From Mesotoga sp. BH458_6_3_2_1 (GTDB lineage Bacteria; Thermotogota; Thermotogae; Petrotogales; Kosmotogaceae): a stretch of 64,000 nucleotides of DNA. Below, in pieces: positions 1 to 64,000 of this stretch (the first letter of the stretch is position 1; the number at the start of each line of letters is the position of its first letter). The stretch spans positions 496,001 to 560,000 of the forward strand of contig NZ_JFHL01000002.1 of assembly GCF_003664995.1 (NCBI RefSeq), read 5' to 3'. Under the pieces are notes generated by a model. That model had not been told where the DNA came from and made no database searches. It saw only the letters and a list, made by a program, of their open reading frames with translations. Position numbers and translations under genes: made by a program.

Positions 1-777
1 GAGGCTCAAATTCTCTTGTGTGGTGGTGTGCCTGTAGTTGTTCCGGCAAGAGTGGAAAAGGGTTTTGTCCCCGAAATTTCTGAAATCGAGAAAGCAATTA
101 CCGATAGAACGCGTGCAATAATGATAAACTCTCCAAACAACCCAACCGGAGCCATATATCCTGAAGAGTTTCTTCGGGTCCTGGGTAAGCTTTGCGTAGA
201 GAGAGATCTTTTTGTAATCTCCGATGAAGTGTATGAGAAGCTCGTGTTTGATGCACCACATTTCTCTATTGCTTCGATTGAGGGTATGAAAGAGAGGACT
301 GCGGTGATTAACGCTTTCTCGAAAACTTATGCAATGACGGGCTGGAGGGTCGGCTATTCCGCCATATCTATGAAATTAGCCAGGGCGATTTCGAAAATCC
401 AAAGTCACCTTTCCTCGAATGTCAACACAATGGCCCAGTACGCCGCCGTGAAGGCTTTTGAAGTCGACACCTCTTCTATGGTGGAAGAGTTCCGGAAGAG
501 GAGAGATTACGTAATCTCAAGACTGGAAAAAATTGGATTGAAGTTCAGCAAGCCTGCTGGAGCCTTCTATGTTTTTATAGACATCAGATCTTTTCTTGGA
601 GGAAGGTTTAGGAACTCAAATGATTTTGCAATTGGCCTTCTTGAAGAGCAAAAGGTCGGAATGGTTCCTGGAAGCGCATTCAGCTACGAAGGGTTCATAA
701 GAATGTCTTTTTCGAGTTCAACCGAAGAACTCAAAGAAGGATTAGACAGATTTGATAGATTTCTAAAGACGCTTTGA
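1..777 (+). CDS. PLP-dependent class I/II aminotransferase, 3' part
   Basis: The frame is open from base 1 to the TGA at 775-777, so the gene begins before the window; about 258 C-terminal residues are present of the roughly 380-390 usual for the family. Visible motifs are SPNNPTGAIY, the pyridoxal-phosphate contact DEVYEKLVF, the Schiff-base lysine in SKTYAMTGWRVGY and the substrate-carboxylate arginine in RMSFSSSTEEL. The family transfers amino groups between an amino acid and a 2-oxo acid in the cytosol; an aspartate aminotransferase of the AspB type is most likely, but the substrate cannot be read from this part. A TTG at 16 is only an internal codon. The gene ends directly against the stop codon of the convergent HD gene, with no base between them. 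Confidence 0.9.
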   Translation, partial: EAQILLCGGVPVVVPARVEKGFVPEISEIEKAITDRTRAIMINSPNNPTGAIYPEEFLRVLGKLCVERDLFVISDEVYEKLVFDAPHFSIASIEGMKERTAVINAFSKTYAMTGWRVGYSAISMKLARAISKIQSHLSSNVNTMAQYAAVKAFEVDTSSMVEEFRKRRDYVISRLEKIGLKFSKPAGAFYVFIDIRSFLGGRFRNSNDFAIGLLEEQKVGMVPGSAFSYEGFIRMSFSSSTEELKEGLDRFDRFLKTL

Positions 778-1908
778 CTATCGCCCCGTCCAGTCTAGAC
801 TCCATCTGAATGTTTGGGTCAGGAACTGAACGCTCTCTAGATCTGACTTTGATAGGTCGTCAAGCATCCTGTTCATGGCATCTCTGAAGGCATACTGTGT
901 GTTTCCCGAACGTATTTCCATCAGGCATTCTACTGTCGCAGCAAATTGGTCGGCTGCCCACACGAGTTTACCTTCATGTGATTCAAATGGATCAAGCATT
1001 CTGTATTTAAGCTCTTTGATAAGTCTATCAGGCATTCCGGCTAGCAGATTCTCGGTGACCATTCGTTCTTCAACTTGTGCGATCACCTCCTCGAAGCCCG
1101 GGACTTTTTTCTTAGTCGGAGTTATTATGTCACCTGTCATGCTTTCTGGAATATCATGCAGAAGGGCGAGTTTAACGGATTCAACCGGATTTATCACCTT
1201 GCCGCTTTCCTCCTCCATACAGGAGAGAATGTACGCCGTTATTGTGACGTAGAATGAATGGGCGGCAACGGTAGTAGGTACGTTTCTGTTTAGTCTGTTC
1301 CAGCGGACTGCCCGTAGCAGAACGATTAGGGCATTCGTGTAGCGTTCTAGCCATTCAGCGTCAGCTATGAGACGATACGGTTCAAAGTCCCTAAAACTCT
1401 CTATCCGTTGCTCCAAATCTTTCAGCGGTCTGTTGAAGAAGTCAGGAAAATATCTGGCATGAAGTCCGGCTTCGAGTTTGGCTGAGAGAAGGTCCCCGGT
1501 CTGGATGATTTTGCCTTCGATTGTATCGTCTTTTGAGTGAACCATCGAAAGGTAGAAAGGATCGTGTCTATCATCAGGAAGGTACTGAACGATCTCCTCC
1601 ACCGTTCGTGAGAAGACATCGTTCCACTTGTCAGGTGAAAGTGACTTGATCAGTACCTTTGTGTCCACAGAGATGTCAGAGAGAAGGCATTTTGGTATTT
1701 CTTTGAGAACAAGTCTCTGAAATAGCTTTTTGTCGTCGATATGAAAACCATTAAGGCCGGCCATCTCGGACATCAACAGACAGTACTGGGCCGATATGAA
1801 GGCGTTCTCGGCCTCATTGGTCCTTAGCAGAGTCGGTGTGTTGTTCCATCTATACATTGTGAAGAGATTTGTTGCCAGTTCCAGAAGTTTCACGTATCCT
1901 TGAAACAC
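778..1908 (-). CDS. HD-domain phosphohydrolase with a degenerate N-terminal HD repeat
   Basis: 376 residues from GTG at 1908. This start is chosen because GGGAGGTG lies about five bases before it; an ATG at 1971 would add 21 residues without such a site. The C-terminal half resembles YfbR-type 5'-deoxynucleotidases: RWNRL, then VAAHSFYV, LLHDIPESMTGDI and WAADQFAA provide the H...HD...D metal ligands. The N-terminal half repeats the same framework (YRWNN, NEAENAFISAQY, LKEIPKCLLSDI), but the His and His-Asp positions have become Glu and Lys-Glu, so it should not bind metal. I infer hydrolysis of a nucleotide monophosphate by the C-terminal half, with the N-terminal half structural. It converges on the aminotransferase gene with zero spacing and diverges from the CBS-ACT gene. 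Confidence 0.75.
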   Translation of the reverse strand: MFQGYVKLLELATNLFTMYRWNNTPTLLRTNEAENAFISAQYCLLMSEMAGLNGFHIDDKKLFQRLVLKEIPKCLLSDISVDTKVLIKSLSPDKWNDVFSRTVEEIVQYLPDDRHDPFYLSMVHSKDDTIEGKIIQTGDLLSAKLEAGLHARYFPDFFNRPLKDLEQRIESFRDFEPYRLIADAEWLERYTNALIVLLRAVRWNRLNRNVPTTVAAHSFYVTITAYILSCMEEESGKVINPVESVKLALLHDIPESMTGDIITPTKKKVPGFEEVIAQVEERMVTENLLAGMPDRLIKELKYRMLDPFESHEGKLVWAADQFAATVECLMEIRSGNTQYAFRDAMNRMLDDLSKSDLESVQFLTQTFRWSLDWTGR

Positions 1909-1951
1909 GGAGGCACCTCCCGAATGCAGTGCATAGATATATGTTATTACA

Positions 1952-1957
1952 ATTATA
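1952..1957 (-). promoter_or_regulatory. possible -10 element for the HD-domain gene
   Basis: On the minus strand this is a perfect TATAAT, 43 bases before the GTG start at 1908. The best -35 at 17 bases is only TTTTAT, so support is limited. The 99-base divergent gap 1909-2007 is AT-rich and must also hold the start signals of the + strand CBS-ACT gene, for which I see no clear -10/-35 pair. Confidence 0.35.
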
Positions 1958-2007
1958 GGTTTTAGTTTCAATAAATAAAAGTCTTCAGTTGGGAAAGAGG
2001 CGGTTTC

Positions 2008-2622
2008 ATGAATATTGATAAGTGGACAAACAGGACCTATCCCGTTTTTGATGAAAACAGAAGTCTTGAGGAGACCCTTGCCGAGGCGAAGAAAATTGGA
2101 TTGACAACTATCTTTTCGGTAGACAAGGAAGGTAGATTGTCTGGAATTGCGCGACTAGATGAGATTTCGGAGTGCGATATTTCCGGGTTGCTTTCAGGAG
2201 TAATCAGTGAACCTGTTTTTTACTGTCGAGATTCTGACTTTATTGAAGACGCGGCTCTGATGCTAATTGAGAGTCACGATTACATTCTTCCCGTCGTGAA
2301 CGATGATTTTTTGGTTGTTGGGGCAATAGGAGTCTTCGAGATTCTTGAAGGTTTGATGGAATTCACTGCTATGGACAAACCAGGAACCAGGATTTCAATC
2401 GTTCTAGATGACGAACCCGGCGCTTTGAGAGATGTTGTAGACTTCCTTGCTGAAAGAGAAGTAAACATTCTTTCAATAATCACGTCTGCTTCAGAAAGCG
2501 AAGATTCCAGGCGCGTTGTCATAAGAACAGACGAGTCTGACATAAGCATGATTGCCGAAATACTTCAAGAACAAGGGATTTCATTTGAAAGTATTAGTGA
2601 AGAGGAGGGTTTCAGTGTCTGA
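2008..2622 (+). CDS. CBS-pair and ACT-domain regulatory protein
   Basis: 204 residues; the ATG follows an AAGAGGCGG ribosome site. Residues about 5-120 have the pattern of a CBS pair (including DYILPVVNDDFLVVGAIGV), a module that usually binds adenine nucleotides. Residues about 128-200 form an ACT domain, beginning RISIVLDDEPGALRDVVDFL, a fold that typically binds small ligands such as amino acids. The layout resembles AcuB-like proteins. No catalytic motif is visible, so a ligand-sensing role is inferred and the partner is unknown. The last eight bases overlap the start of uppP, suggesting coupled translation. It is the first gene of a long + strand run. Confidence 0.75.
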   Translation: MNIDKWTNRTYPVFDENRSLEETLAEAKKIGLTTIFSVDKEGRLSGIARLDEISECDISGLLSGVISEPVFYCRDSDFIEDAALMLIESHDYILPVVNDDFLVVGAIGVFEILEGLMEFTAMDKPGTRISIVLDDEPGALRDVVDFLAEREVNILSIITSASESEDSRRVVIRTDESDISMIAEILQEQGISFESISEEEGFSV

Positions 2623-3403
2623 ATTTACCAGTTACCTCTTGCTAGGAGTAGTGCAAGGAGCAACGGAATTTCTTCCCGTTTCTTCATCTGGACATCTCAC
2701 GATCTTCTCCAGTCTTCTCAACGTACCACTTGACGCCGAATCCAAGGCTGCATTTTTTGCTGTCTTGCATCTGGCCACTTTTGGTGCAGTTCTGTTGTTT
2801 ACATTCAAAGATCTGTGGGCGATCTTAGCGGGTCTGGGTAGGCCGGAAAAAAGAAGTTCATCGATCAGGTATATCGGACTGCTTCTCGTAGCAACGATCC
2901 CTGCGGTTCTGGCAGGTTTCTTGCTGGAAGATGAGATTAAATCTCTTTTCTCCGATGTGGCCTTCACTTCGATAATGCTTTTTGTTACGGCTGCTGCGCT
3001 ATTCATTTCTGATAGATTCAAAGGGGACCGAAGGATTCTTGACCTGTCTTTTGCGGGTGCGCTGTCGATTGGGATTTTTCAAGCTGCCGCAATAGCGCCT
3101 GGAATATCCAGGAGCGGCCTGACAATTTTCGGTGCTCTTCTAATCGGAATGATGAGAAGTGATGCAGTTAAGTTCTCGTTCCTTCTGAGTCTTCCAGTAA
3201 CTTTTGGAGCAGGCATTCTCGAGATTTCGAGAGTAAGCCTTCCTCTTTCGACAGTTCTGCTGGCATCTCTTTTCGCCTTCCTCATGGGGATAATCGGGCT
3301 TTGGCTCCTCAAGAAACTTGTTCTGAAGCGGCGTCTGAGATTCTTTGGCATATATTGTATAATTGTAGGGACGATTGGATTGGTTTTTCGAGGAGTGATG
3401 TGA
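2615..3403 (+). CDS. uppP: undecaprenyl-diphosphatase UppP/BacA
   Basis: 262 residues from GTG at 2615, preceded by GAGGAGG; a frame start at 2552 would add 21 basic residues that the family lacks and has no ribosome site. UppP is an integral membrane enzyme that removes one phosphate from undecaprenyl diphosphate, recycling the lipid carrier for peptidoglycan and other envelope polymers. Both signature motifs are present: GATEFLPVSSSGHL near the N-terminus (Glu, Ser and His of the active site) and PGISRSGLTIFGALL around residue 160. Several hydrophobic segments follow the family pattern. It overlaps the CBS-ACT gene by eight bases and stops one base before the next gene. Confidence 0.93.
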   Translation: MSEFTSYLLLGVVQGATEFLPVSSSGHLTIFSSLLNVPLDAESKAAFFAVLHLATFGAVLLFTFKDLWAILAGLGRPEKRSSSIRYIGLLLVATIPAVLAGFLLEDEIKSLFSDVAFTSIMLFVTAAALFISDRFKGDRRILDLSFAGALSIGIFQAAAIAPGISRSGLTIFGALLIGMMRSDAVKFSFLLSLPVTFGAGILEISRVSLPLSTVLLASLFAFLMGIIGLWLLKKLVLKRRLRFFGIYCIIVGTIGLVFRGVM

Positions 3404-3404
3404 C

Positions 3405-4025
3405 TTGGACTTGAATCTCCTCTTTCCCGGCAGTATCGTCTATGTGCCGGGAATGATGGATGCCCCTACAAGTAGTTGCACTTTGCTTGTGGAAAATAGC
3501 AAAAAGATTCTCGTCGATCCAGGCGGGTTTCCTTCAATTAAGACTCTGGAAGAAAGATTGACTTCTCTGGGACTTTCCCCGGACAGCATAACAGACATAC
3601 TGTTGACTCATTTCCATCTAGATCACGCTTTTAATAGTATATTTTTCCCCAATGCAACGATTCACTTGCACGCTAGTTATAAGAGCAGGGACTATGGGTC
3701 TTTCGGTCCTATATTGGGAGCAATGTATCTGAAAATCATTGATTCATGGAGAAGCGTCGAAACATTTATTGGTGGTGAGAAGATTATGGGAGTCATTGAT
3801 GTTCTCGAATCTCCCTATCACTCCCGTGATCATGTTTCCTTTCTCCTTGAAACGGAAAATCATGGTAAAGTTTTCATTTGTGGTGACGTATGCACAAGAC
3901 AGATACACTATCATGAAATGCGTAAAGGTATGAGATCAGATGAAGCGGCAACTTTCGTTACGAAGTACTTCGAAATAGCCGATACGGTGATCTTCTCTCA
4001 TGACCTGCCGTTATTCAAGGGGTGA
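3405..4025 (+). CDS. metallo-beta-lactamase-fold hydrolase
   Basis: 206 residues from a TTG at 3405, with GAGGAG about ten bases upstream. The zinc-binding motif THFHLDHAF (residues about 67-75), a later His in SPYHSRDHVSF, the Asp in ICGDVC and a C-terminal SHD give the complete ligand set of the metallo-beta-lactamase superfamily. The start pattern CTLLVENSKKILVDPGG resembles the small MBLAC1-like subgroup. The substrate cannot be deduced: members include thioesterases, lactonases and nucleases. It sits between uppP (1-base gap) and glgA (4-base gap). Confidence 0.8.
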   Translation: MDLNLLFPGSIVYVPGMMDAPTSSCTLLVENSKKILVDPGGFPSIKTLEERLTSLGLSPDSITDILLTHFHLDHAFNSIFFPNATIHLHASYKSRDYGSFGPILGAMYLKIIDSWRSVETFIGGEKIMGVIDVLESPYHSRDHVSFLLETENHGKVFICGDVCTRQIHYHEMRKGMRSDEAATFVTKYFEIADTVIFSHDLPLFKG

Positions 4026-4029
4026 TTGA

Positions 4030-5436
4030 ATGAAAGTACTTTATGTCTCTTACGAGGTTTATCCACTTGCAAAAGTCGGAGGACTTGCAGATGTTGCTGG
4101 AGCTTTACCAAAATATCTTAGAGATCTCGGGGTTGAAATCGATATATTGATGCCATTTCACAAGTCCGTGGACAAGAATGTAACCTCGAAGACAGGATCA
4201 ATTCTAAAAACAAGGTTCATGAAGAGAGAAATCTCTTTTGAACTCTATAAGAAATCACGCCCGCTTGGCAACGTAGATGTATTTCTCCTCAGCAATGATG
4301 AGCTCATGGACTCCGAGGAAGTCTATGGGGCATCGGATCTTGGGCTCCAGGCCATGAGCTTTTCCGATGCTGCAGCAGGTTTCGCCGCCGATAAAGGCTA
4401 TGATATTGTCCACCTTAACGACTGGCATACAGGCTTGATGGCTGTATATCTGAAGCAGGCAAATGCAAATTGCAGAACTGTCTTTTCAATACACAATCTT
4501 GCTTACCAAGGTACTTATGGCAGAGAATATCTCCAACTCTCCGGTATTGAGAGTCGTTACCTAGATTACATCTCAGAAGGGAGCGACATCAACTTCATGA
4601 AGGCAGGTTTGGTATATTCTGACAAACTAAGTACTGTATCTCCCACGTATGCCCATGAAATTCAGACGGAAGAGTACGGAGCAGGTCTGGAAAGGATCCT
4701 TTCGAGAAGAGACAGAGATCTTGTAGGGATTCTAAATGGAATCGACTACTCCGAATACGATCCTGAAAAGGATCCTCGCTTGTGGGTAAATTACGGTTTG
4801 AATAGTATCGAGAAGAAGGAAATAAATAAATCGAATTTGCAGTTGTTGTTAGGACTTCCAAAGAATAGAGTCCCGCTTTTTGGACTGATTTCCCGTTTAG
4901 TAGGCCAGAAGGGACTAGATCTCATAGAGGAGATACGGGGAGAGTTAGTAAGCCTTCCTATGCAGTTAGTAGTTCTGGGGACAGGAGAGAAGAAATACGA
5001 GGAAATGCTAAGGGATCTTCAAGAGGATCATCCCGACAAAGTTGCTGTAAAACTTGCTTTTAATCTTGATCTTGCGCAAAAGATTTATGCAGGTGCAGAT
5101 TTTTTCTTGATGCCGTCCAGATATGAGCCCTGTGGCTTGGGTCAGATGTTTGCAATGAGATACGGAACTGTTCCAGTTGTTAGGTACACGGGTGGACTGG
5201 CAGATACTGTGAAAGAGTATGGCCTTTCAGACCACGGCAATGGATTCGGTTTTGTTGATTATAATGGCGAAAGCCTGCTTGAGGCTCTGAAAAAGGCGCT
5301 TGGAGTCTTTAATCACGACGTCTTTTGGCGAGAGGTCGTGAGTAACGCCATGAAAGAGGATTTCTCTTGGGAAACGTCGGCCAAGAACTATCTTTCCTTA
5401 TATAAGCAAACTTTGGAGGTCAAAAGGAATGCCTGA
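4030..5436 (+). CDS. glgA: glycogen synthase (GT5)
   Basis: 468 residues, close to the usual 470-485. GlgA adds glucose from ADP-glucose (in some species UDP-glucose) to the growing alpha-1,4-glucan in the cytosol. The N-terminal KVGGLADVAGALPK loop that binds the nucleotide sugar is at residues 15-28; HNLAYQG, ISRLVGQKGLDLI and the C-terminal EPCGLGQMFAMRYGTVPVV with the following TGGLADTV are all intact. No glgC or branching-enzyme gene is in the window. The last eight bases overlap galT, and a phosphohexomutase follows 1.6 kb downstream, so the cluster could supply hexose-1-phosphates for storage glucan; that link is inferred. Confidence 0.93.
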   Translation: MKVLYVSYEVYPLAKVGGLADVAGALPKYLRDLGVEIDILMPFHKSVDKNVTSKTGSILKTRFMKREISFELYKKSRPLGNVDVFLLSNDELMDSEEVYGASDLGLQAMSFSDAAAGFAADKGYDIVHLNDWHTGLMAVYLKQANANCRTVFSIHNLAYQGTYGREYLQLSGIESRYLDYISEGSDINFMKAGLVYSDKLSTVSPTYAHEIQTEEYGAGLERILSRRDRDLVGILNGIDYSEYDPEKDPRLWVNYGLNSIEKKEINKSNLQLLLGLPKNRVPLFGLISRLVGQKGLDLIEEIRGELVSLPMQLVVLGTGEKKYEEMLRDLQEDHPDKVAVKLAFNLDLAQKIYAGADFFLMPSRYEPCGLGQMFAMRYGTVPVVRYTGGLADTVKEYGLSDHGNGFGFVDYNGESLLEALKKALGVFNHDVFWREVVSNAMKEDFSWETSAKNYLSLYKQTLEVKRNA

Positions 5437-6436
5437 ACTCAGAAAAGATCCAATAATCAAGAGATGGGTTATTATTGCGACTGAAAGAGCAAGACGCCCA
5501 CATGATTTCATAAATGCAAAAGAAAAAGTTGAATCCGCCTTCTGCCCATTTGACTACGGGAATGAACACACAACGCCACCTGAAGTAATGGCTTTTAGGC
5601 CAGCAGATACTACGAAAGATAGCCCCGGGTGGTGGGTCAGAGTGGTTCAGAACAAATTTCCGGCGCTGGATTCCAGTGTCGAGCCGGAGCGATTTGGTCA
5701 TGGGATGTATGATGTTATCAAGGGGTTCGGAACTCATGAAGTGATTATTGAAACACCTGATCATAATGCCTCTATGGCAACCCTATCTTACGAGCAGATC
5801 AAAGAGGTTATCTGGGCTTACAAAGAACGCCATCAGGTACTCGAGAAAGACACAAGAATAAAGTACATCTTAATATTCAAGAATCATGGGAGAGAAGCGG
5901 GAGCCTCACTTGTTCATTCTCATAGTCAGCTTATCGCAACTCCAATAGTACCGAAGAGGGTTGCTGAGGAAATTGCAGGATCGGCTGATTACTATCGTTT
6001 CAGAGAGAGATGCGTTTATTGTGACATGGTAAATCAAGAGGGTCTAGAAGGGACGAGGGTTGTAGAGGAGAACAGCGATTTTGTTGCCTTTGAACCTTTC
6101 GCAGCGAGATTCCCCTTTGAAACATGGATACTTCCGAAGGTTCACAGCTGTAATTTTGGAGAGATATCGGCCTCTCAAATAGATAGTTTTTCTGTGATTC
6201 TCAAAAATACGTTGCTGAGAATCCATAAGGCCCTAGACAATCCTCCCTACAATTTTATGTTACATACCGGAATAAAAGGTATCGAGCAGTCGGATCACTA
6301 CCACTGGCATCTGGAGATTGTCCCAAGACTTACTAGGGTTGCGGGATTTGAGTGGGGCTCGGGTTTCTATATAAATCCCATGCCCCCCGAACATGCGGCC
6401 ATGTATCTTCGTGAGGTAAGCATTGAGGAGGAATGA
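5429..6436 (+). CDS. galT: galactose-1-phosphate uridylyltransferase
   Basis: 335 residues, normal for the family. GalT exchanges UMP between UDP-glucose and galactose-1-phosphate (Leloir pathway); a His of the HSHSQL motif at about residue 164 carries the uridylyl group. The N-terminal RWVIIATERARRPHDF and the C-terminal HWHLEIVPRL are typical. The first metal-binding pair, usually CxxC before GNE, reads CPFDYGNE, so one Cys is Asp; a second CxxC (CVYC) lies near residue 196. Because such HIT-superfamily enzymes vary, a related sugar-phosphate nucleotidyltransferase is possible. It overlaps glgA by eight bases. Confidence 0.88.
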   Translation: MPELRKDPIIKRWVIIATERARRPHDFINAKEKVESAFCPFDYGNEHTTPPEVMAFRPADTTKDSPGWWVRVVQNKFPALDSSVEPERFGHGMYDVIKGFGTHEVIIETPDHNASMATLSYEQIKEVIWAYKERHQVLEKDTRIKYILIFKNHGREAGASLVHSHSQLIATPIVPKRVAEEIAGSADYYRFRERCVYCDMVNQEGLEGTRVVEENSDFVAFEPFAARFPFETWILPKVHSCNFGEISASQIDSFSVILKNTLLRIHKALDNPPYNFMLHTGIKGIEQSDHYHWHLEIVPRLTRVAGFEWGSGFYINPMPPEHAAMYLREVSIEEE

Positions 6437-6437
6437 A

Positions 6438-6737
6438 ATGGAGACGAAAGTAAGTGATGAGCTGCTGAAGCACCTGGAAGGTCTTTCAAAGCTCGAATTG
6501 AAAGAAGAAGAACGAATCGGTTTGAAGAAGGATATTGAGGAAATACTGCAATATATGACGCTCCTGGATCAGGTTGATTTCGATGAAGAAGAGATGGTCT
6601 CACCCGTGGAGAAGAGTCTTGAACCTAGAGAAGACAACTTTGTCCAGTTCGAAGATTCAAAGCTTTTAAGAGATCTTTTCCCTGAGCGGGAAGGAAGCTA
6701 TCTTAAGGTGCCTAGGATATACAAAGAAGAGAAATGA
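6438..6737 (+). CDS. gatC: Asp/Glu-tRNA amidotransferase subunit C
   Basis: 99 residues from ATG at 6438 behind GAGGAGGAATGAA; a TTG at 6423 would sit on top of that ribosome site. GatC is the small subunit of the GatCAB complex, which converts misacylated Glu-tRNA(Gln) or Asp-tRNA(Asn) to the amide form. The N-terminal helical pattern (LLKHLEGLSKLELKEEE, then DIEEILQYMTLLDQVD) and the late LRDLFPEREGSYLKVPRI fit the family. gatA and gatB are not in the window, so the complex would be encoded at scattered loci. Its stop overlaps the yraN start in ATGA. Confidence 0.85.
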   Translation: METKVSDELLKHLEGLSKLELKEEERIGLKKDIEEILQYMTLLDQVDFDEEEMVSPVEKSLEPREDNFVQFEDSKLLRDLFPEREGSYLKVPRIYKEEK

Positions 6738-7072
6738 GCAACGATTTCGGCAAAAGATACGAAGAACTTGCCTGTAAATACTTGGAAAAATCGGGATACA
6801 AGGTGAAGGCCAGGAATGTCTCGTACAGATTCGGGGAAATCGATATTGTGGCTCTCAAAGGCAAGACGTTGGTCTTTGTTGAAGTTAAGGGTGGAAGCTC
6901 TTTCAGGCTACCAAGGTACAGAGTGGATGAAAGAAAACTCAGGCGGCTGGAGCTTGCCGCTCAAAGATACATAAGAACCGAAAAACCCGTATTCAGCGAG
7001 GCAAGGCTGGATGTTATTGAGGTTCTGGAAAACGGAAAGGTCAACCATTTGAAAGCTGTTGGAAGGTGGTAG
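6734..7072 (+). CDS. YraN/UPF0102-family nuclease-like protein
   Basis: 112 residues, starting in an ATGA overlap with gatC. The sequence has the UPF0102 pattern: FGKRYEELACKYLEKSGYKV at the N-terminus, then RFGEIDIVALKGKTLVFVEVKG with the E...D...ExK residues of a Holliday-junction-resolvase-like nuclease fold, and KLRRLELAAQRYI. The family's cellular role is unclear; nucleic-acid binding or cleavage is an inference from the fold. It is followed after one base by the phosphohexomutase start. Confidence 0.85.
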   Translation: MSNDFGKRYEELACKYLEKSGYKVKARNVSYRFGEIDIVALKGKTLVFVEVKGGSSFRLPRYRVDERKLRRLELAAQRYIRTEKPVFSEARLDVIEVLENGKVNHLKAVGRW

Positions 7073-7073
7073 A

Positions 7074-8723
7074 GTGCTAAGAGATGATCTGGCAATTAAA
7101 GAAGAGTACAAGAGATGGCTTGAAAACTCAACTGAAGAGATGAAAGAGGAGCTAAGGAGATTCTCCCCGAGTGACGTGAGGGAGAGTTTCGCACTGGATC
7201 TGGAATTTGGAACGGGCGGGATGCGGGGAGTACTTGGCGCCGGAACAAATCGGATGAATACTTTCACCGTCAGGAGAGCTACTTTGGGGTTCGGACGTTG
7301 GATCTCTGAAAGATTCAGCAACCCATCCGTCGTTATTGCTTTTGACACCAGACGCAAATCTGCCCATTTCGCTGAGGTTACTGCCGAGGTTCTCTCCTCT
7401 ATGGGTATCAAGGTTCACTTGTTCATTGAACCTATGCCGGTTCCAGTTCTGAGTTTCGCCGTGAGAGAACTGAAAGCCAGCGGCGGTGTTGTGATAACGG
7501 CAAGCCATAACCCACCTCAATACAACGGCTATAAGGTTTACACTTCTGATGGTACCCAGGCAGTTCCCAGGTATGCAGAAGAGATTATAGAGAGAGTTGA
7601 GAAGTCGGATTTCTTTGAGAACTACAATCCTGACAAAGGTTTGATTGAGGAAATTTCGAATTCTTTGCTAGAAGCATTCATTGAAACTGTGAAGAAGAAT
7701 GTTCTGGGGCTTTGCTCCGACTATGATGGACTTAGTGTCGTCTATACGCCTCTACATGGAAGTGGAAATTATCCCGTTTATAAAACCCTTTCAGATCTCG
7801 GTCACAAGGTCAAGCGAGTGGAGGAGCAAACGCTCCCGGATGGTAACTTTCCCACTGTGAAGAGTCCTAATCCCGAGGACTTGAATGCCTTTTCCATGGC
7901 TTTGAGTGATGCAGAAGAAGCGGAAGCCGACCTACTGATTGCGACCGATCCGGACTGTGATAGGTTGGGAATAATGGTGAAGCACGAGGGAACCTACACA
8001 GCTCTTAACGGGAATCAGACGGGTGTAATAATGACTGCCTTCATTCTTGAAAGGTTGAAGGAATCTCTTCCAAATGATCCATTCATTGTTAAGACAATTG
8101 TATCGACCGATCTTGTCAAGAAAATCGCTGCTAAATATAACGTAGAAGTGAAGGAGACTCTTACGGGTTTCAAGTTCATTGGTGAGATCATTGAAAAATC
8201 GGAGGTCGATGGAAAAGGCAGTTATCTCTTTGGTTTTGAAGAGAGCTATGGCTCGCTTTATGGAAGGCACGCGAGGGATAAAGACGCAGTGAGCGCTGCA
8301 GCTTTAGCCTGTACAATTGGGGGTTTTCTGAAACGTTCTGGAAGAACTATGATTGACTATCTCGAAGAGATTCAAGAAGAGCACGGCCACTATCTTGAAG
8401 CTCTTGTGAACAAAGATTATGTTGGAATTGAAGGCAGAAAGAAAATCGAGTCAATAATGAGTAAATTGAGGAGCAGAAGCCCTTTAAAGATGGGGAACGA
8501 AACAATTAGAGAGTTCAAAGATTATTTGGAAGACTCCGGCGATTTACCGGCGGCAGACGTGATTTCCATAGAAATGCAAGACAATTCAAAGATAGTTGTC
8601 AGGCCTTCTGGAACAGAGCCAAAAATGAAGTTCTATCTCATGGCCAGAGGCGATAACGAAGATGAAGCGAGAAATAGAATAGAAGAACTGAGAGAACTGA
8701 TTGAAGGGATTGAGGGCCTATGA
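7074..8723 (+). CDS. phosphohexomutase (phosphoglucomutase/phosphomannomutase)
   Basis: 549 residues from GTG at 7074, preceded by GAAGGTGG; the TTG at 7059 overlaps that site. All four family loops are visible: TASHNPPQYNGYKVY with the phosphoserine, DPDCDRLGI for magnesium, FGFEESYGSLYG for sugar recognition, and RPSGTEPKMKFYL for the phosphate. The length and the start GTGGMRGVLGAGTNRMN match the long PGM2-type enzymes, which interconvert hexose-1- and -6-phosphates and sometimes act on pentose phosphates. With glgA and galT upstream, a role in glucose-1-phosphate supply is likely. It overlaps the next gene by ATGA. Confidence 0.9.
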   Translation: MLRDDLAIKEEYKRWLENSTEEMKEELRRFSPSDVRESFALDLEFGTGGMRGVLGAGTNRMNTFTVRRATLGFGRWISERFSNPSVVIAFDTRRKSAHFAEVTAEVLSSMGIKVHLFIEPMPVPVLSFAVRELKASGGVVITASHNPPQYNGYKVYTSDGTQAVPRYAEEIIERVEKSDFFENYNPDKGLIEEISNSLLEAFIETVKKNVLGLCSDYDGLSVVYTPLHGSGNYPVYKTLSDLGHKVKRVEEQTLPDGNFPTVKSPNPEDLNAFSMALSDAEEAEADLLIATDPDCDRLGIMVKHEGTYTALNGNQTGVIMTAFILERLKESLPNDPFIVKTIVSTDLVKKIAAKYNVEVKETLTGFKFIGEIIEKSEVDGKGSYLFGFEESYGSLYGRHARDKDAVSAAALACTIGGFLKRSGRTMIDYLEEIQEEHGHYLEALVNKDYVGIEGRKKIESIMSKLRSRSPLKMGNETIREFKDYLEDSGDLPAADVISIEMQDNSKIVVRPSGTEPKMKFYLMARGDNEDEARNRIEELRELIEGIEGL

Positions 8724-9328
8724 ATTATAAGTATGCACACATACTTTATCGAGAGGATGACTTTCTCACACCGAAGAGAGCGACTTTTGATCACAGGACG
8801 AAGACGGGTTTCATGACCACCTGGTCTATCGAGCATTCCAGCGAGTTGCTTGAGTACAAGTACTGGAACTGCCTCAGTGCATTTGGTCTTGAGAGTTCTA
8901 CGAGAAGGAAGATCTCTTTCGAAAGAAAGCATAGCGATGCTAATCTTCTCTATTTCAAGTACGAACTCGAAGTCCCGGAAGCTCTCGAGGGGTACTTCGA
9001 TCCAACGACTCTTGAGGTTATATCGAAGAGTCTTTCCCTTCGGGAGACTACTGAAGAAGTGTACAAGATGCTGAAAGATTATGAGCAGGGAGAGTTAAGG
9101 TTCAACGATCGGCGCTTCTCATCCTGGCTTGGTGGGAAAGTCGAAAAACTCCAAATAAGCGATAGTGAGAAAAATGAAATTGAGAACTCGCTGATTAAGT
9201 ATGTGGAGACCATAGTTGGAAGGGTTCTTTGGACTGTCTACAACGGTGATTTGCCAAGAATGGGAAAAGATCTCTCCTCAATGGTGTATCTCTATACTGA
9301 AATGCTTGATCTGACGGCTTCAAAGTAA
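8720..9328 (+). CDS. hypothetical protein
   Basis: 202 residues; not recognised. The start codon shares ATGA with the mutase stop and the gene ends two bases before truA, so it is translated as part of the run. The protein is soluble-looking, with no signal peptide, membrane span or Cys-pair motif. The N-terminal third is rich in aromatic and charged residues; the C-terminal half is predicted mostly helical, with [20 protein letters not shown] as a helical stretch. Its position suggests a housekeeping role, but no function can be assigned. Confidence 0.7.
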
Positions 9329-9330
9329 TC

Positions 9331-10083
9331 ATGAAGAGATTCGCTGCTGTAGTCTCATACGATGGAACTGATTATTTCGGCTTTCAGAATCAGCCCGATA
9401 TGCGGACTGTTCAGGGTGTCTTCGAGGAAGCTCTGGAGAGGATTCATAAGTTCAGTATTTCCAGCCAGGGCGCCGGGCGGACAGATACAGGAGTTCATGG
9501 ATATGGACAGGTAATTGCATTCGATTCAACTCTAGATCGATTGGGTGCTTCCACCATGAAAGACGCTCTAAACGCAAATCTTCCGTCCGATGTGTATGTA
9601 AGGAAAGTACATGAAGTTACCGAGAACTTTAGTCCCAGATTTGCGGCAAAAAACAGAATCTACCATTACTATATTCTGAATTCAAGTGAACCCGACATCT
9701 TTAGAAGAAGGTTTGTCTGGTGGTTTCCCTATCCTCTCGACATTGAATCGATGAGAAGAGCAGGCGGTCATTTGCTGGGGGAGCATGATTTTGCCGCTTT
9801 CAGAACTGGTAAGGACGATAGAAACCCGGTCAGAACTGTTTCGGCCATTAGAATAATCAAAGTCTCACCTCACTTAATTCTCATTAGGGTGGAGGGAATT
9901 TCCTTCCTTAAGAGAATGGTCAGGAATATAGTTGGGACCCTCGTAAAAGTAGGTACGGGAGGCGTTTCGGAAGAATCAGTAGCGGAATTCCTTTCCAGTC
10001 GTGACAGATCTTGTCTCCCGGGAACTGCCCCCCCACAAGGACTAGTCTTCTACAAAGTTGTGTTTGATGAGTTCGAAACGTAG
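9331..10083 (+). CDS. truA: tRNA pseudouridine(38-40) synthase
   Basis: 250 residues, standard length. TruA converts uridines 38-40 of the tRNA anticodon stem-loop to pseudouridine. The N-terminal [15 protein letters not shown] and the catalytic loop [14 protein letters not shown] (with the nucleophilic Asp, about residue 52) are intact, as are [15 protein letters not shown] and [17 protein letters not shown] near the C-terminus. It overlaps the following TlyA-type gene by 17 bases if that gene starts at 10067. Confidence 0.95.
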
Positions 10084-10879
10084 ACTCGATGAACTGTTAT
10101 TTGATCTTGGACTGTCTGAAAGTAGAACAAAAGCAGCGACTTTGATCAGGAACGGAAAAGTAACCATAGATGGTATGATTGTTGTTAAGCCCAGCCGTAA
10201 GGTAGATTCTAATAGCAGGATAGTTGTCGCGGATTCTGTAATACCGGTTGGTCGGGGATACTTCAAGCTTAGAAAAGCCATTGACATTTTCGAGATAAAT
10301 GTTGAAGGAAAGAGAGTCATAGACGTTGGCGCCTCTACAGGTGGGTTTGCGCAGTTGTTGCTTGAGAAAGGTGCACAGAGAGTGCTTTGTGTAGATGTTG
10401 GCAGAGATCAGATCAATCACCGCATAAGAAACGATGATAGAGTTGTTTCTCTGGAATCAACTGACATTAGAGACTTGACGCTTGAACGCGCCGGTGGAAA
10501 AGCAGATTTGCTTACTGCCGACCTTTCTTTCATTTCAACGGCGTCACTCGCGGGTCTTTTGAGAAGTTTCGTAGAGGACGGCGGGGAAGCAGTGGTCCTT
10601 GTGAAACCCCAATTCGAAGCAGGTCCTGGTGTGGTCAAGAAGGGATTGGTTAATTCTAAGAATGTTCATATTGGCATTTTGGAAGGGTTTGTGAAGGTAT
10701 TTCGTACAAATGATTTGTCTCCTGTTGGATTGACATTCTCACCAATCCGGGGTAAGAAAGGTAATATTGAATACCTTCTTTATTCGGTCGCAGAAGAAAG
10801 ATCAATTGAATTCGACTTCGAACGATTGGTAGAGGAGGCCTTCGGTTTTTTTGATCGGGATAAAGAGTTATTAGGTTGA
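10067..10879 (+). CDS. TlyA-family S4/FtsJ-domain rRNA methyltransferase
   Basis: 270 residues from ATG at 10067; a TTG at 10058 would add three residues and the ribosome site is weak for both. Residues about 3-60 form an S4 RNA-binding domain ([20 protein letters not shown]). Residues about 75-250 are a Rossmann methyltransferase with the SAM motif [20 protein letters not shown] and the later [12 protein letters not shown]. TlyA homologues 2'-O-methylate 16S and/or 23S rRNA; which site is used here is unknown. It is embedded in truA (17 bases) and overlaps the next gene by TTGA. Confidence 0.88.
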
Positions 10880-12375
10880 AGGGAGGGAAACCCCGGTTCA
10901 GCAAAGGGTTGATTCGGGAAAGCTTGAAATTCTTACTCATTCTTTTTCTAGTACTAATTTTCTTTTCCGGAGTCATGGCACAGGAAATCTTTGATTTCGT
11001 TCCTGAAGATGTTGGCTATTTTCTTATTCTTCGCGGATTGAGGTCAGCAATGGAAGTGCTCAGGGACAGCACGAATTTTTTCGGCGCATATCTGGGCGAT
11101 AATGGATTCGGGGCCGAAAGAGCTTTCTATGGAATAATTGATGCCGCTGGTTACAATGCAGAAGTTGATACAAGTTTCCTGAAAGATGCTTTAAATGACG
11201 ACATTCTTCTTGTTGGCGAAGGCATAGATCTTTCGCTTGACGATTTGCTTATGTTCGATCCGTTTTATTTGCTTGAGAAACTCAAGCTTACAAAGAACAG
11301 AGTCTTTATGGCCTGGAGAACAACCAGTTCCTTCCAGCTCTTAAAAGCTGTTGCGGCCCTTCTTGATATGGCAATATTTGTCCAGCCCGGAGAAAATGTG
11401 AACGAATTGAGGAGCAGTACTGGGACTCTCTTCTACCATACCGCTGATGACTATCTGATAATCGGTGGAAACAAGGACGCAGTCACACTGGCTACGAAGA
11501 CTTATTCGGGTGAAGGGAGAAGATTACTGGAATCAAACGGCAGGGGCAGAGAAGTCGCTGAAATGAGTTATGACTACACTCTTGCTGGTTACATAGATGG
11601 TGACCGTTTTCAGCTTGATCTGGGCCTGGAATCTACTTTTTCTATTGAGAGTACGGTGGTCTTTGCACGACCCGAAGGACATACGCTAACGGCAACAATA
11701 GTTCAGGATACACTTTTTCTGAACAATGAAGATCTTCAGAAGATGCTATCTTTATCAGACACAAAGGAGTTGGAGGCTTCAAAGGAGACTTTTGGAGACT
11801 ACACGGTCTTCTTTCCCTCGTCATCGGTTGAGACTCTAAGAAAGGAGCTTGCTCACTGGTTTGAGCTCGATCTTGAGCCGTATAAAGAACTGGCGGATTT
11901 CGTTGTGCTGCTATCTAGAGAAAGCATTGGAAATACTAGGATATATGGAGACCTGGTTTCGGATACTCCCAGAGTAACAGCCATCTTCACAAACAAGGGC
12001 TCCGATACCGACGGACTTGAAGCGCCGCTTAAAGAGTGGGGAGCAATTAAGTCATCACATAAGGGAAGCCGGATCTACGAGCTCGAAAATGATTTCGATA
12101 CCATCTACTTCATATTTTCTAATGAGACAACGGTACTTACTTCACTCACGCCAGACGAATATTACAGGTTACTCTCAGATGCCGAGAGTCTCAGCGACAA
12201 CATCAGCTACAATTTTGTAAGGGAGATCGGTCTGGAGAAGGATATTGCACAGGCCTTCATAGATATGAAGAAGGTATTCAAATCTCTTATTGGGGTCTCG
12301 GTCGATAGCGCTCTTTTCTATCAGCAGACCTTTGTGGATGACGGGAACATGATTCATGCGCTACGCTTTTATTGA
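10876..12375 (+). CDS. exported or membrane-anchored protein of unknown function
   Basis: 499 residues from a TTG at 10876 that overlaps the TlyA stop; the start is uncertain because the ribosome site is weak. An N-terminal segment LKFLLILFLVLIFFSGVMAQ after several basic residues is a clear signal peptide or anchor, with possible cleavage near VMAQ-E. The rest is a large extracytoplasmic domain with repeated patterns such as FFGAYLGDNGF and DDYLIIGGNKDAVTLATK that resemble DUF3352-like proteins, but I cannot name it confidently. It lies nine bases before secA. Role unknown; an envelope function is inferred only from the signal. Confidence 0.7.
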   Translation: MKGGKPRFSKGLIRESLKFLLILFLVLIFFSGVMAQEIFDFVPEDVGYFLILRGLRSAMEVLRDSTNFFGAYLGDNGFGAERAFYGIIDAAGYNAEVDTSFLKDALNDDILLVGEGIDLSLDDLLMFDPFYLLEKLKLTKNRVFMAWRTTSSFQLLKAVAALLDMAIFVQPGENVNELRSSTGTLFYHTADDYLIIGGNKDAVTLATKTYSGEGRRLLESNGRGREVAEMSYDYTLAGYIDGDRFQLDLGLESTFSIESTVVFARPEGHTLTATIVQDTLFLNNEDLQKMLSLSDTKELEASKETFGDYTVFFPSSSVETLRKELAHWFELDLEPYKELADFVVLLSRESIGNTRIYGDLVSDTPRVTAIFTNKGSDTDGLEAPLKEWGAIKSSHKGSRIYELENDFDTIYFIFSNETTVLTSLTPDEYYRLLSDAESLSDNISYNFVREIGLEKDIAQAFIDMKKVFKSLIGVSVDSALFYQQTFVDDGNMIHALRFY

Positions 12376-12384
12376 GGTGATTCA

Positions 12385-14844
12385 ATGGGAATTTTTTCAA
12401 AAATATTCGACAAGAACCGGATGCTTTTAAAAAAGTACTCGAGAATAGTTGAAGCTATTAACGGCTATGAGCAAGACATTGAAAAATTTGAAATAAATGA
12501 CTTTGCAAAGAAGACGGATGAGTTCAAAGCCCGGGTCTCAGAAGGTCAGTCTCTTGATTCAGTTCTGCCCGAAGCTTTTGCCCTGGCAAGAGAGGCTGCG
12601 AAAAGGGCGGTGGGTATGAGGCCCTTCGACGTGCAGTTGATGGGTGCTCTGGCTCTTAACGAGGGCAAGATTGCTGAGATGAAAACTGGTGAAGGAAAGA
12701 CACTGGTGGCAACAATGCCTTTGTATCTTAATGCCCTTTCGGGCAAAGGCTGTCATCTGGCAACCGTTAACGACTACCTTGCAAAGAGAGATGCTGGATG
12801 GATGGGCCCTGTTTATGAATATCTTGGATTGCGGGCGGGATTTATTCAGGCGGCTATGGAACCTTCGCTTAGAAAAGATGCTTATAACTGTGATATTACT
12901 TACGGAACGGCCAACGAGTTTGGGTTCGATTACCTTAGGGATAATCTCGTATATTCTCTTGAGAACAAGGTTCAACGTGGACACAATTTCGTTATTGTGG
13001 ATGAGGCCGATTCAATATTGATCGATGAAGCTAGAACACCGTTGATCATTTCTGGTCCGGCTCAAGACTCTTCAAATCTGTACAGGCAGTTCGCCTTCTT
13101 TGCAAAACGTTTTCAGGCGGAAAAAGACTTCGTTGTTGATGAGAAAGATAGAACGGTGACTCTTACAGACGAGGGTATTGCAAAGGCTGAAAAGCTGCTG
13201 CAAATTGATAATCTTTATGATCCCAGTAATTACGACTATATTTTTCACCTTCTAAATGCTTTGAAAGCCATGATCCTCTACAAGAAAGAAGTTGACTATC
13301 TGGTTACTCAGGAAGGAGAAGTAGTCATTGTTGATGAGTTCACCGGCAGATTATTACCGGGAAGAAGGTACTCTGAAGGTCTCCACCAGGCAATAGAGGC
13401 GAAGGAAAACGTACAGATAAGACAGGAATCGGTTACTTTTGCCACGATCACCTTTCAGAACTACTTCAAGCAATATGACAAAGTGGCGGGAATGACGGGG
13501 ACGGCTGCGACTGAAGAGTCGGAGTTCATTTCAATGTATAACACACCAGTTGCTGTAATACCAACTAACAAGGATGTAATTCGGCAAGACAAGGAAGACT
13601 CAATATACAAGACCAAAGAAGAAAAGAATGAAGCAATAATCAATGAAATTGCCGAACGGTATGAAAAGGGACAACCTGTGCTTGTGGGAACGACTTCAAT
13701 TGAGAAGAGCGAGTTATTGAGCAAAATGCTCCAGAAAAGGGGAGTTCCCCACGAGGTTCTAAACGCAAAGTATCATGAGAGAGAAGCCGAAATTGTGGCA
13801 AAAGCAGGAGAAAGAAAGACCATCACAATCGCGACAAACATGGCTGGAAGAGGAACAGACATCAAGTTAGGAGATGGTGTCGTAGAGCTAGGCGGACTCT
13901 ATGTTCTCGGTACCGAAAGACACGAAAGCAGGAGAATAGACAATCAGCTTGTGGGAAGGTCTGGCAGGCAGGGGGATCCGGGAGAGTCAAGATTCTTTCT
14001 TTCTACAGAAGATGATCTCATAAGGCTTTTCGGCGGAGAACGTATGCAGTCCATAATGAATACTCTCAAGATCGAAAGAGGTCAGCCAATTGAGCACTCA
14101 CTTCTTAGCAGGATTATTTTCTCTGCTCAGAAGAAGATAGAAGGAATGCACTTCGAGATCAGAAAGCGGCTCTACGAACTGGATTCAGTTATTGATCAGC
14201 AAAGAAGTGCAATCTATGCTCATAGAGACTGGGTATTAAAAGGCGATGAAATTGATTCCAATGTCTTCGAGATAATTGAAGATGTTGTTGATCGAAGATT
14301 GTCCGGGCTTGAGCAGCTCCCTCCTTTTGAAGACATTAAGGTCTCCTTTAGTTTCTTGCCAGCGGGAGACATAGGGCGGCTCAAGGGGCTTAATAACGTT
14401 GAGGAACTTAGAAACAGTGCCTTATCGCTGCTTCAGGAGATATTTGTCGAGAAGAAAACTTCATTCGGAGATGAGTTCCCGCAGGTAATGAAGTACATTA
14501 TGTTAAGGATGATTGATGAGAGATGGAGAAGACATCTGGAGGCTATTGAGCATCTCAAAGACTCCGTGGGTCTCAGAGCTTACGGTCAGAAAGATCCTGT
14601 GATAGAATTCAAGAAAGAGTCTTTCATCCTCTTTCAGCAGTTGACTGATTCCCTTTACGATGATATTGCAAGTGCGATCGTAAGAATAGTCAGAGTCGAC
14701 AGTGATAAGGCCAAGCAAAACGCAGACAAGGAATTCAGAAGTCTTCAAGCTGTGCACTCTGATTTCAGTGGAAGCGGAGGAGATAAGAAGGGTGATGTTG
14801 GCGGCAAAAAGAAGGGCACAAAAAGGTTCAAGGTTAAACGTTAG
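12385..14844 (+). CDS. secA: protein translocase motor SecA
   Basis: 819 residues. SecA is the ATPase that pushes unfolded preproteins through SecYEG; secY is encoded at 33.7 kb in this window. Walker A MKTGEGKTLVATMPL, the DEAD-type VIVDEADSILIDEARTPLI, the preprotein-binding region and the second helicase domain (TNMAGRGTDIKLG, GRSGRQGDPGESRF) are complete, followed by the helical scaffold. The C-terminal tail ends in a Lys/Gly-rich stretch (about residues 797-819) and lacks the Cys-rich zinc motif of many SecA proteins. The gene begins GGTGATTCAATG, nine bases after the exported-protein gene. Confidence 0.97.
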   Translation: MGIFSKIFDKNRMLLKKYSRIVEAINGYEQDIEKFEINDFAKKTDEFKARVSEGQSLDSVLPEAFALAREAAKRAVGMRPFDVQLMGALALNEGKIAEMKTGEGKTLVATMPLYLNALSGKGCHLATVNDYLAKRDAGWMGPVYEYLGLRAGFIQAAMEPSLRKDAYNCDITYGTANEFGFDYLRDNLVYSLENKVQRGHNFVIVDEADSILIDEARTPLIISGPAQDSSNLYRQFAFFAKRFQAEKDFVVDEKDRTVTLTDEGIAKAEKLLQIDNLYDPSNYDYIFHLLNALKAMILYKKEVDYLVTQEGEVVIVDEFTGRLLPGRRYSEGLHQAIEAKENVQIRQESVTFATITFQNYFKQYDKVAGMTGTAATEESEFISMYNTPVAVIPTNKDVIRQDKEDSIYKTKEEKNEAIINEIAERYEKGQPVLVGTTSIEKSELLSKMLQKRGVPHEVLNAKYHEREAEIVAKAGERKTITIATNMAGRGTDIKLGDGVVELGGLYVLGTERHESRRIDNQLVGRSGRQGDPGESRFFLSTEDDLIRLFGGERMQSIMNTLKIERGQPIEHSLLSRIIFSAQKKIEGMHFEIRKRLYELDSVIDQQRSAIYAHRDWVLKGDEIDSNVFEIIEDVVDRRLSGLEQLPPFEDIKVSFSFLPAGDIGRLKGLNNVEELRNSALSLLQEIFVEKKTSFGDEFPQVMKYIMLRMIDERWRRHLEAIEHLKDSVGLRAYGQKDPVIEFKKESFILFQQLTDSLYDDIASAIVRIVRVDSDKAKQNADKEFRSLQAVHSDFSGSGGDKKGDVGGKKKGTKRFKVKR

Positions 14845-14858
14845 TCCGGAGGTGCAAT

Positions 14859-15971
14859 TTGATTAGTTATGAAACGAACTTGAGAATTCAAGAGTTGAGA
14901 GAGAAGTTTGATTCGATAAGAGAGACTCTTGATCTCGAGAGGATAGATGAGAAACTGAAGGAGATCGAAAAGAGAATGAGCGATCCCTCAATATGGAGCG
15001 ACCAAAGAGAGGCCTCTAAGCTGGGAATAGAGGCACAGTCTCTCCGGGGGACCCTCGGTCTTCTTAGGGATGTGGAAGAGGAGTTTGAAAGTATAGACAT
15101 TGCGGTGGAGCTATCGGGAGAAGACGAGAGTTACGTCAGGCATGTTGAAGAGCTTGTAAGATCGGCAGAAAAGAAGGTCAGGGAATTTGAGCTAACGATC
15201 CTTTTAAGCGGAGAATACGACAATAATAACTGCTTCATGTCAATTCACCCCGGTGCCGGAGGAACAGAGTCTCAGGACTGGGCATCAATGCTTATGAGAA
15301 TGTACATGAGATGGGCAGAAGCGAACAGATTTAAGATTACAATTGTAGACGAATTGCCTGGGGACGAAGCTGGAATCAAGAGTGTGACTTTGAATTTTTC
15401 CGGCCCATATGCGTACGGAAAACTCAAATTTGAAGCCGGCGTACACAGATTAGTGCGGATCTCTCCGTTTGATGCAAATCATAGACGACACACATCATTT
15501 GCTTCTATCAGTGTGTTTCCGGAGATGGACGAAGTGCCTGAGATTGAGATCAAACCTGAAGATTTGAAAGTCGATACTTACAGATCGGGAGGTGCTGGTG
15601 GACAGCATGTCAACAAAACCGACTCTGCCGTCAGAATTACTCATCTCCCTAGCGGCATAGTTGTTGCGTGTCAGACAGAAAGATCTCAACATCAAAACAA
15701 GGCAAATGCAATGAAGATGCTGTACGCAAAGCTCTTTGAAATAGAGATCGAAAAGAAGCGTAATGAGAAACTGAGATTAATGGGTGATCAGAAGGACATA
15801 TCATGGGGTAATCAAATCAGGTCTTATGTCTTTCAACCGTACACAATGGTCAAGGATCATCGAACTGAGGCTGAGACAGGAGATATCCAATCTGTCATGA
15901 ATGGCGAGATAGACGAATTCATAGAGAAGGAGCTGCTTTTCTTCTCTTCAATCGAAAAATCTTTGGAATGA
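14859..15971 (+). CDS. prfB: peptide chain release factor 2
   Basis: 370 residues from TTG at 14859 behind CCGGAGGTGCAA. RF2 recognises UGA and UAA stop codons: the anticodon-like SPF tripeptide is in RISPFDANHRRHTSF, and the catalytic GGQ is in GGAGGQHVNKTDSAVRI. The whole protein is in one frame. Where many bacteria carry an in-frame TGA and a +1 frameshift near codon 26 (CTTTGAC), this gene reads ACT CTT GAT CTC GAG, so autoregulation by frameshift is absent. It follows secA by 14 bases. Confidence 0.96.
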   Translation: MISYETNLRIQELREKFDSIRETLDLERIDEKLKEIEKRMSDPSIWSDQREASKLGIEAQSLRGTLGLLRDVEEEFESIDIAVELSGEDESYVRHVEELVRSAEKKVREFELTILLSGEYDNNNCFMSIHPGAGGTESQDWASMLMRMYMRWAEANRFKITIVDELPGDEAGIKSVTLNFSGPYAYGKLKFEAGVHRLVRISPFDANHRRHTSFASISVFPEMDEVPEIEIKPEDLKVDTYRSGGAGGQHVNKTDSAVRITHLPSGIVVACQTERSQHQNKANAMKMLYAKLFEIEIEKKRNEKLRLMGDQKDISWGNQIRSYVFQPYTMVKDHRTEAETGDIQSVMNGEIDEFIEKELLFFSSIEKSLE

Positions 15972-15985
15972 GTAGTGAGATGAGT

Positions 15986-16015
15986 TTGACTTTGACTGTA
16001 GAAAAATGTTATTAT
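15986..16015 (+). promoter_or_regulatory. promoter for the rsmH division cluster
   Basis: TTGACT at 15986-15991 and TATTAT at 16010-16015 are separated by 18 bases, and TGT directly precedes the -10, giving an extended -10 element. A second TTGACT at 15992 is too close to act as the -35 of this -10. The rsmH start is 23 bases beyond the -10. It lies in the 66-base gap after prfB. Confidence 0.6.
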
Positions 16016-16037
16016 CTCTTCGAGCGGAGTGAATTAG

Positions 16038-16937
16038 ATGTCCAGGCAATATGACGAACACCACAGGAGCGTCATGGTTCACGAAGCGCTCCTATATTTG
16101 CTTGGTGGACGCGTCGATGGGACTTACGTTGATTGTACCGCTGGTGAAGGTGGTCACATGAAAGCCATTCTTGAGGCCACTAACGGTCGAGCAAGGATTA
16201 TTGGGCTAGATGTTGACCGTGAGGTTCTGGATATAGCGGAGCAGAATCTTGAAGATTACCGGGGAAGTTACAAATTATTCAATCTCTCTTATGTTGATTT
16301 CGAAATTGTGCTTAAACAGGCTGGTATTGATAAGGTAGATGGTTTTCTGCTAGACGTGGGACTCTCCACTTTTCAGTTGAAGTCTAAAGGAAGAGGTTTT
16401 TCGTACGAACTGGACGAACCGCTCGATATGCGCATGAACCTTTCTCTGAAAACTACGGCAGCAGAAGTTGTGAATGGCTATAAGGAAAGCGAACTAGCAA
16501 GGATTGTGTTTGAGTACGGAGATGAAAAGAGATTCGCCAGAAAGATAGCAAGAAGTATTGTTTCCAGAAGACCCTTGTACACGACGAAAGATTTGCACGA
16601 TGCAGTAAAAGCAGCTATACCTCCAGCCGAAAGGTACAAACGAAAGAGACATTTCGCAACTAGGACTTTTCAAGCGATCAGAATTGAAGTGAATCAAGAA
16701 CTTGAAAACATCGACAGTACATTGAAGAGAATTCCCGGTTTTCTGAAGCAAGGCGGTAGGATCGTTATTATTTCTTTTCATTCTTTGGAAGACGGCATAG
16801 CGAAGAGAGTGTTCAGGGAGAAATCGAATTCTGAGTTGAAGATACTAACGAAGAAACCTTTACGGCCGTCGGAAGAAGAAGTAGAACTCAATCTAAGAGC
16901 AAGAAGTGCAAGATTGAGGGCAGCGGAGCGGATTTGA
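16038..16937 (+). CDS. rsmH: 16S rRNA (cytosine1402-N4)-methyltransferase
   Basis: 299 residues. RsmH (MraW) methylates N4 of C1402 in the 16S decoding centre. The N-terminal HHRSVMVHEALLYLLG, the SAM-binding VDCTAGEGGHMKAILE (about residues 33-48), DGFLLDVGLSTFQL and the C-terminal GGRIVIISFHSLEDGIAKR are all as expected. As in many bacteria it opens the division and cell-wall gene group, here reduced to an FtsL-like gene and a transpeptidase. Confidence 0.96.
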   Translation: MSRQYDEHHRSVMVHEALLYLLGGRVDGTYVDCTAGEGGHMKAILEATNGRARIIGLDVDREVLDIAEQNLEDYRGSYKLFNLSYVDFEIVLKQAGIDKVDGFLLDVGLSTFQLKSKGRGFSYELDEPLDMRMNLSLKTTAAEVVNGYKESELARIVFEYGDEKRFARKIARSIVSRRPLYTTKDLHDAVKAAIPPAERYKRKRHFATRTFQAIRIEVNQELENIDSTLKRIPGFLKQGGRIVIISFHSLEDGIAKRVFREKSNSELKILTKKPLRPSEEEVELNLRARSARLRAAERI

Positions 16938-16952
16938 AGGGAGGAACATCTC

Positions 16953-17240
16953 GTGCAAGCCATAACAGCGAAGCGGAAGTCGCTGGTTCGTGAAGGCGAC
17001 AAAGCCTTAACAAACAGCGATGTTTGGGGTTTATTTGGGTTTCTGCAAGTATTCGTTATTTTTCTTTCATTGGCAGTTTCAATTGCTCTCCCGTTCTATT
17101 TCGGCAACGAGGTTGACAAAATCACAGAGGTAGCATCTAGAAGAGAACAAGACATTACGGTCATGAAATCTAGACTTGAAGATGTTTCTAGAGAAATCTC
17201 ATATTTGCAGACTGTTGTTGGAGTGAGAGCAGAAAAGTAG
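16953..17240 (+). CDS. FtsL-like small bitopic membrane protein
   Basis: 95 residues from GTG at 16953 with AAGGGAGGAAC upstream. The layout is a short basic cytoplasmic N-terminus, one membrane span at about residues 27-50 (LFGFLQVFVIFLSLAVSIAL) and a C-terminal heptad-like coiled coil (VDKITEVASRREQDITVMKS and on). Together with its position between rsmH and an FtsI/PBP2-type gene this matches FtsL, the divisome protein that recruits and activates FtsI/FtsW. FtsL sequences are poorly conserved, so the call rests on topology and synteny. Confidence 0.65.
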   Translation: MQAITAKRKSLVREGDKALTNSDVWGLFGFLQVFVIFLSLAVSIALPFYFGNEVDKITEVASRREQDITVMKSRLEDVSREISYLQTVVGVRAEK

Positions 17241-17263
17241 AACTTTGTCGAGGTGTATCATAA

Positions 17264-19093
17264 ATTAAGAAGCTTGCGAGCAGAGTTACACTGTTGTATG
17301 TACTCTTGATACTTTGTGTAGGGGTCTTCGCTGTGAGAGCGGGATATATTTCGCTATTCACTGAGCCCGATATTCCAGTGATTTTGGGTGTAAATAAAAT
17401 CCCGGCACTGAGAGGATCTATATATGATTCAAAGGGCAGACTTCTAGCCAGCGATTCAATAATCTACGAGGCATGGCTTGATCTCGGGTATCTAAGATTG
17501 GCAACTTCTTCTGATCAAATAGAGAGAGTTCTGAGAAATATTGAACTTTCCTATGGAATACCCTATGAAATACTCCACGAGAATCTTCAAAGTACAAAAA
17601 ACTTCCTTCTTCTTGGAACGACACCGACTAACGACGAAATGCAACGTAAAATCACACCTATTACGAAGCGATATATTTCCCTAGAGATGCAAAGAGAGAG
17701 ATTAAGCTTCAGTGAATACGGGCTTGATCGAATATTAGGAAAACTCGATAAAGGCGGAGTTCCCCTGAATGGGATTGAACTGAGCTACACTGAGGAATTA
17801 TCTGGAAAAGAGGATGGTCTTATAAGAAGAACCCTCACGAGTACCGTGAGGGAAGAGCCGACAAATGGAAGTGACGTATATCTTTCAATTGACATAGATA
17901 TACAGAAGATGGTCTATGAAGAACTACTTTCAACCGTTGAGAAGAACATGGCAGATGGTGGTGTTGCACTTCTCGTGGAAAGTAAAACGGGGAAGGTCCT
18001 TGCATATGCTGGAACCTATAATTGGGATGTAGGTCTTATGGGTATCTTTGAGCCAGGATCTACGATTAAACCTCTGATCTACTCTTTGGCCCTGCAGAGT
18101 GGATCAATCACTGAAACAATGACTTTCAATTGTGATGGGAGAATTCAGCCCGTACCAGGCCTTGATATAATTATTCGTGATACCGAAGGCGAGCGTCATG
18201 GGATTCAGACGTTTAGAGAGGCTATCATTAATTCATGCAACGTAGCTACTGTTCAGGTTGGAGGTAAAATACTCAACACACTTGGCAAAGAAGAAATGTA
18301 CAGACAACTCAACAATATCGGTTTTGGAAGGTTATCCGGTGTTGATCTTCCCGGAGAGACTCCCGGTATTATGCCAGAGGCCAAAGATTGGTCTCTGATT
18401 TCTCCTTACCAGTTCCCAATCGGTCAGGGGCTCGGAGTGAACATTTTCCAAATGGTTAAGGCTTTAAATGTATTTCCAGCAGGAGGACAGTTCTTGATCC
18501 CTACATTTGCCAGAGCTATACGGAGTAATGATGGTCTTTTGAATATCCCAAAGAAGGTCGATGGAACACTTTTCTCGTCACAGCTTGTCTCCACAATGCT
18601 CCCGATTATGGAAAGTGTTGTTATTGAAGGAACAGGCACAATGGCTAAAGTCGACGGAGTAAGAATCGCTGGAAAAACTGGTACGGCGCAAAAAGCTGGA
18701 CCTGGAGGATATAATGAAGAGACTTACTTTTCTCTGTTCTTTGGTTTCTTCCCTGTGGAGAATCCAACATATACACTGTATATTATGATAGACACTCCCA
18801 AAGCTGGAGCCTACTATGGAGGGTTTGTGGCAGCGCCGATGTTCGCTTCGGTAGTCAGAAATCTCTATGGTATTGGAGTTGAGAAGGAAGTTTATGAGGG
18901 AGTCTACAGCTGGAAAATGCCTGATTTGGGCGGATACTCGTTGCTTGATGTGAAGGAAGTTGCAGAAATCTATGGAATAGACAAAATCGTTGTTCATGGG
19001 TCAGGCGAAGTCATCAATCAGTATCCAGATGCAGGCCAACCTCTGCTGGACAGGATGGAGATCTGGTTAGGAGCGCTTAGCAATGATTTATGA
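17264..19093 (+). CDS. penicillin-binding transpeptidase (FtsI/PBP2 type), probable ATT start
   Basis: 609 residues if translation starts at ATT 17264. That codon has GAGGTG at 17250-17255 with an eight-base gap, and gives a basic start (KKLASR) before the membrane span; the first standard codon, TTG at 17294, cuts into the span and has no good site. The enzyme cross-links septal or sidewall peptidoglycan in the periplasm. The active-site serine is in PGSTIKPL (SxxK), the SxN motif is INSCNVATVQ and the KTG motif AGKTGTAQKA. A single PASTA-like domain occupies about the last 60 residues. The 3' end overlaps holA. Confidence 0.9.
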   Translation: MKKLASRVTLLYVLLILCVGVFAVRAGYISLFTEPDIPVILGVNKIPALRGSIYDSKGRLLASDSIIYEAWLDLGYLRLATSSDQIERVLRNIELSYGIPYEILHENLQSTKNFLLLGTTPTNDEMQRKITPITKRYISLEMQRERLSFSEYGLDRILGKLDKGGVPLNGIELSYTEELSGKEDGLIRRTLTSTVREEPTNGSDVYLSIDIDIQKMVYEELLSTVEKNMADGGVALLVESKTGKVLAYAGTYNWDVGLMGIFEPGSTIKPLIYSLALQSGSITETMTFNCDGRIQPVPGLDIIIRDTEGERHGIQTFREAIINSCNVATVQVGGKILNTLGKEEMYRQLNNIGFGRLSGVDLPGETPGIMPEAKDWSLISPYQFPIGQGLGVNIFQMVKALNVFPAGGQFLIPTFARAIRSNDGLLNIPKKVDGTLFSSQLVSTMLPIMESVVIEGTGTMAKVDGVRIAGKTGTAQKAGPGGYNEETYFSLFFGFFPVENPTYTLYIMIDTPKAGAYYGGFVAAPMFASVVRNLYGIGVEKEVYEGVYSWKMPDLGGYSLLDVKEVAEIYGIDKIVVHGSGEVINQYPDAGQPLLDRMEIWLGALSNDL

Positions 19094-20024
19094 GATAACG
19101 GGAGATAGTGATGTACTCAAGGATTTCTTCATACGTGAGAGAACGAGCGGATATCTCTGCTTAACTGAAGATATGCCAGAAAAAGAAGCAAGGCTCAGAA
19201 TGGCGTTATCAACTGCAGGAATGTTCGGAACAAAACCTATTAGGCTTTCTGGATTCGATAAATGGAAGAGAGAAGAGCGATCGTCAGTCGAGACATTGAT
19301 TCCTGCGATAGACGAGAATATCGATTTGTATATTGAAGGAAAACTGAGTACAAAAACCCAGGTTAAGAGAGTCAGCTTCAATCTTCCCAGGCCCTGGGAA
19401 GAGGAAAAGTGGCGCTCTCACGTTATCAAGATTGCAGGATTGGCGAAGATCAAGATTTCAAAGGAGGCTGTCGCGGCGCTAATTGAAAGAATCGGAAGAA
19501 AGGAATACAGGATTCTCAGAGAACTGGAAAAGCTTTCAATTCTTTCCAGAGACATAGACGCTAAGACCGTTGAAGAGTTCGTTGACATCGACACAGATAT
19601 CGAAGTTGAATCGTTAGCGTATAGCTTTTTGGACAATGATAAGGGTTTTCTGAATTCGGCAAAAAGATCGATGATTCCATTCACCTATTTTTCGTCGGTT
19701 CTTCTCAAGATTATTTTGGATTTGGGGACAATAATCGAAGTTAGGAGAGGTTCCGCCGGGGTTTCGTGGTCGGAGATAAAAGAGATCTCCGCTTACGCCG
19801 GTATTAGCAGTGCAAGGGTTGCCAGGCTTGTTGGGTACAGTTTTTCAAACACGAGAGAGGATCGGGAAGACTTGAGTCAAAAATTTACATCTGAGGAACT
19901 CAGAATACTTGTTGTCATCCTTCAAGAACTTGACGATTCAATCAAGAAAGGGCAGACGACGCAAGAACTTGCCTTCTTCAATTTGGTTGGAGACTCTTTG
20001 AAACGAAAGGTAACTCTTATGTAA
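19083..20024 (+). CDS. holA: DNA polymerase III delta subunit-like protein
   Basis: 313 residues, starting inside the last codons of the transpeptidase gene. HolA is the clamp-loader subunit that opens the beta clamp (dnaN is at 44.0 kb). The N-terminal MIYEITGDSDVLKDFFIRE, the central IKISKEAVAALIERIGRKEYRILRELEKLS (written here in two parts of the same helical region) and the C-terminal collar pattern LRILVVILQELDDSIKKGQ fit the family's layout of a Walker-less AAA+ module plus a helical collar. The family is divergent, so confidence is moderate. Its stop is 109 bases before rpsL. Confidence 0.65.
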   Translation: MIYEITGDSDVLKDFFIRERTSGYLCLTEDMPEKEARLRMALSTAGMFGTKPIRLSGFDKWKREERSSVETLIPAIDENIDLYIEGKLSTKTQVKRVSFNLPRPWEEEKWRSHVIKIAGLAKIKISKEAVAALIERIGRKEYRILRELEKLSILSRDIDAKTVEEFVDIDTDIEVESLAYSFLDNDKGFLNSAKRSMIPFTYFSSVLLKIILDLGTIIEVRRGSAGVSWSEIKEISAYAGISSARVARLVGYSFSNTREDREDLSQKFTSEELRILVVILQELDDSIKKGQTTQELAFFNLVGDSLKRKVTLM

Positions 20025-20062
20025 CGATTACCATCTGAAACATCCCGTTCAGCAGGCTTCAA

Positions 20063-20091
20063 TTGACAGTACCACCGCCGCATTGTACAAT
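20063..20091 (+). promoter_or_regulatory. promoter of the ribosomal supercluster
   Basis: TTGACA at 20063-20068 and TACAAT at 20086-20091 with a 17-base spacer is a near-perfect sigma-70 promoter, 42 bases before the rpsL start. It is the only strong promoter I see before the 19-kb run rpsL to rplQ. The rest of the 109-base gap 20025-20133 holds the rpsL ribosome site AGAAGGAGG. Confidence 0.75.
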
Positions 20092-20133
20092 TGCTTTCGG
20101 CAAAACGCTTAGAAGGAGGCGAATCGCAACCAG

Positions 20134-20508
20134 ATGCCCACTATAAATCAATTGATAAGACACGGAAGAAAACAGTCGAAACAGAAATCTGCTTCTCCGG
20201 CGCTTGAAAATAATCCACAGAAGCGCGGTGTTTGCGTAAGGGTTTCTACAATGACACCCAAGAAACCCAACTCAGCATTGAGAAAGATTGCAAGGGTGCG
20301 TCTCTCAAATGGGACAGAAGTCACGGCCTACATTCCTGGTGAAGGACACAATCTTCAGGAACATTCCGTTGTTCTAGTAAGAGGTGGAAGAGTTAAAGAC
20401 CTTCCTGGTGTAAGATACAAGATTGTAAGAGGCACTTTAGATGCCGAGGGAGTAGCAAACAGGAAGCAGTCGAGAAGTCGTTATGGCGCCAAGAGGCCGA
20501 AGAAATAA
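20134..20508 (+). CDS. rpsL: 30S ribosomal protein S12
   Basis: 124 residues, normal length. S12 lies at the decoding centre and controls accuracy. [17 protein letters not shown] and [20 protein letters not shown] are conserved; the lysines whose mutation gives streptomycin resistance (in KKPNSALRK and GGRVKDLPG) have the sensitive form. First gene of the ribosomal supercluster, 42 bases behind a consensus promoter, with AGAAGGAGG just upstream. Confidence 0.98.
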
Positions 20509-20522
20509 GGAGGCAGTCCTAG

Positions 20523-20990
20523 ATGAGAAGACGTCAGTCTGAGAAAAGAGAAGTGGTACTTGATCCAATTTACAATGACACAGTAGTCACCAGACTAATA
20601 AACAAGATCATGATAGGTGGAAAGAAGAGCAAGGCAGAAGCTACCGTTTATGGAGCACTTGAAGTTCTTTCTGAAAGAACTAAGCAGCCTCCCATGGAAG
20701 CTTTTAAGAAAGCTTTGAGTAATATTAAGCCTCTTCTGGAAGTGAGACCAAGAAGAGTTGGAGGGGCCACTTATCAGATACCTTTTGAGGTTCCTGAAAG
20801 AAGAGCCGTAGCTCTCGCTATAAGATGGATCGTCACATCTGCCAGAGCAAAGTCTGGAAAACCTCTTAGGGAAAAGCTTGCGCTTGAACTAATAGATGCT
20901 TATAATGGTCAGGGCAACGCAGTAAAGAAGAGAGAAGACGTACACAGAATGGCGGAGGCTGGAAAGGCATACGCTCACTTCAGATGGTAA
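20523..20990 (+). CDS. rpsG: 30S ribosomal protein S7
   Basis: 155 residues, usual length. S7 nucleates folding of the 16S 3' domain and contacts E-site t[23 protein letters not shown] at the start, the [17 protein letters not shown] loop and the C-terminal [20 protein letters not shown] are family hallmarks. The str-operon order rpsL-rpsG-fusA-tuf is kept; it starts 14 bases after rpsL. Confidence 0.98.
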
Positions 20991-21015
20991 AGATGTTTCA
21001 GCGGGAGGAAAGATA

Positions 21016-23088
21016 GTGAAAGAAAGAGCCACAACTTTAGACAAGACTCGGAACATAGGAATAATGGCCCACATAGATGCCGGTAAGACTACCACTACCG
21101 AGCGGATTCTTTTCTATACAGGTAAGAATTACAAGCTCGGAAGCGTTGACGAAGGAACGGCAACAATGGATTGGATGGACCAGGAAAAGGAACGAGGTAT
21201 CACTATCACTTCTGCTGCAACAACGGCATTCTGGAAGGATCATCGTATCAATATTATTGATACACCCGGGCACGTTGACTTCACAGTTGAAGTTGAAAGA
21301 TCTTTAAGGGTTCTCGACGGCGCCGTTGCGGTATTCGATGCCCAGGCCGGTGTTGAGCCTCAATCGGAGACAGTTTGGAGACAGGCAGACAAATATCATG
21401 TTCCAAGGATTGCCTTTATGAACAAAATGGACAAGATCGGTGCGGACTTTGAGAGCGCCATAGGCACCATGGTTAGCAAACTGAAAGCAAACCCTGTTGC
21501 AATTCAGCTTCCAATCGGATCCGAGTCGAGCTTTGAAGGTGTTATTGATCTTGTTGAAATGAAGGCCTTCAGATGGACGAATCAGGAGGGGACAGAGTTC
21601 AGTACCTCTCCAATACCTGAAAATATGCTCAGTCAGGTGGATGAAGCTCGTGAAGACCTAGTTACACATGTAGCCGAGTTCGATGAAGAGCTTATGGAAC
21701 TGTATATAGAGGGGGAAGAACTTCCAATTGAAAGGATGAAAGCGGCCATAAGAAAGGCTACCCTTTCAGGGCAGGTTACTCCTGTTCTCTGTGGTTCGGC
21801 TTTTAAGAACAAGGGAATCCAACCTCTTCTTAACGCGATTATTGATTATCTGCCGTCCCCAAAAGATTTGCCACCTGTTCTTGGCGAGGTTTTGGATAGC
21901 GGAAAAGATGTAGAGGTTCATCCAGATGAAAACGGTCCTTTTGTTGCGATGGCTTTCAAAATTATGGTCGATCCTTTTGTTGGAAAGCTGACCTTTTTAA
22001 GAGTCTATTCAGGTTCCCTAGAAAAGGGGTCGTATGTTTTCAACACAAATAAAAATGTTAAAGAGAGAATTTCTAGATTGCTCTTCATGCATGCCGACAA
22101 GAGAGAAGAAGTCGACTATATTCGTGCGGGAGATATAGTCGCGGTAGTTGGTCTGAAGAATTCAATGACGGGCGAGACAGTGGTTTCTGGCGATGATAAG
22201 ATAATCCTGGAAAAGATTGAATTTCCAGAGCCGGTTATCTCAATTGCCATAGAACCCCAAACAAAGGATGATGCTTCGAAACTGACAAAGGCTCTTGTCG
22301 CTCTCGTTGAGGAGGACCCTTCCCTAAAGAGTTACGTTGACAGTGAGACGGGAGAGACTATTTTGTCCGGTATGGGAGAGCTCCATCTAGAAGTCATCGT
22401 TGAGAGGATAAAAAGGGAGTTCAATGTTGGACTCAGAGTTGGAAATCCTCAGGTAGCATATCGAGAGACGATAAGATCCAAAGCTACTGGCGAAGCAAGG
22501 TATATTAGGCAAACAGGCGGGAAGGGACAGTACGGACATGTAGTTCTAAGCGTTGAGCCTATTATCGACATGAGCTCAAACTTTGTTTTCGAAGACAAGA
22601 CTGTCGGTGGAACGATTCCCAGGGAATTCATCAAACCTGTGGAACGTGGGGTGAGAGAGGCGATGGATTCCGGTTATCTTGCTGGTTACCCAATGGTCAA
22701 CGTGAGAGTCTCTTTGCTGGACGGTTCGTACCACGAAGTGGATTCTTCGGAGATCGCTTTCAGCATAGCTGGATCAATGGCCTTCAAAGAAGCTGTACGC
22801 AAAGCGAGTCCTTCTTTGCTTGAACCGATAATGGCAGTAGAGATTAACACGCCTGAAGAATATATGGGAGACTTGATTGCCGATCTGAATTCCAGACGAG
22901 CCAAGATTGAGGGCTTCGAAACCAGGGCTGGCCTTAAAATTATAAAGGCTCACGTTCCTCTTTCCGAGCTTTTCGGTTATGCTACAGTTTGCAGATCTCT
23001 CTCACAGGGAAGAGCAATCCACATTATTCAGTTCTCCCACTATTCGGAAGTTCCAGTGAAAATTGCAGATAAGATTCTTGGAAGATAG
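21016..23088 (+). CDS. fusA: elongation factor G
   Basis: 690 residues from GTG at 21016 after GGGAGGAAAGATA. EF-G is the GTPase that drives translocation on the ribosome. The P-loop [20 protein letters not shown], the switch [22 protein letters not shown] and [10 protein letters not shown] are intact, and domains II-V follow, with [10 protein letters not shown] in domain IV. No sign of the paralogous EF-G2 form. It lies between rpsG and tuf, so factor and ribosome synthesis are linked. Confidence 0.98.
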
Positions 23089-23121
23089 AGATCCCAAAAA
23101 AGTATTTGGAGGAGGGAAACC

Positions 23122-24318
23122 ATGGCTAAGGAAAAATTTGAACGTTCAAAACCACATCTTAACATCGGTACGATTGGACACATTGACCACGGTAAGACTA
23201 CTCTTACCGCGGCAATTACAAAGAGTCTGGGATTCAAGGGTCTTGCTGACTTCTCCCCGTTTGACTCAATTGACAAGGCACCGGAGGAAAAAGCAAGAGG
23301 AATCACAATCAACGTTTCTCATATCGAGTACCAGACTGAAAAAAGACATTACGCCCACATCGACTGTCCAGGTCACGCTGACTATATCAAGAATATGATC
23401 ACCGGAGCCGCTCAGATGGATGGAGCTATTCTTGTTGTCGCTGCTACTGACGGTGTTATGCCTCAGACGAGGGAGCACGTTCTTCTTGCGAGACAGGTCA
23501 ACGTTCCCGCAATGGTTGTCTACATAAACAAAGTGGATGCAGTTGATGATGAAGAACTTGTCGAACTCGTAGAGGAAGAGGTAAGAGAACTACTTTCCGC
23601 TCAAGAATTCCCGGGCGACGAGCTCCCCGTGATCAAGGGCTCTGCACTGAAGGCACTGGAAGCTGACAGTCCAAATGAGTGGACAGAGAGCATATACGAA
23701 CTTATGAAGGCCTGCGACGATTACTTCCCGGACCCTGTCAGAGAAACTGATAAGCCTTTCCTTATGCCGGTGGAGGATATCTTCACAATTACAGGAAGAG
23801 GAACGGTAGTTACTGGAAGAATTGAGCGTGGAGCTGTTCATGTCGGCGATGAAGTTGAGATAATTGGTCTTTCTTATGAGACAAAGAAGACAGTATGTAC
23901 CGGTGTGGAAATGTTCAGAAAACTCCTTGACGAAGGGCAGGCCGGTGACAATATCGGAGCACTTCTGAGAGGCGTAGCAAAGGAAGAAGTCAAGAGAGGT
24001 CAGGTGCTTGCAAAACCAGGATCAATAACACCTCACAGGAAATTCACGGCAAACGTCTATGTTTTGAAGAAGGAAGAGGGAGGCCGCCACTCTCCGTTCA
24101 CAAAGGGATACAGGCCGCAGTTCTTCATTAAGACTGCAGATGTTACCGGGGAAATCGCAGATCTTCCCGAGGGTGTTGAAATGGTTATTCCTGGCGATAA
24201 CGTTGATATGACTATCCAGCTTATCTACCCCGTTGCGATTGAGAAGGGTTTGAGATTTGCAATTCGTGAGGGTGGCAGGACAGTTGGCGCCGGAGTTGTC
24301 AGCTCAATAGTTGAGTGA
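23122..24318 (+). CDS. tuf: elongation factor Tu
   Basis: 398 residues. EF-Tu carries aminoacyl-tRNA to the ribosomal A site. The P-loop [20 protein letters not shown], switch [22 protein letters not shown] and [11 protein letters not shown] are intact, and domains II and III are complete, ending [19 protein letters not shown]. The start is behind TTGGAGGAGGGAAACC. It is the last gene of the str part, followed by a 70-base gap with a hairpin before rpsJ. Confidence 0.98.
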
Positions 24319-24339
24319 TTAAGGGTCTTTCCAGGAGAA

Positions 24340-24357
24340 GGGGGAGTAATCTCCCTT
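24340..24357 (+). other. hairpin between tuf and rpsJ
   Basis: GGGGGAG at 24340-24346 can pair with CTCCCTT at 24351-24357 around a TAAT loop (five Watson-Crick pairs plus two G-T pairs). It is followed by CCCTGTTAAC rather than a T-run, so it is not a standard terminator; RNA processing, partial attenuation or mRNA protection between the str and S10 parts is possible. It sits in the largest gap (70 bases) inside the supercluster. Confidence 0.4.
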
Positions 24358-24388
24358 CCCTGTTAACAGAAGGAGGGAACATTTAGGC

Positions 24389-24697
24389 ATGGCCAAGCAA
24401 AAAATCAGGATTCGCTTGAAGGCTTACGATCATAAACTGCTTGACTTGTCGGCCAAGAAGATTGTCGAAGCTGTAAAGCTCACCAATGCCAAGGTATCGG
24501 GTCCGGTGCCATTGCCAACGGAGAGGACGCTCTACACTGTTCTAACTTCGCCACACAAGTTTAAGGATGCAAGAGAGCAGTTTGAGAAGCTTGTTCATAA
24601 GAGGTTGATTGAGATACTAGATCCTACGCCAAAGACTATAGATTCTCTTATGAAAGTCGACCTCCCCGCAGGTGTAGACGTGGAGATTAAACTGTAA
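24389..24697 (+). CDS. rpsJ: 30S ribosomal protein S10 (NusE)
   Basis: 102 residues. S10 is a 30S head protein and, as NusE, a partner of NusB in antitermination. [20 protein letters not shown] and [20 protein letters not shown] are the conserved RNA-binding and loop regions. First gene of the S10 part; the ribosome site AAGGAGGG lies 12 bases before the ATG. Next gene rplC begins 22 bases on. Confidence 0.98.
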
Positions 24698-24719
24698 AGA
24701 GACTTCGGAGGTGTGATAG

Positions 24720-25352
24720 ATGAAAGGTATATTGGGTAGAAAACTCGGTATGACAACTATATACAAAGATGGAAAAGCCTTCGGAGTTACCGTAGTGAAA
24801 GCCGGTCCGTGTACAGTAGTACAGAAAAAGACGAGTGAAGGCGGCGAATACGACGCCATTCAAGTTGGATTCGAAGAGCTTACACCGGAAAGAGCAAAAA
24901 AAATACTGACAAAGCCTCTGGTGAAGAAGTTTGAAGCGGTAAAGGTCAAACCACATAGAGTTCTCAAAGAGTTCAAGGTTGGTAACATCAATGACTTCAA
25001 TGTTGGTGATATCATAGAAGCTGGTGTCTTTTCTGAAGGCGAAAAGGTAGACGTAACTGGATTTTCTAAGGGTAGAGGTTTTTCCGGCGCGATGAAGAGA
25101 TGGAACTTCAGAGGTGGAGAAGCTTCTCATGGTTCGAAATTTCATAGAGAACTGGGTTCTGTGGGTAATCACACTGATCCTGCGAAGATCTGGAAGGGTA
25201 AGAAGATGCCCGGTCAGTACGGTAACGAAAAGAAGACTGTAAAGAATCTAACCATAGTAAAAGTCGATGCAGAGAATGGACTCTTAGCCATTTATGGTGC
25301 AGTTCCAGGAGCGAGGGGCGGCCTCTTAGTAATTAAGAGCGCAAACAGATAG
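24720..25352 (+). CDS. rplC: 50S ribosomal protein L3
   Basis: 210 residues. L3 binds 23S rRNA early and reaches towards the peptidyl-transferase centre. [20 protein letters not shown] at the start, [17 protein letters not shown] and the long loop [18 protein letters not shown] are characteristic. Ribosome site CGGAGGTG before the ATG. It continues the canonical S10 order rpsJ-rplC-rplD-rplW. Confidence 0.98.
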
Positions 25353-25384
25353 CCCCGAAAATGTGTTGGAAGGAGGACGCAACA

Positions 25385-26065
25385 ATGGCTCAAGCCGACG
25401 TTGTGAATATGGCCGGCCAGAAAGTTGGCACAGTCGAATTGATAGAAAGCGTCTTTAACGTTGAACCGAACAAAGATCTGATGTTCAGATACGTTAATAT
25501 GCAACTTTCAGGGAGACGTGCCGGACTGGCTTCGGCCAAGACAAGATCAGAGGTTAGGGGCGGGGGAAGAAAACCCTGGGCCCAGAAACACACTGGAAGA
25601 GCAAGAGTAGGTTCAACGAGAAGTCCGCTTTGGAGACACGGTGGAGTAATTCATGGACCGAAGCCAAAAGACTGGTCGTTCAACATGACCAAGAAAATGA
25701 AGAAGGTTGCGCTACGATCTGCTCTAAGTCTCAGACTCAATGAAGGCAATCTAATAGTCTTGGATGATCTCAAGTTCGACAATCCAAAGACAAAGCAGCT
25801 CAGAGAGGTCTTGAGTAATCTTGGACTCGATAAGTCGCAGAAGACACTCTTCGTTCTGCCATGGCAGAAAGACGAGTATCAGAACGTTAGACTCTCCGGG
25901 AAAAACATTTATGGCGTGAAGGTAATAATAGCGGATAATCCTGGAAATACGGCCGTCACCAGCAAGACAAATATCGACGGACTTAACGTTTATGACATTA
26001 TAAATCACGAAAAGCTTGTGATCACGACTGATCTTGTTCGTAAGATCGAGGAGGTGCTCGGTTAA
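25385..26065 (+). CDS. rplD: 50S ribosomal protein L4
   Basis: 226 residues from ATG at 25385, directly behind GGAAGGAGGACGCAAC; an ATG at 25361 in the same frame would put that ribosome site inside the gene. L4 lines the nascent-peptide exit tunnel and represses the S10 operon in enterobacteria. The tunnel loop [20 protein letters not shown] is present in full. It overlaps rplW by one base (TAATG). Confidence 0.97.
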
Positions 26066-26364
26066 TGACTGAACAGAAGTATTACGGAGACGTTCTCCTC
26101 AGACCGCTGATCACTGAAAAGACAGTTGCTTCTGGTGAAATGAACAAGTACATTTTTGAGGTACATAGAGATGCCAATAAGTATACGGTCAAAGCCGCCG
26201 TGGAGAAGCTTTTCAATGTTAAGGTTGAACAGGTAAATATCATGAACATGAAGGGAAAACCAAAGAAACGTGGTGTCTTTATTGGCAAGTCGAGGTCCTG
26301 GAAGAAAGCAATCGTTACTCTTGTGACTGGATACAGGATTAAAGAACTCGAAGGCCAACACTAA
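26065..26364 (+). CDS. rplW: 50S ribosomal protein L23
   Basis: 99 residues. L23 sits at the tunnel exit and is the docking point for trigger factor and SRP. LRPLITEKTVASGEMNKYIF is the family start and NVKVEQVNIMNMKGKPKKRG the conserved loop. The start overlaps the rplD stop by one base, suggesting coupled translation. Confidence 0.96.
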   Translation: MTEQKYYGDVLLRPLITEKTVASGEMNKYIFEVHRDANKYTVKAAVEKLFNVKVEQVNIMNMKGKPKKRGVFIGKSRSWKKAIVTLVTGYRIKELEGQH

Positions 26365-26380
26365 GGTGAGGTGAGATGAC

Positions 26381-27208
26381 ATGGCATTGAGAAAGTTTAA
26401 TCCCGTCACCAAAAGCAGAAGGTCTATGCTTCTTCCGGACTTCAAGGAAGTTACGAAGACTGAACCGGAAAAGTCTCTTCTGGAGCCAATTAAAAATAAC
26501 GCCGGTAGAAACCATCATGGAAGAATAACAGTCAGGCATCAGGGTGGAGGGACAAAAAGGCGTTACAGAGTTATCGATTTCAAGAGAGACAAGATAGGTA
26601 TTCCTGCGAAAGTCATATCGATTGAGTATGACCCGAACAGAACGGCTAGGATTGCTCTTCTCCAGTACATCGATGGTGAGAAGAGATATATGCTGGCTCC
26701 GAAGGGTCTGAAGGTCGGAGATGGTATTCAGAACGGCGACCAGGCCGAAATATCTGTTGGCAACTCCATGCCACTAGAGAGAATTCCTGTGGGTACGATC
26801 GTCCACAACATTGAGTTCTTACCCGGTAAAGGCGGTCAGATTGCGAGAGCAGCGGGGACCTATGCCCAGCTGATGGCTAAAGAGGGAAGATATGCACTTC
26901 TTAGAATGCCTTCTGGCGAACTGAGAAGAGTTGTAGTGAAATGCATGGCAACGATCGGCATGGTTGGAAATGAGGAACATTCGAATGAGATACATGGAAA
27001 AGCAGGAAGAAAGAGATGGCTTGGAGTTCGCCCGTCGGTCAGGGGCATGACCATGAATCCAGTCGATCACCCGATGGGTGGTGGAGAAGGACGTTCTAAG
27101 GGTCACCTTCCTCAGAGTCCCTGGGGGCAGCCGGCCAGAGGTTACAAGACAAGGAAGAACAAGAAGCCATCAGATAACCTAATAGTCAAGCGCAGGAATC
27201 AGAATTGA
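26381..27208 (+). CDS. rplB: 50S ribosomal protein L2
   Basis: 275 residues, normal length. L2 is needed for subunit joining and peptidyl-transferase activity. [20 protein letters not shown] and the C-terminal [20 protein letters not shown], with the functionally important His in NPVDHP, are intact. Preceded by AAGGTGAGGTGAGATGAC; rpsS follows after a 19-base gap. Confidence 0.98.
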
Positions 27209-27227
27209 TCAGGGGGTGTAGTTGAAG

Positions 27228-27512
27228 ATGTCTAGATCTAAGAAGAAAGGCCCATACGTACACCCGAGTCTCTTGAAAAAGATTAGAGAGCTGAATGAAA
27301 AGGGAGAAAAGAAACCCATTAAGACTTGGAGCAGAGCATCCATGATTCTTCCTGAAATGATTGGACACACAATAGCTGTCTACAACGGAATGAAGCATAT
27401 ACCGGTTTACATTTCAGAGAATATGATTGGGCACAGACTGGGTGAGTTCTCTCCCACCAGGAGGTTCGGTGGGCATGCAGATAAGAAGAGCAAGAAAGGC
27501 GAAGTCAGATGA
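27228..27512 (+). CDS. rpsS: 30S ribosomal protein S19
   Basis: 94 residues from ATG at 27228; a TTG at 27222 would add two residues but lies only three bases from the GGGGGTG site. S19 is in the 30S head and pairs with S13. [18 protein letters not shown] and the C-terminal [20 protein letters not shown] are typical. Its stop overlaps a possible earlier ATG of rplV at 27509. Confidence 0.97.
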
Positions 27513-27526
27513 AGGGGGATGCTGAG

Positions 27527-27961
27527 ATGGCGCAGACGTCACAGAGAGACAAGCGTTCAGTTCTCCATAAGAAGCGCAAAGAGGAAAAAGCAGCAACTCC
27601 TGTCACTCAGGCAAAGGCAGTTGCAAAGTTTGTAAGAATCTCCCCTAGAAAGGCGAGATCTGTTGTAAATGCAATAAGAAATAGGGAAGTTGGCGAGGCG
27701 TTTCAGATTCTTGAGTTCTCACCTAAGAAGGCCTCCCGTTTGGTTTACAAAGTGTTGCGCTCTGCAGTAGCAAATGCAGAGAATAATTTTGGCCTTAATA
27801 TCGATAGTCTTTATGTTGAAAAAGCTGTTGTCGATGATGGCCCCAGAATGAAGCGACTGTGGCCGCGAGGAAGAGGAAGAGCTGATATTCAGCAGAAACG
27901 ATTTAGCCACATAACCGTTGTTGTAGCAAACCGCGAAGAGATTAGCAATCCTCAGGAGTGA
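27527..27961 (+). CDS. rplV: 50S ribosomal protein L22, N-terminally extended
   Basis: 144 residues from ATG at 27527 behind AAGGGGGATGCTGAG; ATG 27509, overlapping the rpsS stop as ATGA, is the alternative. L22 contributes a beta-hairpin to the exit tunnel ([20 protein letters not shown]). The family core begins at [20 protein letters not shown], so there are about 35 extra Lys/Arg-rich residues ([17 protein letters not shown]) before it, compared with about 110 residues for the common form. The extension probably contacts rRNA. Confidence 0.95.
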
Positions 27962-27971
27962 GGTGACATAA

Positions 27972-28601
27972 GTGGGTCAGAAGGTACATCCTTATGGATT
28001 CAGGCTTGGTGTCAGTAAAGATTGGAAAGCCCGTTGGATAAACGAGAAGAATTACAAAGAATATCTTCTCGAGGATCTCAAGATAAGGGACTTTCTTAAG
28101 AAGAATTACTTGGCTGCCGGAGTTTCCGACATTTACATCGAGAGACCGGAGCCAGGTAAGGTGGTTATTACCATCAAATGCGCCAGACCTGGTGTGATGA
28201 TTGGAAAGAAGGGTAGTGAAGTCAAGCTGCTAAGGCAGCGGCTGGAGAAGCTTATAACCAGGCAGTTCCAGCTGAATATTGAAGAAGTTAAAACACCCGA
28301 GACCGATGCGATCCTTGTTGCTGAGGACATCGCGTCAAGAATTGAGAAGCGAGCTTCCTATAAGAGAGCAATGAAGAGAGCGATATTCACTGCAATGAGA
28401 AAGGGAGCTAAAGGGATAAAGATAATGGTTTCAGGAAGGCTGAACGGAGCTGATATTGCCAGGACAGAGTGGTACCTGGAAGGAAGACTTCCTCTCCAGA
28501 CCCTCAGAGCTGATCTGGACTACGGTTACACCACAGCCTTCACAAAGATGGGAATAATCGGTGTGAAGGTATGGATCTACAAAGGCGACGTACAGGTGTA
28601 A
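27972..28601 (+). CDS. rpsC: 30S ribosomal protein S3
   Basis: 209 residues from GTG at 27972 with GGAGTGAGGTG upstream. S3 guards the mRNA entry channel and has helicase activity there. The N-terminal [20 protein letters not shown], the KH-domain loop [20 protein letters not shown] and the C-terminal [20 protein letters not shown] are intact. S10 order continues with rplP 24 bases downstream. Confidence 0.98.
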
Positions 28602-28625
28602 TTGCAAGAGGGGAGGTAGTTCATA

Positions 28626-29051
28626 ATGTTAATGCCCAAAAGGGTAAAATACAGGAAGCAACAAAGAGGTAAGATGAACGGTAAGGCAAAAGGCGGGACC
28701 ATTGTTCACTTTGGAGAGTGGGGAATAAAGGCCCTCGAACCACATTGGATATCTGCTCAGCAGATCGAGTCCTGCCGAATTGCAATTACGAGAACACTTA
28801 AGAGGAATGGTAATCTCTGGATTCGAATCTTCCCTGACAAACCTATTACCTCAAAAGGAATCGGTGTGAGAATGGGGAAGGGAAAGGGAGATGTCGAAGG
28901 CTGGGTAGCTGTTGTCAAGCCCGGGAAGATCATGTTCGAAATAGGCGGAGTACCTGACCAGCTTGCGAAAGAAGCTCTTGAAAAAGCGGCTTCAAAACTA
29001 CCTATCAGAACAAAGATAGTACCGAGGTATCAGATAGGAGGTGAGCTCTGA
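28626..29051 (+). CDS. rplP: 50S ribosomal protein L16
   Basis: 141 residues, starting [20 protein letters not shown], with GGGGAGG nine bases before the ATG. L16 helps position A-site tRNA and completes 50S assembly. [20 protein letters not shown], the loop carrying a conserved modified Arg in some bacteria, is present. It overlaps rpmC by one base. Confidence 0.98.
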
Positions 29052-29251
29052 TGAAAGCAGTTGAACTCCAAAAGTTCACCGACGAAGAACTCACTCAGAT
29101 GCTCGAGGATTCAAAGAGAAAGCTGATGGACCTCAGGTTCCAGCTGGAAATGAACAGGTTGAAGAACCATTCCCAGATAACTGTTGTAAAGCGCGACATA
29201 GCAAGGATAAAGACCATCCTTCGCGGTCGTGAACTGGGGATAAGGAGGTAG
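29051..29251 (+). CDS. rpmC: 50S ribosomal protein L29
   Basis: 66 residues, a helical hairpin beside the tunnel exit. FTDEELTQMLEDSKRKLMDL and the motif LRFQLEMNRLKNHSQI identify it. The start shares a base with the rplP stop (TGATG), and GGAGGTGAG lies upstream. rpsQ follows after six bases. Confidence 0.95.
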   Translation: MKAVELQKFTDEELTQMLEDSKRKLMDLRFQLEMNRLKNHSQITVVKRDIARIKTILRGRELGIRR

Positions 29252-29257
29252 TCCGCC

Positions 29258-29563
29258 ATGCCAAGAAAGACACTAGTAGGAACGGTAGTAAGTGACAAGA
29301 TGGAAAAAACGATAGTGGTGAGTGTTACAAGGACGCACATACATCCCTTCTATGGGAAGACCATGAAGACTACTAAGAAGTATCATGCAGATGATCCAGA
29401 AGGTCTTGCTGGAATGGGCGATACAGTTGAAATTGAAGAGTGCAGGCCCCTCAGCAAGATGAAGAAGTTCAAACTCGTGAAGGTTCTCAAGAAGGATATT
29501 TACACGGGAGAAATTCCCGAAACTCCCGAGACCGTTGAAGGTTCCGGAGGTGACCAGAAATGA
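29258..29563 (+). CDS. rpsQ: 30S ribosomal protein S17
   Basis: 101 residues. S17 is a primary 16S rRNA-binding protein with an OB fold. [40 protein letters not shown] and [20 protein letters not shown] are characteristic. The C-terminus is about 15 residues longer than the E. coli form and acidic. Stop overlaps rplN in ATGA. Confidence 0.97.
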
Positions 29564-29928
29564 TCCAGTCTGAATCATACCTGAAAATCGCAGACAACTC
29601 CGGTGCGAGGATGATCAAGGTGATACAGGTCACCGGCGGGTACAGAAAGAGATCAGGAAGCGTAGGTGACATAGTTGTTGCAGCAGTGCGTGATGTGGCG
29701 CCAAACACAGATTTCAAAAAGGGTGATATAGTTAGGGCCGTTCTTGTTAGAACGGCGAAGGAGATTCGCAGACCAGACGGCACCTACATTCGCTTCGATG
29801 ACAATGCTGCGGTTATTATCGACAAGCAGAACCAGCCCAGAGGGACACGTGTCTTTGGACCTGTTGCTAGAGAAATAAGGGATAAGGGATTCTCCAAGAT
29901 AGCTTCTCTAGCCCAGGAAGTCTGGTGA
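29560..29928 (+). CDS. rplN: 50S ribosomal protein L14
   Basis: 122 residues, exact family length. L14 forms an intersubunit bridge with 16S rRNA and is the docking site of Rsf[21 protein letters not shown] at the start and [20 protein letters not shown] are highly conserved. Overlaps rpsQ by four bases; first gene of the spc part. Confidence 0.98.
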
Positions 29929-29940
29929 GGAGTGAGCAAA

Positions 29941-30261
29941 ATGAGTAGAGTGAAAAGAGAAGATACAGTAATGGTAATATCAGGCAAAGACAGGGGCAAG
30001 AAAGGCAAAGTTCTTAAGACAATTCCCTCGGAAAAGAAGATAATAGTCGAGGGTGTCAACTTCACGAAAAAACATCAGAGACCAACTAACCAATACCGTG
30101 AAGGCGGAATCATTGAAAGGGAATCGCCAATATACGTTTCCAAAGTAATGGTTGTCTGCCCCAACTGTAATAAGCCTACGAGAGTCGCCCACAAAATTCT
30201 TGAAAATGGTGAAAAGGTCAGATCTTGCAAGAAGTGCGGCGAGATAATCGATAAGGTCTGA
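29941..30261 (+). CDS. rplX: 50S ribosomal protein L24 with C-terminal zinc ribbon
   Basis: 106 residues from ATG at 29941, nine bases after GTGAGGAG; the GTG at 29932 is too close to that site. L24 initiates 50S assembly. The KOW region [20 protein letters not shown] is at the N-terminus and [20 protein letters not shown] follows. The C-terminus carries CPNC and CKKC, a likely zinc ribbon found in the longer bacterial L24 form. Confidence 0.97.
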
Positions 30262-30277
30262 TGGGGAGGAATTGTTG

Positions 30278-30838
30278 ATGACATACGAATACGTCCCTTT
30301 GAAAGATAAATTTGAAAGTGAAGTAGTCCCTACCATGACGAAGGAATTTGGCTACAAGAATAAGCTAGAGGTCCCCAGGGTATCTAAGATAGTTGTCAAT
30401 ATGGGGATTGGCGAAGGTTCAAGAAATGCTGACCTTCTCGATCTACATGGCAAAGAGCTGATGACAATTGCCGGGCAGAAGCCAGTGGTGACGAAAGCCA
30501 AGAAGAGCATAGCGAACTTCAAACTTCGTGATGGAATGCCGGTGGGATTGAAGGTTACCCTAAGAGGACCCAGGATGTACAACTTCCTTTACAAGCTTAT
30601 AAATGTTGTGCTTCCTAAGCTGAGAGACTTCAGAGGCGTTGATCCCGACTCATTCGATGGTAGAGGTAATTATGCAATGGGGCTTCCCGAACAGCTAGTC
30701 TTTCCCGAAATTGTACCGGATCAGATAAAACGAGTTCAGGGAATGGACATAATAGTTGTTACAACGGCCAGGACTGATGAGGAAGCAAGAAGATTGTTAG
30801 CCCTTCTTGGACTTCCTTTCAAGAGAGTTATGGTCTAA
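30278..30838 (+). CDS. rplE: 50S ribosomal protein L5
   Basis: 186 residues from ATG at 30278, eight bases after GGGGAGG; a TTG at 30272 is the weaker option. L5 binds 5S rRNA in the central protuberance and touches P-site t[23 protein letters not shown], the loop [20 protein letters not shown] and [17 protein letters not shown] are conserved. Confidence 0.97.
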
Positions 30839-30850
30839 GGAGGTAGGTGC

Positions 30851-31036
30851 ATGGCGAAGAAATCATTAATCGAAAAGTGGAAACGAGAACCCAAGTTCAA
30901 AGTAAGGAAATATAACAGATGCAATCTTTGTGGCAGACCTAGATCAGTATACAGAGAGTTCGGTCTTTGCAGAGTGTGCTTTAGACAGCTGGCTTCCGAG
31001 GGAAAACTCCCCGGTGTGAAGAAAGCAAGCTGGTGA
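30851..31036 (+). CDS. rpsZ: 30S ribosomal protein S14, zinc-binding type
   Basis: 61 residues. This is the short C+ form of S14: CNLC and CRVC hold one zinc ion ([20 protein letters not shown]). The start [20 protein letters not shown] and the end [17 protein letters not shown] are standard. Being the only rpsN-type gene in the cluster, it implies zinc-dependent 30S head assembly. Ribosome site AAGGAGGTAGGTGC upstream. Confidence 0.97.
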
Positions 31037-31049
31037 GGAGGGAAATGTA

Positions 31050-31454
31050 ATGTGGAGTGATCCCATAGCCGACATGCTCACTAGAATAAGAAATGCCAAC
31101 GCTGCCTTCAAGGAGAGCGTGGACATACCGTCTTCTAACCTGAAGAAGAAGCTTCTGGATATTTTGAAGGCGGAAGGCTATATAGACGATTATAAATATA
31201 TAGAGGATGGCAAACAGGGTGTTCTCAAAGTCTTTCTGAAATACAAGGGAGACAGGAGGCACAAGATCAACGTCATCTCTGGAATTGTGAGAATTTCTAA
31301 ACCTGGCAAAAGGATGTACGTAAACAAGGACAAGCTTCCTAAGGTGAAGTCAGGTATGGGAATAGCAATTGTAAGTACTTCCAGCGGAGTGATGACAGAC
31401 AAGCAGGCCCGTTCCCAAGGCGTCGGCGGAGAAGTCATCTGCTACGTGTGGTAG
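31050..31454 (+). CDS. rpsH: 30S ribosomal protein S8
   Basis: 134 residues. S8 binds the central domain of 16S rRNA and represses the spc operon in enterobacteria. [20 protein letters not shown] at the start, and the C-terminal [20 protein letters not shown] with the RNA-contact STS motif, identify it. GAGGAGGGAAATGTA lies before the ATG. Confidence 0.98.
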
Positions 31455-31467
31455 GGAGGGAATTCTG

Positions 31468-32022
31468 ATGTCTAGACTACTTAAGCATTCCATAAAAATC
31501 CCTGCTGGTGTATCATACAAAATCGAAGGAAACTTGATCACTGTGAAGGGACCTAAAGGCGAGCTGAAACAGGAACTCCTTCCTCTTGTGAAGATCGAAG
31601 CCGACGAAAAAGAGCTCTGGGTAAAATCAAATGAAGATGTTGTGATCAGAAAGAGTGATTATAAAAGATTGGCAAAATATGCCGGCACTTTTTGGTCGCT
31701 GATAAACAACATGGTGGTGGGCGTTACTCAAGGGTTCGTCAAGGAACTTGAAATCGTTGGAGTAGGATACAGAGCTCAGCTTCAGGGAAAGAAACTTGTA
31801 ATGAATCTCGGTTACGCTCATCCCGTTGAGATTGATCCTCCTGCTGGAATAGAGTTTGAAGTACCGGCGCCGCAGGCTATAGTTGTCAAGGGAATTGACA
31901 AGTATTTAGTTGGCCAGGTTGCTGCGAACATCAAACGATGGAGAATACCGATTGTCTATTCCGGAAAGGGTATACGTTACAAGGGAGAAGCAATTAGAAC
32001 CAAAGTCGGTAAGAAGGTCTAA
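31468..32022 (+). CDS. rplF: 50S ribosomal protein L6
   Basis: 184 residues. L6 lies beside the sarcin-ricin loop and the factor-binding site. Two tandem similar domains are seen; the start [20 protein letters not shown], the middle [20 protein letters not shown] and the end [20 protein letters not shown] are conserved. Follows rpsH by 13 bases. Confidence 0.98.
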
Positions 32023-32039
32023 TCAAGGAGGCGGCTGGA

Positions 32040-32408
32040 GTGTTCAAACATAAAGACAAGAAGGAACAAAGGCGAAAGAGACATCTTCGCGTCAGGTCTG
32101 CAATTTCTGGTACACCGGAAAGACCTAGACTGGCAGTCTTCAGAAGCGAGAAGCACATTTATGCTCAGCTGATCGATGATTCCAAGGGAGTTACCCTTGT
32201 TTCGGCATCGACGGTAGACAAAGATGTCAAGGGTTCCATCGATAAGTCATGGAATATAGATGCTGCGAAGAAGGTCGGGGAGCTCCTCGCAAAGAAGGCG
32301 AAAGACAAGGGAATCACCAACGTGGTTTTCGACCGTGGGGGATTCAAGTTCCATGGAAGAGTAAAGTCGCTTGCAGAGGGAGCTCGAGCAGGCGGTCTAC
32401 AGTTCTGA
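32040..32408 (+). CDS. rplR: 50S ribosomal protein L18
   Basis: 122 residues from GTG at 32040 behind CAAGGAGGCGGCTGGA. L18 binds 5S r[43 protein letters not shown] and the C-terminal [20 protein letters not shown] are characteristic. rpsE begins 14 bases after the stop. Confidence 0.98.
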
Positions 32409-32421
32409 GGAGGTGAGGAAG

Positions 32422-33027
32422 ATGGCTGAAGAGATGAAGAATGATCGTAATTCGAAATCTTCACGTGAAGGAAGAAGAAACCCCAGAGCTTCCAGAAACG
32501 CTCCTGTAGAAAAGCAGGTAGAAGACAACGAATTTGAAGAAAGAATAATTGAAATAAGAAGGGTTACGAAGGTTGTTGCCGGGGGAAAAAATCTATCCTT
32601 TAGAGTAGTTGCCGTTGTGGGCAACCGAGATGGAAAGGTTGGTCTTGGAATCGGCAGTGCCAGAGAAGTCCCTACTGCAATAAGAAAGGCAGTTCTAGAA
32701 GCCAAAAAGAATGTTACAGAAGTTGCGGTAAGAAACGAGACCGTACCACATGAGACAGTTGGTCGACAGGATTCTGCAAGGATAATGTTGAAACCTGCTG
32801 GTCCAGGCACGGGTATCATTGCCAATTCTCCCGTCAGAGCAGTTGTAGAGCTTGCAGGAGTTAAGAATATCCTAACTAAGTCTCTGGGATCATCAAATAC
32901 ACTTAACATGGCCAGGGCGGCTCTGAATGGTCTGATTAGTCTGAGATCCCCGCAGGATTTTGCGAAGCTCAGAGACATTTCATTGAAGAGGGTCTTCCAC
33001 GGAATTAGCGAGGAGGCAGGTCAGTAA
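32422..33027 (+). CDS. rpsE: 30S ribosomal protein S5, N-terminally extended
   Basis: 201 residues from ATG at 32422, behind GAGGAGGTGAGGAAG; an upstream in-frame start at 32371 would lie inside rplR and has no site. S5 lines the mRNA entry pore and affects accuracy. The core ([39 protein letters not shown]) begins about 40 residues in; the extra N-terminus is Arg/Lys/Glu-rich and low in complexity. It overlaps rpmD by one base. Confidence 0.97.
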
Positions 33028-33215
33028 TGGCAAGGAGTTTGAGAATACGATTGATAAAGAGTCCGATCGGCTTTAACAGAAGACAGCTGAAGACAGTAAG
33101 GGCGCTGGGTCTTGGTAAGTTGGACAGTGAAGTTGTCCAACCGGATTCTCCACAGATCAGGGGAATGGTTAATGCCATAAGACATCTTCTTGCTGTCGAA
33201 GAACTTGATGACTGA
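33027..33215 (+). CDS. rpmD: 50S ribosomal protein L30
   Basis: 62 residues. L30 is a small 23S rRNA-binding protein. The pattern [55 protein letters not shown] is typical. The ATG shares a base with the rpsE stop (TAATG), and AGGAGGCAGGTC precedes it. Confidence 0.95.
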
Positions 33216-33228
33216 AGGGGGTAGGAAG

Positions 33229-33675
33229 ATGGCTTTTAAAGTTGAAGATCTAAGTCCGACGCCCGGTTCGAGAAAGAGAGAGAAGAGAATAGGACGCGGT
33301 ATTGGTTCGGGAATGGGTAAGACCGCCACAAGAGGCCATAAAGGACAGGGAAGAGCAACCGGTAAGGTGGCTGCACGATTTGAGGGCGGACAGACACCCC
33401 TATTCAGGAGAACACCAATAAAAGGGTTCAAGAACCGAGGCTCAATAGAGTATGCCACTGTCAATATCTGTACTCTTGAGGAGAGATTCGAGAGTGGTAG
33501 TGAGATTTCGCCTGAGATTCTCGTTCAGAAGAACATATTGAAAGATCTCAAGGATGGAGTGAAGATCCTGGCAAGAGGTGAATTGACGAAGTCTCTTACG
33601 GTCAAGGCAAATGCTTTCAGCGCGACTGCCAAGGAGAAGATCGAAGCTGCTGGTGGAAAGGCAGAGGTGATCTGA
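33229..33675 (+). CDS. rplO: 50S ribosomal protein L15
   Basis: 148 residues from ATG at 33229, seven bases after GGGGG; an in-frame start at 33190 inside rpmD has no support. L15 is a late-assembly 50S protein. [40 protein letters not shown] and [10 protein letters not shown] are family marks. secY follows after two bases, as in most spc operons. Confidence 0.97.
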
Positions 33676-33677
33676 TA

Positions 33678-34979
33678 ATGTGGAATGCCCTGAAGAACGC
33701 GTTCAAGATACCTGAGTTAAGAGACAGAATTCTCTTCACGTTTCTCGCGCTGGCAATCTTCAGACTAGGTGTCTACATACCGATCCCGGGAATAAACATT
33801 CAGGCTTGGTCAGCTTATTTCGGTACTCTCTCAGAAGGTGGAGCCGGAGGCTTCATAGGCTTTTTTGATGTCTTCACAGGTGGAGCCGTAGAGCAGTTTT
33901 CGATATTCTTGATGAGCGTTACTCCTTACATTAACGCGCAAATCATGCTTCAGTTACTTACTGCCGTTGTTCCAAGTCTGAAAGAAATGCTTAAAGAAGG
34001 CGAAGAGGGAAAGAAGAAGTACGCTCGATACACAAGAATGCTTACAGTTGGACTTGCGGGTCTTCAAGGATTTCTGATATCATTCGGCCTCTCTTCAAAC
34101 ACCACAATAATGGCCATCCCAAGCAGGATTCTCTTTGTCCTCCTTGCAACAGCGACTCTAATTGGAGGAACGATGTTCCTGCTATGGCTAGGAGAGAGAA
34201 TAACCGAGAAGGGTATAGGAAACGGCATATCTGTTCTGATTTTCGGAGGAATTGTTGCAAGATACCCGGCTTCCATAATGCAGGTAGTTGTCGCATTGTC
34301 TCCTATACAGTGGGCTATACTGTTAGCAATTGCTCTTTTCACGGTTGTTGCAGTTATCTATGTCCAGATGGGAGAGAGAAGGATTGAAGTTCAGTATGCC
34401 AGAAGAGTAACTGGCAGAAGAGTGTATGGGGGAGTCTCCACTCACATTCCCATAAAGGTTAATCAGGGCGGAGTTATACCGATAATATTCAGTTCAGCAA
34501 TAATGATGCTGCCCCAGTTCATCGCAACTGCATTCCCCGAAGGAAGCGGTGGCAGGAATGTCATGCAAACTCTATTTGCTCAGACCTCTCCTGTGTACAT
34601 CTTGCTTTATGGTGGAATGGTCTTCTTCTTCACATTCTTTTACAGTTCACTGGTTTTTGATGTGAGAGAAGTATCGGATAATATACGTAATTACGGAGGA
34701 TACATCCCTGGAATCAGGCCTGGCTTCTCGACTCAGCAGTACATTCAGAGAGTGCTGAATCGTGTGGTCTTTATGGGTGCCGTATTCCTAGTAGTTATTG
34801 CCTTGCTTCCGCTGGTAGTTGGAGGAATCTTCAGTATTGGCGGACTTGCAATAGGAGGTACCTCGACTCTAATTGCCGTAGGTGTTGCCATCGATATTTT
34901 GCAGCAGATGGAAACTCACCTCATGGTCAGGCATTACGAGGGTTTTGTCAAGAAAGGCAAGTTACGGGGAAGGAGGTAA
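33678..34979 (+). CDS. secY: protein translocase subunit SecY
   Basis: 433 residues with the ten membrane spans of the family. SecY forms the protein-conducting channel in the inner membrane that SecA (12.4 kb) drives. FLALAIFRLGVYIPIPGINI in TM1, the plug region after it, PYINAQIMLQLLTAVVPSL in TM2 and the C-terminal GTSTLIAVGVAIDILQQMET are conserved. Placed between rplO and adk, two bases from each. Confidence 0.97.
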   Translation: MWNALKNAFKIPELRDRILFTFLALAIFRLGVYIPIPGINIQAWSAYFGTLSEGGAGGFIGFFDVFTGGAVEQFSIFLMSVTPYINAQIMLQLLTAVVPSLKEMLKEGEEGKKKYARYTRMLTVGLAGLQGFLISFGLSSNTTIMAIPSRILFVLLATATLIGGTMFLLWLGERITEKGIGNGISVLIFGGIVARYPASIMQVVVALSPIQWAILLAIALFTVVAVIYVQMGERRIEVQYARRVTGRRVYGGVSTHIPIKVNQGGVIPIIFSSAIMMLPQFIATAFPEGSGGRNVMQTLFAQTSPVYILLYGGMVFFFTFFYSSLVFDVREVSDNIRNYGGYIPGIRPGFSTQQYIQRVLNRVVFMGAVFLVVIALLPLVVGGIFSIGGLAIGGTSTLIAVGVAIDILQQMETHLMVRHYEGFVKKGKLRGRR

Positions 34980-34981
34980 GT

Positions 34982-35641
34982 ATGAATGTAGTTCTAATGG
35001 GTCCTCCCGGAGCAGGGAAGGGGACACAGGCAAAGCGAATAGCCCGTAAACTGGACATTCCTCACATATCTACTGGTGATATGCTAAGGGAAGCCGTGGC
35101 TGCTGGCACTGACCTTGGGCTGAAGGTCAAAGAAATAATGGATGAAGGGCTTCTTGTCCCCGATGATCTGATGATAGATCTTGTCAGAGAGAGATTGGCT
35201 AGAGAGGACACCAGGAATGGCTTCATACTTGATGGCTTTCCAAGAACGGTCGAACAGGCAATTGCACTAGACAAGATGCTTGACGAACTTAATAAGGAGA
35301 TTGACGTTGCTTTGCTTGTTGATGCTGATGAACAGGAAGTTGTAAAACGTATTTCGAGCAGGAGAGTTTGTCCGGAATGTGGGAAAGTTTACAATCTCCT
35401 GACGATAAAACCCGAGGTTGAAGGTCACTGCGACAGAGACGGTAGCAGGTTGATTCAGCGAGACGATGACAGGCCTGATACTGTTAGGGCGAGGTACCGT
35501 GTTTACTCGGAGAAGACCGAGCCTGTGATTAGATACTATTCCGGCGAAAAAGGCAAACTTGTTAAGGTGGATGGGTCGGGAGAAATCGATACCGTCACTG
35601 CCGAAATCGTCAATCATCTGGAGAATGCAAAGCATGGTTAG
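34982..35641 (+). CDS. adk: adenylate kinase, zinc-lid type
   Basis: 219 residues. Adk interconverts ATP + AMP and 2 ADP. The P-loop MGPPGAGKGTQAKRIARKL, DGFPRTVEQAIALDKML and the lid with RRVCPECGKVYNL followed by HCDRDG are visible: three Cys and one Asp as zinc ligands, the pattern known from Bacillus adenylate kinase. SecY-adk-map order is common. Its last eight bases overlap map. Confidence 0.97.
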   Translation: MNVVLMGPPGAGKGTQAKRIARKLDIPHISTGDMLREAVAAGTDLGLKVKEIMDEGLLVPDDLMIDLVRERLAREDTRNGFILDGFPRTVEQAIALDKMLDELNKEIDVALLVDADEQEVVKRISSRRVCPECGKVYNLLTIKPEVEGHCDRDGSRLIQRDDDRPDTVRARYRVYSEKTEPVIRYYSGEKGKLVKVDGSGEIDTVTAEIVNHLENAKHG

Positions 35642-36386
35642 GTTGAAATCTCCAGAGGAAATCTGTAAAATCGAAATTGCTGCGAAGATTGTTGCAGAGG
35701 TTCTGGCTGAGGTAGAGTCCTATGCAGTCGAAGGGGCCTCTGCCTATGATATGGAAAGTGCCGCGGAAGAATTGATTAAAAAAAGAGGTGGCATTCCCGC
35801 ATTCAAGGGTTATAGTGGATATCCGTACACTCTCTGCGTATCGGTAAATGAGGAGGTAATTCACGGTTTCCCCTTGAAAGAGAAAGTCTTCGCCGACGGC
35901 GATATCGTCTCCGTGGATTGTGGGGTAGTTAAGGATGGATTCGTGGGAGACGCCGCAAAGTCTTTTGTTGTAGGAACTTACTCATGCGAAAAGGACCGGT
36001 TGCTTTTACAGCGGACTGAAGAGTCGCTTCTTAAGGGCATAGAGATTGCCTGTGCTGGAAACCGACTTGGCGATATTGGATTTGCAATCCAGAGCTGGGT
36101 GGAAAGCGCCGGGTTTTCTGTGATAAGAGACTACGTCGGACATGGCGTTGGCCTGAGCCTCCACGAGGACCCTCAGGTTCCTAACTATGGAAGGCAAAAC
36201 AGCGGAATGCTTTTGAGAACCGGAATGACTCTTGCGATCGAACCGATGGTTGCGAGTGGACATTACAGCTTGGAGATTCTGGAAGATGGTTGGACCGCAG
36301 TAACTGCTGATAGGTCGCGTGCTGCTCATTTCGAGCACGATATTGCGATACTGGAAGACGGTCCGAGGATTCTTTCCAGATTGTGA
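35634..36386 (+). CDS. map: methionine aminopeptidase, type I
   Basis: 250 residues from ATG at 35634, about ten bases after CTGGAGAATG; an upstream in-frame start at 35559 lies deep in adk. Map removes the initiator Met from nascent proteins using two metal ions. Ligands are visible in VSVDCGVVKDGFVGDAAKSF (two Asp), YVGHGVGLSLHEDPQVPNYG (His), AIEPMVASG (Glu) and FEHDIAI (Glu). Overlaps adk by eight bases. Confidence 0.97.
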   Translation: MVRLKSPEEICKIEIAAKIVAEVLAEVESYAVEGASAYDMESAAEELIKKRGGIPAFKGYSGYPYTLCVSVNEEVIHGFPLKEKVFADGDIVSVDCGVVKDGFVGDAAKSFVVGTYSCEKDRLLLQRTEESLLKGIEIACAGNRLGDIGFAIQSWVESAGFSVIRDYVGHGVGLSLHEDPQVPNYGRQNSGMLLRTGMTLAIEPMVASGHYSLEILEDGWTAVTADRSRAAHFEHDIAILEDGPRILSRL

Positions 36387-36398
36387 GGAGGATCACCG

Positions 36399-36644
36399 GT
36401 GTCGGATAAGAGCGATATCATTAAGATGGATGGAATAGTTGTGGAATCGATGCCCAATGCTACCTTCAAGGTCGAATTGGAGAACGGCCACTCTGTTCTA
36501 GCTCACATCTCTGGAAAAATGCGCAAGAACTTCATCAGGTTGATCCCCGGCGATAAGGTCGTGGTGGAGGTTTCAATATATGACCTGACCAAAGGAAGAA
36601 TTGTTTATCGAAAAAGGATAGACAAAGGAGGAGAAACGAATTGA
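36399..36644 (+). CDS. infA: translation initiation factor IF-1
   Basis: 81 residues from GTG at 36399 behind GTGAGGAGGATCACC. IF-1 is an OB-fold protein blocking the A site during initiation. [40 protein letters not shown] and [20 protein letters not shown] are typical; about eight residues longer than the E. coli protein. Stop overlaps rpmJ as TTGA. Confidence 0.97.
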
Positions 36645-36757
36645 AAGTCCGCGCTTCGGTAAAGAAGAGATGTGAACATTGCAAAGTAATACGCCGCAAT
36701 GGGCGAATAAGAGTTGTCTGCGAAAAAAATCCAAAGCACAACCAGCGTCAGGGTTAA
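36641..36757 (+). CDS. rpmJ: 50S ribosomal protein L36
   Basis: 38 residues, so short that it is easily missed. Translation from TTG at 36641 (four-base overlap with infA, AAAGGAGGAGAAACGAA upstream) gives [20 protein letters not shown] and then [17 protein letters not shown]. The zinc ligands Cys11, Cys14, Cys27 and His33 of the zinc-binding L36 form are all present. Position between infA and rpsM is the usual one. Confidence 0.97.
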
Positions 36758-36769
36758 GGAGGGATATAG

Positions 36770-37138
36770 ATGGCACGTATCCTTGGTGTTGAGCTTCCTA
36801 ATAACAAGAAGACTTTCGTTGCCCTGACCTATATCTATGGTATAGGTTATACAAGAGCCAATGAGATTCTTAGTGGAACCGAGATTGACCGCGACAAGAG
36901 GGCAAAGGACCTTACGGATGAAGAAGTAAGTAAGATAGCAAAGTTCATCAACGAGCATTACAAAGTTGAAGGTGAGCTCAGAACTGAAGTTGACAGGTCA
37001 ATAAAGAGGCTAATTGAGATTGGAAGTTATAGAGGTTACAGGCATAGAAACGGGCTTCCGGTTCGCGGTCAGAAGACGCATTCCAATGGGAGGACCAGGA
37101 AGGGTTCTAGAGCCAGTAAGATTCGCAAGAAGAGCTAA
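36770..37138 (+). CDS. rpsM: 30S ribosomal protein S13
   Basis: 122 residues. S13 in the 30S head contacts P-site tRNA and 50[39 protein letters not shown] and the basic C-terminal [20 protein letters not shown] identify it. First gene of the alpha part; TTAAGGAGGGATATAG upstream. Confidence 0.98.
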
Positions 37139-37156
37139 AACGGGAGGTAAGAGTGA

Positions 37157-37543
37157 ATGGCAAAGAGACCAGCAGCCAAGAAAAGAAAGAAGTTATCTAC
37201 TGATCGAGGCGTTGTGCACATAAAGTCCTCTTTCAACAACACGATAATTACCCTGACAGATCCCGAAGGGAATACGCTTATGTGGACGTCGGGCGGAACT
37301 GCCGGTTATTCCGGATCAAAGAAATCAACACCTTATGCGGCGCAACTGGGTGCTGACAGGATTGCAAAAGAGGCTATCAAGTTAGGAATAACCAGAGTAG
37401 GTATAGAAGTGAAGGGCCCAGGTTCGGGACGTGAAGCTGCAATCAGAACTATTCAAGCGGCGGGTCTCACAGTTGAGACGCTCAAAGATATTACGCCACT
37501 GCCTCATAACGGTTGCAGACCGAGAAGAAGAAGAAGAGTCTGA
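37157..37543 (+). CDS. rpsK: 30S ribosomal protein S11
   Basis: 128 residues. S11 is on the platform near the E site and mRNA exit. [40 protein letters not shown] and the end [17 protein letters not shown] are conserved. Follows rpsM by 18 bases; rpsD begins 16 bases further. Confidence 0.98.
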
Positions 37544-37559
37544 TTTAGGAGGGAGTTGA

Positions 37560-38186
37560 ATGGCCAGATATACAGGACCAGTTTGTAAGCTTTGTCGTCG
37601 CGAAGGGTTCAAGCTTTATCTGAAGGGTGAAAGATGCTTTTCCCCGAGATGTGCTCAAGTCAAGAGGCCTGTAGCACCGGGACAGCATGGAGCTTCGACA
37701 AGAAAGCTTACTCAGTACGGAATGCAGTTGAGATCCAAGCAAGTAGTAAAGAGAATTTACGGTGTTCTTGAAAGACAGTTTCGAAGATACTTTGAAGCAG
37801 CTTTGAGAAAGAGTGAAGAGACAGGAAGTGCCCTGGTTAGGATCTTGGAATCCAGACTGGATAACATCGTTTTCAGGATGGGATTTGCTTCTAGCAGAAG
37901 ACAAGCTAGACAGCTCGTTAACCACGGACATGTTCTTGTAAACGGTAGAAGGGTTAATAAACCCTCCTTCAATCTGAGAGTCGGTGACATCGTAGAGATC
38001 AAAGAGAAGAGCCGAACCGCTCTACCGATCAAAGAAGCGGCAGAAGCTGCAAAAGAGAGAACAGCCTATCCATGGGTTGAGGTAGATTACGAGACGTTCA
38101 GAGGGACCTACCTTAGATATCCAGTAACTGAAGAAGTAGAGATTCCAGTTGATCTGCAGTCGATTATTGAGCTCTACTCCAAGTAA
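37560..38186 (+). CDS. rpsD: 30S ribosomal protein S4, zinc-binding type
   Basis: 208 residues. S4 nucleates 16S 5'-domain folding and represses the alpha operon in enterobacteria. The N-terminal zinc finger has four Cys (CKLC, then CFSPRC), and the S4 domain follows ([38 protein letters not shown]). Ribosome site TTTAGGAGGGAGTTGA before the ATG. Confidence 0.98.
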
Positions 38187-38209
38187 ACCCGATTCTTACC
38201 TTCTTGGAA

Positions 38210-38243
38210 GGAGGTGTGTGCCCGAATTCTGGGCGAAATAATG
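38210..38243 (+). promoter_or_regulatory. Shine-Dalgarno and intervening hairpin at rpoA
   Basis: The strong GGAAGGAGG ends at 38214, 26 bases before the rpoA ATG at 38241, too far for normal use. Between them GCCC (38220-38223) can pair with GGGC (38231-38234) over a seven-base loop. Folding this out leaves about eleven bases between site and ATG. No in-frame start lies at a normal distance. The structural reading is an inference. Confidence 0.45.
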
Positions 38244-39260
38244 TTGACATCAATAATGCCCAAGAACTTGCGAATTGAAGAGGAAAGAGAGGATGAGAAC
38301 AGTTATTTCACAAGGTTCATCCTTTCTCCTATGGAAAGAGGATACGCCACTACTATCGGAAACTCGCTTAGGAGGGTTCTTCTCTCATCGATACCGAGCA
38401 TGGCGATCACCAGATTGAAAATACCTGGGAAATACCACGAATATGATGTTATCGATGGAGTCAAGGAAGATATTCTCGAAATCATCCTCAATTTCAAGAA
38501 AGTCCAACTCAAGCCCGCTCTAGAGTTTTCTGATGCGGTCAAGCTGACACTTGAAAAGGCTGGGCCAGGCGTCATCACTGCCGGAGATATTAAGACTCCT
38601 ACCGGTGTTGAGGTGGTTAATCCATCGCAGTACATTGCTACTCTAAACTCGGATTCAGTTGTCTACATCGAGCTTTTTGCAGAGATCGGAAGAGGGTTCG
38701 TCCCCGTGTCGGAAATGGAGATCGAGCATGACGTGGAAATGATATATATCGATGGGATCTTCAGTCCAGTAATGAAAGTGAATTTCCAGACAGAAAACGT
38801 TCGTGTAGGCAAAAGAACAGACTATGACAAGTTGGTTCTTGAAGTTTGGACAAAAAAGTCGATAACTCCCTCAGATGCCTTGATGAGAGCTACGGACATT
38901 CTGATGAGGCACTTCGAAGTAGTCTCCAGTGGTCTTGGTCAGCCGTCTCTAGGACTTACGGGTTCGACAATAGAACCGGAAGAAGACGAGACGATCGTCG
39001 AAGAGACCGAAGTGAGCGCGGAAACGCCACAGGCTGAAGAACAGGATTCGAACTCCCTTGCAGCCAAAAAGGTTGAAGAGCTTGATCTTTCCGTGAGATC
39101 TCTTAACTGTCTTAAACGCGATAAAATAAACACGATAGGCGATCTTCTTGACAAAAGTGAGGCAGATCTGCTTAAGATCCGAAATTTTGGCGAGAAGTCT
39201 ATGCTTGAGGTTGTGAAAAAGCTGAGAGACAAGTTCAACATCGTACTCAAGAAAGAATGA
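38241..39260 (+). CDS. rpoA: RNA polymerase alpha subunit
   Basis: 339 residues from ATG at 38241 (MLTSIMPKNLRIEEER), chosen because it lines up with the family N-terminus; the frame opens at GTG 38214, which lies on the ribosome site. The N-terminal domain that dimerises and binds beta/beta' contains RGYATTIGNSLRRVLLSSIP. An acidic linker (about residues 245-275) leads to the C-terminal domain LDLSVRSLNCLKRDKINTIG, NFGEKSMLEVVKKL that contacts UP elements and activators. Its mRNA start has an unusual hairpin. Confidence 0.97.
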   Translation: MLTSIMPKNLRIEEEREDENSYFTRFILSPMERGYATTIGNSLRRVLLSSIPSMAITRLKIPGKYHEYDVIDGVKEDILEIILNFKKVQLKPALEFSDAVKLTLEKAGPGVITAGDIKTPTGVEVVNPSQYIATLNSDSVVYIELFAEIGRGFVPVSEMEIEHDVEMIYIDGIFSPVMKVNFQTENVRVGKRTDYDKLVLEVWTKKSITPSDALMRATDILMRHFEVVSSGLGQPSLGLTGSTIEPEEDETIVEETEVSAETPQAEEQDSNSLAAKKVEELDLSVRSLNCLKRDKINTIGDLLDKSEADLLKIRNFGEKSMLEVVKKLRDKFNIVLKKE

Positions 39261-39281
39261 TTGTGAGGAGGCCTATTAGCC

Positions 39282-39773
39282 ATGCGTCATAGAGTTAGTG
39301 GAAGCAAATTGAATATGCCCCACAGCCAGAGAGTCGCTTTGATGAGGAATCTGGCGAGGGAGCTTTTTGAACATGGAACGATTGTAACAACTATAACCAG
39401 AGCTAAGGAAGTGAGGCCTTTCGTCGAAAGTATAATAACTAAGGCAAAAAAGGCTTCGATTCTATCCACAGAAATTGTTTCAAAGGGTCCGGATAATGCG
39501 GAGACTCAAGAGCTAAAATCAAGAAATCTTGCTTTAAGACGTGAGATTAACAGAAACTTCAATGACCGAAAACTGGTCAGGAAGATATGTGATGAAGTGG
39601 CAGTCAAGTACCGCGAAAGAAACGGTGGATACACGAGGATTGTGAAATTAGGTATGCGAAGGGGCGACGCAAGTGAAATGGCTGTTCTTCAGTTGATTGA
39701 CAACGAAGAAAGGCAGAACAAGAAGCCCGAGAAGAGAAGCGAAAAGAAAGAAAAGAAACATGAGAAAAAATGA
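39282..39773 (+). CDS. rplQ: 50S ribosomal protein L17
   Basis: 163 residues. L17 lies near the tunnel exit. MRHRVSGSKLNMPHSQRVAL, RNLARELFEHGTIVTTITRA and RRGDASEMAVLQLIDNE are characteristic. The protein ends with about 20 Lys/Glu-rich residues beyond the short form. It closes the alpha part and the supercluster; a strong hairpin follows the stop directly. Confidence 0.97.
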   Translation: MRHRVSGSKLNMPHSQRVALMRNLARELFEHGTIVTTITRAKEVRPFVESIITKAKKASILSTEIVSKGPDNAETQELKSRNLALRREINRNFNDRKLVRKICDEVAVKYRERNGGYTRIVKLGMRRGDASEMAVLQLIDNEERQNKKPEKRSEKKEKKHEKK

Positions 39774-39793
39774 TGGCTACCGCAAGGTAGCCA
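39774..39793 (+). terminator. hairpin after rplQ
   Basis: TGGCTACC (39774-39781) pairs fully with GGTAGCCA (39786-39793) around a GCAA tetraloop, starting directly after the rplQ stop. The downstream bases TTCTTCGGAGG are only weakly T-rich and already contain the next ribosome site, so termination may be partial; protection of the mRNA 3' end is the alternative. Confidence 0.55.
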
Positions 39794-39811
39794 TTCTTCG
39801 GAGGTTTGACG

Positions 39812-40468
39812 ATGAAGATATTTCTTGATACCGCAAATATTGAAGACATCAGGGAGGGAATGAAGCTCGGACTCGTTGATGGAGTCACCACTAACCCCAC
39901 TCTGGTTTCAAGAGAAAATGTCAAGTTCGAAGATCGTGTAGTCGAAATCTGTGAGACAGTAAAGGGACCGGTGTCTGCTGAAGTTACTGCGACAGATTAT
40001 GAAAACATGATCGCGCAGGCACGTGAGTTAGCTTCTCTAAGTGACTACGTTGTTGTGAAGATTCCAATGACAAGGGATGGAATGCGCGCCGTCAAGACCC
40101 TGAGTGGAGAAGGAATCAAGACAAATGTCACCCTAATATTCAATTCTCTCCAGGCAACGCTTGCAGCAAAAGCCGGTGCAACCTATGTTAGCCCGTTTGT
40201 CGGAAGGCTAGACGACATAGCAAGCGATGGCATGGGGGTTGTTGAGGAGATTATCGAAATATTCGCTAATTACGGTTACGACACGGAAATAATCGTCGCA
40301 AGCGTTAGGCATCCAATGCACGTACTTGAAGCAGCTTTGATGGGCGCAGATATCGTAACTATACCTTTTGATGTGCTTCTGAAGCTATTTGGTCATCCGC
40401 TTACTGATATCGGAATAGAGAGATTCACAGAGGACTGGAAGCGCTATAAGAAACAGCAAGGTCAGTAA
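39812..40468 (+). CDS. tal: transaldolase (TalC/FSA-like)
   Basis: 218 residues from ATG at 39812, seven bases after GGAGG; TTG 39806 is too close. The short single-domain form (about 220 residues) includes transaldolases and fructose-6-phosphate aldolases. [33 protein letters not shown] and the Schiff-base lysine in [17 protein letters not shown] are present; also [19 protein letters not shown]. Most bacterial members of this subgroup act in the pentose phosphate pathway. It is separated from rplQ only by the hairpin. Confidence 0.92.
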
Positions 40469-40471
40469 GCT

Positions 40472-40499
40472 TTGAATTTTGCTTCTTTAGTGGTATATT
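40472..40499 (+). promoter_or_regulatory. promoter of rho
   Basis: TTGAAT (40472-40477), a 16-base spacer and TATATT (40494-40499), with TGG immediately before the -10 (extended -10). The expected start near 40506 would give a leader of about 100 bases before rho, containing the hairpin at 40526-40539. Confidence 0.65.
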
Positions 40500-40525
40500 A
40501 TTCCTGAAAGAACTGGTACCTCACC

Positions 40526-40539
40526 GGAGACGGGTCTCC
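40526..40539 (+). other. small hairpin in the rho leader
   Basis: GGAGA and TCTCC around CGGG can form a five-pair stem, and the neighbouring GGTACC is also palindromic. rho leaders are autoregulated in some bacteria, so this leader is a candidate site; the stem itself is weak. The rest of the 138-base gap 40469-40606 holds the promoter and the rho ribosome site GGAAGGAGGG. Confidence 0.3.
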
Positions 40540-40606
40540 CAAGCTTTCTTACAAATACTGTTAGCTTCACAATTTTGGCAATTCCTAAGACATGGAAGGA
40601 GGGTAG

Positions 40607-42256
40607 GTGCATTCTTCCTACGGCGGACTGAATGTACCGTCAAATTTGAGCCCAAGAAAAAAGAAAACTGAAGAAACACCTAGTGAACTTGAGGAAAAAG
40701 CGGTTGCTGAAAAAAAGACAACAAGAAAGAGAACGACTAGAAAGAAGACTGAATCGAAGAAACCCGAAGAGAATCAGGAGGCCGTGAAGACTCCTTCTAG
40801 ACAGATGGCTGAGGAGAAAGATGCAGTTGAAATTTTATCTAAAGAAGACCCCGGGGACTCCAAAGCGGAGAATTCTGTGACCAAGGAGCCTGGAAAAGAA
40901 AGCATCCCGAGCGATGTCAGAGAGATACCAAGGAAAGAAAGAGAAAAGGATAAAGACAAAGACAAGGACAAGGACAACATCAGGGAAGTAGAAATCGATA
41001 TTTCCCAACTCCAAACAATGCCTATAAGGGAGGTTTATAAGCTTGCAAGGAAGTATGACGTGCAGGGTTATACCCAGATGGCCAAGAAGGATTTGATTTT
41101 TGCCGTTCTCAAGGCTCAGACTGAATCATATGGTTACTTTTTCGATCAGGGTGTGCTGGAGATCACAGATGGGGGGTATGGTTTTCTGAGAACTCTCGAT
41201 AACAATCTCCTCCCAAGCTCAAACGATATTTACGTTAGCCAGTCACAGATCAGAAGATTTAATCTCACCAGCGGTGATACAGTCGCGGGGCAGGTGAGAC
41301 CGCCGAAAGAAGGCGAGAAGTATTTCGCGCTCCTGAGAATAGAAGCTATTAATCACAAGGCGATCAACTTCGCTGCTGAGAGAATCACTTTTCAGAACTT
41401 AACGCCTATTCACCCCGAGGATAAGCTTATAACGGAAACAGAATCGCATATTATGAGTACGAGAATGGTCGATCTCTTTTCCCCGATAGGAAAGGGGCAG
41501 AGAGGTCTAATAGTCTCTCCTCCTAAGGCCGGGAAGACGATATTGCTGAAGGAGCTTGCAAATGGAATCGCTGAAAACCATCCCGATACAGTCAGGATAA
41601 TTCTGCTGATCGATGAAAGACCGGAAGAGGTCACAGATCTCAGGAGGAGTTCAAATGCACATGTGATCGCTGCTCCATTCGACATGCATCCCGAGAAACA
41701 GATCAGGGTTGCCGAAATGACAATTGAGATGGCTAAGCGATTAGTGGAGTTCAACTACGATGTGGTGATCCTCCTTGACAGCATCACGAGGCTGGCAAGG
41801 GCCTACAATCTCTACGTTCCGCCAAGTGGGAAGCTTCTGTCTGGAGGAGTGGACCCCTCAGCTTTGTATAAGCCGAAGTACTTTTTCGGTGCAGCAAGGA
41901 ATATTGAAGAAGGCGGAAGCCTTACAATTATCGCAACGGCTCTTGTTGAAACGGGAAGCAAGATGGATGAAGTAATATTCGAGGAATTCAAGGGTACAGG
42001 AAACATGGAATTGATCCTTTCGAGGCAGCTTGCCAATAAGAGGATGTTCCCATCGATAAATCTTACCCTCTCCGGTACAAGGAGAGAAGAGCTTCTTCTT
42101 CCTTCAGATATTCTGCGGAAGGTCTGGGTTCTTAGAAGAATGCTTTCATCAATGTCGGAAGAAGAGGGTCTGAGACTCATCATGGATAAATTGCGTGGAA
42201 CGGCTACTAATGAGGAGTTCCTGGACTTGATAGAGATGGAGAAAAAGTCGTACTAG
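40607..42256 (+). CDS. rho: transcription termination factor Rho, with charged N-terminal extension
   Basis: 549 residues from GTG at 40607 after GGAAGGAGGGTAG. Rho is a hexameric RNA helicase that ends transcription. The usual core begins near residue 127 (QTMPIREVYKLARKYDVQGY); the preceding residues are Lys/Glu/Thr-rich and disordered-looking, with a KDKDKDKDKD run around residues 114-124. The RNA-binding fold (YGYFFDQGVLEI, GYGFLR), Walker A SPPKAGKTILLK (about residue 303) and ILLIDERPEEVTDL follow. Normal Thermotogota Rho is about 430 residues, so the extension is near 115. Confidence 0.95.
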   Translation: MHSSYGGLNVPSNLSPRKKKTEETPSELEEKAVAEKKTTRKRTTRKKTESKKPEENQEAVKTPSRQMAEEKDAVEILSKEDPGDSKAENSVTKEPGKESIPSDVREIPRKEREKDKDKDKDKDNIREVEIDISQLQTMPIREVYKLARKYDVQGYTQMAKKDLIFAVLKAQTESYGYFFDQGVLEITDGGYGFLRTLDNNLLPSSNDIYVSQSQIRRFNLTSGDTVAGQVRPPKEGEKYFALLRIEAINHKAINFAAERITFQNLTPIHPEDKLITETESHIMSTRMVDLFSPIGKGQRGLIVSPPKAGKTILLKELANGIAENHPDTVRIILLIDERPEEVTDLRRSSNAHVIAAPFDMHPEKQIRVAEMTIEMAKRLVEFNYDVVILLDSITRLARAYNLYVPPSGKLLSGGVDPSALYKPKYFFGAARNIEEGGSLTIIATALVETGSKMDEVIFEEFKGTGNMELILSRQLANKRMFPSINLTLSGTRREELLLPSDILRKVWVLRRMLSSMSEEEGLRLIMDKLRGTATNEEFLDLIEMEKKSY

Positions 42257-42269
42257 ACGGGAGATGTGA

Positions 42270-43220
42270 ATGGCTAAGCACGTGATCGGAATCGATCTGG
42301 GCGGTACCGAGACCAAGATTGGAATCGTACAAGAAGATGGAATGATTATCGAAAAGAAGATGATTCCGACGAAGGTGCTCGATGGAAGAATCGCCGTTGT
42401 GACAAGAATTGGCAAAGCAATTGAAGAACTTCTTCTCGAATCTGGAATGAACTCCTCCGATGTTATTGGAATTGGTGTCGGATCTCCGGGATCGATTGAC
42501 CACGAAACCGGCACCGTCTTGTTCTCACCGAATCTTCCAGACTGGTCGGGATTCGGACTGGCTGAGATGTTGGAGAAGATTACTCGAATCAATACCTTCG
42601 TTGAAAACGATGCAAATTCCTTTATCCTTGGAGAGTGGGCATTCGGTGAGTTCAAAGGAAGCCAGCATATGTTGGGGCTTACTCTTGGGACTGGTGTAGG
42701 AGGAGGAGTAATTACTCATGGTATGCTAATGACAGGAAGCATGGGTTATGGCGGTGAACTCGGACACACAGTTGTCGAACCCGGGGGTCCGCTTTGCGGC
42801 TGCGGTTCTCATGGGTGTCTTGAATCGCTTGCGTCAGCTACCGCTATTGTCAACATGGCCAGGGAGTTTTCTAAGAGATTTCCCGAGTCTTCGATTTTTG
42901 CCTCGCCCGAGATAACTGCCAAAGTTGTCTTCGATTCCGCGCGAAAAGGAGACCTTGCAGCAACGATTGTTGTTGAAAGAGCAACAAGGGCTCTGGCAAC
43001 GGCAATAGGTAATTACATACACGTATTCAATCCCGAACACATAATAATTGGTGGTGGAATTAGTAAGGCGGGTGACTTGCTTATTGACGGCATCCAGAAA
43101 AAGATGCCGGAATACGTAATGCCTTCTTTCAACGGAACCTACAGTATAACTTTGAGCAAACTGGTGGAGAACGCAGGAATAAAGGGAGCTGCTTCAATTG
43201 TTTTCTACAGGATTAGTTGA
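42270..43220 (+). CDS. ROK-family glucokinase
   Basis: 316 residues. ROK kinases phosphorylate glucose or related sugars with ATP (some with polyphosphate). The phosphate loop GIDLGGTETKIGIV, the catalytic Asp in FVENDANSFILGEW, LGTGVGGGVI and the zinc motif CGCGSHGCLE are all present; there is no helix-turn-helix domain, so it is an enzyme rather than a repressor. Glucokinase is the likeliest substrate assignment. The 3' end overlaps the convergent endonuclease V gene by 16 bases. Confidence 0.9.
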   Translation: MAKHVIGIDLGGTETKIGIVQEDGMIIEKKMIPTKVLDGRIAVVTRIGKAIEELLLESGMNSSDVIGIGVGSPGSIDHETGTVLFSPNLPDWSGFGLAEMLEKITRINTFVENDANSFILGEWAFGEFKGSQHMLGLTLGTGVGGGVITHGMLMTGSMGYGGELGHTVVEPGGPLCGCGSHGCLESLASATAIVNMAREFSKRFPESSIFASPEITAKVVFDSARKGDLAATIVVERATRALATAIGNYIHVFNPEHIIIGGGISKAGDLLIDGIQKKMPEYVMPSFNGTYSITLSKLVENAGIKGAASIVFYRIS

Positions 43221-43882
43221 CCCTTCAGCTCTTGAGTTAGGATGTGAGCCTGCCTGGTCGGTTCAGGTATTCTGTACTTGCCTGTAGTTCTTAAGACCAG
43301 ATCAACTGCAGATTCTGGAGTAATTCGATTCCCTGGGGAAACGAAAATCGGTTTCACGCCCATCCTGGTGCGAACGGCATATCCTAGCAGTCGTCCATCG
43401 GGAGCAAGGATTGGGCTCATCTCCCCCTTCTCTTCGGGACAGTCTTTCAGTTCACCATACAGAAGGCTTTTGGCGATTCCAATGGTTGGCTTCTTGACGA
43501 AAAGACCAATGTGTGAAGCTATGCCAACACCCCTTGGGTGAGCTATTCCATGCCCATCAAAGAAGATCAAGTCGACTTCGGGTGATTTCGAAAGAGCCTT
43601 CAATATTGTCGGACCCTCTCTGAAAGATAGAAGGCCCGGAATGTAAGGTGTATTGATTTTCTCAACCGAGTAGTAGTACTCAATTACACGTAGCGAGCGA
43701 AATTCCATGATCACGACGACGGCGAGAGCAATCTCTCTCGAAGGGAAGGAAACATCGACCCCGGCTATCAGTTCGGGCTCACCTGTGTAATCTTCGAATA
43801 CGAGTCGTTCCCTAAGCCTTGTCTGCAAATCGATAGCCTGAATTGGTTCCATCGTCCAACTGTGAATATTCTCTGTGTTCAT
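43205..43882 (-). CDS. nfi: endonuclease V
   Basis: 225 residues; ATG at 43882 with GAGGAG about ten bases upstream on the minus strand. Endonuclease V cuts DNA (and RNA) next to deoxyinosine, starting repair of deaminated adenine. Catalytic residues are visible in AGVDVSF (Asp), YIPGLLSFREGP (Glu) and FFDGHGIAHPRGVGIASHIG (Asp). PYIPG, the strand-separating wedge, is intact. It is transcribed away from dnaN and into the end of the ROK kinase gene. Confidence 0.95.
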   Translation of the reverse strand: MNTENIHSWTMEPIQAIDLQTRLRERLVFEDYTGEPELIAGVDVSFPSREIALAVVVIMEFRSLRVIEYYYSVEKINTPYIPGLLSFREGPTILKALSKSPEVDLIFFDGHGIAHPRGVGIASHIGLFVKKPTIGIAKSLLYGELKDCPEEKGEMSPILAPDGRLLGYAVRTRMGVKPIFVSPGNRITPESAVDLVLRTTGKYRIPEPTRQAHILTQELKGQLIL

Positions 43883-43948
43883 AAATGATTACTCCTCGAC
43901 AGAAGGAATCTGTCATCGTCGCTTCCTATAATGATTATGCCATATAGA

Positions 43949-43957
43949 TGTTATAAT
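43949..43957 (+). promoter_or_regulatory. extended -10 promoter of dnaN
   Basis: TGT followed by a perfect TATAAT at 43952-43957, 31 bases before the dnaN ATG. No good -35 lies 16-18 bases upstream, in line with an extended -10 promoter. A second TATAAT at 43927-43932 is also present in the 106-base divergent gap with nfi. Confidence 0.55.
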
Positions 43958-43988
43958 TTATGAAAAGCTCATCAAGTGGAGGTGTATG

Positions 43989-45092
43989 ATGAAATTTGTC
44001 GCAGCTCGTTCCGAAATCCTCACGAGATTAGAGTCGGTTTCTGGGGCAGTCGCTCCAAAAAATGTCAAGCCAATTCTTTCGGGCATATATTTCTCAATGA
44101 AGGATGAGTCGACAATTAAGCTTGTAGCTACCGATTTAGAGACGGCGATCACTACCGAGCTGAAACCAAAACATGTGGATGGAAGCTGCAATTTTGTTAT
44201 CGATGCCCGTTTGGTTCTTGAAATAGTCAGAAATCTGCCTGAAGGAGAAGTTATCTTTGAGACGGAAGAAAACAACATCGTTATCCGGATGGGGAGCGCA
44301 CGTTTCACTCTCCCAACAATGGACCCTGATGACTTCCCCGATATCGAGCCAGCAACTGGGGGACTTGATTTCACAGTTTCCGTATCTTCAGTTGAGCTCA
44401 TGGTGGAAAGGGTAATCTTTTGTGCAGCAAGAGACGAGTTCATGAGGAATTTGAACAGTGTTTATTGGGAATTTGATGACGGATATCTTCGGCTTGTGGC
44501 TGCGGATGGTTTCAGAATGGCCCTTTCTGAGGAGAGAATCGATCTGAACATCGATGATCACTTTTTGCTCACGCTGAAGAGTATGAGGGATCTTCAAAAC
44601 AGCCTGAAAGCAGCAATGTCTGATGTTCTGAAAATAACTTACGATGGTTCGCGCGTTCAGTTCTCCTTTGACGGAACAGAAATCGTGACGAAAGTAGTTG
44701 ATGCGGAGTTTCCTGACTATAGAAAAGTTCTTCCGAAATCATTCAAAGCAAGAGTGGTGATTCCGACAGAGACTTTTTCCGATGCTGTCAGAAGAGCATC
44801 GATTGCCGCAAGACTTGGATCCGACTCGGTCAAGTTTGAGATAGACGATGAGCAGTTCAAGATTATTGCAAGAAGTCCTGATCACGGAGAGTCGGTTGAA
44901 GTTATTGGAGCTAACAAAGAAGGCGACAACATCGTAATCGCATTCAATCCCAGATTCCTTTCCGAATCTGCTAAGAAGATTGATTCCGACTCTTTGGAGC
45001 TGAACTTTGTCGACTCGAACAGCCCGCTGCAGATGAATCCCGTAGATGTGCAGGGATACACCTATATCATAATGCCGATAAGGCTTATATGA
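43989..45092 (+). CDS. dnaN: DNA polymerase III beta sliding clamp
   Basis: 367 residues from ATG at 43989 (six bases after GGAGG; ATG 43986 is the alternative). The clamp encircles DNA and holds the polymerase; three similar domains of about 120 residues are seen (GIYFSMKDESTIKLVATDLE, RNLNSVYWEFDDGYLRLVAA, VKFEIDDEQFKIIARSPDHG). The C-terminal IIMPIRLI is the usual peptide-groove end. It is not next to dnaA here but in an operon with ispF. Confidence 0.95.
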   Translation: MKFVAARSEILTRLESVSGAVAPKNVKPILSGIYFSMKDESTIKLVATDLETAITTELKPKHVDGSCNFVIDARLVLEIVRNLPEGEVIFETEENNIVIRMGSARFTLPTMDPDDFPDIEPATGGLDFTVSVSSVELMVERVIFCAARDEFMRNLNSVYWEFDDGYLRLVAADGFRMALSEERIDLNIDDHFLLTLKSMRDLQNSLKAAMSDVLKITYDGSRVQFSFDGTEIVTKVVDAEFPDYRKVLPKSFKARVVIPTETFSDAVRRASIAARLGSDSVKFEIDDEQFKIIARSPDHGESVEVIGANKEGDNIVIAFNPRFLSESAKKIDSDSLELNFVDSNSPLQMNPVDVQGYTYIIMPIRLI

Positions 45093-45556
45093 ATATCAGG
45101 GTAGGAATCGGTTACGATGTTCATCCAGTTTTCGTTGGGAGCAAAGGACTATTCCTTGGAGGTGTGAAAGTATCTGATTCTCTCTATCTTTCTGGTCACT
45201 CTGACGGAGATGCGCTTTGTCACGCGATTGTGGACGCAATTCTAGGTGCAGCATCTTTAGGTAATATTGGTAATGAGTTTCCAGAAGATCACTTGAATAG
45301 AGATAGAAGAAGTTTGGAGTTTTTATCTGAGATATCAGAAGCAATAAAGGGACGTTGGCAACTGCTGAATGTCGATACGGTCATAGTCATAGAAAGCGTC
45401 AGGTTGGCTGGCTTTGTTAGATCAATGACCGAAAATGTCGCTGAAGCTCTTGGGGTAGGAAGCGAGCTCGTGAACATCAAACCAAAGTCGGGGAACGGCA
45501 GCAGCCCAGATTTTGTTCACGCTCATGCAGTCTGTCTTTTGAGAGAGGTGGAGTAA
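45089..45556 (+). CDS. ispF: 2-C-methyl-D-erythritol 2,4-cyclodiphosphate synthase
   Basis: 155 residues, start in an ATGA overlap with dnaN. IspF makes the cyclic diphosphate of the non-mevalonate isoprenoid pathway, the route that ultimately feeds the undecaprenyl carrier recycled by UppP. The zinc ligands are in GIGYDVHPV (Asp, His) and LSGHSDGDALCHAIVDAILG (His); NIGNEFPED and NIKPKSGNGSSPDFVHAHAV are conserved. The pilus-like operon begins three bases after the stop. Confidence 0.95.
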   Translation: MNIRVGIGYDVHPVFVGSKGLFLGGVKVSDSLYLSGHSDGDALCHAIVDAILGAASLGNIGNEFPEDHLNRDRRSLEFLSEISEAIKGRWQLLNVDTVIVIESVRLAGFVRSMTENVAEALGVGSELVNIKPKSGNGSSPDFVHAHAVCLLREVE

Positions 45557-45559
45557 GAG

Positions 45560-46762
45560 ATGCCCGATTTTCGCTATGAAGTAATCAACATCAAAGGAAA
45601 GCCCGAGAAAGGCAAGCTTGCTGCGAATTCCAAACTGGAGGCACTCCAGATCCTCTCGAGCAGAGGCTATATTGTCAGTTCAATTAAGCAGTCGTCATAT
45701 TCGCGCAGCTCGACTAAGGCCTCTTTGTTTCCCGCCTCACAGAAGGAAGTCAGCATCTTTTCGAGACAGTTGGCCACGATGGTTTCATCCGGCGTCAGGA
45801 TAAGAGAGGCACTTCAGGTTCTTTCGACTCAGGTCCTGTTTTCTAGAAGATTCAGAAAGATCATAGCCCGAGTTGTTTTAGATATTGAGGGTGGAATGAG
45901 TTTCAGCGAATCTCTTGAGAGATCAGGTGTTTTTGAACCGCTGTTTACCAATCTTGTTAAGGCCGGTGAGGCAGGCGGGGTGCTTGATGAATCGCTTGAA
46001 AGAGTTGCGGACTTCTATGAGGGAATGGTTGAGCTTCAGAACCAGGTTAAATCGGCTATGGCCTATCCTCTTTTCATGATGGTTTTTGCAGTTGGAATAG
46101 TGGGGATGATTTCCTTCTTCATTCTTCCAAATTTGATCAGCGCTTTTGGAGGAAACTTTAAACCTGAGGGAACAATGGCCATTCTTCTAAAGATGAATGA
46201 TATTTTGAAAAACCAGTGGCCCCTGCTTCTGGTTTTGCTTTTCGGATTGCTGATTGGAGGGTTCTTCTTCTTCAAGAGCAAATACGGTAACATCGTTAAG
46301 GAAAGTATTGGAAAGCTAATTCCTCCAATAAGAACCCTGAGAAACATGACGGCTATGGAGAGATTCACTAGAACAACGGCCGTTCTAGTAGCAAGTGGAG
46401 TTGATCTTCCAACAGTTCTGGAGCTTGCGGGCGAAGTCTCGCAAAGTCCTCGGGTTATGAAGGCTGTAACGAATGCAATAGTCAGCATAAAGGGAGGAGA
46501 GAGCATCAGTGCTTCTCTTGAGCATCAGAAGGTCTTCCCACCGATAGTCGTTAGTATGGTGGCCACGGGAGAGGAGACCGGCAAACTGGACGAAGTCATG
46601 TTCAAAGTTGCCGACTTCTATCACATGCAGGTTCAAAACGCACTCAAGAAACTTGTTTCGCTTGTTGAGCCAATAATGATATTATTTATTGGTGGGTTCA
46701 TTGGTTTTCTGGCAATAACCATATACGGTGCTGTTTTTGCGATGGAGCAAAGTATTGGATGA
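45560..46762 (+). CDS. pilC: type IV pilus/type II secretion inner-membrane platform protein (PilC/GspF)
   Basis: 400 residues. PilC/GspF is the polytopic platform on which the assembly ATPase works. The N-terminal MPDFRYEVINIKGKPEKGKL is followed by two homologous GspF domains: FSRQLATMVSSGVRIREALQ with LVKAGEAGGVLDESLERVAD, and FTRTTAVLVASGVDLPTVLE with MVATGEETGKLDEVMFKVAD. Hydrophobic spans lie near residues 170-190, 220-240 and 370-395. Pilus versus secretion use cannot be told from this protein. Stop overlaps the next gene as ATGA. Confidence 0.93.
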   Translation: MPDFRYEVINIKGKPEKGKLAANSKLEALQILSSRGYIVSSIKQSSYSRSSTKASLFPASQKEVSIFSRQLATMVSSGVRIREALQVLSTQVLFSRRFRKIIARVVLDIEGGMSFSESLERSGVFEPLFTNLVKAGEAGGVLDESLERVADFYEGMVELQNQVKSAMAYPLFMMVFAVGIVGMISFFILPNLISAFGGNFKPEGTMAILLKMNDILKNQWPLLLVLLFGLLIGGFFFFKSKYGNIVKESIGKLIPPIRTLRNMTAMERFTRTTAVLVASGVDLPTVLELAGEVSQSPRVMKAVTNAIVSIKGGESISASLEHQKVFPPIVVSMVATGEETGKLDEVMFKVADFYHMQVQNALKKLVSLVEPIMILFIGGFIGFLAITIYGAVFAMEQSIG

Positions 46763-47139
46763 GTTTAACCGAGCTTTTGTGCTGTCTGGTTTTGGTCTCT
46801 CTTTGCATTAGCGGAGTTGTACTCTTTTCATCTGAAATCATAAGTAGCTTGAAAATTCGCCTCAGCAAAACTGCTTTCGATTCGTTCATTGAAAGACAGC
46901 GTCTTGAGGCTGTTGCTCGTTCCAGGCCTGTAGAGGTTTTCTATGATTATTGGTCGAAGAGGGTGTCTTCGACAACAGGGGCAGTTTTTGAAGACTGTCT
47001 TTGGGGGAACAGAGAGAACTTTAGGATTCGTTTCAATGGGGATGGATCTATTGCCATTCTCAGCGGGTCAACGACATTGAGCTTTGCTGATGGCAGTGTG
47101 TTGACTATCCAGCCGGTAACGGGGAAAGTCACTTATTGA
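46759..47139 (+). CDS. leaderless GspH/FimT-like minor pseudopilin
   Basis: 126 residues starting MSLTELLCCLVLVSLCISGV. The N-terminal hydrophobic helix with Glu at position 5 is that of a mature type IV pilin, and the C-terminal RFNGDGSIAILSGSTTLSF and TGKVTY pattern resembles GspH/FimT. Unusually, no leader precedes it: upstream in-frame codons contain no ATG, GTG or TTG, so Met would occupy the +1 place of mature pilins and no prepilin-peptidase cleavage is needed. GGAG lies about eleven bases before the ATG. Confidence 0.75.
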   Translation: MSLTELLCCLVLVSLCISGVVLFSSEIISSLKIRLSKTAFDSFIERQRLEAVARSRPVEVFYDYWSKRVSSTTGAVFEDCLWGNRENFRIRFNGDGSIAILSGSTTLSFADGSVLTIQPVTGKVTY

Positions 47140-47154
47140 GACTTGGGGGTAGAC

Positions 47155-48192
47155 ATGTTTCAGAGTATGATAACTGCCGTAAATTCAGACGAGGGTTACA
47201 CTGAGATCGTGAGAGCTGTTGTTGAAGGTCGGTATCTTAAGCCCGTCTTTTCTGTGCTCAGAATGGGGGTAAACTCACTTGAAGAATCAACCAAAGTCTT
47301 CAGGGAGAACAATACAATACCTGCCGACGAGATTTTTGTTACTGCCTTTCATCCAAGAGATGTTGTCTTTCAGCATCTTGAGGTTCCCCGTGTAAAGTCG
47401 ACGAAGAATTTGCTCAATGTCGCGAGCTTCAAGGCTGCTTCTCAGTTTTCATTACCTCCGGACGAAGTAAATGTAGCCTGCCTGAACTCAATAGCCTCAC
47501 TAAAAAGTGGACTTGTTCCAGCCTTTGTTATAACCAAGAGAAAGGCCTTGTTTGAATTCATTGGAAGATTGACGGCGAAGAGCTTTCCTGAACCGAACAT
47601 CGTTGATGTTAAGCCCTTCTCTATTTTCAAGATGGCTCAAACAAGCGTCTTTGAAGGCAGCAATATTGTTTTCATAGTTGATAGAAGCTATTCGCTTCTC
47701 CTGACATTAAGGGGAGAAGAAATTGTGGGCCTTAATTACATAAGCGATGGTTTTGATCAGGTGGCAAGCGGTTTCAAGGAGGACAATTCGCTCTCTCCAA
47801 ACACGAATATTCAAAGAGAGTTTCTGATTGGTTCTAAGGCTTATTATGATTCACTAATTGAAGAAGCTTCGGAAAGACTCGAGGGACTGATCTCCTATCA
47901 GTTAAGGATGTATCTTACCAACACGTTGTCAAACTCGCCAAACACTTCTGCGGCTGATGAGGCTCTCTTCACCAGGTTTTTTGTTGCAGGACAGTCAAGC
48001 CTTTCTACAGCCGTTTATTCAAGAGCTTTCCAGAGAATTCTCGGAGACGAAACAGAGGTAGTTAGCATGCCTCTGAAAATGAAGGAAACGAGCGGGATAA
48101 CTTATATTTCGGTTGGACTGCTTATGAGAGGTGGTGAGATGCTTGGTCGACGTAAACTTGTATTCAAGGAAGAAGCGGGTCTCAAGGCTTAA
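47155..48192 (+). CDS. PilM-like pilus assembly protein
   Basis: 345 residues from ATG at 47155 after GGGGGTAGAC; TTG 47143 is less likely. PilM is an actin-like cytoplasmic protein that binds the N-terminus of PilN. FVTAFHPRDVVFQHLEVPRV, NIVFIVDRSYSLLLTLRGEE and GITYISVGLLMRG occupy the places of the actin-fold strands, but the nucleotide motifs are poorly conserved. The call leans on the order PilC-pseudopilin-here-PilN-PilO. The last 50 bases overlap the next gene. Confidence 0.6.
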   Translation: MFQSMITAVNSDEGYTEIVRAVVEGRYLKPVFSVLRMGVNSLEESTKVFRENNTIPADEIFVTAFHPRDVVFQHLEVPRVKSTKNLLNVASFKAASQFSLPPDEVNVACLNSIASLKSGLVPAFVITKRKALFEFIGRLTAKSFPEPNIVDVKPFSIFKMAQTSVFEGSNIVFIVDRSYSLLLTLRGEEIVGLNYISDGFDQVASGFKEDNSLSPNTNIQREFLIGSKAYYDSLIEEASERLEGLISYQLRMYLTNTLSNSPNTSAADEALFTRFFVAGQSSLSTAVYSRAFQRILGDETEVVSMPLKMKETSGITYISVGLLMRGGEMLGRRKLVFKEEAGLKA

Positions 48193-48715
48193 GTATTCTC
48201 TAATAGTTCTGCTGATAATTGTTCTTCTGGTTCTGGGGTCCCGTTTCTTCGTTACCCAGGCATTTGAGACAAGGTTGAGGCAGGTTTCAAGGATGAAAGG
48301 CTACCTCTTCGACAATACCGGGACGTATCTGACTGGGAATCTGAAAGCAGACATCGAAATGATCTACAACAAAAAGCAAGAGTATACGGTAATGAGAAAT
48401 AAATTAAGCAAGCAGGTAAATGATCTTCGCGTGCATGTTAGCTCAAAATCAGTCGAAATGGACGTTTTCAGAACTGTAGAGACATATCTCGAAGATGAAA
48501 ATGCTATGAAGACAATTGCTTCTAGAATTCAATTTGAGAATGGAGTCGGCAATTCCTTCTATTATCTGATTTTTGAAGGCGAGGATGTTTCTTTCCCCAC
48601 ACCAAAAAGCACACCGACTCTTCTTGCCAATCCGAGTGTGAGGGGAAATCTGGATTTTGCTGAGCTCTACTCTCTTCAACTCGTCGATCTTGAGGTGGGT
48701 GGTCATCATGAGTGA
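48143..48715 (+). CDS. PilN-like inner-membrane protein
   Basis: 190 residues from TTG at 48143, nine bases after AGAGGTG; GTG 48131 and 48134 are alternatives. The start MVDVNLYSRKKR matches the conserved INL...-type N-terminus through which PilN binds PilM. One membrane span (about residues 17-38, YSLIVLLIIVLLVLGSRFF) and a coiled-coil-like periplasmic part follow. It overlaps the PilM-like gene by 50 bases and the PilO-like gene by eight. Confidence 0.65.
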   Translation: MVDVNLYSRKKRVSRLKYSLIVLLIIVLLVLGSRFFVTQAFETRLRQVSRMKGYLFDNTGTYLTGNLKADIEMIYNKKQEYTVMRNKLSKQVNDLRVHVSSKSVEMDVFRTVETYLEDENAMKTIASRIQFENGVGNSFYYLIFEGEDVSFPTPKSTPTLLANPSVRGNLDFAELYSLQLVDLEVGGHHE

Positions 48716-49304
48716 AAAAGACGAGTTCAATTTTGAAAGCATGGACATCTCTGCCACTCGAGAGTCGTTTGACGGTAATGATGGCTGCTTCATTCACAGA
48801 GACTATGCTAATAGGCTGAACAGAAAGCTCAGCTTCCTCGATAGAAAGGGTTTGAATTCGAAATTTGCGTTTTGGTCTTTGATAGCCTTGACTGTCATTG
48901 GCTTTCTCTTTCTTGTGGTTTTGTACTCCTACAATACTTTTGAGAACACATCTCTGCTAATAGACGAAGTGAATGGACTGGAAAGCGCCTATCTCGAGGT
49001 GCAGTTGCTCTCAAGGGTCAGAAACGAAGCGATTGGCTCGATGAGCACAAGAAGCTATCTGGAAGAACTCAAAGAAAAAATTCCGATAGAGACCAAACCG
49101 GGTGACTACAAAGGGATAACCGTCACTGGAGGTTCGAGGGATATTCTTGATCTTGTGGAGATGATCGTTAATGAGCCAAAGATTCTCGTCAGAAAGCTTG
49201 AACTTAGATCAAATCTTGGCTTTCCGATTCTTCCGGAATCAAATATTCCGTCGAATCTCTCACTTGAGCTGAAGACGGATCTCACGGTAACGAGTAACTT
49301 CTAG
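48708..49304 (+). CDS. PilO-like inner-membrane protein
   Basis: 198 residues from ATG at 48708 behind GAGGTGGGTGG; the frame opens at 48657 but without a site. A cytoplasmic head of about 60 residues, one span (AFWSLIALTVIGFLFLVVLY, about residues 55-75), a coiled coil and a small ferredoxin-like periplasmic end are the PilO/GspM layout. PilN and PilO form the periplasmic scaffold that meets the secretin via PilP. Sequence similarity is weak, so the call is mainly synteny and topology. Confidence 0.55.
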   Translation: MSEKDEFNFESMDISATRESFDGNDGCFIHRDYANRLNRKLSFLDRKGLNSKFAFWSLIALTVIGFLFLVVLYSYNTFENTSLLIDEVNGLESAYLEVQLLSRVRNEAIGSMSTRSYLEELKEKIPIETKPGDYKGITVTGGSRDILDLVEMIVNEPKILVRKLELRSNLGFPILPESNIPSNLSLELKTDLTVTSNF

Positions 49305-49318
49305 GTGGAGTTGATTAT

Positions 49319-49759
49319 ATGGAGAAGGTTGTTCTAATTATCGTTGTTTCTATAACTTTGTTAGTTACGGGTGGGGTTCTGCTGACATTTCTTCTGGAAC
49401 CGGTGGAAATTGCCGATGTTGCGGCGAGCAGAATTAGAATCGATCCTATCGATACTACCAGAGTGGTAAGCAGCGTTACTTTGGGCAATCACTTTCTTCC
49501 TCTTTATGCAAGTCCTTTGGAAGTTATAAGGTCCATGCTGGAAGTGGGCGAAGAGGCTGCCGATGTCAAATATGTAGCTTACTATAGATTGAACAAAGTT
49601 GATTATGCGGTTCTTGAAGCAGGACAGTCACAGATTACAGTAAGAGTTGGAGAACAGGTGGCTCCCTCTTACATCGTATACGGAATTACGGAATTTGCTG
49701 TGTTGCTTAACGACACGAGCACGAACAGCTTTGTTGTTGTGAAGTACTTTAGATCGTAA
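49319..49759 (+). CDS. PilP-like inner-membrane-anchored protein
   Basis: 146 residues; ATG at 49319. An N-terminal anchor (KVVLIIVVSITLLVTGGVLL) is followed by a beta-rich periplasmic domain ending with VGEQVAPSYIVYGITEFAVL. Its place between a PilO-like gene and the secretin suggests PilP or GspC, which link scaffold and secretin. No lipobox Cys is seen, unlike typical PilP; GspC-like proteins use such an anchor. Function is inferred from position. Confidence 0.5.
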   Translation: MEKVVLIIVVSITLLVTGGVLLTFLLEPVEIADVAASRIRIDPIDTTRVVSSVTLGNHFLPLYASPLEVIRSMLEVGEEAADVKYVAYYRLNKVDYAVLEAGQSQITVRVGEQVAPSYIVYGITEFAVLLNDTSTNSFVVVKYFRS

Positions 49760-49778
49760 ACTCGAGGGTGAATATGGG

Positions 49779-52700
49779 GTGATTCGTGTGAGAAGAATAG
49801 CGGTCATATTTTTAGTTCTGGGTTTCTTCTGTATTGGAGTCTCTAATCAGTTGAATTCTGTTATACCATCTATGGATGCTGAATCTGTAACAGTGACGAT
49901 GATCTTCAACGACACAGTCACCGATTACAACATTCAGTCAAATCCTTCCAAGACTATATACTCCCTGGCGCTCAACGGAGTTAGTGGAAGAGATATGAAT
50001 CTCCCGCTCCGAATGGGTCCCGTGGAGGGGCTGTGGACCAGACAGGATCCGAAGAGACTTTCTGTCAATGTTGCGTTGTTGATTCCAGCAATTGATGAGC
50101 CCGAAGTCAAGATAATGGGGAATGTAGTCACTTTGAGATTCTTCAGATCGAAGATCAACGTGGATATCGAAAAGTTCACAACATATGGTATGACTGTTTC
50201 CACTGCGATGACGTACCTTTTCTCAGAAGAGATGCTTGATCTTTCTTATGTCATATCTCCTAGTGTCAGAAACGAGGAGGTCATTGTCGGTTTTTCTCTT
50301 GCGATGCCCGAGGACATTCTTCGAAACATTCTTACATCACTCGGAGATAGGATAGCATACTCCTATTTCACCGATGGAACATTCTATCTGGGGACCCCTG
50401 AAGAAGTACAGGATCTGGTAAACGCCTTCTGGAAGACTTACATAGGTGTGGAGTTCAACGCCGAAGGAGAATCTGTTTCTGAACAGATCGAAAGGTTAAG
50501 AAAGGCACTTCCTGTTAACAGTTTCATAGAGTATCTGCCAAACGAGGCTTCACTAATGGTTTTTGGAGATCTTCAGACTCATATGACACTTTCTGCCGCT
50601 CTCACGACAAACACAGTCACTAGGGAATACACGGTTCCATGGGAGATCACCAACATTGACATCGAACCTCTCACTGCATACTATGAACTGGCTATAAAAC
50701 TAAATTCAACGCTGTTCTCTGATAGCCTTACAGTAACTGGCATTCCAGAGTTCAACAAACTCATTTTTTCTGGAAATGCTGCTCAAGTTGATGCTCTGTA
50801 TGAGTATATAGATCTTTACAAGGAGTACGTTACATCACAAGACCTCGACTCCAGTAAGACGAGAAAGACGATAACTCTACCTGACAACTTCTTTCTGATT
50901 GAAGATATATTGAAACTGGGTAGCGTATCAGGATCTGGTTTGACAGAAGACAAGACTCTGGTAGGGACGATTTTCAGTATTCTTCAGAGCTATGCGGTAT
51001 ACGAGGATCTCTCAGTCGACAGAACCTTTGAACCCATCGGAAAGGTAACTTTCGAATTACCAAATTACCTCGTTCCGGTTCTTCAGAAGGTCACAGATTC
51101 GTTCTCTGAGATCTCGACAGATGTGTCTTACACTATTGTAAATTATCACCTAACTATAGAAGAATCAATACTTTCGCAGGTTCAACGTATTACCGGGGCA
51201 GCAATAGAGTCACTGGGAGAAAGAAAGGGATACATCATCAAGGGTTCTAAGAGCTCAATCGGAACGGCTGAGTATCTCCTTTCGCTTTTCACAGGGATTG
51301 CTTTTGAAAACTATGCAAGTACATACCTCGAGTTGAAGGCTAATGATTCCTTTGAGGAAGTATCCGCTTTCCTTAGAACTTTCTACGCTGCTCAGGGTCT
51401 TGTTGAAGACGAGTATACAGTTGAGCAGATCGCAGACAGATTGGTCTTCATGTACGCTCCTTCTGAGATTATGGAGAAAGCGGTTATTGAACTTGAGCAG
51501 CACGAAAAGCAGATATACAGAATTACAAGGCAGTCTATCCTTGAAATCTCACCCGAAGTCTATTCTTCGGGTTTGGGTGAGTTGCTCCAGACGATCCTTG
51601 TCGAAAACGAGACGGTCAGCTTCATTGAGTCAGCAGGTCTTCTCGTGATTAGAGCTTACCCGGACAGACTTGCGGAGATAGAGAGCGTTATCGAAGAGAG
51701 AATCCCAAGAATAACTGAAATGGTTGAGAACCGCATCTCAAGTCAGGAAACCCGGTTGTCTCTACAGATAATGGCGATCCCTGGCTGGGATATCGAGAAG
51801 TTCAGGGCTTATCTGAACGATTTCCTTGGATCCGATCTTTATTCGGAAATTACACTTACAACATCTGGCAGCGGCTATATAGTAATTGCGTCACAGCCAG
51901 TACTGGAAGCGATTTCTACAGAAGCAGAAAAACTGAGAGGATTTGAGAATCCCTCTTATAGACTGGAGTCATCAATTCCATCCCTCGCTCAGTTCGAGCT
52001 TCTTCTGGAAAAACTGGGTATCGCCGTGACAATTGTTCCTGTGGAGAACCAGTTCATGATAGTTGGTTCAAAGGAGAATGTTGAGGAGGCCTCTAAGCTC
52101 GTCCGACAGCTTAGCAGCGGCCTTCCTGTTCAGGGTGATGTTTCGGACACTGCGGTGGATTACGAGTTCACATTTATTAACCTCCCCTATGGAGAAGTCG
52201 AGGGGATAAGTGAACTTCTAAACAAGCTCAGTTTATCTGTTGAATTTGTCAACACTCCTACAGGTGTGGCAGTTGTAGCTACGAAAGAGAGACTTGAGAA
52301 GGCAATGGAGGTCATAAACTCTGTCCTGTCAAGAATCGAGACAATCGAGACCGGTCCGAGAAGTTACAGTCTGATAGATATTGAACCGGCCATGGTAAGT
52401 AGTTTAAGTGAAATACTGTCCCGGTTGGGCTACGAAATAGATCTGGTGGAGACCCCGGCAGGAATAATCGGAATCGGTGTTGAGGCGCAGTTAGCTAGAG
52501 CCAAGAGCATAGTTGAAGAGATCTTGAAGAAGGAGACATCATCACTTCCCCAACAGGGAGATGGGGATCGATCATACTTGATCATTTCTTCAAAGCCTGA
52601 AATAGAGATCGCCTCGCTCAACTCCGTAATCAGTGTCTTCAGTTTCGATCTCGTAATAACTGCTGTCTACGACAAAATAGTCGTCGTTGGAGACAGCTAT

Positions 52701-55700
52701 GATCTTCAGCTCTTCAGAGGATTGTACAACGAGATTCTTACCTCTGAAAGTGTCGAAGGGGCCTTTGTCAGCAAAGAGCTTTCCGGAGTTCCCGGTTGGG
52801 ATTCTGACCGACTACTTTCCTATCTTGGAGTCGTTCTTGGAGTTGAGAAAACGGCCAGTGTTTCACTAGTTCAAACCGCAAGCGGATATATAATCAACTG
52901 CCCTCAGTCAATACTGGAGAGCATTGAAAGCGAATTTGAGAGACTGCGAAGTATTGAGAGCCCTTCTTATTCGATTGAGAGAAGAATGCCCACACTCGAT
53001 GAGATGAACTCTCTTCTGTTGAGACTGGGAATCATTGTAGACATTCTGAAAGTGGATGATTATTTTGTAATCGTTGGATCTTCCGCAAGTGTTGAACAGG
53101 CGAAGGAGCTTGTTTCAAGGCTTCTAGAGGTTATCGGTGACGAATCTGAAAGTAAACAAACTGCATTTCAGGTCTCCAGGATCTCAAGTGAAGATATGTC
53201 TGCTTTTAATGAAATCTTCTCGAGTATCGGGATGCAAGTGAAATTACTTGAATCCCCTTCAGGTATTCTAATTATTGGAAACGGCGATGAAGTCTCAAGA
53301 GCGATTGAAGTTGCAGATTCAATTCTTGAGAAGCGCGCTTCAACCGTTGATTCGGAAATCGTATTCGATTTTGTGCCTGTTTCTTCCGATGAAATTCAAG
53401 ACTATTCCTTGATTTTTGAAAAGATGGGACTGAATGCTGAATTGCTATCTTCTCCATCTGGTGTAATTGTGATTGGATCTTCTGAAGAAGTAGCAGAAGC
53501 AAAATCGGTAGTGCAGTTGATTGCCGAACAGAAACAGCAGTTCGATACGACTGAAGAGAAGAGAAACGACTCGACCTTTGTCAGAAGAGTCGCGGGATGG
53601 AGCGATGAAGTGTTCTCCAGCTATCTGAGAGACTTTCTGAATGAGGATCAGTATTCCCGAGTATCAATATCTCCATCGGTAAGCGGCTACATTGTAGCGG
53701 GTCCCGTTGAACTTCTTCAATCAATTGAGGCCGAGGTCAGTCGTCTTCAAGAGATTCAAGATCCTCACTTCGTTGTTCAAAGAGGACTTCCACCTCTTGA
53801 TCAGCTTGAGACACTAATCGAAGCACTGGGCATCAAAGTTGAGATAATCCCGGTTGAGGATAAGTATCTGATTGTTGGTAATCGAGAAAGTGTGGTTCAG
53901 ACAGATCAAATCATCGACCAATTGATAGAGGCAATATACCCAGAAGGAAAGCCCGTCGAAGATGCAGTGGTGTCGAAAACGTTCATCTTTTTGCCGGTAA
54001 GACCCGAAGATGCAGCTCCTCTGGAAACAGTTATGGAGAGGCTCGGAATCACATCCGAACTAGTTCAGATCTCGACGGGAGTCATTGCAGTCGGTTCTGA
54101 GAAGGAGCTTCTGAAAACACTTGACGTGGTTGAGTCGGTAATGGCTCATTCCGAAAGTGTCACGGCCGAACTGGAACTGAATTACAGATTTGTTGATGTT
54201 CGATCAGATTCAATAGAGCAACTTCTGCCCATAATCGAGCGGTTGAACATCGGAATCGAACTGCTTGACACTCCCACCGGTGTAGTCGCAATAGGTTCAG
54301 ATCCTGAACTGGATCGAGCAGAAGAGTTGATAGAGGCGATTAACGCGAGAGCGACTGAAGATGTTCCGCTTCAGGACAAGTACGAGAGTTATCTCCTTCT
54401 TCCCATTTCTGCGGGAATTACTGTTCAGTCTCTGGAACCGGCGCTTGAACTGCTAGATTATCGAGTCTTTGCAGTAAGCGTTGCTGATAAAATTATCGCG
54501 ATCGGCGGTGAAGAGGATCTTCTTAAGTTCAAGGCTCTATACATGCAGCTTCAGGCAGTGGAAGTAGACAGAGAAGAAAGGATCTCTCTCGATATCAAGG
54601 CAATTCCTGGATGGGACATTGTTAGGGTAAGCGAGTATCTGAGACTATTTCTTGGAGTCGATGACTTTGACAGGATTTCTATAGTCCCTTCTTCCACGGG
54701 ATTCGTTGCTTTAATACCAAGAGCTCTCATGGACACGGTAGAAACTGAAATATCAAGGCTCAGAGAGTTTGAAGATCCGGCCTTCACAGTGCTTGAGAGA
54801 ATACCTCCCGTTGAAGATCTTGAAGGGCTGCTTTCCAGACTTGGAGTCCTTGTTGATCTGGTAAGCATGGGAAGTTCCACAATAGTAATTGGTTCCGGTG
54901 ATGATGTTCAGCGCACAGGCAGGATAATAGATCAGCTCTTGGATTCGGTGACCTATGATGTTACCGCACCCGAAGCGATTGAATACAGCGTTCTGGACAT
55001 ATCTGCTGACGATATGAGTAGCTTCAACGCAATTTTCGAGCGACTTGCAATCGATGTGTCTCTTATTTCCTCCCCCTCCGGGGTCATAGCCATCGGGTCG
55101 CAGCAGGCAGTCGCAAGAACGGCGACAGTGGTTGAAGACATTCTTAGCAGGAGGACCACCCAGCAGGTGTATGAGCCGATTTATGCCTTCACGGGAATAC
55201 CAAGTGCAGACATGAGTAGCTACCAGACTATTCTTGATAAGCTGAACTCGGGAGTCGAGCTTTTGCAATCGGCCACTGGAGTTCTTATGATCGGCGACGG
55301 AGACAAGGTGCAGGAAGCGCTCAAGACAGTCAATGCTATTCTTGAGAGAGAAGCGTTGTTTGACGAATCAGAAGGTCAGCCAGACAGGGTCTCAAACGTT
55401 GCGGCCCTCGTCCCCGGATGGAACGATGACAAGTATGCCAGTTATTTTACTGACTTTCTCGGTATCGACGATTTCTCGAGAATCTCTATCACTCCTTCTA
55501 CCAGTGGATATATTGTGATCGGTCCCGAAGAAGTAGTGTCGAGATTGGTTGCCGAGGCTTCCAGGTTAGCCGAAATAGAGGATCCATTCTTCGTTATTGA
55601 GGATTCCCTTCCCGCTATCGATCAACTCGACACTCTGCTTGACAGATTAGGCCTTAGGGTCACGATATTGCCTGTAGAGAACAAGTATCTCATAGTGGGC

Positions 55701-58700
55701 ATCAAGGAAAGTGTTGAGAAGACGGTCGAGCTCATTAAGATGTTCAGAAGTGATGTGGAGGCTCCCGTAAGCTCGAGAAAATACGACTATTTGATAATGC
55801 CCGCAAATGAAGGCAGTTTCGAGACAATACGACAGGTGCTCTCTGAATTGAAGATCGATGCCACGGCTTTGAGTTTCGGGAGTAACGTAATACTTGTCGG
55901 TTACGGCGAGGATCTTGAAGATGCAGCAAGTGTCGTAAACTCAATAAATGAAAGAACGGTAATTCTAGCGACTGACAAGGAGCTGAAATACTCGTTCACA
56001 GAGATCCCGAACGACAGAATTGATGAGTTTACTGCCATACTTGACAGCCTTAAACTTGATGTTGAACTTCTCTCTTCTCCTTCGGGGGTCGTCCTTGTTG
56101 GAACCGAGGAAGAGGCGGCAAAGGCGAATGAAGTGATTCGTTCAGTACTTTCAAAGGCCGAACAGGACGAAACTGTCGAGTCGAGATTTTTCAACAACCC
56201 GGCTGGATGGGAAGAGGGAAAGCTTGTTGCGTATTTGAGAGGCTTCCTGGGAGAGAAGGACTGGTCGAAGGTTAGTGCAACTCCTGTCCAGTCAGGATAT
56301 CTATTGGTGGGCCCATCAGAAATTCTGAACAGGATACATTCAGAGACGGTGAGGTTAGCGGGCCTTGAAAAGCCTTACTACGAGATAGTCGAGACGGTTC
56401 CTTCTATCCAGAATCTTCAAGCTATGCTGGAGAAGATGGGTCTTGCCGTCACGGTTGTCACCGTGGACGGGAGATCGATGGTAATCGGACCGGAAAGTGA
56501 TGTCCTTCAGACTGTCAAGGTATTTGGTGAACTTGCCGAAGGGATTGTCCTTCCCAGGGGCGACGAACCCGATGTCTTTGACTTTGTAGAAATTCCGTCT
56601 GAAGAAGTGGAAAGCTTCAGAACAATCTTCGCAAGGCTTGGAATCCGAGTCGATCTGCTCAGCACACCTACGGGAGTCATAGTCGTTGGCCAAAAAGACA
56701 GTATTTCAAAGGCCCTTGAGACCATGACCTCAATTCTCTCTCGCAGAGAGGTGCAGGTTGCTGACGGCGAGCAAAGCTATGTGGTTGTGGAGATCCGTGA
56801 AGGCTTCGATCTCGCCTCAGCACAGTCGGTTATCTCGGCTTTCAGTATAGACTCATATCCTCTTTCTGTGGCGGGAAAGCTTGTGATCATAGGTGCCGAA
56901 AAGGAAATTGCAAGATTCGTACAGCTAAGAAACGACATCATAAGCGAGCACAAAGTGACCGTTATCGTGCCTCGTGAAGTCACTATAGAAGAACTCAACG
57001 GGATAATCAGTACGCTGGGACTAGAAATGTCGGTTCTCGAAATCCGAGGCAGCTTCGTCGTGTACGGTAAGGAGGGAGAGATCGAACAGGTTAAGGACAT
57101 CCTTTCCCGGCTTACGTCCGATGAGCCTTCCGATAAGACTCAGGAGATGCGGATTTTCACGGGGATTTACCAGAGCACTGATTTTCTAAATCAGCTTCTC
57201 TCCAGTATGGGCTCTTCTTTGAAGATCTACGGAGAGGGCGACAGAATTGTGGCGGTTGGTAGTGCGGACGATATAGAAATGTTTGAGAGTCTTATGCAGG
57301 AGATCGGTTCTGAACCGTCAGCAGTGGAATTGACAGCGAAGTTCTATCCTAGGCTTGAAGGCTGGACTGGAGAGACTCTTGCCGAGTTCTTCCGGGCTAT
57401 GAACTTCGCAGTAGAGGTCTTCCATGAGAGCAGTCAGGGATACCTGTTGATAGGTCCAGCCGATGAGCTTAATAGAGTTCCAGATATTATGGACGGTCTT
57501 GAACTTAAAACAAGGAGACTGACTACTCTGTATCCTGTTCCATCGGGAATGACTTTCGAAGAACTCAGGGAGATTCTGGTGTCGGCGGGATTCAGTTTCT
57601 CATATACGAGACTGGGACAGAGTATGTCGATTTCCGGGCTTGAAGATGATGTAAATATGGCTGTTGCCCTCCTCGACGAAGTGATCAGAAGCGGATTGGG
57701 AAAGGGAGTCTCTTACAGGCTTATAGAATTACCTGTCGACCTGACTCTTGAGAAGCTTGAAAAGATCATGAGCGACATGGCCCTTGACATCTCCTCGGTG
57801 CAAGTTGACGGGGAAGTTATGCTAATAGGTCCCGACAGCGATCTGAGGACTGCGAAGGAGATAGTTGAATATCTCACGCCTGAAGATCCTTCCGTTGACG
57901 AGCAAAGAATCTACTCGGTAATTCCGCTTGGTGAGGGACTGGCGCTCGCGGAGATCTCCGCCCTCGTTGAAAGTCTCTCCCTAAGTGTTGAGATCCTTCC
58001 TGTGGGAGGAGATATCGTAGTAATAGGTACTGAAAGCAATGTGGATCGTTTTAGAGAACTTGTAAGCTCTATCTCAGCAACTCTTGGAATTGAAAGTGTT
58101 GAGAGTCCTGAATACTCCATCGTTGAGAAGGTGGAAGAGATCTCGATCGACCAGTTCAGAGAGCTGCTCGCATCTCTCAACATACCTGTGAAGATCGTAG
58201 AGGTTTCCGATTACCTGGTCTTTATTGGTTCTAGTGAGAATAACGGCAAGGCAGTCGATCTCTTTTCAAGATTCGAGACGGAAGACAAAGAGCCCGTAGT
58301 GGAGGAAATTGAGTTTATCACTCTGTCGTTGCCAGAGGGATTTGATCTCAATTCTCTCTCGACAATATTCGATAAACTTGACTTCAAAGTCGATCTAAAT
58401 TCCGTCGGCAATGTCTTACTCTTGATCGGAAGGAAAGATTCTATCGAAAATGCCCAGGCGCTTGTTGAGAAGCTTGTGCAGGTTTCCACAGGAGAATCGG
58501 GCGAAAAGAACGTCTTTGAGATTCTTGAGCCTAAGGAAGGCGTATCTGCCGAGTTGCTGAATCAGCTTTTCAGGCTTATTGGAATTGATGTAGAGATACT
58601 CGAAGGCGATACTGCGCTTGTATTTGTGGGAAGCCAGACCGATGTTGAGATGGCACTCGAGGTCTACGATTCTCTCGGGAAAACGGCACAAGTTGATGAA

Positions 58701-61445
58701 GGACCTCTGTCGTACACAATAACGATTCTTCCGAAGAACCTCACGCCAGGCCAGCTTGAGACAGCTTTCGATTCGATTCAGATACCGGTCGGCGTAATTG
58801 AAGCCGGTGATTACGCGATAATTGTCGGAACAAAGTCCTCCCTTGCTAGAGCACAGGAGCTCGTTTCCTCCCTGAGGATTGGAATTGACGCGAGCGGAAC
58901 GTCGGCCGACGGTTCGATATCGTACGTGACATTTGGCAAGCCGGAAGGGACAGAAATTGACCAGTTCGAGACAATTGCAGGACTAATGGAGCTTAAACTG
59001 AAATTCGAGCCGGTCGGAGACAGGGTCTTCATGATAGGTACGGGGGAGGATATAGGCGAATTCGAGCAGGTTCTCAACGGGCTTGTGAGCGAGAAGGCCG
59101 GAATAGTAAATGAATTCAGATTCGCAAAGAAGCTTTCCGGAATCGATGCAGATACGCTCGAAACTTATCTGCTCGCGAAAGAGATTTCGCTTTCCGGAGT
59201 GTTCGATGTGAGCGGTGGGTACCTTATAATTGGCACCAGAGAGTCCATTGACGAAGCCCAGGCAGTAATTGATTACCTTGCAGACAATCAGCAGGTTTAC
59301 TTCGCATATGTAGATTTGCCTTCGACATTGACGTCTGAAGTACTCCAGGCAATGGTTAATGAACTGATGCTTGAAGTAACGTTTACTCAAATCACTCAGT
59401 CAAGGTATTTGTTGATAGGTCAGCTAAACGACATTGATAGCATGAAGAGTATTCTGTCAGATGCTGTAGTCGGAGAATCAGTGTTTCTAGATTACGAGAT
59501 AGTTGTTGTTAGTCAAGAGTTCAACGATTTTCTTGTTGATGAAAGAATCAGAGAGGATTTGGATAGTTCTTTGGATAGCATTGGTGTATCTACTTACATA
59601 GGCAAGTTTGATGACCGACTTCTGATAGTGGGCGAGAAAACACATGTAGATGTAGCTAAGAAGCTGATTAGTGAGCTTGATAAAGCGGCGTCGCTTTCTG
59701 GGATAGAAGAGAAGATAAAGATTGAAGATCTTCCACCCGTCAGTGGCTGGAGCATAGAGCAAATAACACAGTTCCTGGAGGCGGCGGAGATTCAGCTAAG
59801 ATCGATTATAGAGTACTCGGGCAGACTCATCGGAATTGGAACTCAAGTCGGACTTGAAAACGCGAGAGCCGCGCTCAGTATCCTCGCAGTAGATTCGAAG
59901 CGCGAATCGGTAAGAATCGAGAAAACTCTAGTTACCGAGATGCAACTCAGAGAGATTATCTCCAAGCTAGACCTCAAAGTTGAGTTTGTGGACCTCGAAC
60001 GCCAGTGGCTGCTAATCGGTGAACCAGAGTCACTTATGATTGTCATTAGGACAGTTGAAGAGGCGGCCGCCGACAAGGAGATCTCAAGATACATCACCGA
60101 TCTGACTGTCAATCCTCAAGAACTTGCCGATCTTCTTAGAGAATCAATCGAGGGAATAACTGTTCAGACCTTCGACGACCTTCAGATGCTGTTGATCAAG
60201 TCAAAGAGCTCAGCTCTGCTCGATGCGGCGGAGAAGATGGTCAAGGACGTTCAGGATTCGAGAAAGGCCGTCGATCCCCTGGAGAAAGGAGTCTTAGTAA
60301 CGGGTTCCACGGTCAGAATAAACGTGGCCGACCAGGATCTAGAGTCTCTTCTCAGGATAGTTGCTGATAAACTCGGTATTTCACTCCTTTTTGTGGACAA
60401 GATTGTCGAGAACGTGACCATGTCTGTTGAAGGCCTTACCTGGGACGGGCTGGTGAAGGTTATCAATGCTACAAAGCCTGTCGAGATAAGCAAAATCGAT
60501 GACATCTACGCAGTCACGAAGAAGGAACAGAAGGCCGGAGAAGAGCCTACCGATGTTGAGCTTGTTTACCGTGTCTATCACAATGTCGAAGAGGTAACAA
60601 GATTGATTGAGTTCTACGGAGGCGAGGTTCTTTCCGATCCAGTGAACGGCTACATTGTTGTGAGAGGGCTTGCGAAGTCCAGGGTAGACAACATCTTCGA
60701 TGAGATCGGATCTTCTCTCTCGCAGCCGAAGAAGCAGGTAAGAATAGAGACAAGACTTGTCGATAAATCCCTTGTGGATGAGCTTCAGAGAGAATTCAAG
60801 ACTGCGATAGGCGTTAACAGTCCTGAGATTCTGCTAGAAAACGGCTCGATCGATCTAGACTTCAGAATCATTGACTATCTGGATATAACACAGCTCATCG
60901 ACGATATTGTCAATACTGCGACAGCAAGGATAGAAGCTGATCTTAGCAATAGAGACAGTGATTCCGATCTCATATCCAGCCCTTCCATTGTCTCCATGAG
61001 TGGCGAAGAGGCAAAGATTCACATTGGAGATACAATTCCATATCTCGTTCGAACAATTGAGTACATCGAGGGTAACCCGGTGGAGATAGAGACTATCGAG
61101 TACCTTAATACCGGAGTGGAGTTGAGAATAACTCCTACCGTCAACGATGACGGAAAGATCCTGCTTGACCTCTACATAAAGGTTAGTGAGCCCGAGAAAT
61201 ATGTCGATGGAACAAGAACTCTTTATGGTGAGAAGACCCGGGAAGCAAATAGCAGGTTAATAATCTCAAATGGGAACACTTTGACAATTGGAGGACTAGT
61301 AGCAAATAAGGATACGGTGACAGTCAATAAGATGCCTTTCTTAAGCGATCTACCCTTCATTGGCAAGTTGTTCACTACGGAGAACAGAACATCCGACAAG
61401 AGAGAATTGGTTATCTTCATCACCGCGGAGGTGGTTGAGCCGTGA
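49779..61445 (+). CDS. giant repeat-expanded secretin (PilQ/GspD-like), 3,888 residues
   Basis: Starts at GTG 49779 (or GTG 49788, six bases after GGGGTG). A signal peptide (residues 5-24) is followed by an AMIN-like beta domain (about 30-125), an STN-like domain (about 125-225) and several divergent N-type domains to about 660. Residues about 661-3504 are roughly 43 units of about 66 residues, each a beta-alpha-beta-beta-alpha pattern like secretin N1 domains. Then come an STN domain (about 3505-3585), one normal N1 domain ending YGGEVLSDPVNGYIVVRG plus a short stretch, and the barrel (about 3650-3888) with ISSPSIVSMSGEEAKIHIGD, LNTGVELRITPTVNDDGKIL and the end PFLSDLPFIGKLFTTENRTS. Usual secretins have 400-900 residues. 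Last gene of the pilus-like operon; the stop overlaps the Memo gene. Confidence 0.9.
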   Translation: MIRVRRIAVIFLVLGFFCIGVSNQLNSVIPSMDAESVTVTMIFNDTVTDYNIQSNPSKTIYSLALNGVSGRDMNLPLRMGPVEGLWTRQDPKRLSVNVALLIPAIDEPEVKIMGNVVTLRFFRSKINVDIEKFTTYGMTVSTAMTYLFSEEMLDLSYVISPSVRNEEVIVGFSLAMPEDILRNILTSLGDRIAYSYFTDGTFYLGTPEEVQDLVNAFWKTYIGVEFNAEGESVSEQIERLRKALPVNSFIEYLPNEASLMVFGDLQTHMTLSAALTTNTVTREYTVPWEITNIDIEPLTAYYELAIKLNSTLFSDSLTVTGIPEFNKLIFSGNAAQVDALYEYIDLYKEYVTSQDLDSSKTRKTITLPDNFFLIEDILKLGSVSGSGLTEDKTLVGTIFSILQSYAVYEDLSVDRTFEPIGKVTFELPNYLVPVLQKVTDSFSEISTDVSYTIVNYHLTIEESILSQVQRITGAAIESLGERKGYIIKGSKSSIGTAEYLLSLFTGIAFENYASTYLELKANDSFEEVSAFLRTFYAAQGLVEDEYTVEQIADRLVFMYAPSEIMEKAVIELEQHEKQIYRITRQSILEISPEVYSSGLGELLQTILVENETVSFIESAGLLVIRAYPDRLAEIESVIEERIPRITEMVENRISSQETRLSLQIMAIPGWDIEKFRAYLNDFLGSDLYSEITLTTSGSGYIVIASQPVLEAISTEAEKLRGFENPSYRLESSIPSLAQFELLLEKLGIAVTIVPVENQFMIVGSKENVEEASKLVRQLSSGLPVQGDVSDTAVDYEFTFINLPYGEVEGISELLNKLSLSVEFVNTPTGVAVVATKERLEKAMEVINSVLSRIETIETGPRSYSLIDIEPAMVSSLSEILSRLGYEIDLVETPAGIIGIGVEAQLARAKSIVEEILKKETSSLPQQGDGDRSYLIISSKPEIEIASLNSVISVFSFDLVITAVYDKIVVVGDSYDLQLFRGLYNEILTSESVEGAFVSKELSGVPGWDSDRLLSYLGVVLGVEKTASVSLVQTASGYIINCPQSILESIESEFERLRSIESPSYSIERRMPTLDEMNSLLLRLGIIVDILKVDDYFVIVGSSASVEQAKELVSRLLEVIGDESESKQTAFQVSRISSEDMSAFNEIFSSIGMQVKLLESPSGILIIGNGDEVSRAIEVADSILEKRASTVDSEIVFDFVPVSSDEIQDYSLIFEKMGLNAELLSSPSGVIVIGSSEEVAEAKSVVQLIAEQKQQFDTTEEKRNDSTFVRRVAGWSDEVFSSYLRDFLNEDQYSRVSISPSVSGYIVAGPVELLQSIEAEVSRLQEIQDPHFVVQRGLPPLDQLETLIEALGIKVEIIPVEDKYLIVGNRESVVQTDQIIDQLIEAIYPEGKPVEDAVVSKTFIFLPVRPEDAAPLETVMERLGITSELVQISTGVIAVGSEKELLKTLDVVESVMAHSESVTAELELNYRFVDVRSDSIEQLLPIIERLNIGIELLDTPTGVVAIGSDPELDRAEELIEAINARATEDVPLQDKYESYLLLPISAGITVQSLEPALELLDYRVFAVSVADKIIAIGGEEDLLKFKALYMQLQAVEVDREERISLDIKAIPGWDIVRVSEYLRLFLGVDDFDRISIVPSSTGFVALIPRALMDTVETEISRLREFEDPAFTVLERIPPVEDLEGLLSRLGVLVDLVSMGSSTIVIGSGDDVQRTGRIIDQLLDSVTYDVTAPEAIEYSVLDISADDMSSFNAIFERLAIDVSLISSPSGVIAIGSQQAVARTATVVEDILSRRTTQQVYEPIYAFTGIPSADMSSYQTILDKLNSGVELLQSATGVLMIGDGDKVQEALKTVNAILEREALFDESEGQPDRVSNVAALVPGWNDDKYASYFTDFLGIDDFSRISITPSTSGYIVIGPEEVVSRLVAEASRLAEIEDPFFVIEDSLPAIDQLDTLLDRLGLRVTILPVENKYLIVGIKESVEKTVELIKMFRSDVEAPVSSRKYDYLIMPANEGSFETIRQVLSELKIDATALSFGSNVILVGYGEDLEDAASVVNSINERTVILATDKELKYSFTEIPNDRIDEFTAILDSLKLDVELLSSPSGVVLVGTEEEAAKANEVIRSVLSKAEQDETVESRFFNNPAGWEEGKLVAYLRGFLGEKDWSKVSATPVQSGYLLVGPSEILNRIHSETVRLAGLEKPYYEIVETVPSIQNLQAMLEKMGLAVTVVTVDGRSMVIGPESDVLQTVKVFGELAEGIVLPRGDEPDVFDFVEIPSEEVESFRTIFARLGIRVDLLSTPTGVIVVGQKDSISKALETMTSILSRREVQVADGEQSYVVVEIREGFDLASAQSVISAFSIDSYPLSVAGKLVIIGAEKEIARFVQLRNDIISEHKVTVIVPREVTIEELNGIISTLGLEMSVLEIRGSFVVYGKEGEIEQVKDILSRLTSDEPSDKTQEMRIFTGIYQSTDFLNQLLSSMGSSLKIYGEGDRIVAVGSADDIEMFESLMQEIGSEPSAVELTAKFYPRLEGWTGETLAEFFRAMNFAVEVFHESSQGYLLIGPADELNRVPDIMDGLELKTRRLTTLYPVPSGMTFEELREILVSAGFSFSYTRLGQSMSISGLEDDVNMAVALLDEVIRSGLGKGVSYRLIELPVDLTLEKLEKIMSDMALDISSVQVDGEVMLIGPDSDLRTAKEIVEYLTPEDPSVDEQRIYSVIPLGEGLALAEISALVESLSLSVEILPVGGDIVVIGTESNVDRFRELVSSISATLGIESVESPEYSIVEKVEEISIDQFRELLASLNIPVKIVEVSDYLVFIGSSENNGKAVDLFSRFETEDKEPVVEEIEFITLSLPEGFDLNSLSTIFDKLDFKVDLNSVGNVLLLIGRKDSIENAQALVEKLVQVSTGESGEKNVFEILEPKEGVSAELLNQLFRLIGIDVEILEGDTALVFVGSQTDVEMALEVYDSLGKTAQVDEGPLSYTITILPKNLTPGQLETAFDSIQIPVGVIEAGDYAIIVGTKSSLARAQELVSSLRIGIDASGTSADGSISYVTFGKPEGTEIDQFETIAGLMELKLKFEPVGDRVFMIGTGEDIGEFEQVLNGLVSEKAGIVNEFRFAKKLSGIDADTLETYLLAKEISLSGVFDVSGGYLIIGTRESIDEAQAVIDYLADNQQVYFAYVDLPSTLTSEVLQAMVNELMLEVTFTQITQSRYLLIGQLNDIDSMKSILSDAVVGESVFLDYEIVVVSQEFNDFLVDERIREDLDSSLDSIGVSTYIGKFDDRLLIVGEKTHVDVAKKLISELDKAASLSGIEEKIKIEDLPPVSGWSIEQITQFLEAAEIQLRSIIEYSGRLIGIGTQVGLENARAALSILAVDSKRESVRIEKTLVTEMQLREIISKLDLKVEFVDLERQWLLIGEPESLMIVIRTVEEAAADKEISRYITDLTVNPQELADLLRESIEGITVQTFDDLQMLLIKSKSSALLDAAEKMVKDVQDSRKAVDPLEKGVLVTGSTVRINVADQDLESLLRIVADKLGISLLFVDKIVENVTMSVEGLTWDGLVKVINATKPVEISKIDDIYAVTKKEQKAGEEPTDVELVYRVYHNVEEVTRLIEFYGGEVLSDPVNGYIVVRGLAKSRVDNIFDEIGSSLSQPKKQVRIETRLVDKSLVDELQREFKTAIGVNSPEILLENGSIDLDFRIIDYLDITQLIDDIVNTATARIEADLSNRDSDSDLISSPSIVSMSGEEAKIHIGDTIPYLVRTIEYIEGNPVEIETIEYLNTGVELRITPTVNDDGKILLDLYIKVSEPEKYVDGTRTLYGEKTREANSRLIISNGNTLTIGGLVANKDTVTVNKMPFLSDLPFIGKLFTTENRTSDKRELVIFITAEVVEP
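51759..53570 (+). repeat. nine-unit block, copy 1 (W-B-C-D-E-W-B-C-D)
   Basis: From the unit around Trp670 to the one before Trp1274, 604 residues. Its order matches copy 2 at 53571-55391: both contain the optional E unit in the first but not the second half. This suggests duplication of a 1.8-kb block. Confidence 0.65.
53571..55391 (+). repeat. nine-unit block, copy 2 (W-B-C-D-E-W-B-C-D)
   Basis: From the unit around Trp1274 to the one before Trp1881, 607 residues. The E-type unit (around residues 1535-1595, with VSVADKIIAIGG) corresponds to that of copy 1 (TAVYDKIVVVGD). A four-unit W-B-C-D group follows. Confidence 0.65.
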
Positions 61446-62269
61446 TAAGGAGACCCGTTGTCAGCGGGAAATTTTACGCAGATGACGGAGAGGATCTTAA
61501 AAGCCAGATAAAGAATTGCTTCTTACACCCAGTGGGACCTGGAAGCCTTCCTGTAACTTCTGAGAGGCGTGAAGGGACGATCGGCCTGATTGTCCCTCAT
61601 GCCGGTTATATGGCGAGCGGTCCAGTCGCTGCATGGGCCTACTGGAAGGCCTCTTCGCTTATGAGGCCCGCGACTGTGGTGATAGTAGGACCAAACCATA
61701 CCGGCCTGGGAACACGACTCTCATTGTGGCTTGACGAAGCCTGGGAAACGCCCCTGGGTAGTGTGGAGATAGACCATGAACTAGGAGAGAGAATCATAGC
61801 CATGTCAAATGGGATGATAGTCTCCGATACTGCTGGGCACCTATATGAACACTCCATAGAAGTTCAGCTTCCCTTTCTGCAATTCCTTTACGATGATTTC
61901 AAAATCGTCCCGATTATCATGACGGATCAGAGGCTGGAAACGGCTTTGATGGTGTCAGAAATTCTGGAGAAAGTGTCGAGTGAACGGAAGGATCTTCTGA
62001 TAATTGCGTCATCGGATTTGAATCATTACGAGTCCCATGAGATTACCATGGAAAAAGATAGCGAACTTGTCGGTCTTCTGATAGAAAGGAAGTATAGAGA
62101 GGCCTTCGATGTCTCGAGGGAAAGAAGAATAACTGCCTGTGGTTTAGGTCCTATAGTGGCAGTTAGGGAGTCCTTTGAGTCTATGGATGTGCTCAGCAAT
62201 ACGACGAGCGGTGAGGTAATAGGAGACAGGTACAGGACGGTTGGTTACTTCGCAGCTCTGCTGCAATAA
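61442..62269 (+). CDS. Memo-family protein (AmmeMemoRadiSam system protein B)
   Basis: 275 residues from GTG at 61442, overlapping the secretin stop; GCGGAGGTGG upstream. MIRRPVVSGKFYADDGEDLK, IVPHAGYMASGPVAAWAYWK, VVIVGPNHTG, HSIEVQLPFLQFL and IASSDLNHY are typical of the Memo/class III extradiol dioxygenase-like fold, with His residues at the metal site. Bacterial members often occur with a radical SAM gene and an AMMECR1 gene; neither is here. Function unknown; I recall the same neighbour pair (Memo next to a secretin) in Thermotoga maritima. Confidence 0.9.
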   Translation: MIRRPVVSGKFYADDGEDLKSQIKNCFLHPVGPGSLPVTSERREGTIGLIVPHAGYMASGPVAAWAYWKASSLMRPATVVIVGPNHTGLGTRLSLWLDEAWETPLGSVEIDHELGERIIAMSNGMIVSDTAGHLYEHSIEVQLPFLQFLYDDFKIVPIIMTDQRLETALMVSEILEKVSSERKDLLIIASSDLNHYESHEITMEKDSELVGLLIERKYREAFDVSRERRITACGLGPIVAVRESFESMDVLSNTTSGEVIGDRYRTVGYFAALLQ

Positions 62270-62327
62270 CATCATCTGGAAAGGGAGCGCATAACTCGCT
62301 TTGCCTTCGGTGTGTCACTAAAACCCA

Positions 62328-62336
62328 TGCTATAAT
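62328..62336 (+). promoter_or_regulatory. extended -10 promoter for the small outer-membrane protein gene
   Basis: TGC followed by a perfect TATAAT at 62331-62336, 22 bases before the GTG at 62359. No matching -35 at 16-18 bases. The 89-base gap 62270-62358 otherwise shows only a weak stem (AGCG/CGCT) after the Memo gene. Confidence 0.5.
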
Positions 62337-62358
62337 TTCGATGAACTGGAGGTGTTAT

Positions 62359-62862
62359 GTGAAGACCTTAGTCGTGTTCCTGATGGTAGTAATCACGGGA
62401 TCTCTTGGTTTTAGTTCGTTGATTATAGATGGTATGCACTATTCCGGCATAGCTTCGGCAAGTGGAGAGCTTGTTTACGATGGAATTAATGCGGCATATG
62501 TCATTAGCCAAATTGGAAAGAACTCATTCGAACTTGGAGGAAACTTCTCCTTTCTATCTCCATCTTCTTCTGAAGAGTTCTACAAGAGTGGTAATTTCAA
62601 CACGATATTGAAAGTATTTGCAGGGCAGGCATACGATTTGACCGAAAAATCGGCGGCGGGACTAAGAGTTGTTTCCAGAGTCGGCCTAGTGACGGCGAAC
62701 TTTGACAAGTTTGGGATCTTCTTCTCGATTACCCCGGTTATCTACATTCGGGTAGGTTTTCTTTCCTTCGGAGTTTCGCTGGGAGTTGAACTTGAGCAGT
62801 TCTTCGGAATGGAAACTCTTCCAGTTTTTCATGCGGGCGGTGAGATTACTTACCGTTTCTAG
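62359..62862 (+). CDS. putative small outer-membrane beta-barrel protein
   Basis: 167 residues from GTG at 62359, six bases after GGAGG; ATG 62341 overlaps no site. A signal peptide (KTLVVFLMVVITGSLGFS) precedes alternating hydrophobic strands (FELGGNFSFL, AAGLRVVSRVGLVTANF, FFSITPVIYIRVGFLSF, FGVSLGVELEQFF) and a final GGEITYRF with a terminal Phe, the sign of outer-membrane barrels. No family recognised. Its own promoter suggests separate expression. Confidence 0.6.
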   Translation: MKTLVVFLMVVITGSLGFSSLIIDGMHYSGIASASGELVYDGINAAYVISQIGKNSFELGGNFSFLSPSSSEEFYKSGNFNTILKVFAGQAYDLTEKSAAGLRVVSRVGLVTANFDKFGIFFSITPVIYIRVGFLSFGVSLGVELEQFFGMETLPVFHAGGEITYRF

Positions 62863-62873
62863 CGGAGGTGAAT

Positions 62874-63308
62874 ATGAGAGAGTTGGCTGTTGTGAAGGAG
62901 CTTGAAGGAGATATTGTGCTCCTCGAAAAAGCTCGTACCGAGGCCTGTTCAACTTGTGGCTCGAAGAACAGTTGCAGTGTCTCGTTAAGTGAGAAGAAGG
63001 TTACTATAAAAGCGATGAAAAATGGAGTGGAGGTTCATTCGGGAGATACAGTTGAAATCGAGACTGGAAACCTGAGTGCAACCAGAGTATCAATGATTGT
63101 ATACGGGATTCCCCTTGCCGTTTTCCTTGTTACACTCATAGTGATGAATACGATTTTGAGATCCGAGGGACTTGCCCTCGGAGTTGCCTTTGCTTCCATA
63201 GTGGTGGTCTATACTCTAATTGCAGTCTATGACAGAAAGAACAGAGAGAAACTCATGCCGAAGATTATCAGGAAGGTGGAGCTGCCGGATGGATTCATTG
63301 TTCGATGA
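62874..63308 (+). CDS. RseC/MucC-like membrane protein
   Basis: 144 residues from ATG at 62874 behind GCGGAGGTG. The N-terminal domain has a C-S-T-C ... C pattern (EACSTCGSKNSCSVSL), then KNGVEVHSGDTVEIETGNLS, followed by two adjacent spans (about residues 70-92 and 98-115), the usual layout of RseC (SoxR-reducing/sigma-E related) proteins, which in some bacteria accompany Rnf-type electron transport. No rnf gene is in the window. Stop overlaps mutS2 by 20 bases. Confidence 0.8.
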   Translation: MRELAVVKELEGDIVLLEKARTEACSTCGSKNSCSVSLSEKKVTIKAMKNGVEVHSGDTVEIETGNLSATRVSMIVYGIPLAVFLVTLIVMNTILRSEGLALGVAFASIVVVYTLIAVYDRKNREKLMPKIIRKVELPDGFIVR

Positions 63309-64000
63309 AGATGCTCTTCGATTGCTGGAATTTGACACAGTCCTAGGCGATATTTCTCAGAAGGCAATTTCCAGTTACGGAAAAGAGAGAATAAAGACTC
63401 TTAAACCTCTGGCTGAGGATAGCTCTATTCTCTACAGAAGAGTTAGCGAGTTCAACATGATTGTGATGAGGGAAGGAGAGCCACCCTTTACGGTCTTTCA
63501 TGATCTCAACGATTATATAGGCAAGGTTAAGAGGGGATTCAGTCTCGGCGGGGAAGAGCTTTTCAGGAGCGCCATGACGATGGAAAATATTTGCCGTTTG
63601 AAGGAGTTCTTCGATCGTGTTTCTCAGGACTTTCCGGCAGTGACCGAGATAGTAGCGCTTCTTGGCTGCGAACGCGGATTTATAGGCGATGTCAGAAAGA
63701 AGATCTCAGAGGACGGGCAGATTAAGGACAATGCTTCTCCTGTATTGAAGGAGATTAGAAATGAACTCAAGAGTCTTGCCAGGAACCTCAGGGGAAGGCT
63801 TGACTCGATAATGAATAGGTATAAGGACAGTCTGACAGATAGTCTGATACTCAGCAGGGAAGGAAGATACGTTTTACCACTCTCGGCAGGCAAGAAGAAT
63901 GAGTATCAGGGTGTCATTCACGGTTCTTCGGGCAGCGGTGCGACAGTCTATTTTGAGCCTCAGGAGCTTATTGCTCTAAACGACTCGATGAGAATTCTTC
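63289..64000 (+). CDS. mutS2: MutS2 endonuclease, 5' part
   Basis: The frame is open from ATG 63289 to the window end (237 codons). Starts MDSLFDEDALRLLEFDTVLG, then SYGKERIKTLKPLAED, and has the N-terminal core and clamp pattern of MutS2 including LILSREGRYVLPLSAGKKNE and VIHGSSGSGATVYFEPQEL. MutS2 acts on branched DNA and, in Bacillus, on collided ribosomes. The ATPase and C-terminal Smr domains would lie beyond the window. A minus-strand frame at 63624-63893 is only a shadow. Confidence 0.92.
   Translation, partial: MDSLFDEDALRLLEFDTVLGDISQKAISSYGKERIKTLKPLAEDSSILYRRVSEFNMIVMREGEPPFTVFHDLNDYIGKVKRGFSLGGEELFRSAMTMENICRLKEFFDRVSQDFPAVTEIVALLGCERGFIGDVRKKISEDGQIKDNASPVLKEIRNELKSLARNLRGRLDSIMNRYKDSLTDSLILSREGRYVLPLSAGKKNEYQGVIHGSSGSGATVYFEPQELIALNDSMRIL

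Follow-up and report, generated by a model that had tools for sequence, protein, structure and literature searches.

Can a subunit of a type IV pilus be made without the leader peptide that prepilins carry? This question is raised by a short gene directly behind pilC in Mesotoga sp. BH458_6_3_2_1. The window (the whole stretch of DNA that was analysed, 64,000 nucleotides) contains this gene within a set of type IV pilus assembly genes. What defines prepilins is a class III signal peptide: the prepilin peptidase cleaves off a leader whose last residue is Gly or Ala (PMC10191384). Docking of Glu5 on a neighbouring subunit has been proposed for pilins (PMC10191384). The genes of the neighbourhood are as follows.

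45560..46762, + strand: pilC/gspF, inner-membrane platform protein of the type IV pilus (Pfam T2SSF, 2.4e-58)
46759..47139, + strand: leaderless H-type minor pseudopilin gene, 126 aa (MSLTELLCCLV...PVTGKVTY) plus stop, assigned by sequence, leadered-homologue profile and fold
47143..48192, + strand: pilM-slot gene, named by position, no Pfam match
48131..48715, + strand: pilN-slot gene, named by order only, no Pfam match
48657..49304, + strand: pilO-slot gene, named by order only, no Pfam match
49319..49759, + strand: pilP-slot gene, named by order only, no Pfam match
49779..61445, + strand: very large PilQ-like secretin, 3888 aa (Pfam Secretin, 1.6e-40, residues 3725-3887)

Most of the secretin outside residues 3725-3887 is unnamed by Pfam. 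Similar motifs seem to recur in it when inspected by eye, and its gene has no direct DNA repeat of at least 60 bases.

The product of 46759-47139 has 126 residues (MSLTELLCCLVLVSLCISGVVLF...ADGSVLTIQPVTGKVTY). The features at its start are as follows.

46666..46668, + strand: in-frame stop (TGA) that bounds the frame upstream; no ATG, GTG or TTG from here to 46759
46744..46747, + strand: candidate Shine-Dalgarno sequence GGAG, which ends 11 nt before the ATG
46759..46761, + strand: ATG start codon, aligned with mature residue +1
46771..46773, + strand: codon for Glu5, the conserved pilin +5 glutamate, invariant in the 16 of 16 rows of profile A2 (see below)
46765..46848, + strand: hydrophobic N-terminal helix, residues 3-30 in the model (single-sequence AlphaFold2; pLDDT 86, 76 and 40 in successive blocks of ten)

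The ATG (46759-46761) overlaps the pilC stop codon (TGA, 46760-46762), and the energy of the anti-Shine-Dalgarno duplex at this start is -5.6 kcal/mol. The pseudopilin frame, taken from stop to stop, starts at 46669; it is open upstream of 46759 only as a result of its overlap with pilC in a different frame. The earlier note had read the N-terminus MSLTELLCCLV as having Met at +1 of a mature pilin and Glu at +5 but no leader, and had found no ATG, GTG or TTG in the upstream frame back to 46720. The sequence agrees with the former, and the latter holds even further, for the entire frame back to the stop at 46666-46668. When translated, the upstream frame reads CFCDGAKYW|MSLTELL, so that residue -1 is Trp. 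ATT and ATA codons are present in this stretch, and because of this Trp a start at any of them would yield no cleavable leader. A hydrophobic N-terminal helix with Glu at +5, as expected for pilins, is found in the window protein, and a class III leader ending in Gly or Ala before +1 is not. As judged from the DNA, the leader is lost, translation begins at the residue that matches +1 of a processed pilin, and the glutamate at +5 is retained.

Orthologues were collected by a protein search of 61 genomes (its own and 60 relatives; E 0.001). The gene is present in 17 of these, which are all 17 genomes of family f1, and was absent from all 44 genomes outside f1 in that search. One of the 17 genes (L007) is cut by a contig end, which leaves 16 with an N-terminus, the window gene and 15 orthologues. 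Each of the 16 lacks a leader, begins with ATG, GTG or TTG and has Glu as its fifth residue. A sequencing error is ruled out, as the start is the same in 15 of 15 orthologues whose N-terminus is available. No second copy was found in the same genome, where a search with profile A2 returned only the window gene. In seven of the 16 (L008, L011, L012, L013, L014, L015, L017), an in-frame stop codon is found 0-3 codons upstream of the start, so that there is no room for a leader in these genes.

This bears on the proposal of a hidden leader, reached either from a nonstandard upstream start or by a -1 frameshift out of pilC (MEQSIG|MSLTE). The upstream frame of the window gene is open, the -1 junction would put Gly before Met, and ATT appears to serve as the start codon in some pilin genes of the genome. 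Nevertheless, we consider a hidden leader to be extremely improbable, given the in-frame stops in seven of the 16 genes, in which the frameshift junction does not exist either, and given the raw upstream frames of the 62 leaderless genes from the class (see below), 61 of which have no Gly or Ala at -1 (the exception being L014, with Ala). As a general explanation, it is ruled out by the in-frame stops of the orthologues.

Is the window protein a pilin at all? It does not reach the cut-off of any Pfam or NCBIfam family: 17.9 bits were obtained with NCBIfam ComGD (E 0.0032; cut-off 70) and 12.3 bits with Pfam GspH (cut-off 21). Profile A2 was built from the leaderless f1 genes (16 rows) and A3 from the leadered relatives described below (13 members), while family f11 was represented by the eight g36/g37 rows of A4. 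A2 aligns with A3 at E 1.2e-12 over 119 columns, A2 residue 2 being placed at A3 column 6, which identifies the window family as homologous to leadered pseudopilins. The A3 profile matches mature pilins in the PDB, and its column 5 is chain residue 1 in many of them. By this register, position +1 corresponds to Met1 of the window protein. Of the 13 A3 members, 11 show a resemblance to NCBIfam ComGD with E values of 0.1 or lower (best 9.4e-10; the member shown stays under the cut-off). A search of PDB sequences with A2 returned no pilin, only unrelated chains.

The AlphaFold2 model from the single sequence is weak (pLDDT 58.6) and has two helices, the first of them long, and seven strands; a four-row alignment scored lower (pLDDT 55.2). 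When this weak model was submitted to Foldseek, FimU or EpsH occupied nine of the ten best rows (best FimU E 0.023, probability 0.99). VIA gave Z scores of 5.5 for EpsH (3.9 A, 89 residues), 5.5 for XcpHIJK chain A and 5.4 for FimU, with the first unrelated row at 3.0, values to be read with the caution that a Z under 8 may reflect only a common arrangement. An H-type globular beta-sheet head is supported by this prediction: the model is weak, yet its matches are specific. The pilin identity that the earlier note had assumed is thus backed by the profile match and by the fold matches. Alternatively, this could be an ordinary single-pass membrane protein that begins with MSLTE by chance, as might be suspected from the absence of any family match above cut-off and of PDB pilins among the A2 hits. 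We regard this as very improbable in view of the 119-column match to leadered pseudopilins, the strict register of the glutamate, the fold matches led by FimU and EpsH, and the operon context.

The slot directly after pilC was then compared across class Thermotogae. PilC was found in 80 of 103 genomes (E 1e-20), two of which (G009 and G045) were left out due to contig ends, so that 78 slots were examined. An ORF occupies the slot in 75 of them and is missing in three (L210, L211, L228). In family f7 (L210, L211), pilC is followed by the next gene without a pseudopilin ORF in between; in L211, the protein directly after PilC is a clear PilM_2 match (9.7e-25). Four other pilM-slot proteins were scanned and had no family match. 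In family f2, PilC was unmatched at E 1e-20 in 21 of 21 genomes. The six f2 genomes that were tested have only one or two matches to TIGR02532, and their prepilin peptidase open frames are shorter (157-173 aa).

With leader states assigned by eye, 13 of the 75 slot genes have a short putative leader ending in Gly and 62 have none, three f8 genes and six other f11 genes (with Asp at 5 or no acidic residue) having been placed in this series by gene order and hydrophobic helix rather than by profile. The leadered A3 aligns nearly over its full length with f11 (A4; E 2.7e-10, 117 columns) and with f3 (E 4e-07, 118 columns). Family f10 aligns over the N-terminal helix only (29 columns with A2, 35 with A3), and f11 (A4) aligns with A2 over just 37 C-terminal columns.

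Putative leaders of 3-6 residues ending in Gly, with Glu at Gly+5, occur in 11 genes of families f4 and f5 (MERRKG|WSLVE, MDGRKG|WSLVE, MKKSG|STLIE, MKKG|, MKSG| in two genes, MKAG|, MEEG|, MWKG|, MKG|YTLVE and MRG|YTLVE). A leader of only two residues is found in two genes, MG|YSFVE and MG|FSLTE, one in f6 with a TTG start and one in f9 with ATA. Among the leaderless proteins, 40 have Glu at position 5 (16 in f1, 16 in f10, 8 in f11; e.g., MSLTE, MTYIE, MNIIE), and their residue 2 is always Ser, Thr or Asn (19, 11 and 10, respectively). Asp is found at position 5 in two f11 proteins and Glu at position 4 in 13 (nine in f3, three in f10, one in f8), while two f8 proteins begin with MGGLIE and MSTLIE. 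The remaining five of the 62 (four in f11, one in f3) have no acidic residue near the start. Within the first 22 positions of the 62 leaderless proteins, there are 57 acidic residues, which are found at position 4 (13), 5 (42) or 6 (2) and nowhere else. Removal of Met by methionine aminopeptidase before Ser or Thr (30 of the 40 proteins with Glu at 5) would make the glutamate residue 4.

A Shine-Dalgarno energy of -4 kcal/mol or better is found at 60 of the 62 leaderless starts, compared to 26% of random positions, a figure that is partly circular for the CTG (four rows), ACG (three) and ATA (one) starts, which were chosen partly by this energy; for the leadered genes, the value is 6 of 13. 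The apparent nonstandard starts behind a strong Shine-Dalgarno sequence are ACG in L217, L219 and L220, CTG in L222, L114, L231 and L232, and ATA in L120.

In a tree of the PilM-slot proteins (74 of the 75 rows, L229 being too short; root untested), a branch has all 13 leadered rows on the same side; its support of 88/80 is below the star threshold of the method. One leader loss suffices for this tree, and several losses may be compatible with it as well. Leader lengths of six, three to five, two and none coexist in living relatives, as if the leader had shrunk stepwise.

The slot protein of one genome (G093), which is probably Thermotoga maritima MSB8, begins with MNIIEVLIV. Its gene would presumably be TM_0093, when counting from TM_0094. 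In a published table, TM_0094 is pilC and TM0088 is among the pilQ genes (PMC5637354). Another member of the genus, Thermotoga sp. RQ7, has been reported to undergo natural transformation (PMC4029938). Family f3 includes a Pseudothermotoga (L125, whose slot protein is the same as that of L116), f10 a Thermosipho (L126) and f11 a Thermotogaceae bacterium (L127). We give about even odds to the generalization that the 62 of 75 leaderless slot genes of the Thermotogae, probably including that of Thermotoga maritima, encode a pre-matured minor pilin in which the initiator Met replaces the N-terminus made by PilD, the leader having been lost via six, three, two (MG|) and finally no residues.

The comparison was extended beyond the class by a scan of genome contigs with PilC, which returned 80 loci, only three of them from Thermotogota. 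At the 77 loci from other phyla, a leader with Gly or Ala at its end is present in 44 of 54 motif matches. The other ten comprise one pilin with Ser at -1 and sequences that look unrelated by eye. A possible leaderless case from another phylum (L171, MALGE) was ruled out, as it is deep inside a long open frame and has no good Shine-Dalgarno sequence. The corresponding scan of viral contigs with PilC gave no matches.

The slot pseudopilin looks dispensable in places, which would also be expected of a decaying pilin with relaxed constraint that is on its way to being lost; the glutamate is gone in five of the 62 leaderless proteins and the whole ORF in three of the 78 slots. For the window gene, decay is improbable. 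Its dN/dS is 0.07-0.13 against five congeners (five pairs), a measure by which it is under purifying selection in its genus, and it was matched in 17 of 17 family genomes searched. The same losses are relevant to the main rival, by which the protein is a resident membrane part of the platform, beside PilC and the PilM-P-like proteins, that mimics a docked pilin and never enters the fibre. Its leader would have been lost as processing was no longer needed. The place of the gene between pilC and the pilM-slot gene, in 75 of the 78 slots, is in line with this proposal, as is the fact that the leader, the glutamate and the whole gene are missing in different lineages, which is expected if entry into the fibre is not needed. 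Yet Glu or Asp is retained at position 4-6 in 57 of the 62 leaderless proteins, which a mere anchor would not need, and the predicted head resembles those of H-type pilins. Platform residence is thus rather unlikely, and we give it more weight than any other alternative.

Processing as such is not lost in this lineage. The genome has PilB, PilC, PilD and other pilins, with two secretion-type ATPases and one intact PilD that has both domains (A24_N, 2.3e-32; Peptidase_A24, 8.9e-12). Ten matches to TIGR02532 were obtained (E up to 1). One is the window gene, and in each of the other nine, the in-frame residue -1 is Gly (one start is unsure, two need ATT). A general loss of PilD or of processing is ruled out by this intact PilD and these nine pilins.

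Several observations on these other pilin genes deserve mention. ATT is the only fitting start in the prepilin genes L253 and L256 of the same genome, and also in L052 and L062. The context is CGG TGA GGT TCT ATT followed by AAG or AGA (M-K/R-K/R-G|F...), and an in-frame stop stands two codons upstream. For L256 (KRG|MTMAELL), the nearest upstream ATG, GTG or TTG is a GTG at -31 codons (-7.1 kcal/mol), and there is an ATG at +3 (-8.4 kcal/mol). Its leader is uncertain; if the ATG at +3 were used, this might be another leaderless pilin. In G004, eight TIGR02532 matches within about 4.5 kb (G004:C19:1937-6486) form what appears to be a tandem array of paralogous major pilins whose N-termini are almost identical (L066, L076).

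We favour the interpretation, with a probability of roughly 0.6, that the window gene encodes an H-type minor pilin that is made already mature: its leader is lost, its glutamate is kept, and it would dock without PilD to start or link the pilus. Translation would directly give an N-terminus equal or nearly equal to that of a processed pilin. SRP/Sec would insert the first hydrophobic helix as a membrane anchor with N-in, C-out topology. Topology is normally set by a basic N-terminal leader, and its absence from the window protein counts against this interpretation. PilD would neither cut nor methylate the pseudopilin, because there is no site to cut. Glu5 and the beta-sheet head would then dock onto PilC and/or other minor pilins, by which the pilus would be started or linked, and assembly at the platform could be primed by an H subunit that is made in finished form from a gene next to pilC. 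The earlier note had proposed insertion without PilD processing and had suggested looking for a leader in orthologues. None is seen in the window gene, in 15 of 15 f1 orthologues or in 62 of the 75 class slot genes. The comparison thus supports the proposal, with independence from PilD deduced from the missing cleavage site.

If this is true, one pilin of the set that starts assembly is ready without peptidase or N-methylation. The sequences suggest that one part of a pilus can skip a maturation step that is held to be standard. A pilin stripped of its leader, in a genome with nine other recognised pilins that have retained Gly at -1, is a natural experiment, raising the question of what purpose the leader, its processing and N-methylation serve, and whether pilus assembly is primed from the membrane by this subunit. 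Tests could draw on ready-made constructs, namely the relatives with a leader, with MG| and without one.

In the literature that was searched, with subscription papers incompletely covered, no report of a leaderless type IV pilin was found. For Gram-positive pil/tad/com operons, a figure legend uses an asterisk to mark genes that lack a prepilin peptidase cleavage site (PMC3244431). The series of leader loss seen here in Thermotogae is not described in that legend. Among NCBIfam families, ComGD, a minor pilin of the competence pilus, is the one that the leadered relatives resemble most often (11 of 13). ComGD of S. sanguinis is cleaved by ComC (PMC10790768), unlike the window protein, which has no cleavage site. 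In a modelled ComG tip complex, ComGD is lowest and links the tip to the filament, as does H in H-J-I-K (PMC10790768). The window protein has a hydrophobic helix with Glu5 and a predicted beta-sheet head, as have FimU from the type IV pilus and GspH, EpsH and XcpH from type II secretion. Pilins are described as being made with a leader that is cleaved (PMC10191384), and the window protein differs from them in being leaderless. Because the defining leader was tested for and is absent, we assign the window product as a leaderless derivative of the H-type (GspH/FimU/ComGD-like) minor pilins and not as a standard prepilin.

Follow-up and report, generated by a model that had tools for sequence, protein, structure and literature searches.

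Gene and Genomic Context

Within the window, i.e., the whole stretch of 64,000 nucleotides of Mesotoga sp. BH458_6_3_2_1 DNA that was analysed, a giant gene for a PilQ-type secretin follows a row of genes resembling those of type IV pilus machines (Table 1). The encoded protein is about five times longer than the usual outer-membrane pore protein of type IV pili, and its GTG start codon is preceded at a distance of about 8 nt by the Shine-Dalgarno-like motif GAGGGTG. The C-terminus, described in the initial annotation as a normal secretin, is recovered by the Pfam barrel profile PF00263 (residues 3725–3887, E 1.6e-40, 138.9 bits at a cut-off of 27.5), and by this profile match the protein belongs to the secretin superfamily. 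A search of this Mesotoga genome for secretins returned no second one.

The order pilC/gspF, pilin-like gene, four small genes, secretin and Memo gene is kept in most of the phylum. In size and topology, the four small genes match pilM, pilN, pilO and pilP. These assignments are weak; in Pfam searches, no match of these genes or of their relatives rose above chance, and the best PDB matches of the PilP-like profile were PilP 2ivw (E 0.078) and 4av2_M (E 0.23), both weak. Two ATPases of the T2SSE family, PilB- and PilT-type in size, are encoded elsewhere in the genome. At the counterpart locus of Thermotoga maritima, pilQ (TM0088) and pilC (TM0094) have been listed as candidate competence genes (PMC5637354). 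A Petrotoga-like lineage with a short secretin (L045:7336-12274) has lost the pilC and pilM/N/O/P-like neighbours, and its secretin gene lies between an Hsp90-like gene and the Memo gene.

Table 1. Features of the secretin locus, with positions in the window, and the basis on which each was assigned.
Feature	Position	Strand	Basis or remark
pilC/gspF, inner-membrane platform gene	45560..46762	+	PF00482 E 2.4e-58; TIGR02120 E 4e-80
Pilin-like gene (ComGD/GspH-like)	46759..47139	+	NF040982 E 0.003, under its cut-off
pilM-like gene, 349 aa	47143..48192	+	Conserved placement and gene order within the phylum
pilN-like gene, 194 aa, single TM helix followed by a coiled coil	48131..48715	+	Position, topology
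pilO-like gene, 215 aa, single TM helix	48657..49304	+	Position, topology
pilP/gspC-like gene, 146 aa, TM helix and HR-like domain	49319..49759	+	Weak profile matches
Giant PilQ-type secretin gene	49779..61445	+	GTG start, 3,888 aa, single intact frame
Signal peptide-like N-terminus, residues 1–22	49779..49844	+	Sequence reading: RVRRIAVIFLVLGFFCIG
AMIN domain, residues ~24–122	49848..50144	+	AlphaFold2 model m4da125fac501 and structural matches
First N0-like domain, residues ~127–213	50157..50417	+	AlphaFold2
Six N1-like domains preceding the array, residues ~217–654	50427..51740	+	AlphaFold2 secondary structure
Array of 42 beta-alpha-beta-beta-alpha units, residues 664–3424	51768..60050	+	Self-built HMMs; fold of seven units
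Six super-repeats of 4–5 units	51768..56939	+	PGW-type unit leads each
Single units without super-repeat, residues 2394–3424	56958..60050	+	Self-built HMMs
Further N1-like unit, residues ~3434–3494	60078..60260	+	Sequence pattern only
Canonical PilQ N0, residues ~3505–3581	60291..60521	+	Profile against PDB
Last N1 (N3-type) domain, residues ~3592–3651	60552..60731	+	TIGR02519 match; Thermotogota alignment
Secretin barrel domain	60732..61442	+	PF00263 at 3725–3887

The protein was classed with the PilQ secretins of type IV pili on three grounds, namely its AMIN domain, the canonical PilQ N0 beside the barrel and the pil operon. The PilQ and GspD profiles score alike and far under their own cut-offs: TIGR02517 (GspD) is the top NCBIfam model by score with 136.7 bits (cut-off 351.35), and TIGR02515 (PilQ) reaches 125.4 bits (curated cut-off 284.35), its best stretch being the C-terminal part of the model only. 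Membership in GspD, the secretin of type II secretion systems, was rejected on this score and on the presence of AMIN. A secretin serving a type II-like secretion system instead of a pilus, as the top GspD score and the homology of pilC and gspF could suggest, is very improbable in view of the AMIN domain and the PilQ-type N0, the comparable PilQ score and a candidate PilT-type retraction ATPase in the genome.

Domain Architecture

The AMIN domain, whose fold binds peptidoglycan in other proteins, was recognized by the resemblance of its model to AmiC 4bin (Z 13.1, rmsd 2.1 over 99 residues) and to the PilQ AMIN domains 3jc8/4aqz (Z 12.3–12.7), and the first N0-like domain by matches to EscC 3gr5 (Z 8.6) and MxiD 6rwk (Z 8.3), which are N0-N1 matches, and to PupR 6ovk (Z 8.7). 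Two stretches of PF03958 (Secretin_N; residues 526–640, E 3.1e-12) coincide with the last two of the six domains preceding the array. Toward the C-terminus, the profile of the canonical N0 retrieved PilQ 4ar0 from the PDB (E 3.3e-8), besides 6w6m, 6ve2 and HofQ 2y3m, and TIGR02519 (MshL) matches residues 3621–3886 over model positions 5–290 of 290.

The array is flanked by the AMIN/N0-like head on one side and the canonical N0 on the other, and its units were located at residues 664–3419 with HMMs made from the protein's own repeats. Six units are of a PGW type and 36 of a second type, with a mean spacing of 66.1 ± 4.4 aa; the PGW-type lead units begin at residues 664, 1000, 1269, 1605, 1878 and 2142. 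The initial annotation had put the number of units at about 43, in good agreement with the 42 counted in the array, and six more N1-like domains before and two after it bring the total to about 50 N1-type domains, next to two N0-type domains and one AMIN. Its claim of a hugely enlarged N-module on a protein ending in a secretin barrel is thereby borne out. Known secretin pores contain one to six copies of the N1-type domain.

The AMIN–N0–N1–secretin order of PilQ is thus present, as in the proteobacterial proteins of Neisseria meningitidis, Vibrio cholerae and Pseudomonas aeruginosa, to whose family the N0 profile match also points; in contrast to these, an N0-like and about 49 N1-like domains separate AMIN from the canonical N0 in the Mesotoga protein. 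An AMIN-like N-terminus, the second N0 and the barrel form a frame common to all Thermotogota secretins aligned, among which the alignment suggests that mainly the number of N1-like domains varies.

Integrity and Conservation of the Array

Genes rich in repeats are often misassembled, and the initial annotation had named an artefactual repeat number as one of two findings that would refute its own reading. This is ruled out by the lack of DNA repeats and by the orthology of the units in four species. In fact, neither tandem repeats (Tandem Repeats Finder) nor any DNA repeat of at least 30 nt (repeat search, seed 12) was found within the gene, which rules out a collapse or multiplication of reads at this place. 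All 42 units pair reciprocally, in the same order and position, with those of three other Mesotoga species at 46–100% identity, while the best paralogues of array units within the protein are only 23–52% identical. The secretin was present in 10 of 10 Mesotoga genomes searched. Its frame spans 3,900–3,921 aa in the three other species, where the contig permits, and relatives in single- or two-contig genomes are equally long or longer than 3,888 aa; one relative assembled as a single contig has 4,575 codons from stop to stop (4,560 aa from the first start) and 52 array units. For the two closest species, the only pair usable given the saturation of synonymous sites in all others, dN/dS of the array is 0.11. 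Based on this value and on the unit-by-unit orthology, the array is probably held in order by selection. An inflated repeat number, an erroneous gene model or a pseudogene, for which the apparently broken copy in Kosmotoga pacifica might be cited, is therefore a negligible prospect for a single open frame with this conservation, free of DNA repeats of 30 nt or more and matched by relatives from genomes of one or two contigs.

The secretin gene of K. pacifica (L036:4569-12427) looks broken in the published assembly, with a 1,374-aa N-terminal frame, a segment of about 1 kb and a 977-aa C-terminal frame. The segment encodes N-units on its minus strand (8522-9541) and is flanked by two direct, perfect repeats of 245 bp. 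Since this genome was assembled from 454/Illumina reads (PMC5217533), a misassembly is likely.

Fold of the Repeat Unit

For residues 1260–1720, AlphaFold2 predicts seven beta-alpha-beta-beta-alpha units (pLDDT 79.8, pTM 0.37), and for residues 22–728 the AMIN, the N0-like and the six N1-like domains (pLDDT 78.0, pTM 0.57); with these pTM values, the relative orientation of the units is unfixed in both predicted models. The units had previously been taken as N1/KH-like, together with the proposal to compare them by Foldseek. Searched with the seven-unit model, Foldseek placed GspD at the top, with several other best matches being GspD-type secretins, and the top rows of the VIA list were N-domains of InvG, GspD and XcpQ, followed closely by KH domains (Z 6–7.6). 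Predicted fold and both lists thus agree with that proposal, the nearest structures being secretin N-domains. The high rank of KH domains is expected, the N1 fold being itself KH-like, and a KH-type RNA-binding role was rejected in view of the signal peptide and the secretin barrel. Z values of 6–7.6 are middling for small single domains, and their weight comes from the fact that the protein ends in a secretin.

When profiles were compared with each other, the array units gave 56% with secretin N-domains of other phyla, 46% with the Secretin_N region of the protein itself and 0.2–3% with three PilM/N/O-like control profiles. Secretin_N (PF03958) was not matched inside the array (E 2.1), and a sequence search of the PDB with the array profile found no secretin. 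The kinship of the array with secretins shows in the fold and, weakly, in the comparison of profiles. The N-modules of GspD (type II) and InvG (type III) share the fold of the unit; unlike the Mesotoga protein, they have one to three such domains and no AMIN.

Length Variation in the Thermotogota

A comparison of homologue lengths across the phylum, as suggested in the initial annotation, revealed a graded series from about 700 to 4,560 aa: 694 aa in the Petrotoga-like lineage, ~900–1,570 aa in most others, 2,631 aa in a K. olearia-like lineage and 3,888–4,560 aa in Mesotoga. The expanded array is not unique to one protein, and length grades across the phylum. Other Thermotogota proteins of the TM0088 type, with 694–1,570 aa, resemble the Mesotoga secretin in the N-terminus, the second N0 and, in most cases, the operon, and differ from it, as does the Kosmotoga protein, in length. 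The genus names in this comparison and in that of OmpA1 below are those which we take to apply to the lineages. Outside the phylum, 30 genomes were examined, and their longest secretin frame had 1,723 aa, the second longest 1,022 aa. The former stems from a Bacillota metagenome assembly (L130, G090:C30:4583-5077), and the Mesotoga unit profile matches it weakly, at only three places. Many Thermotogota have a second secretin of about 390 aa, perhaps TM1117-like, which is absent from the Mesotoga genomes searched.

Recent copies among the extra units of the 4,560-aa protein (23/27 100%, 13/26 95% and 24/28 86% identical) and a 202-nt stretch duplicated at 86% identity in the K. olearia-like gene point to growth by duplication of blocks. 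The array thus appears to have grown in blocks of several units, followed by divergence and fixation, and selection would now fix the order of the units.

Secretins and PilQ as such are well known. In the open-licence literature searched, no description came up of a form whose N-domains number nearly ten times those of the longest described secretin, and no report on giant or multi-N-domain secretins or on those of Mesotoga or Kosmotoga, an absence that is in itself no proof.

Discussion

We consider it most plausible, at a probability of roughly 55%, that the protein is the PilQ of the Mesotoga pilus machine and that its ~50 N1-type domains stack into a very long periplasmic conduit. The C-terminal barrel would sit in the outer membrane and the AMIN/N0 head would extend to the peptidoglycan and, at the inner membrane, to the short PilP-like protein; between barrel and head, the N1-type domains could pile up as a 12–15-mer with one ring for each domain, and the pilus, perhaps also incoming DNA, would pass through. 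A subunit of this kind would weigh ~0.4 MDa and the oligomer 5–6 MDa.

The closest parallel is PilQ of Thermus thermophilus (757 aa, N0–N5, C13), in which each N domain forms a ring and six rings extend over 35 nm, about half of the ~70 nm periplasm (PMC5745081, PMC4463427), and an extended PilW has been proposed to bridge the remaining gap (PMC13039148). Both are pilus secretins of a thermophile with a wide periplasm, lengthened by beta-alpha-beta-beta-alpha domains; Thermus, however, has six rings, whereas Mesotoga has ~50 N1-type domains and a short PilP-like partner in place of an extended PilW. This partner stays at ~146–193 aa across the phylum vs. a sixfold variation of the secretin, so the secretin itself would have to cover the distance. 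MCE ring stacks such as LetB bridge the envelope with tandem domains, in seven rings and for lipid transport. The likeness to the Mesotoga secretin is an analogy only, the fold being unrelated.

What could keep so long an array under selection is, as we propose, the toga, the loose and sheath-like outer membrane of Thermotogota, whose distance from the cell is large and greatest at the poles. In T. maritima, it keeps ~50 nm away from the cell through the OmpA1 coiled coil of 316 residues, and balloons at the poles (PMC3387000). Scaled in this way (316 residues per ~50 nm; PMC3387000), the coiled coil of Mesotoga OmpA1, a 562-aa protein whose gene adjoins tyrS, predicts a spacer of ~76 nm. OmpA1 (SLH and coiled coil) has 562–587 aa in Mesotoga, 529 in K. 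pacifica, 414 in the K. olearia-like lineage and 402 in Pseudothermotoga, and secretin length rises with this spacer (Spearman rho 0.90, n = 9 lineages, uncorrected for shared descent). K. pacifica and the K. olearia-like lineage have equal secretins and unequal OmpA1. As an exact ruler, OmpA1 was rejected, the slope being wrong with ~40 nm of added spacer for ~47 added units, and the correlation is kept as weak support. The SLH domain also occurs in Mesotoga in conserved fusions to a 5′-nucleotidase/calcineurin-like phosphoesterase (L158, L140, L151).

Assuming ~52 rings at 2.5–4 nm each, a range derived from Thermus and from the value used in the initial annotation, a linear Mesotoga stack would measure about 130–200 nm, vs. 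the ~100 nm estimated there. This exceeds the ~76 nm gap, which puts linear, rigid stacking along the side of the cell in doubt. Either the machines stand at the ballooned poles, or the array is partly a slack tether, or the rise per unit is smaller. The secretin of T. maritima's relatives, with ~9–11 N-domains at 3–4 nm, would roughly match the ~50 nm gap.

One alternative is therefore a flexible tether, in which ring formation is confined to a few N domains directly beneath the barrel and the other ~45 units hang as 12–15 bead-on-string chains. Like elastic cables, these would link the outer-membrane channel across a varying gap to the peptidoglycan and to the inner-membrane platform. A contour of 130–200 nm across a ~76 nm gap is harmless if slack, the toga does move away from the cell (PMC3387000, PMC5487896), the orientation of the tandem domains is unfixed in the seven-unit model, and the AMIN domain lies at the far end. 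We nevertheless regard the tether as rather unlikely: N domains of N1 fold form rings in known secretins, the units, regularly spaced at 66 ± 4 aa, are joined by short linkers, neither long nor disordered, and the conservation of identity and order unit by unit exceeds what a simple string would need. The same disproportion to the OmpA1 spacer could also be explained by a compact, coiled or wide collar, e.g., around the barrel or on the peptidoglycan, whose length is unrelated to spanning. Such a collar is improbable, being without precedent among secretins and at odds with strictly serial, regular units and with the rank correlation of secretin and OmpA1 lengths.

In its fullest form, the conduit would comprise all ~50 (up to ~60) N1-type domains of each subunit in a tunnel of >100 nm from outer to inner membrane, to which we give somewhat less than even odds. 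If true, the length of this tunnel is set by the number of repeated domains, and to our knowledge it would be the longest envelope-spanning protein channel. Ranging from ~700 to 4,560 aa within a single phylum, the series is moreover a natural experiment relating domain number to envelope spacing and pilus function, and it offers, in culturable and non-pathogenic organisms, a route to the question of how a pilus machine crosses a wide and variable periplasm.
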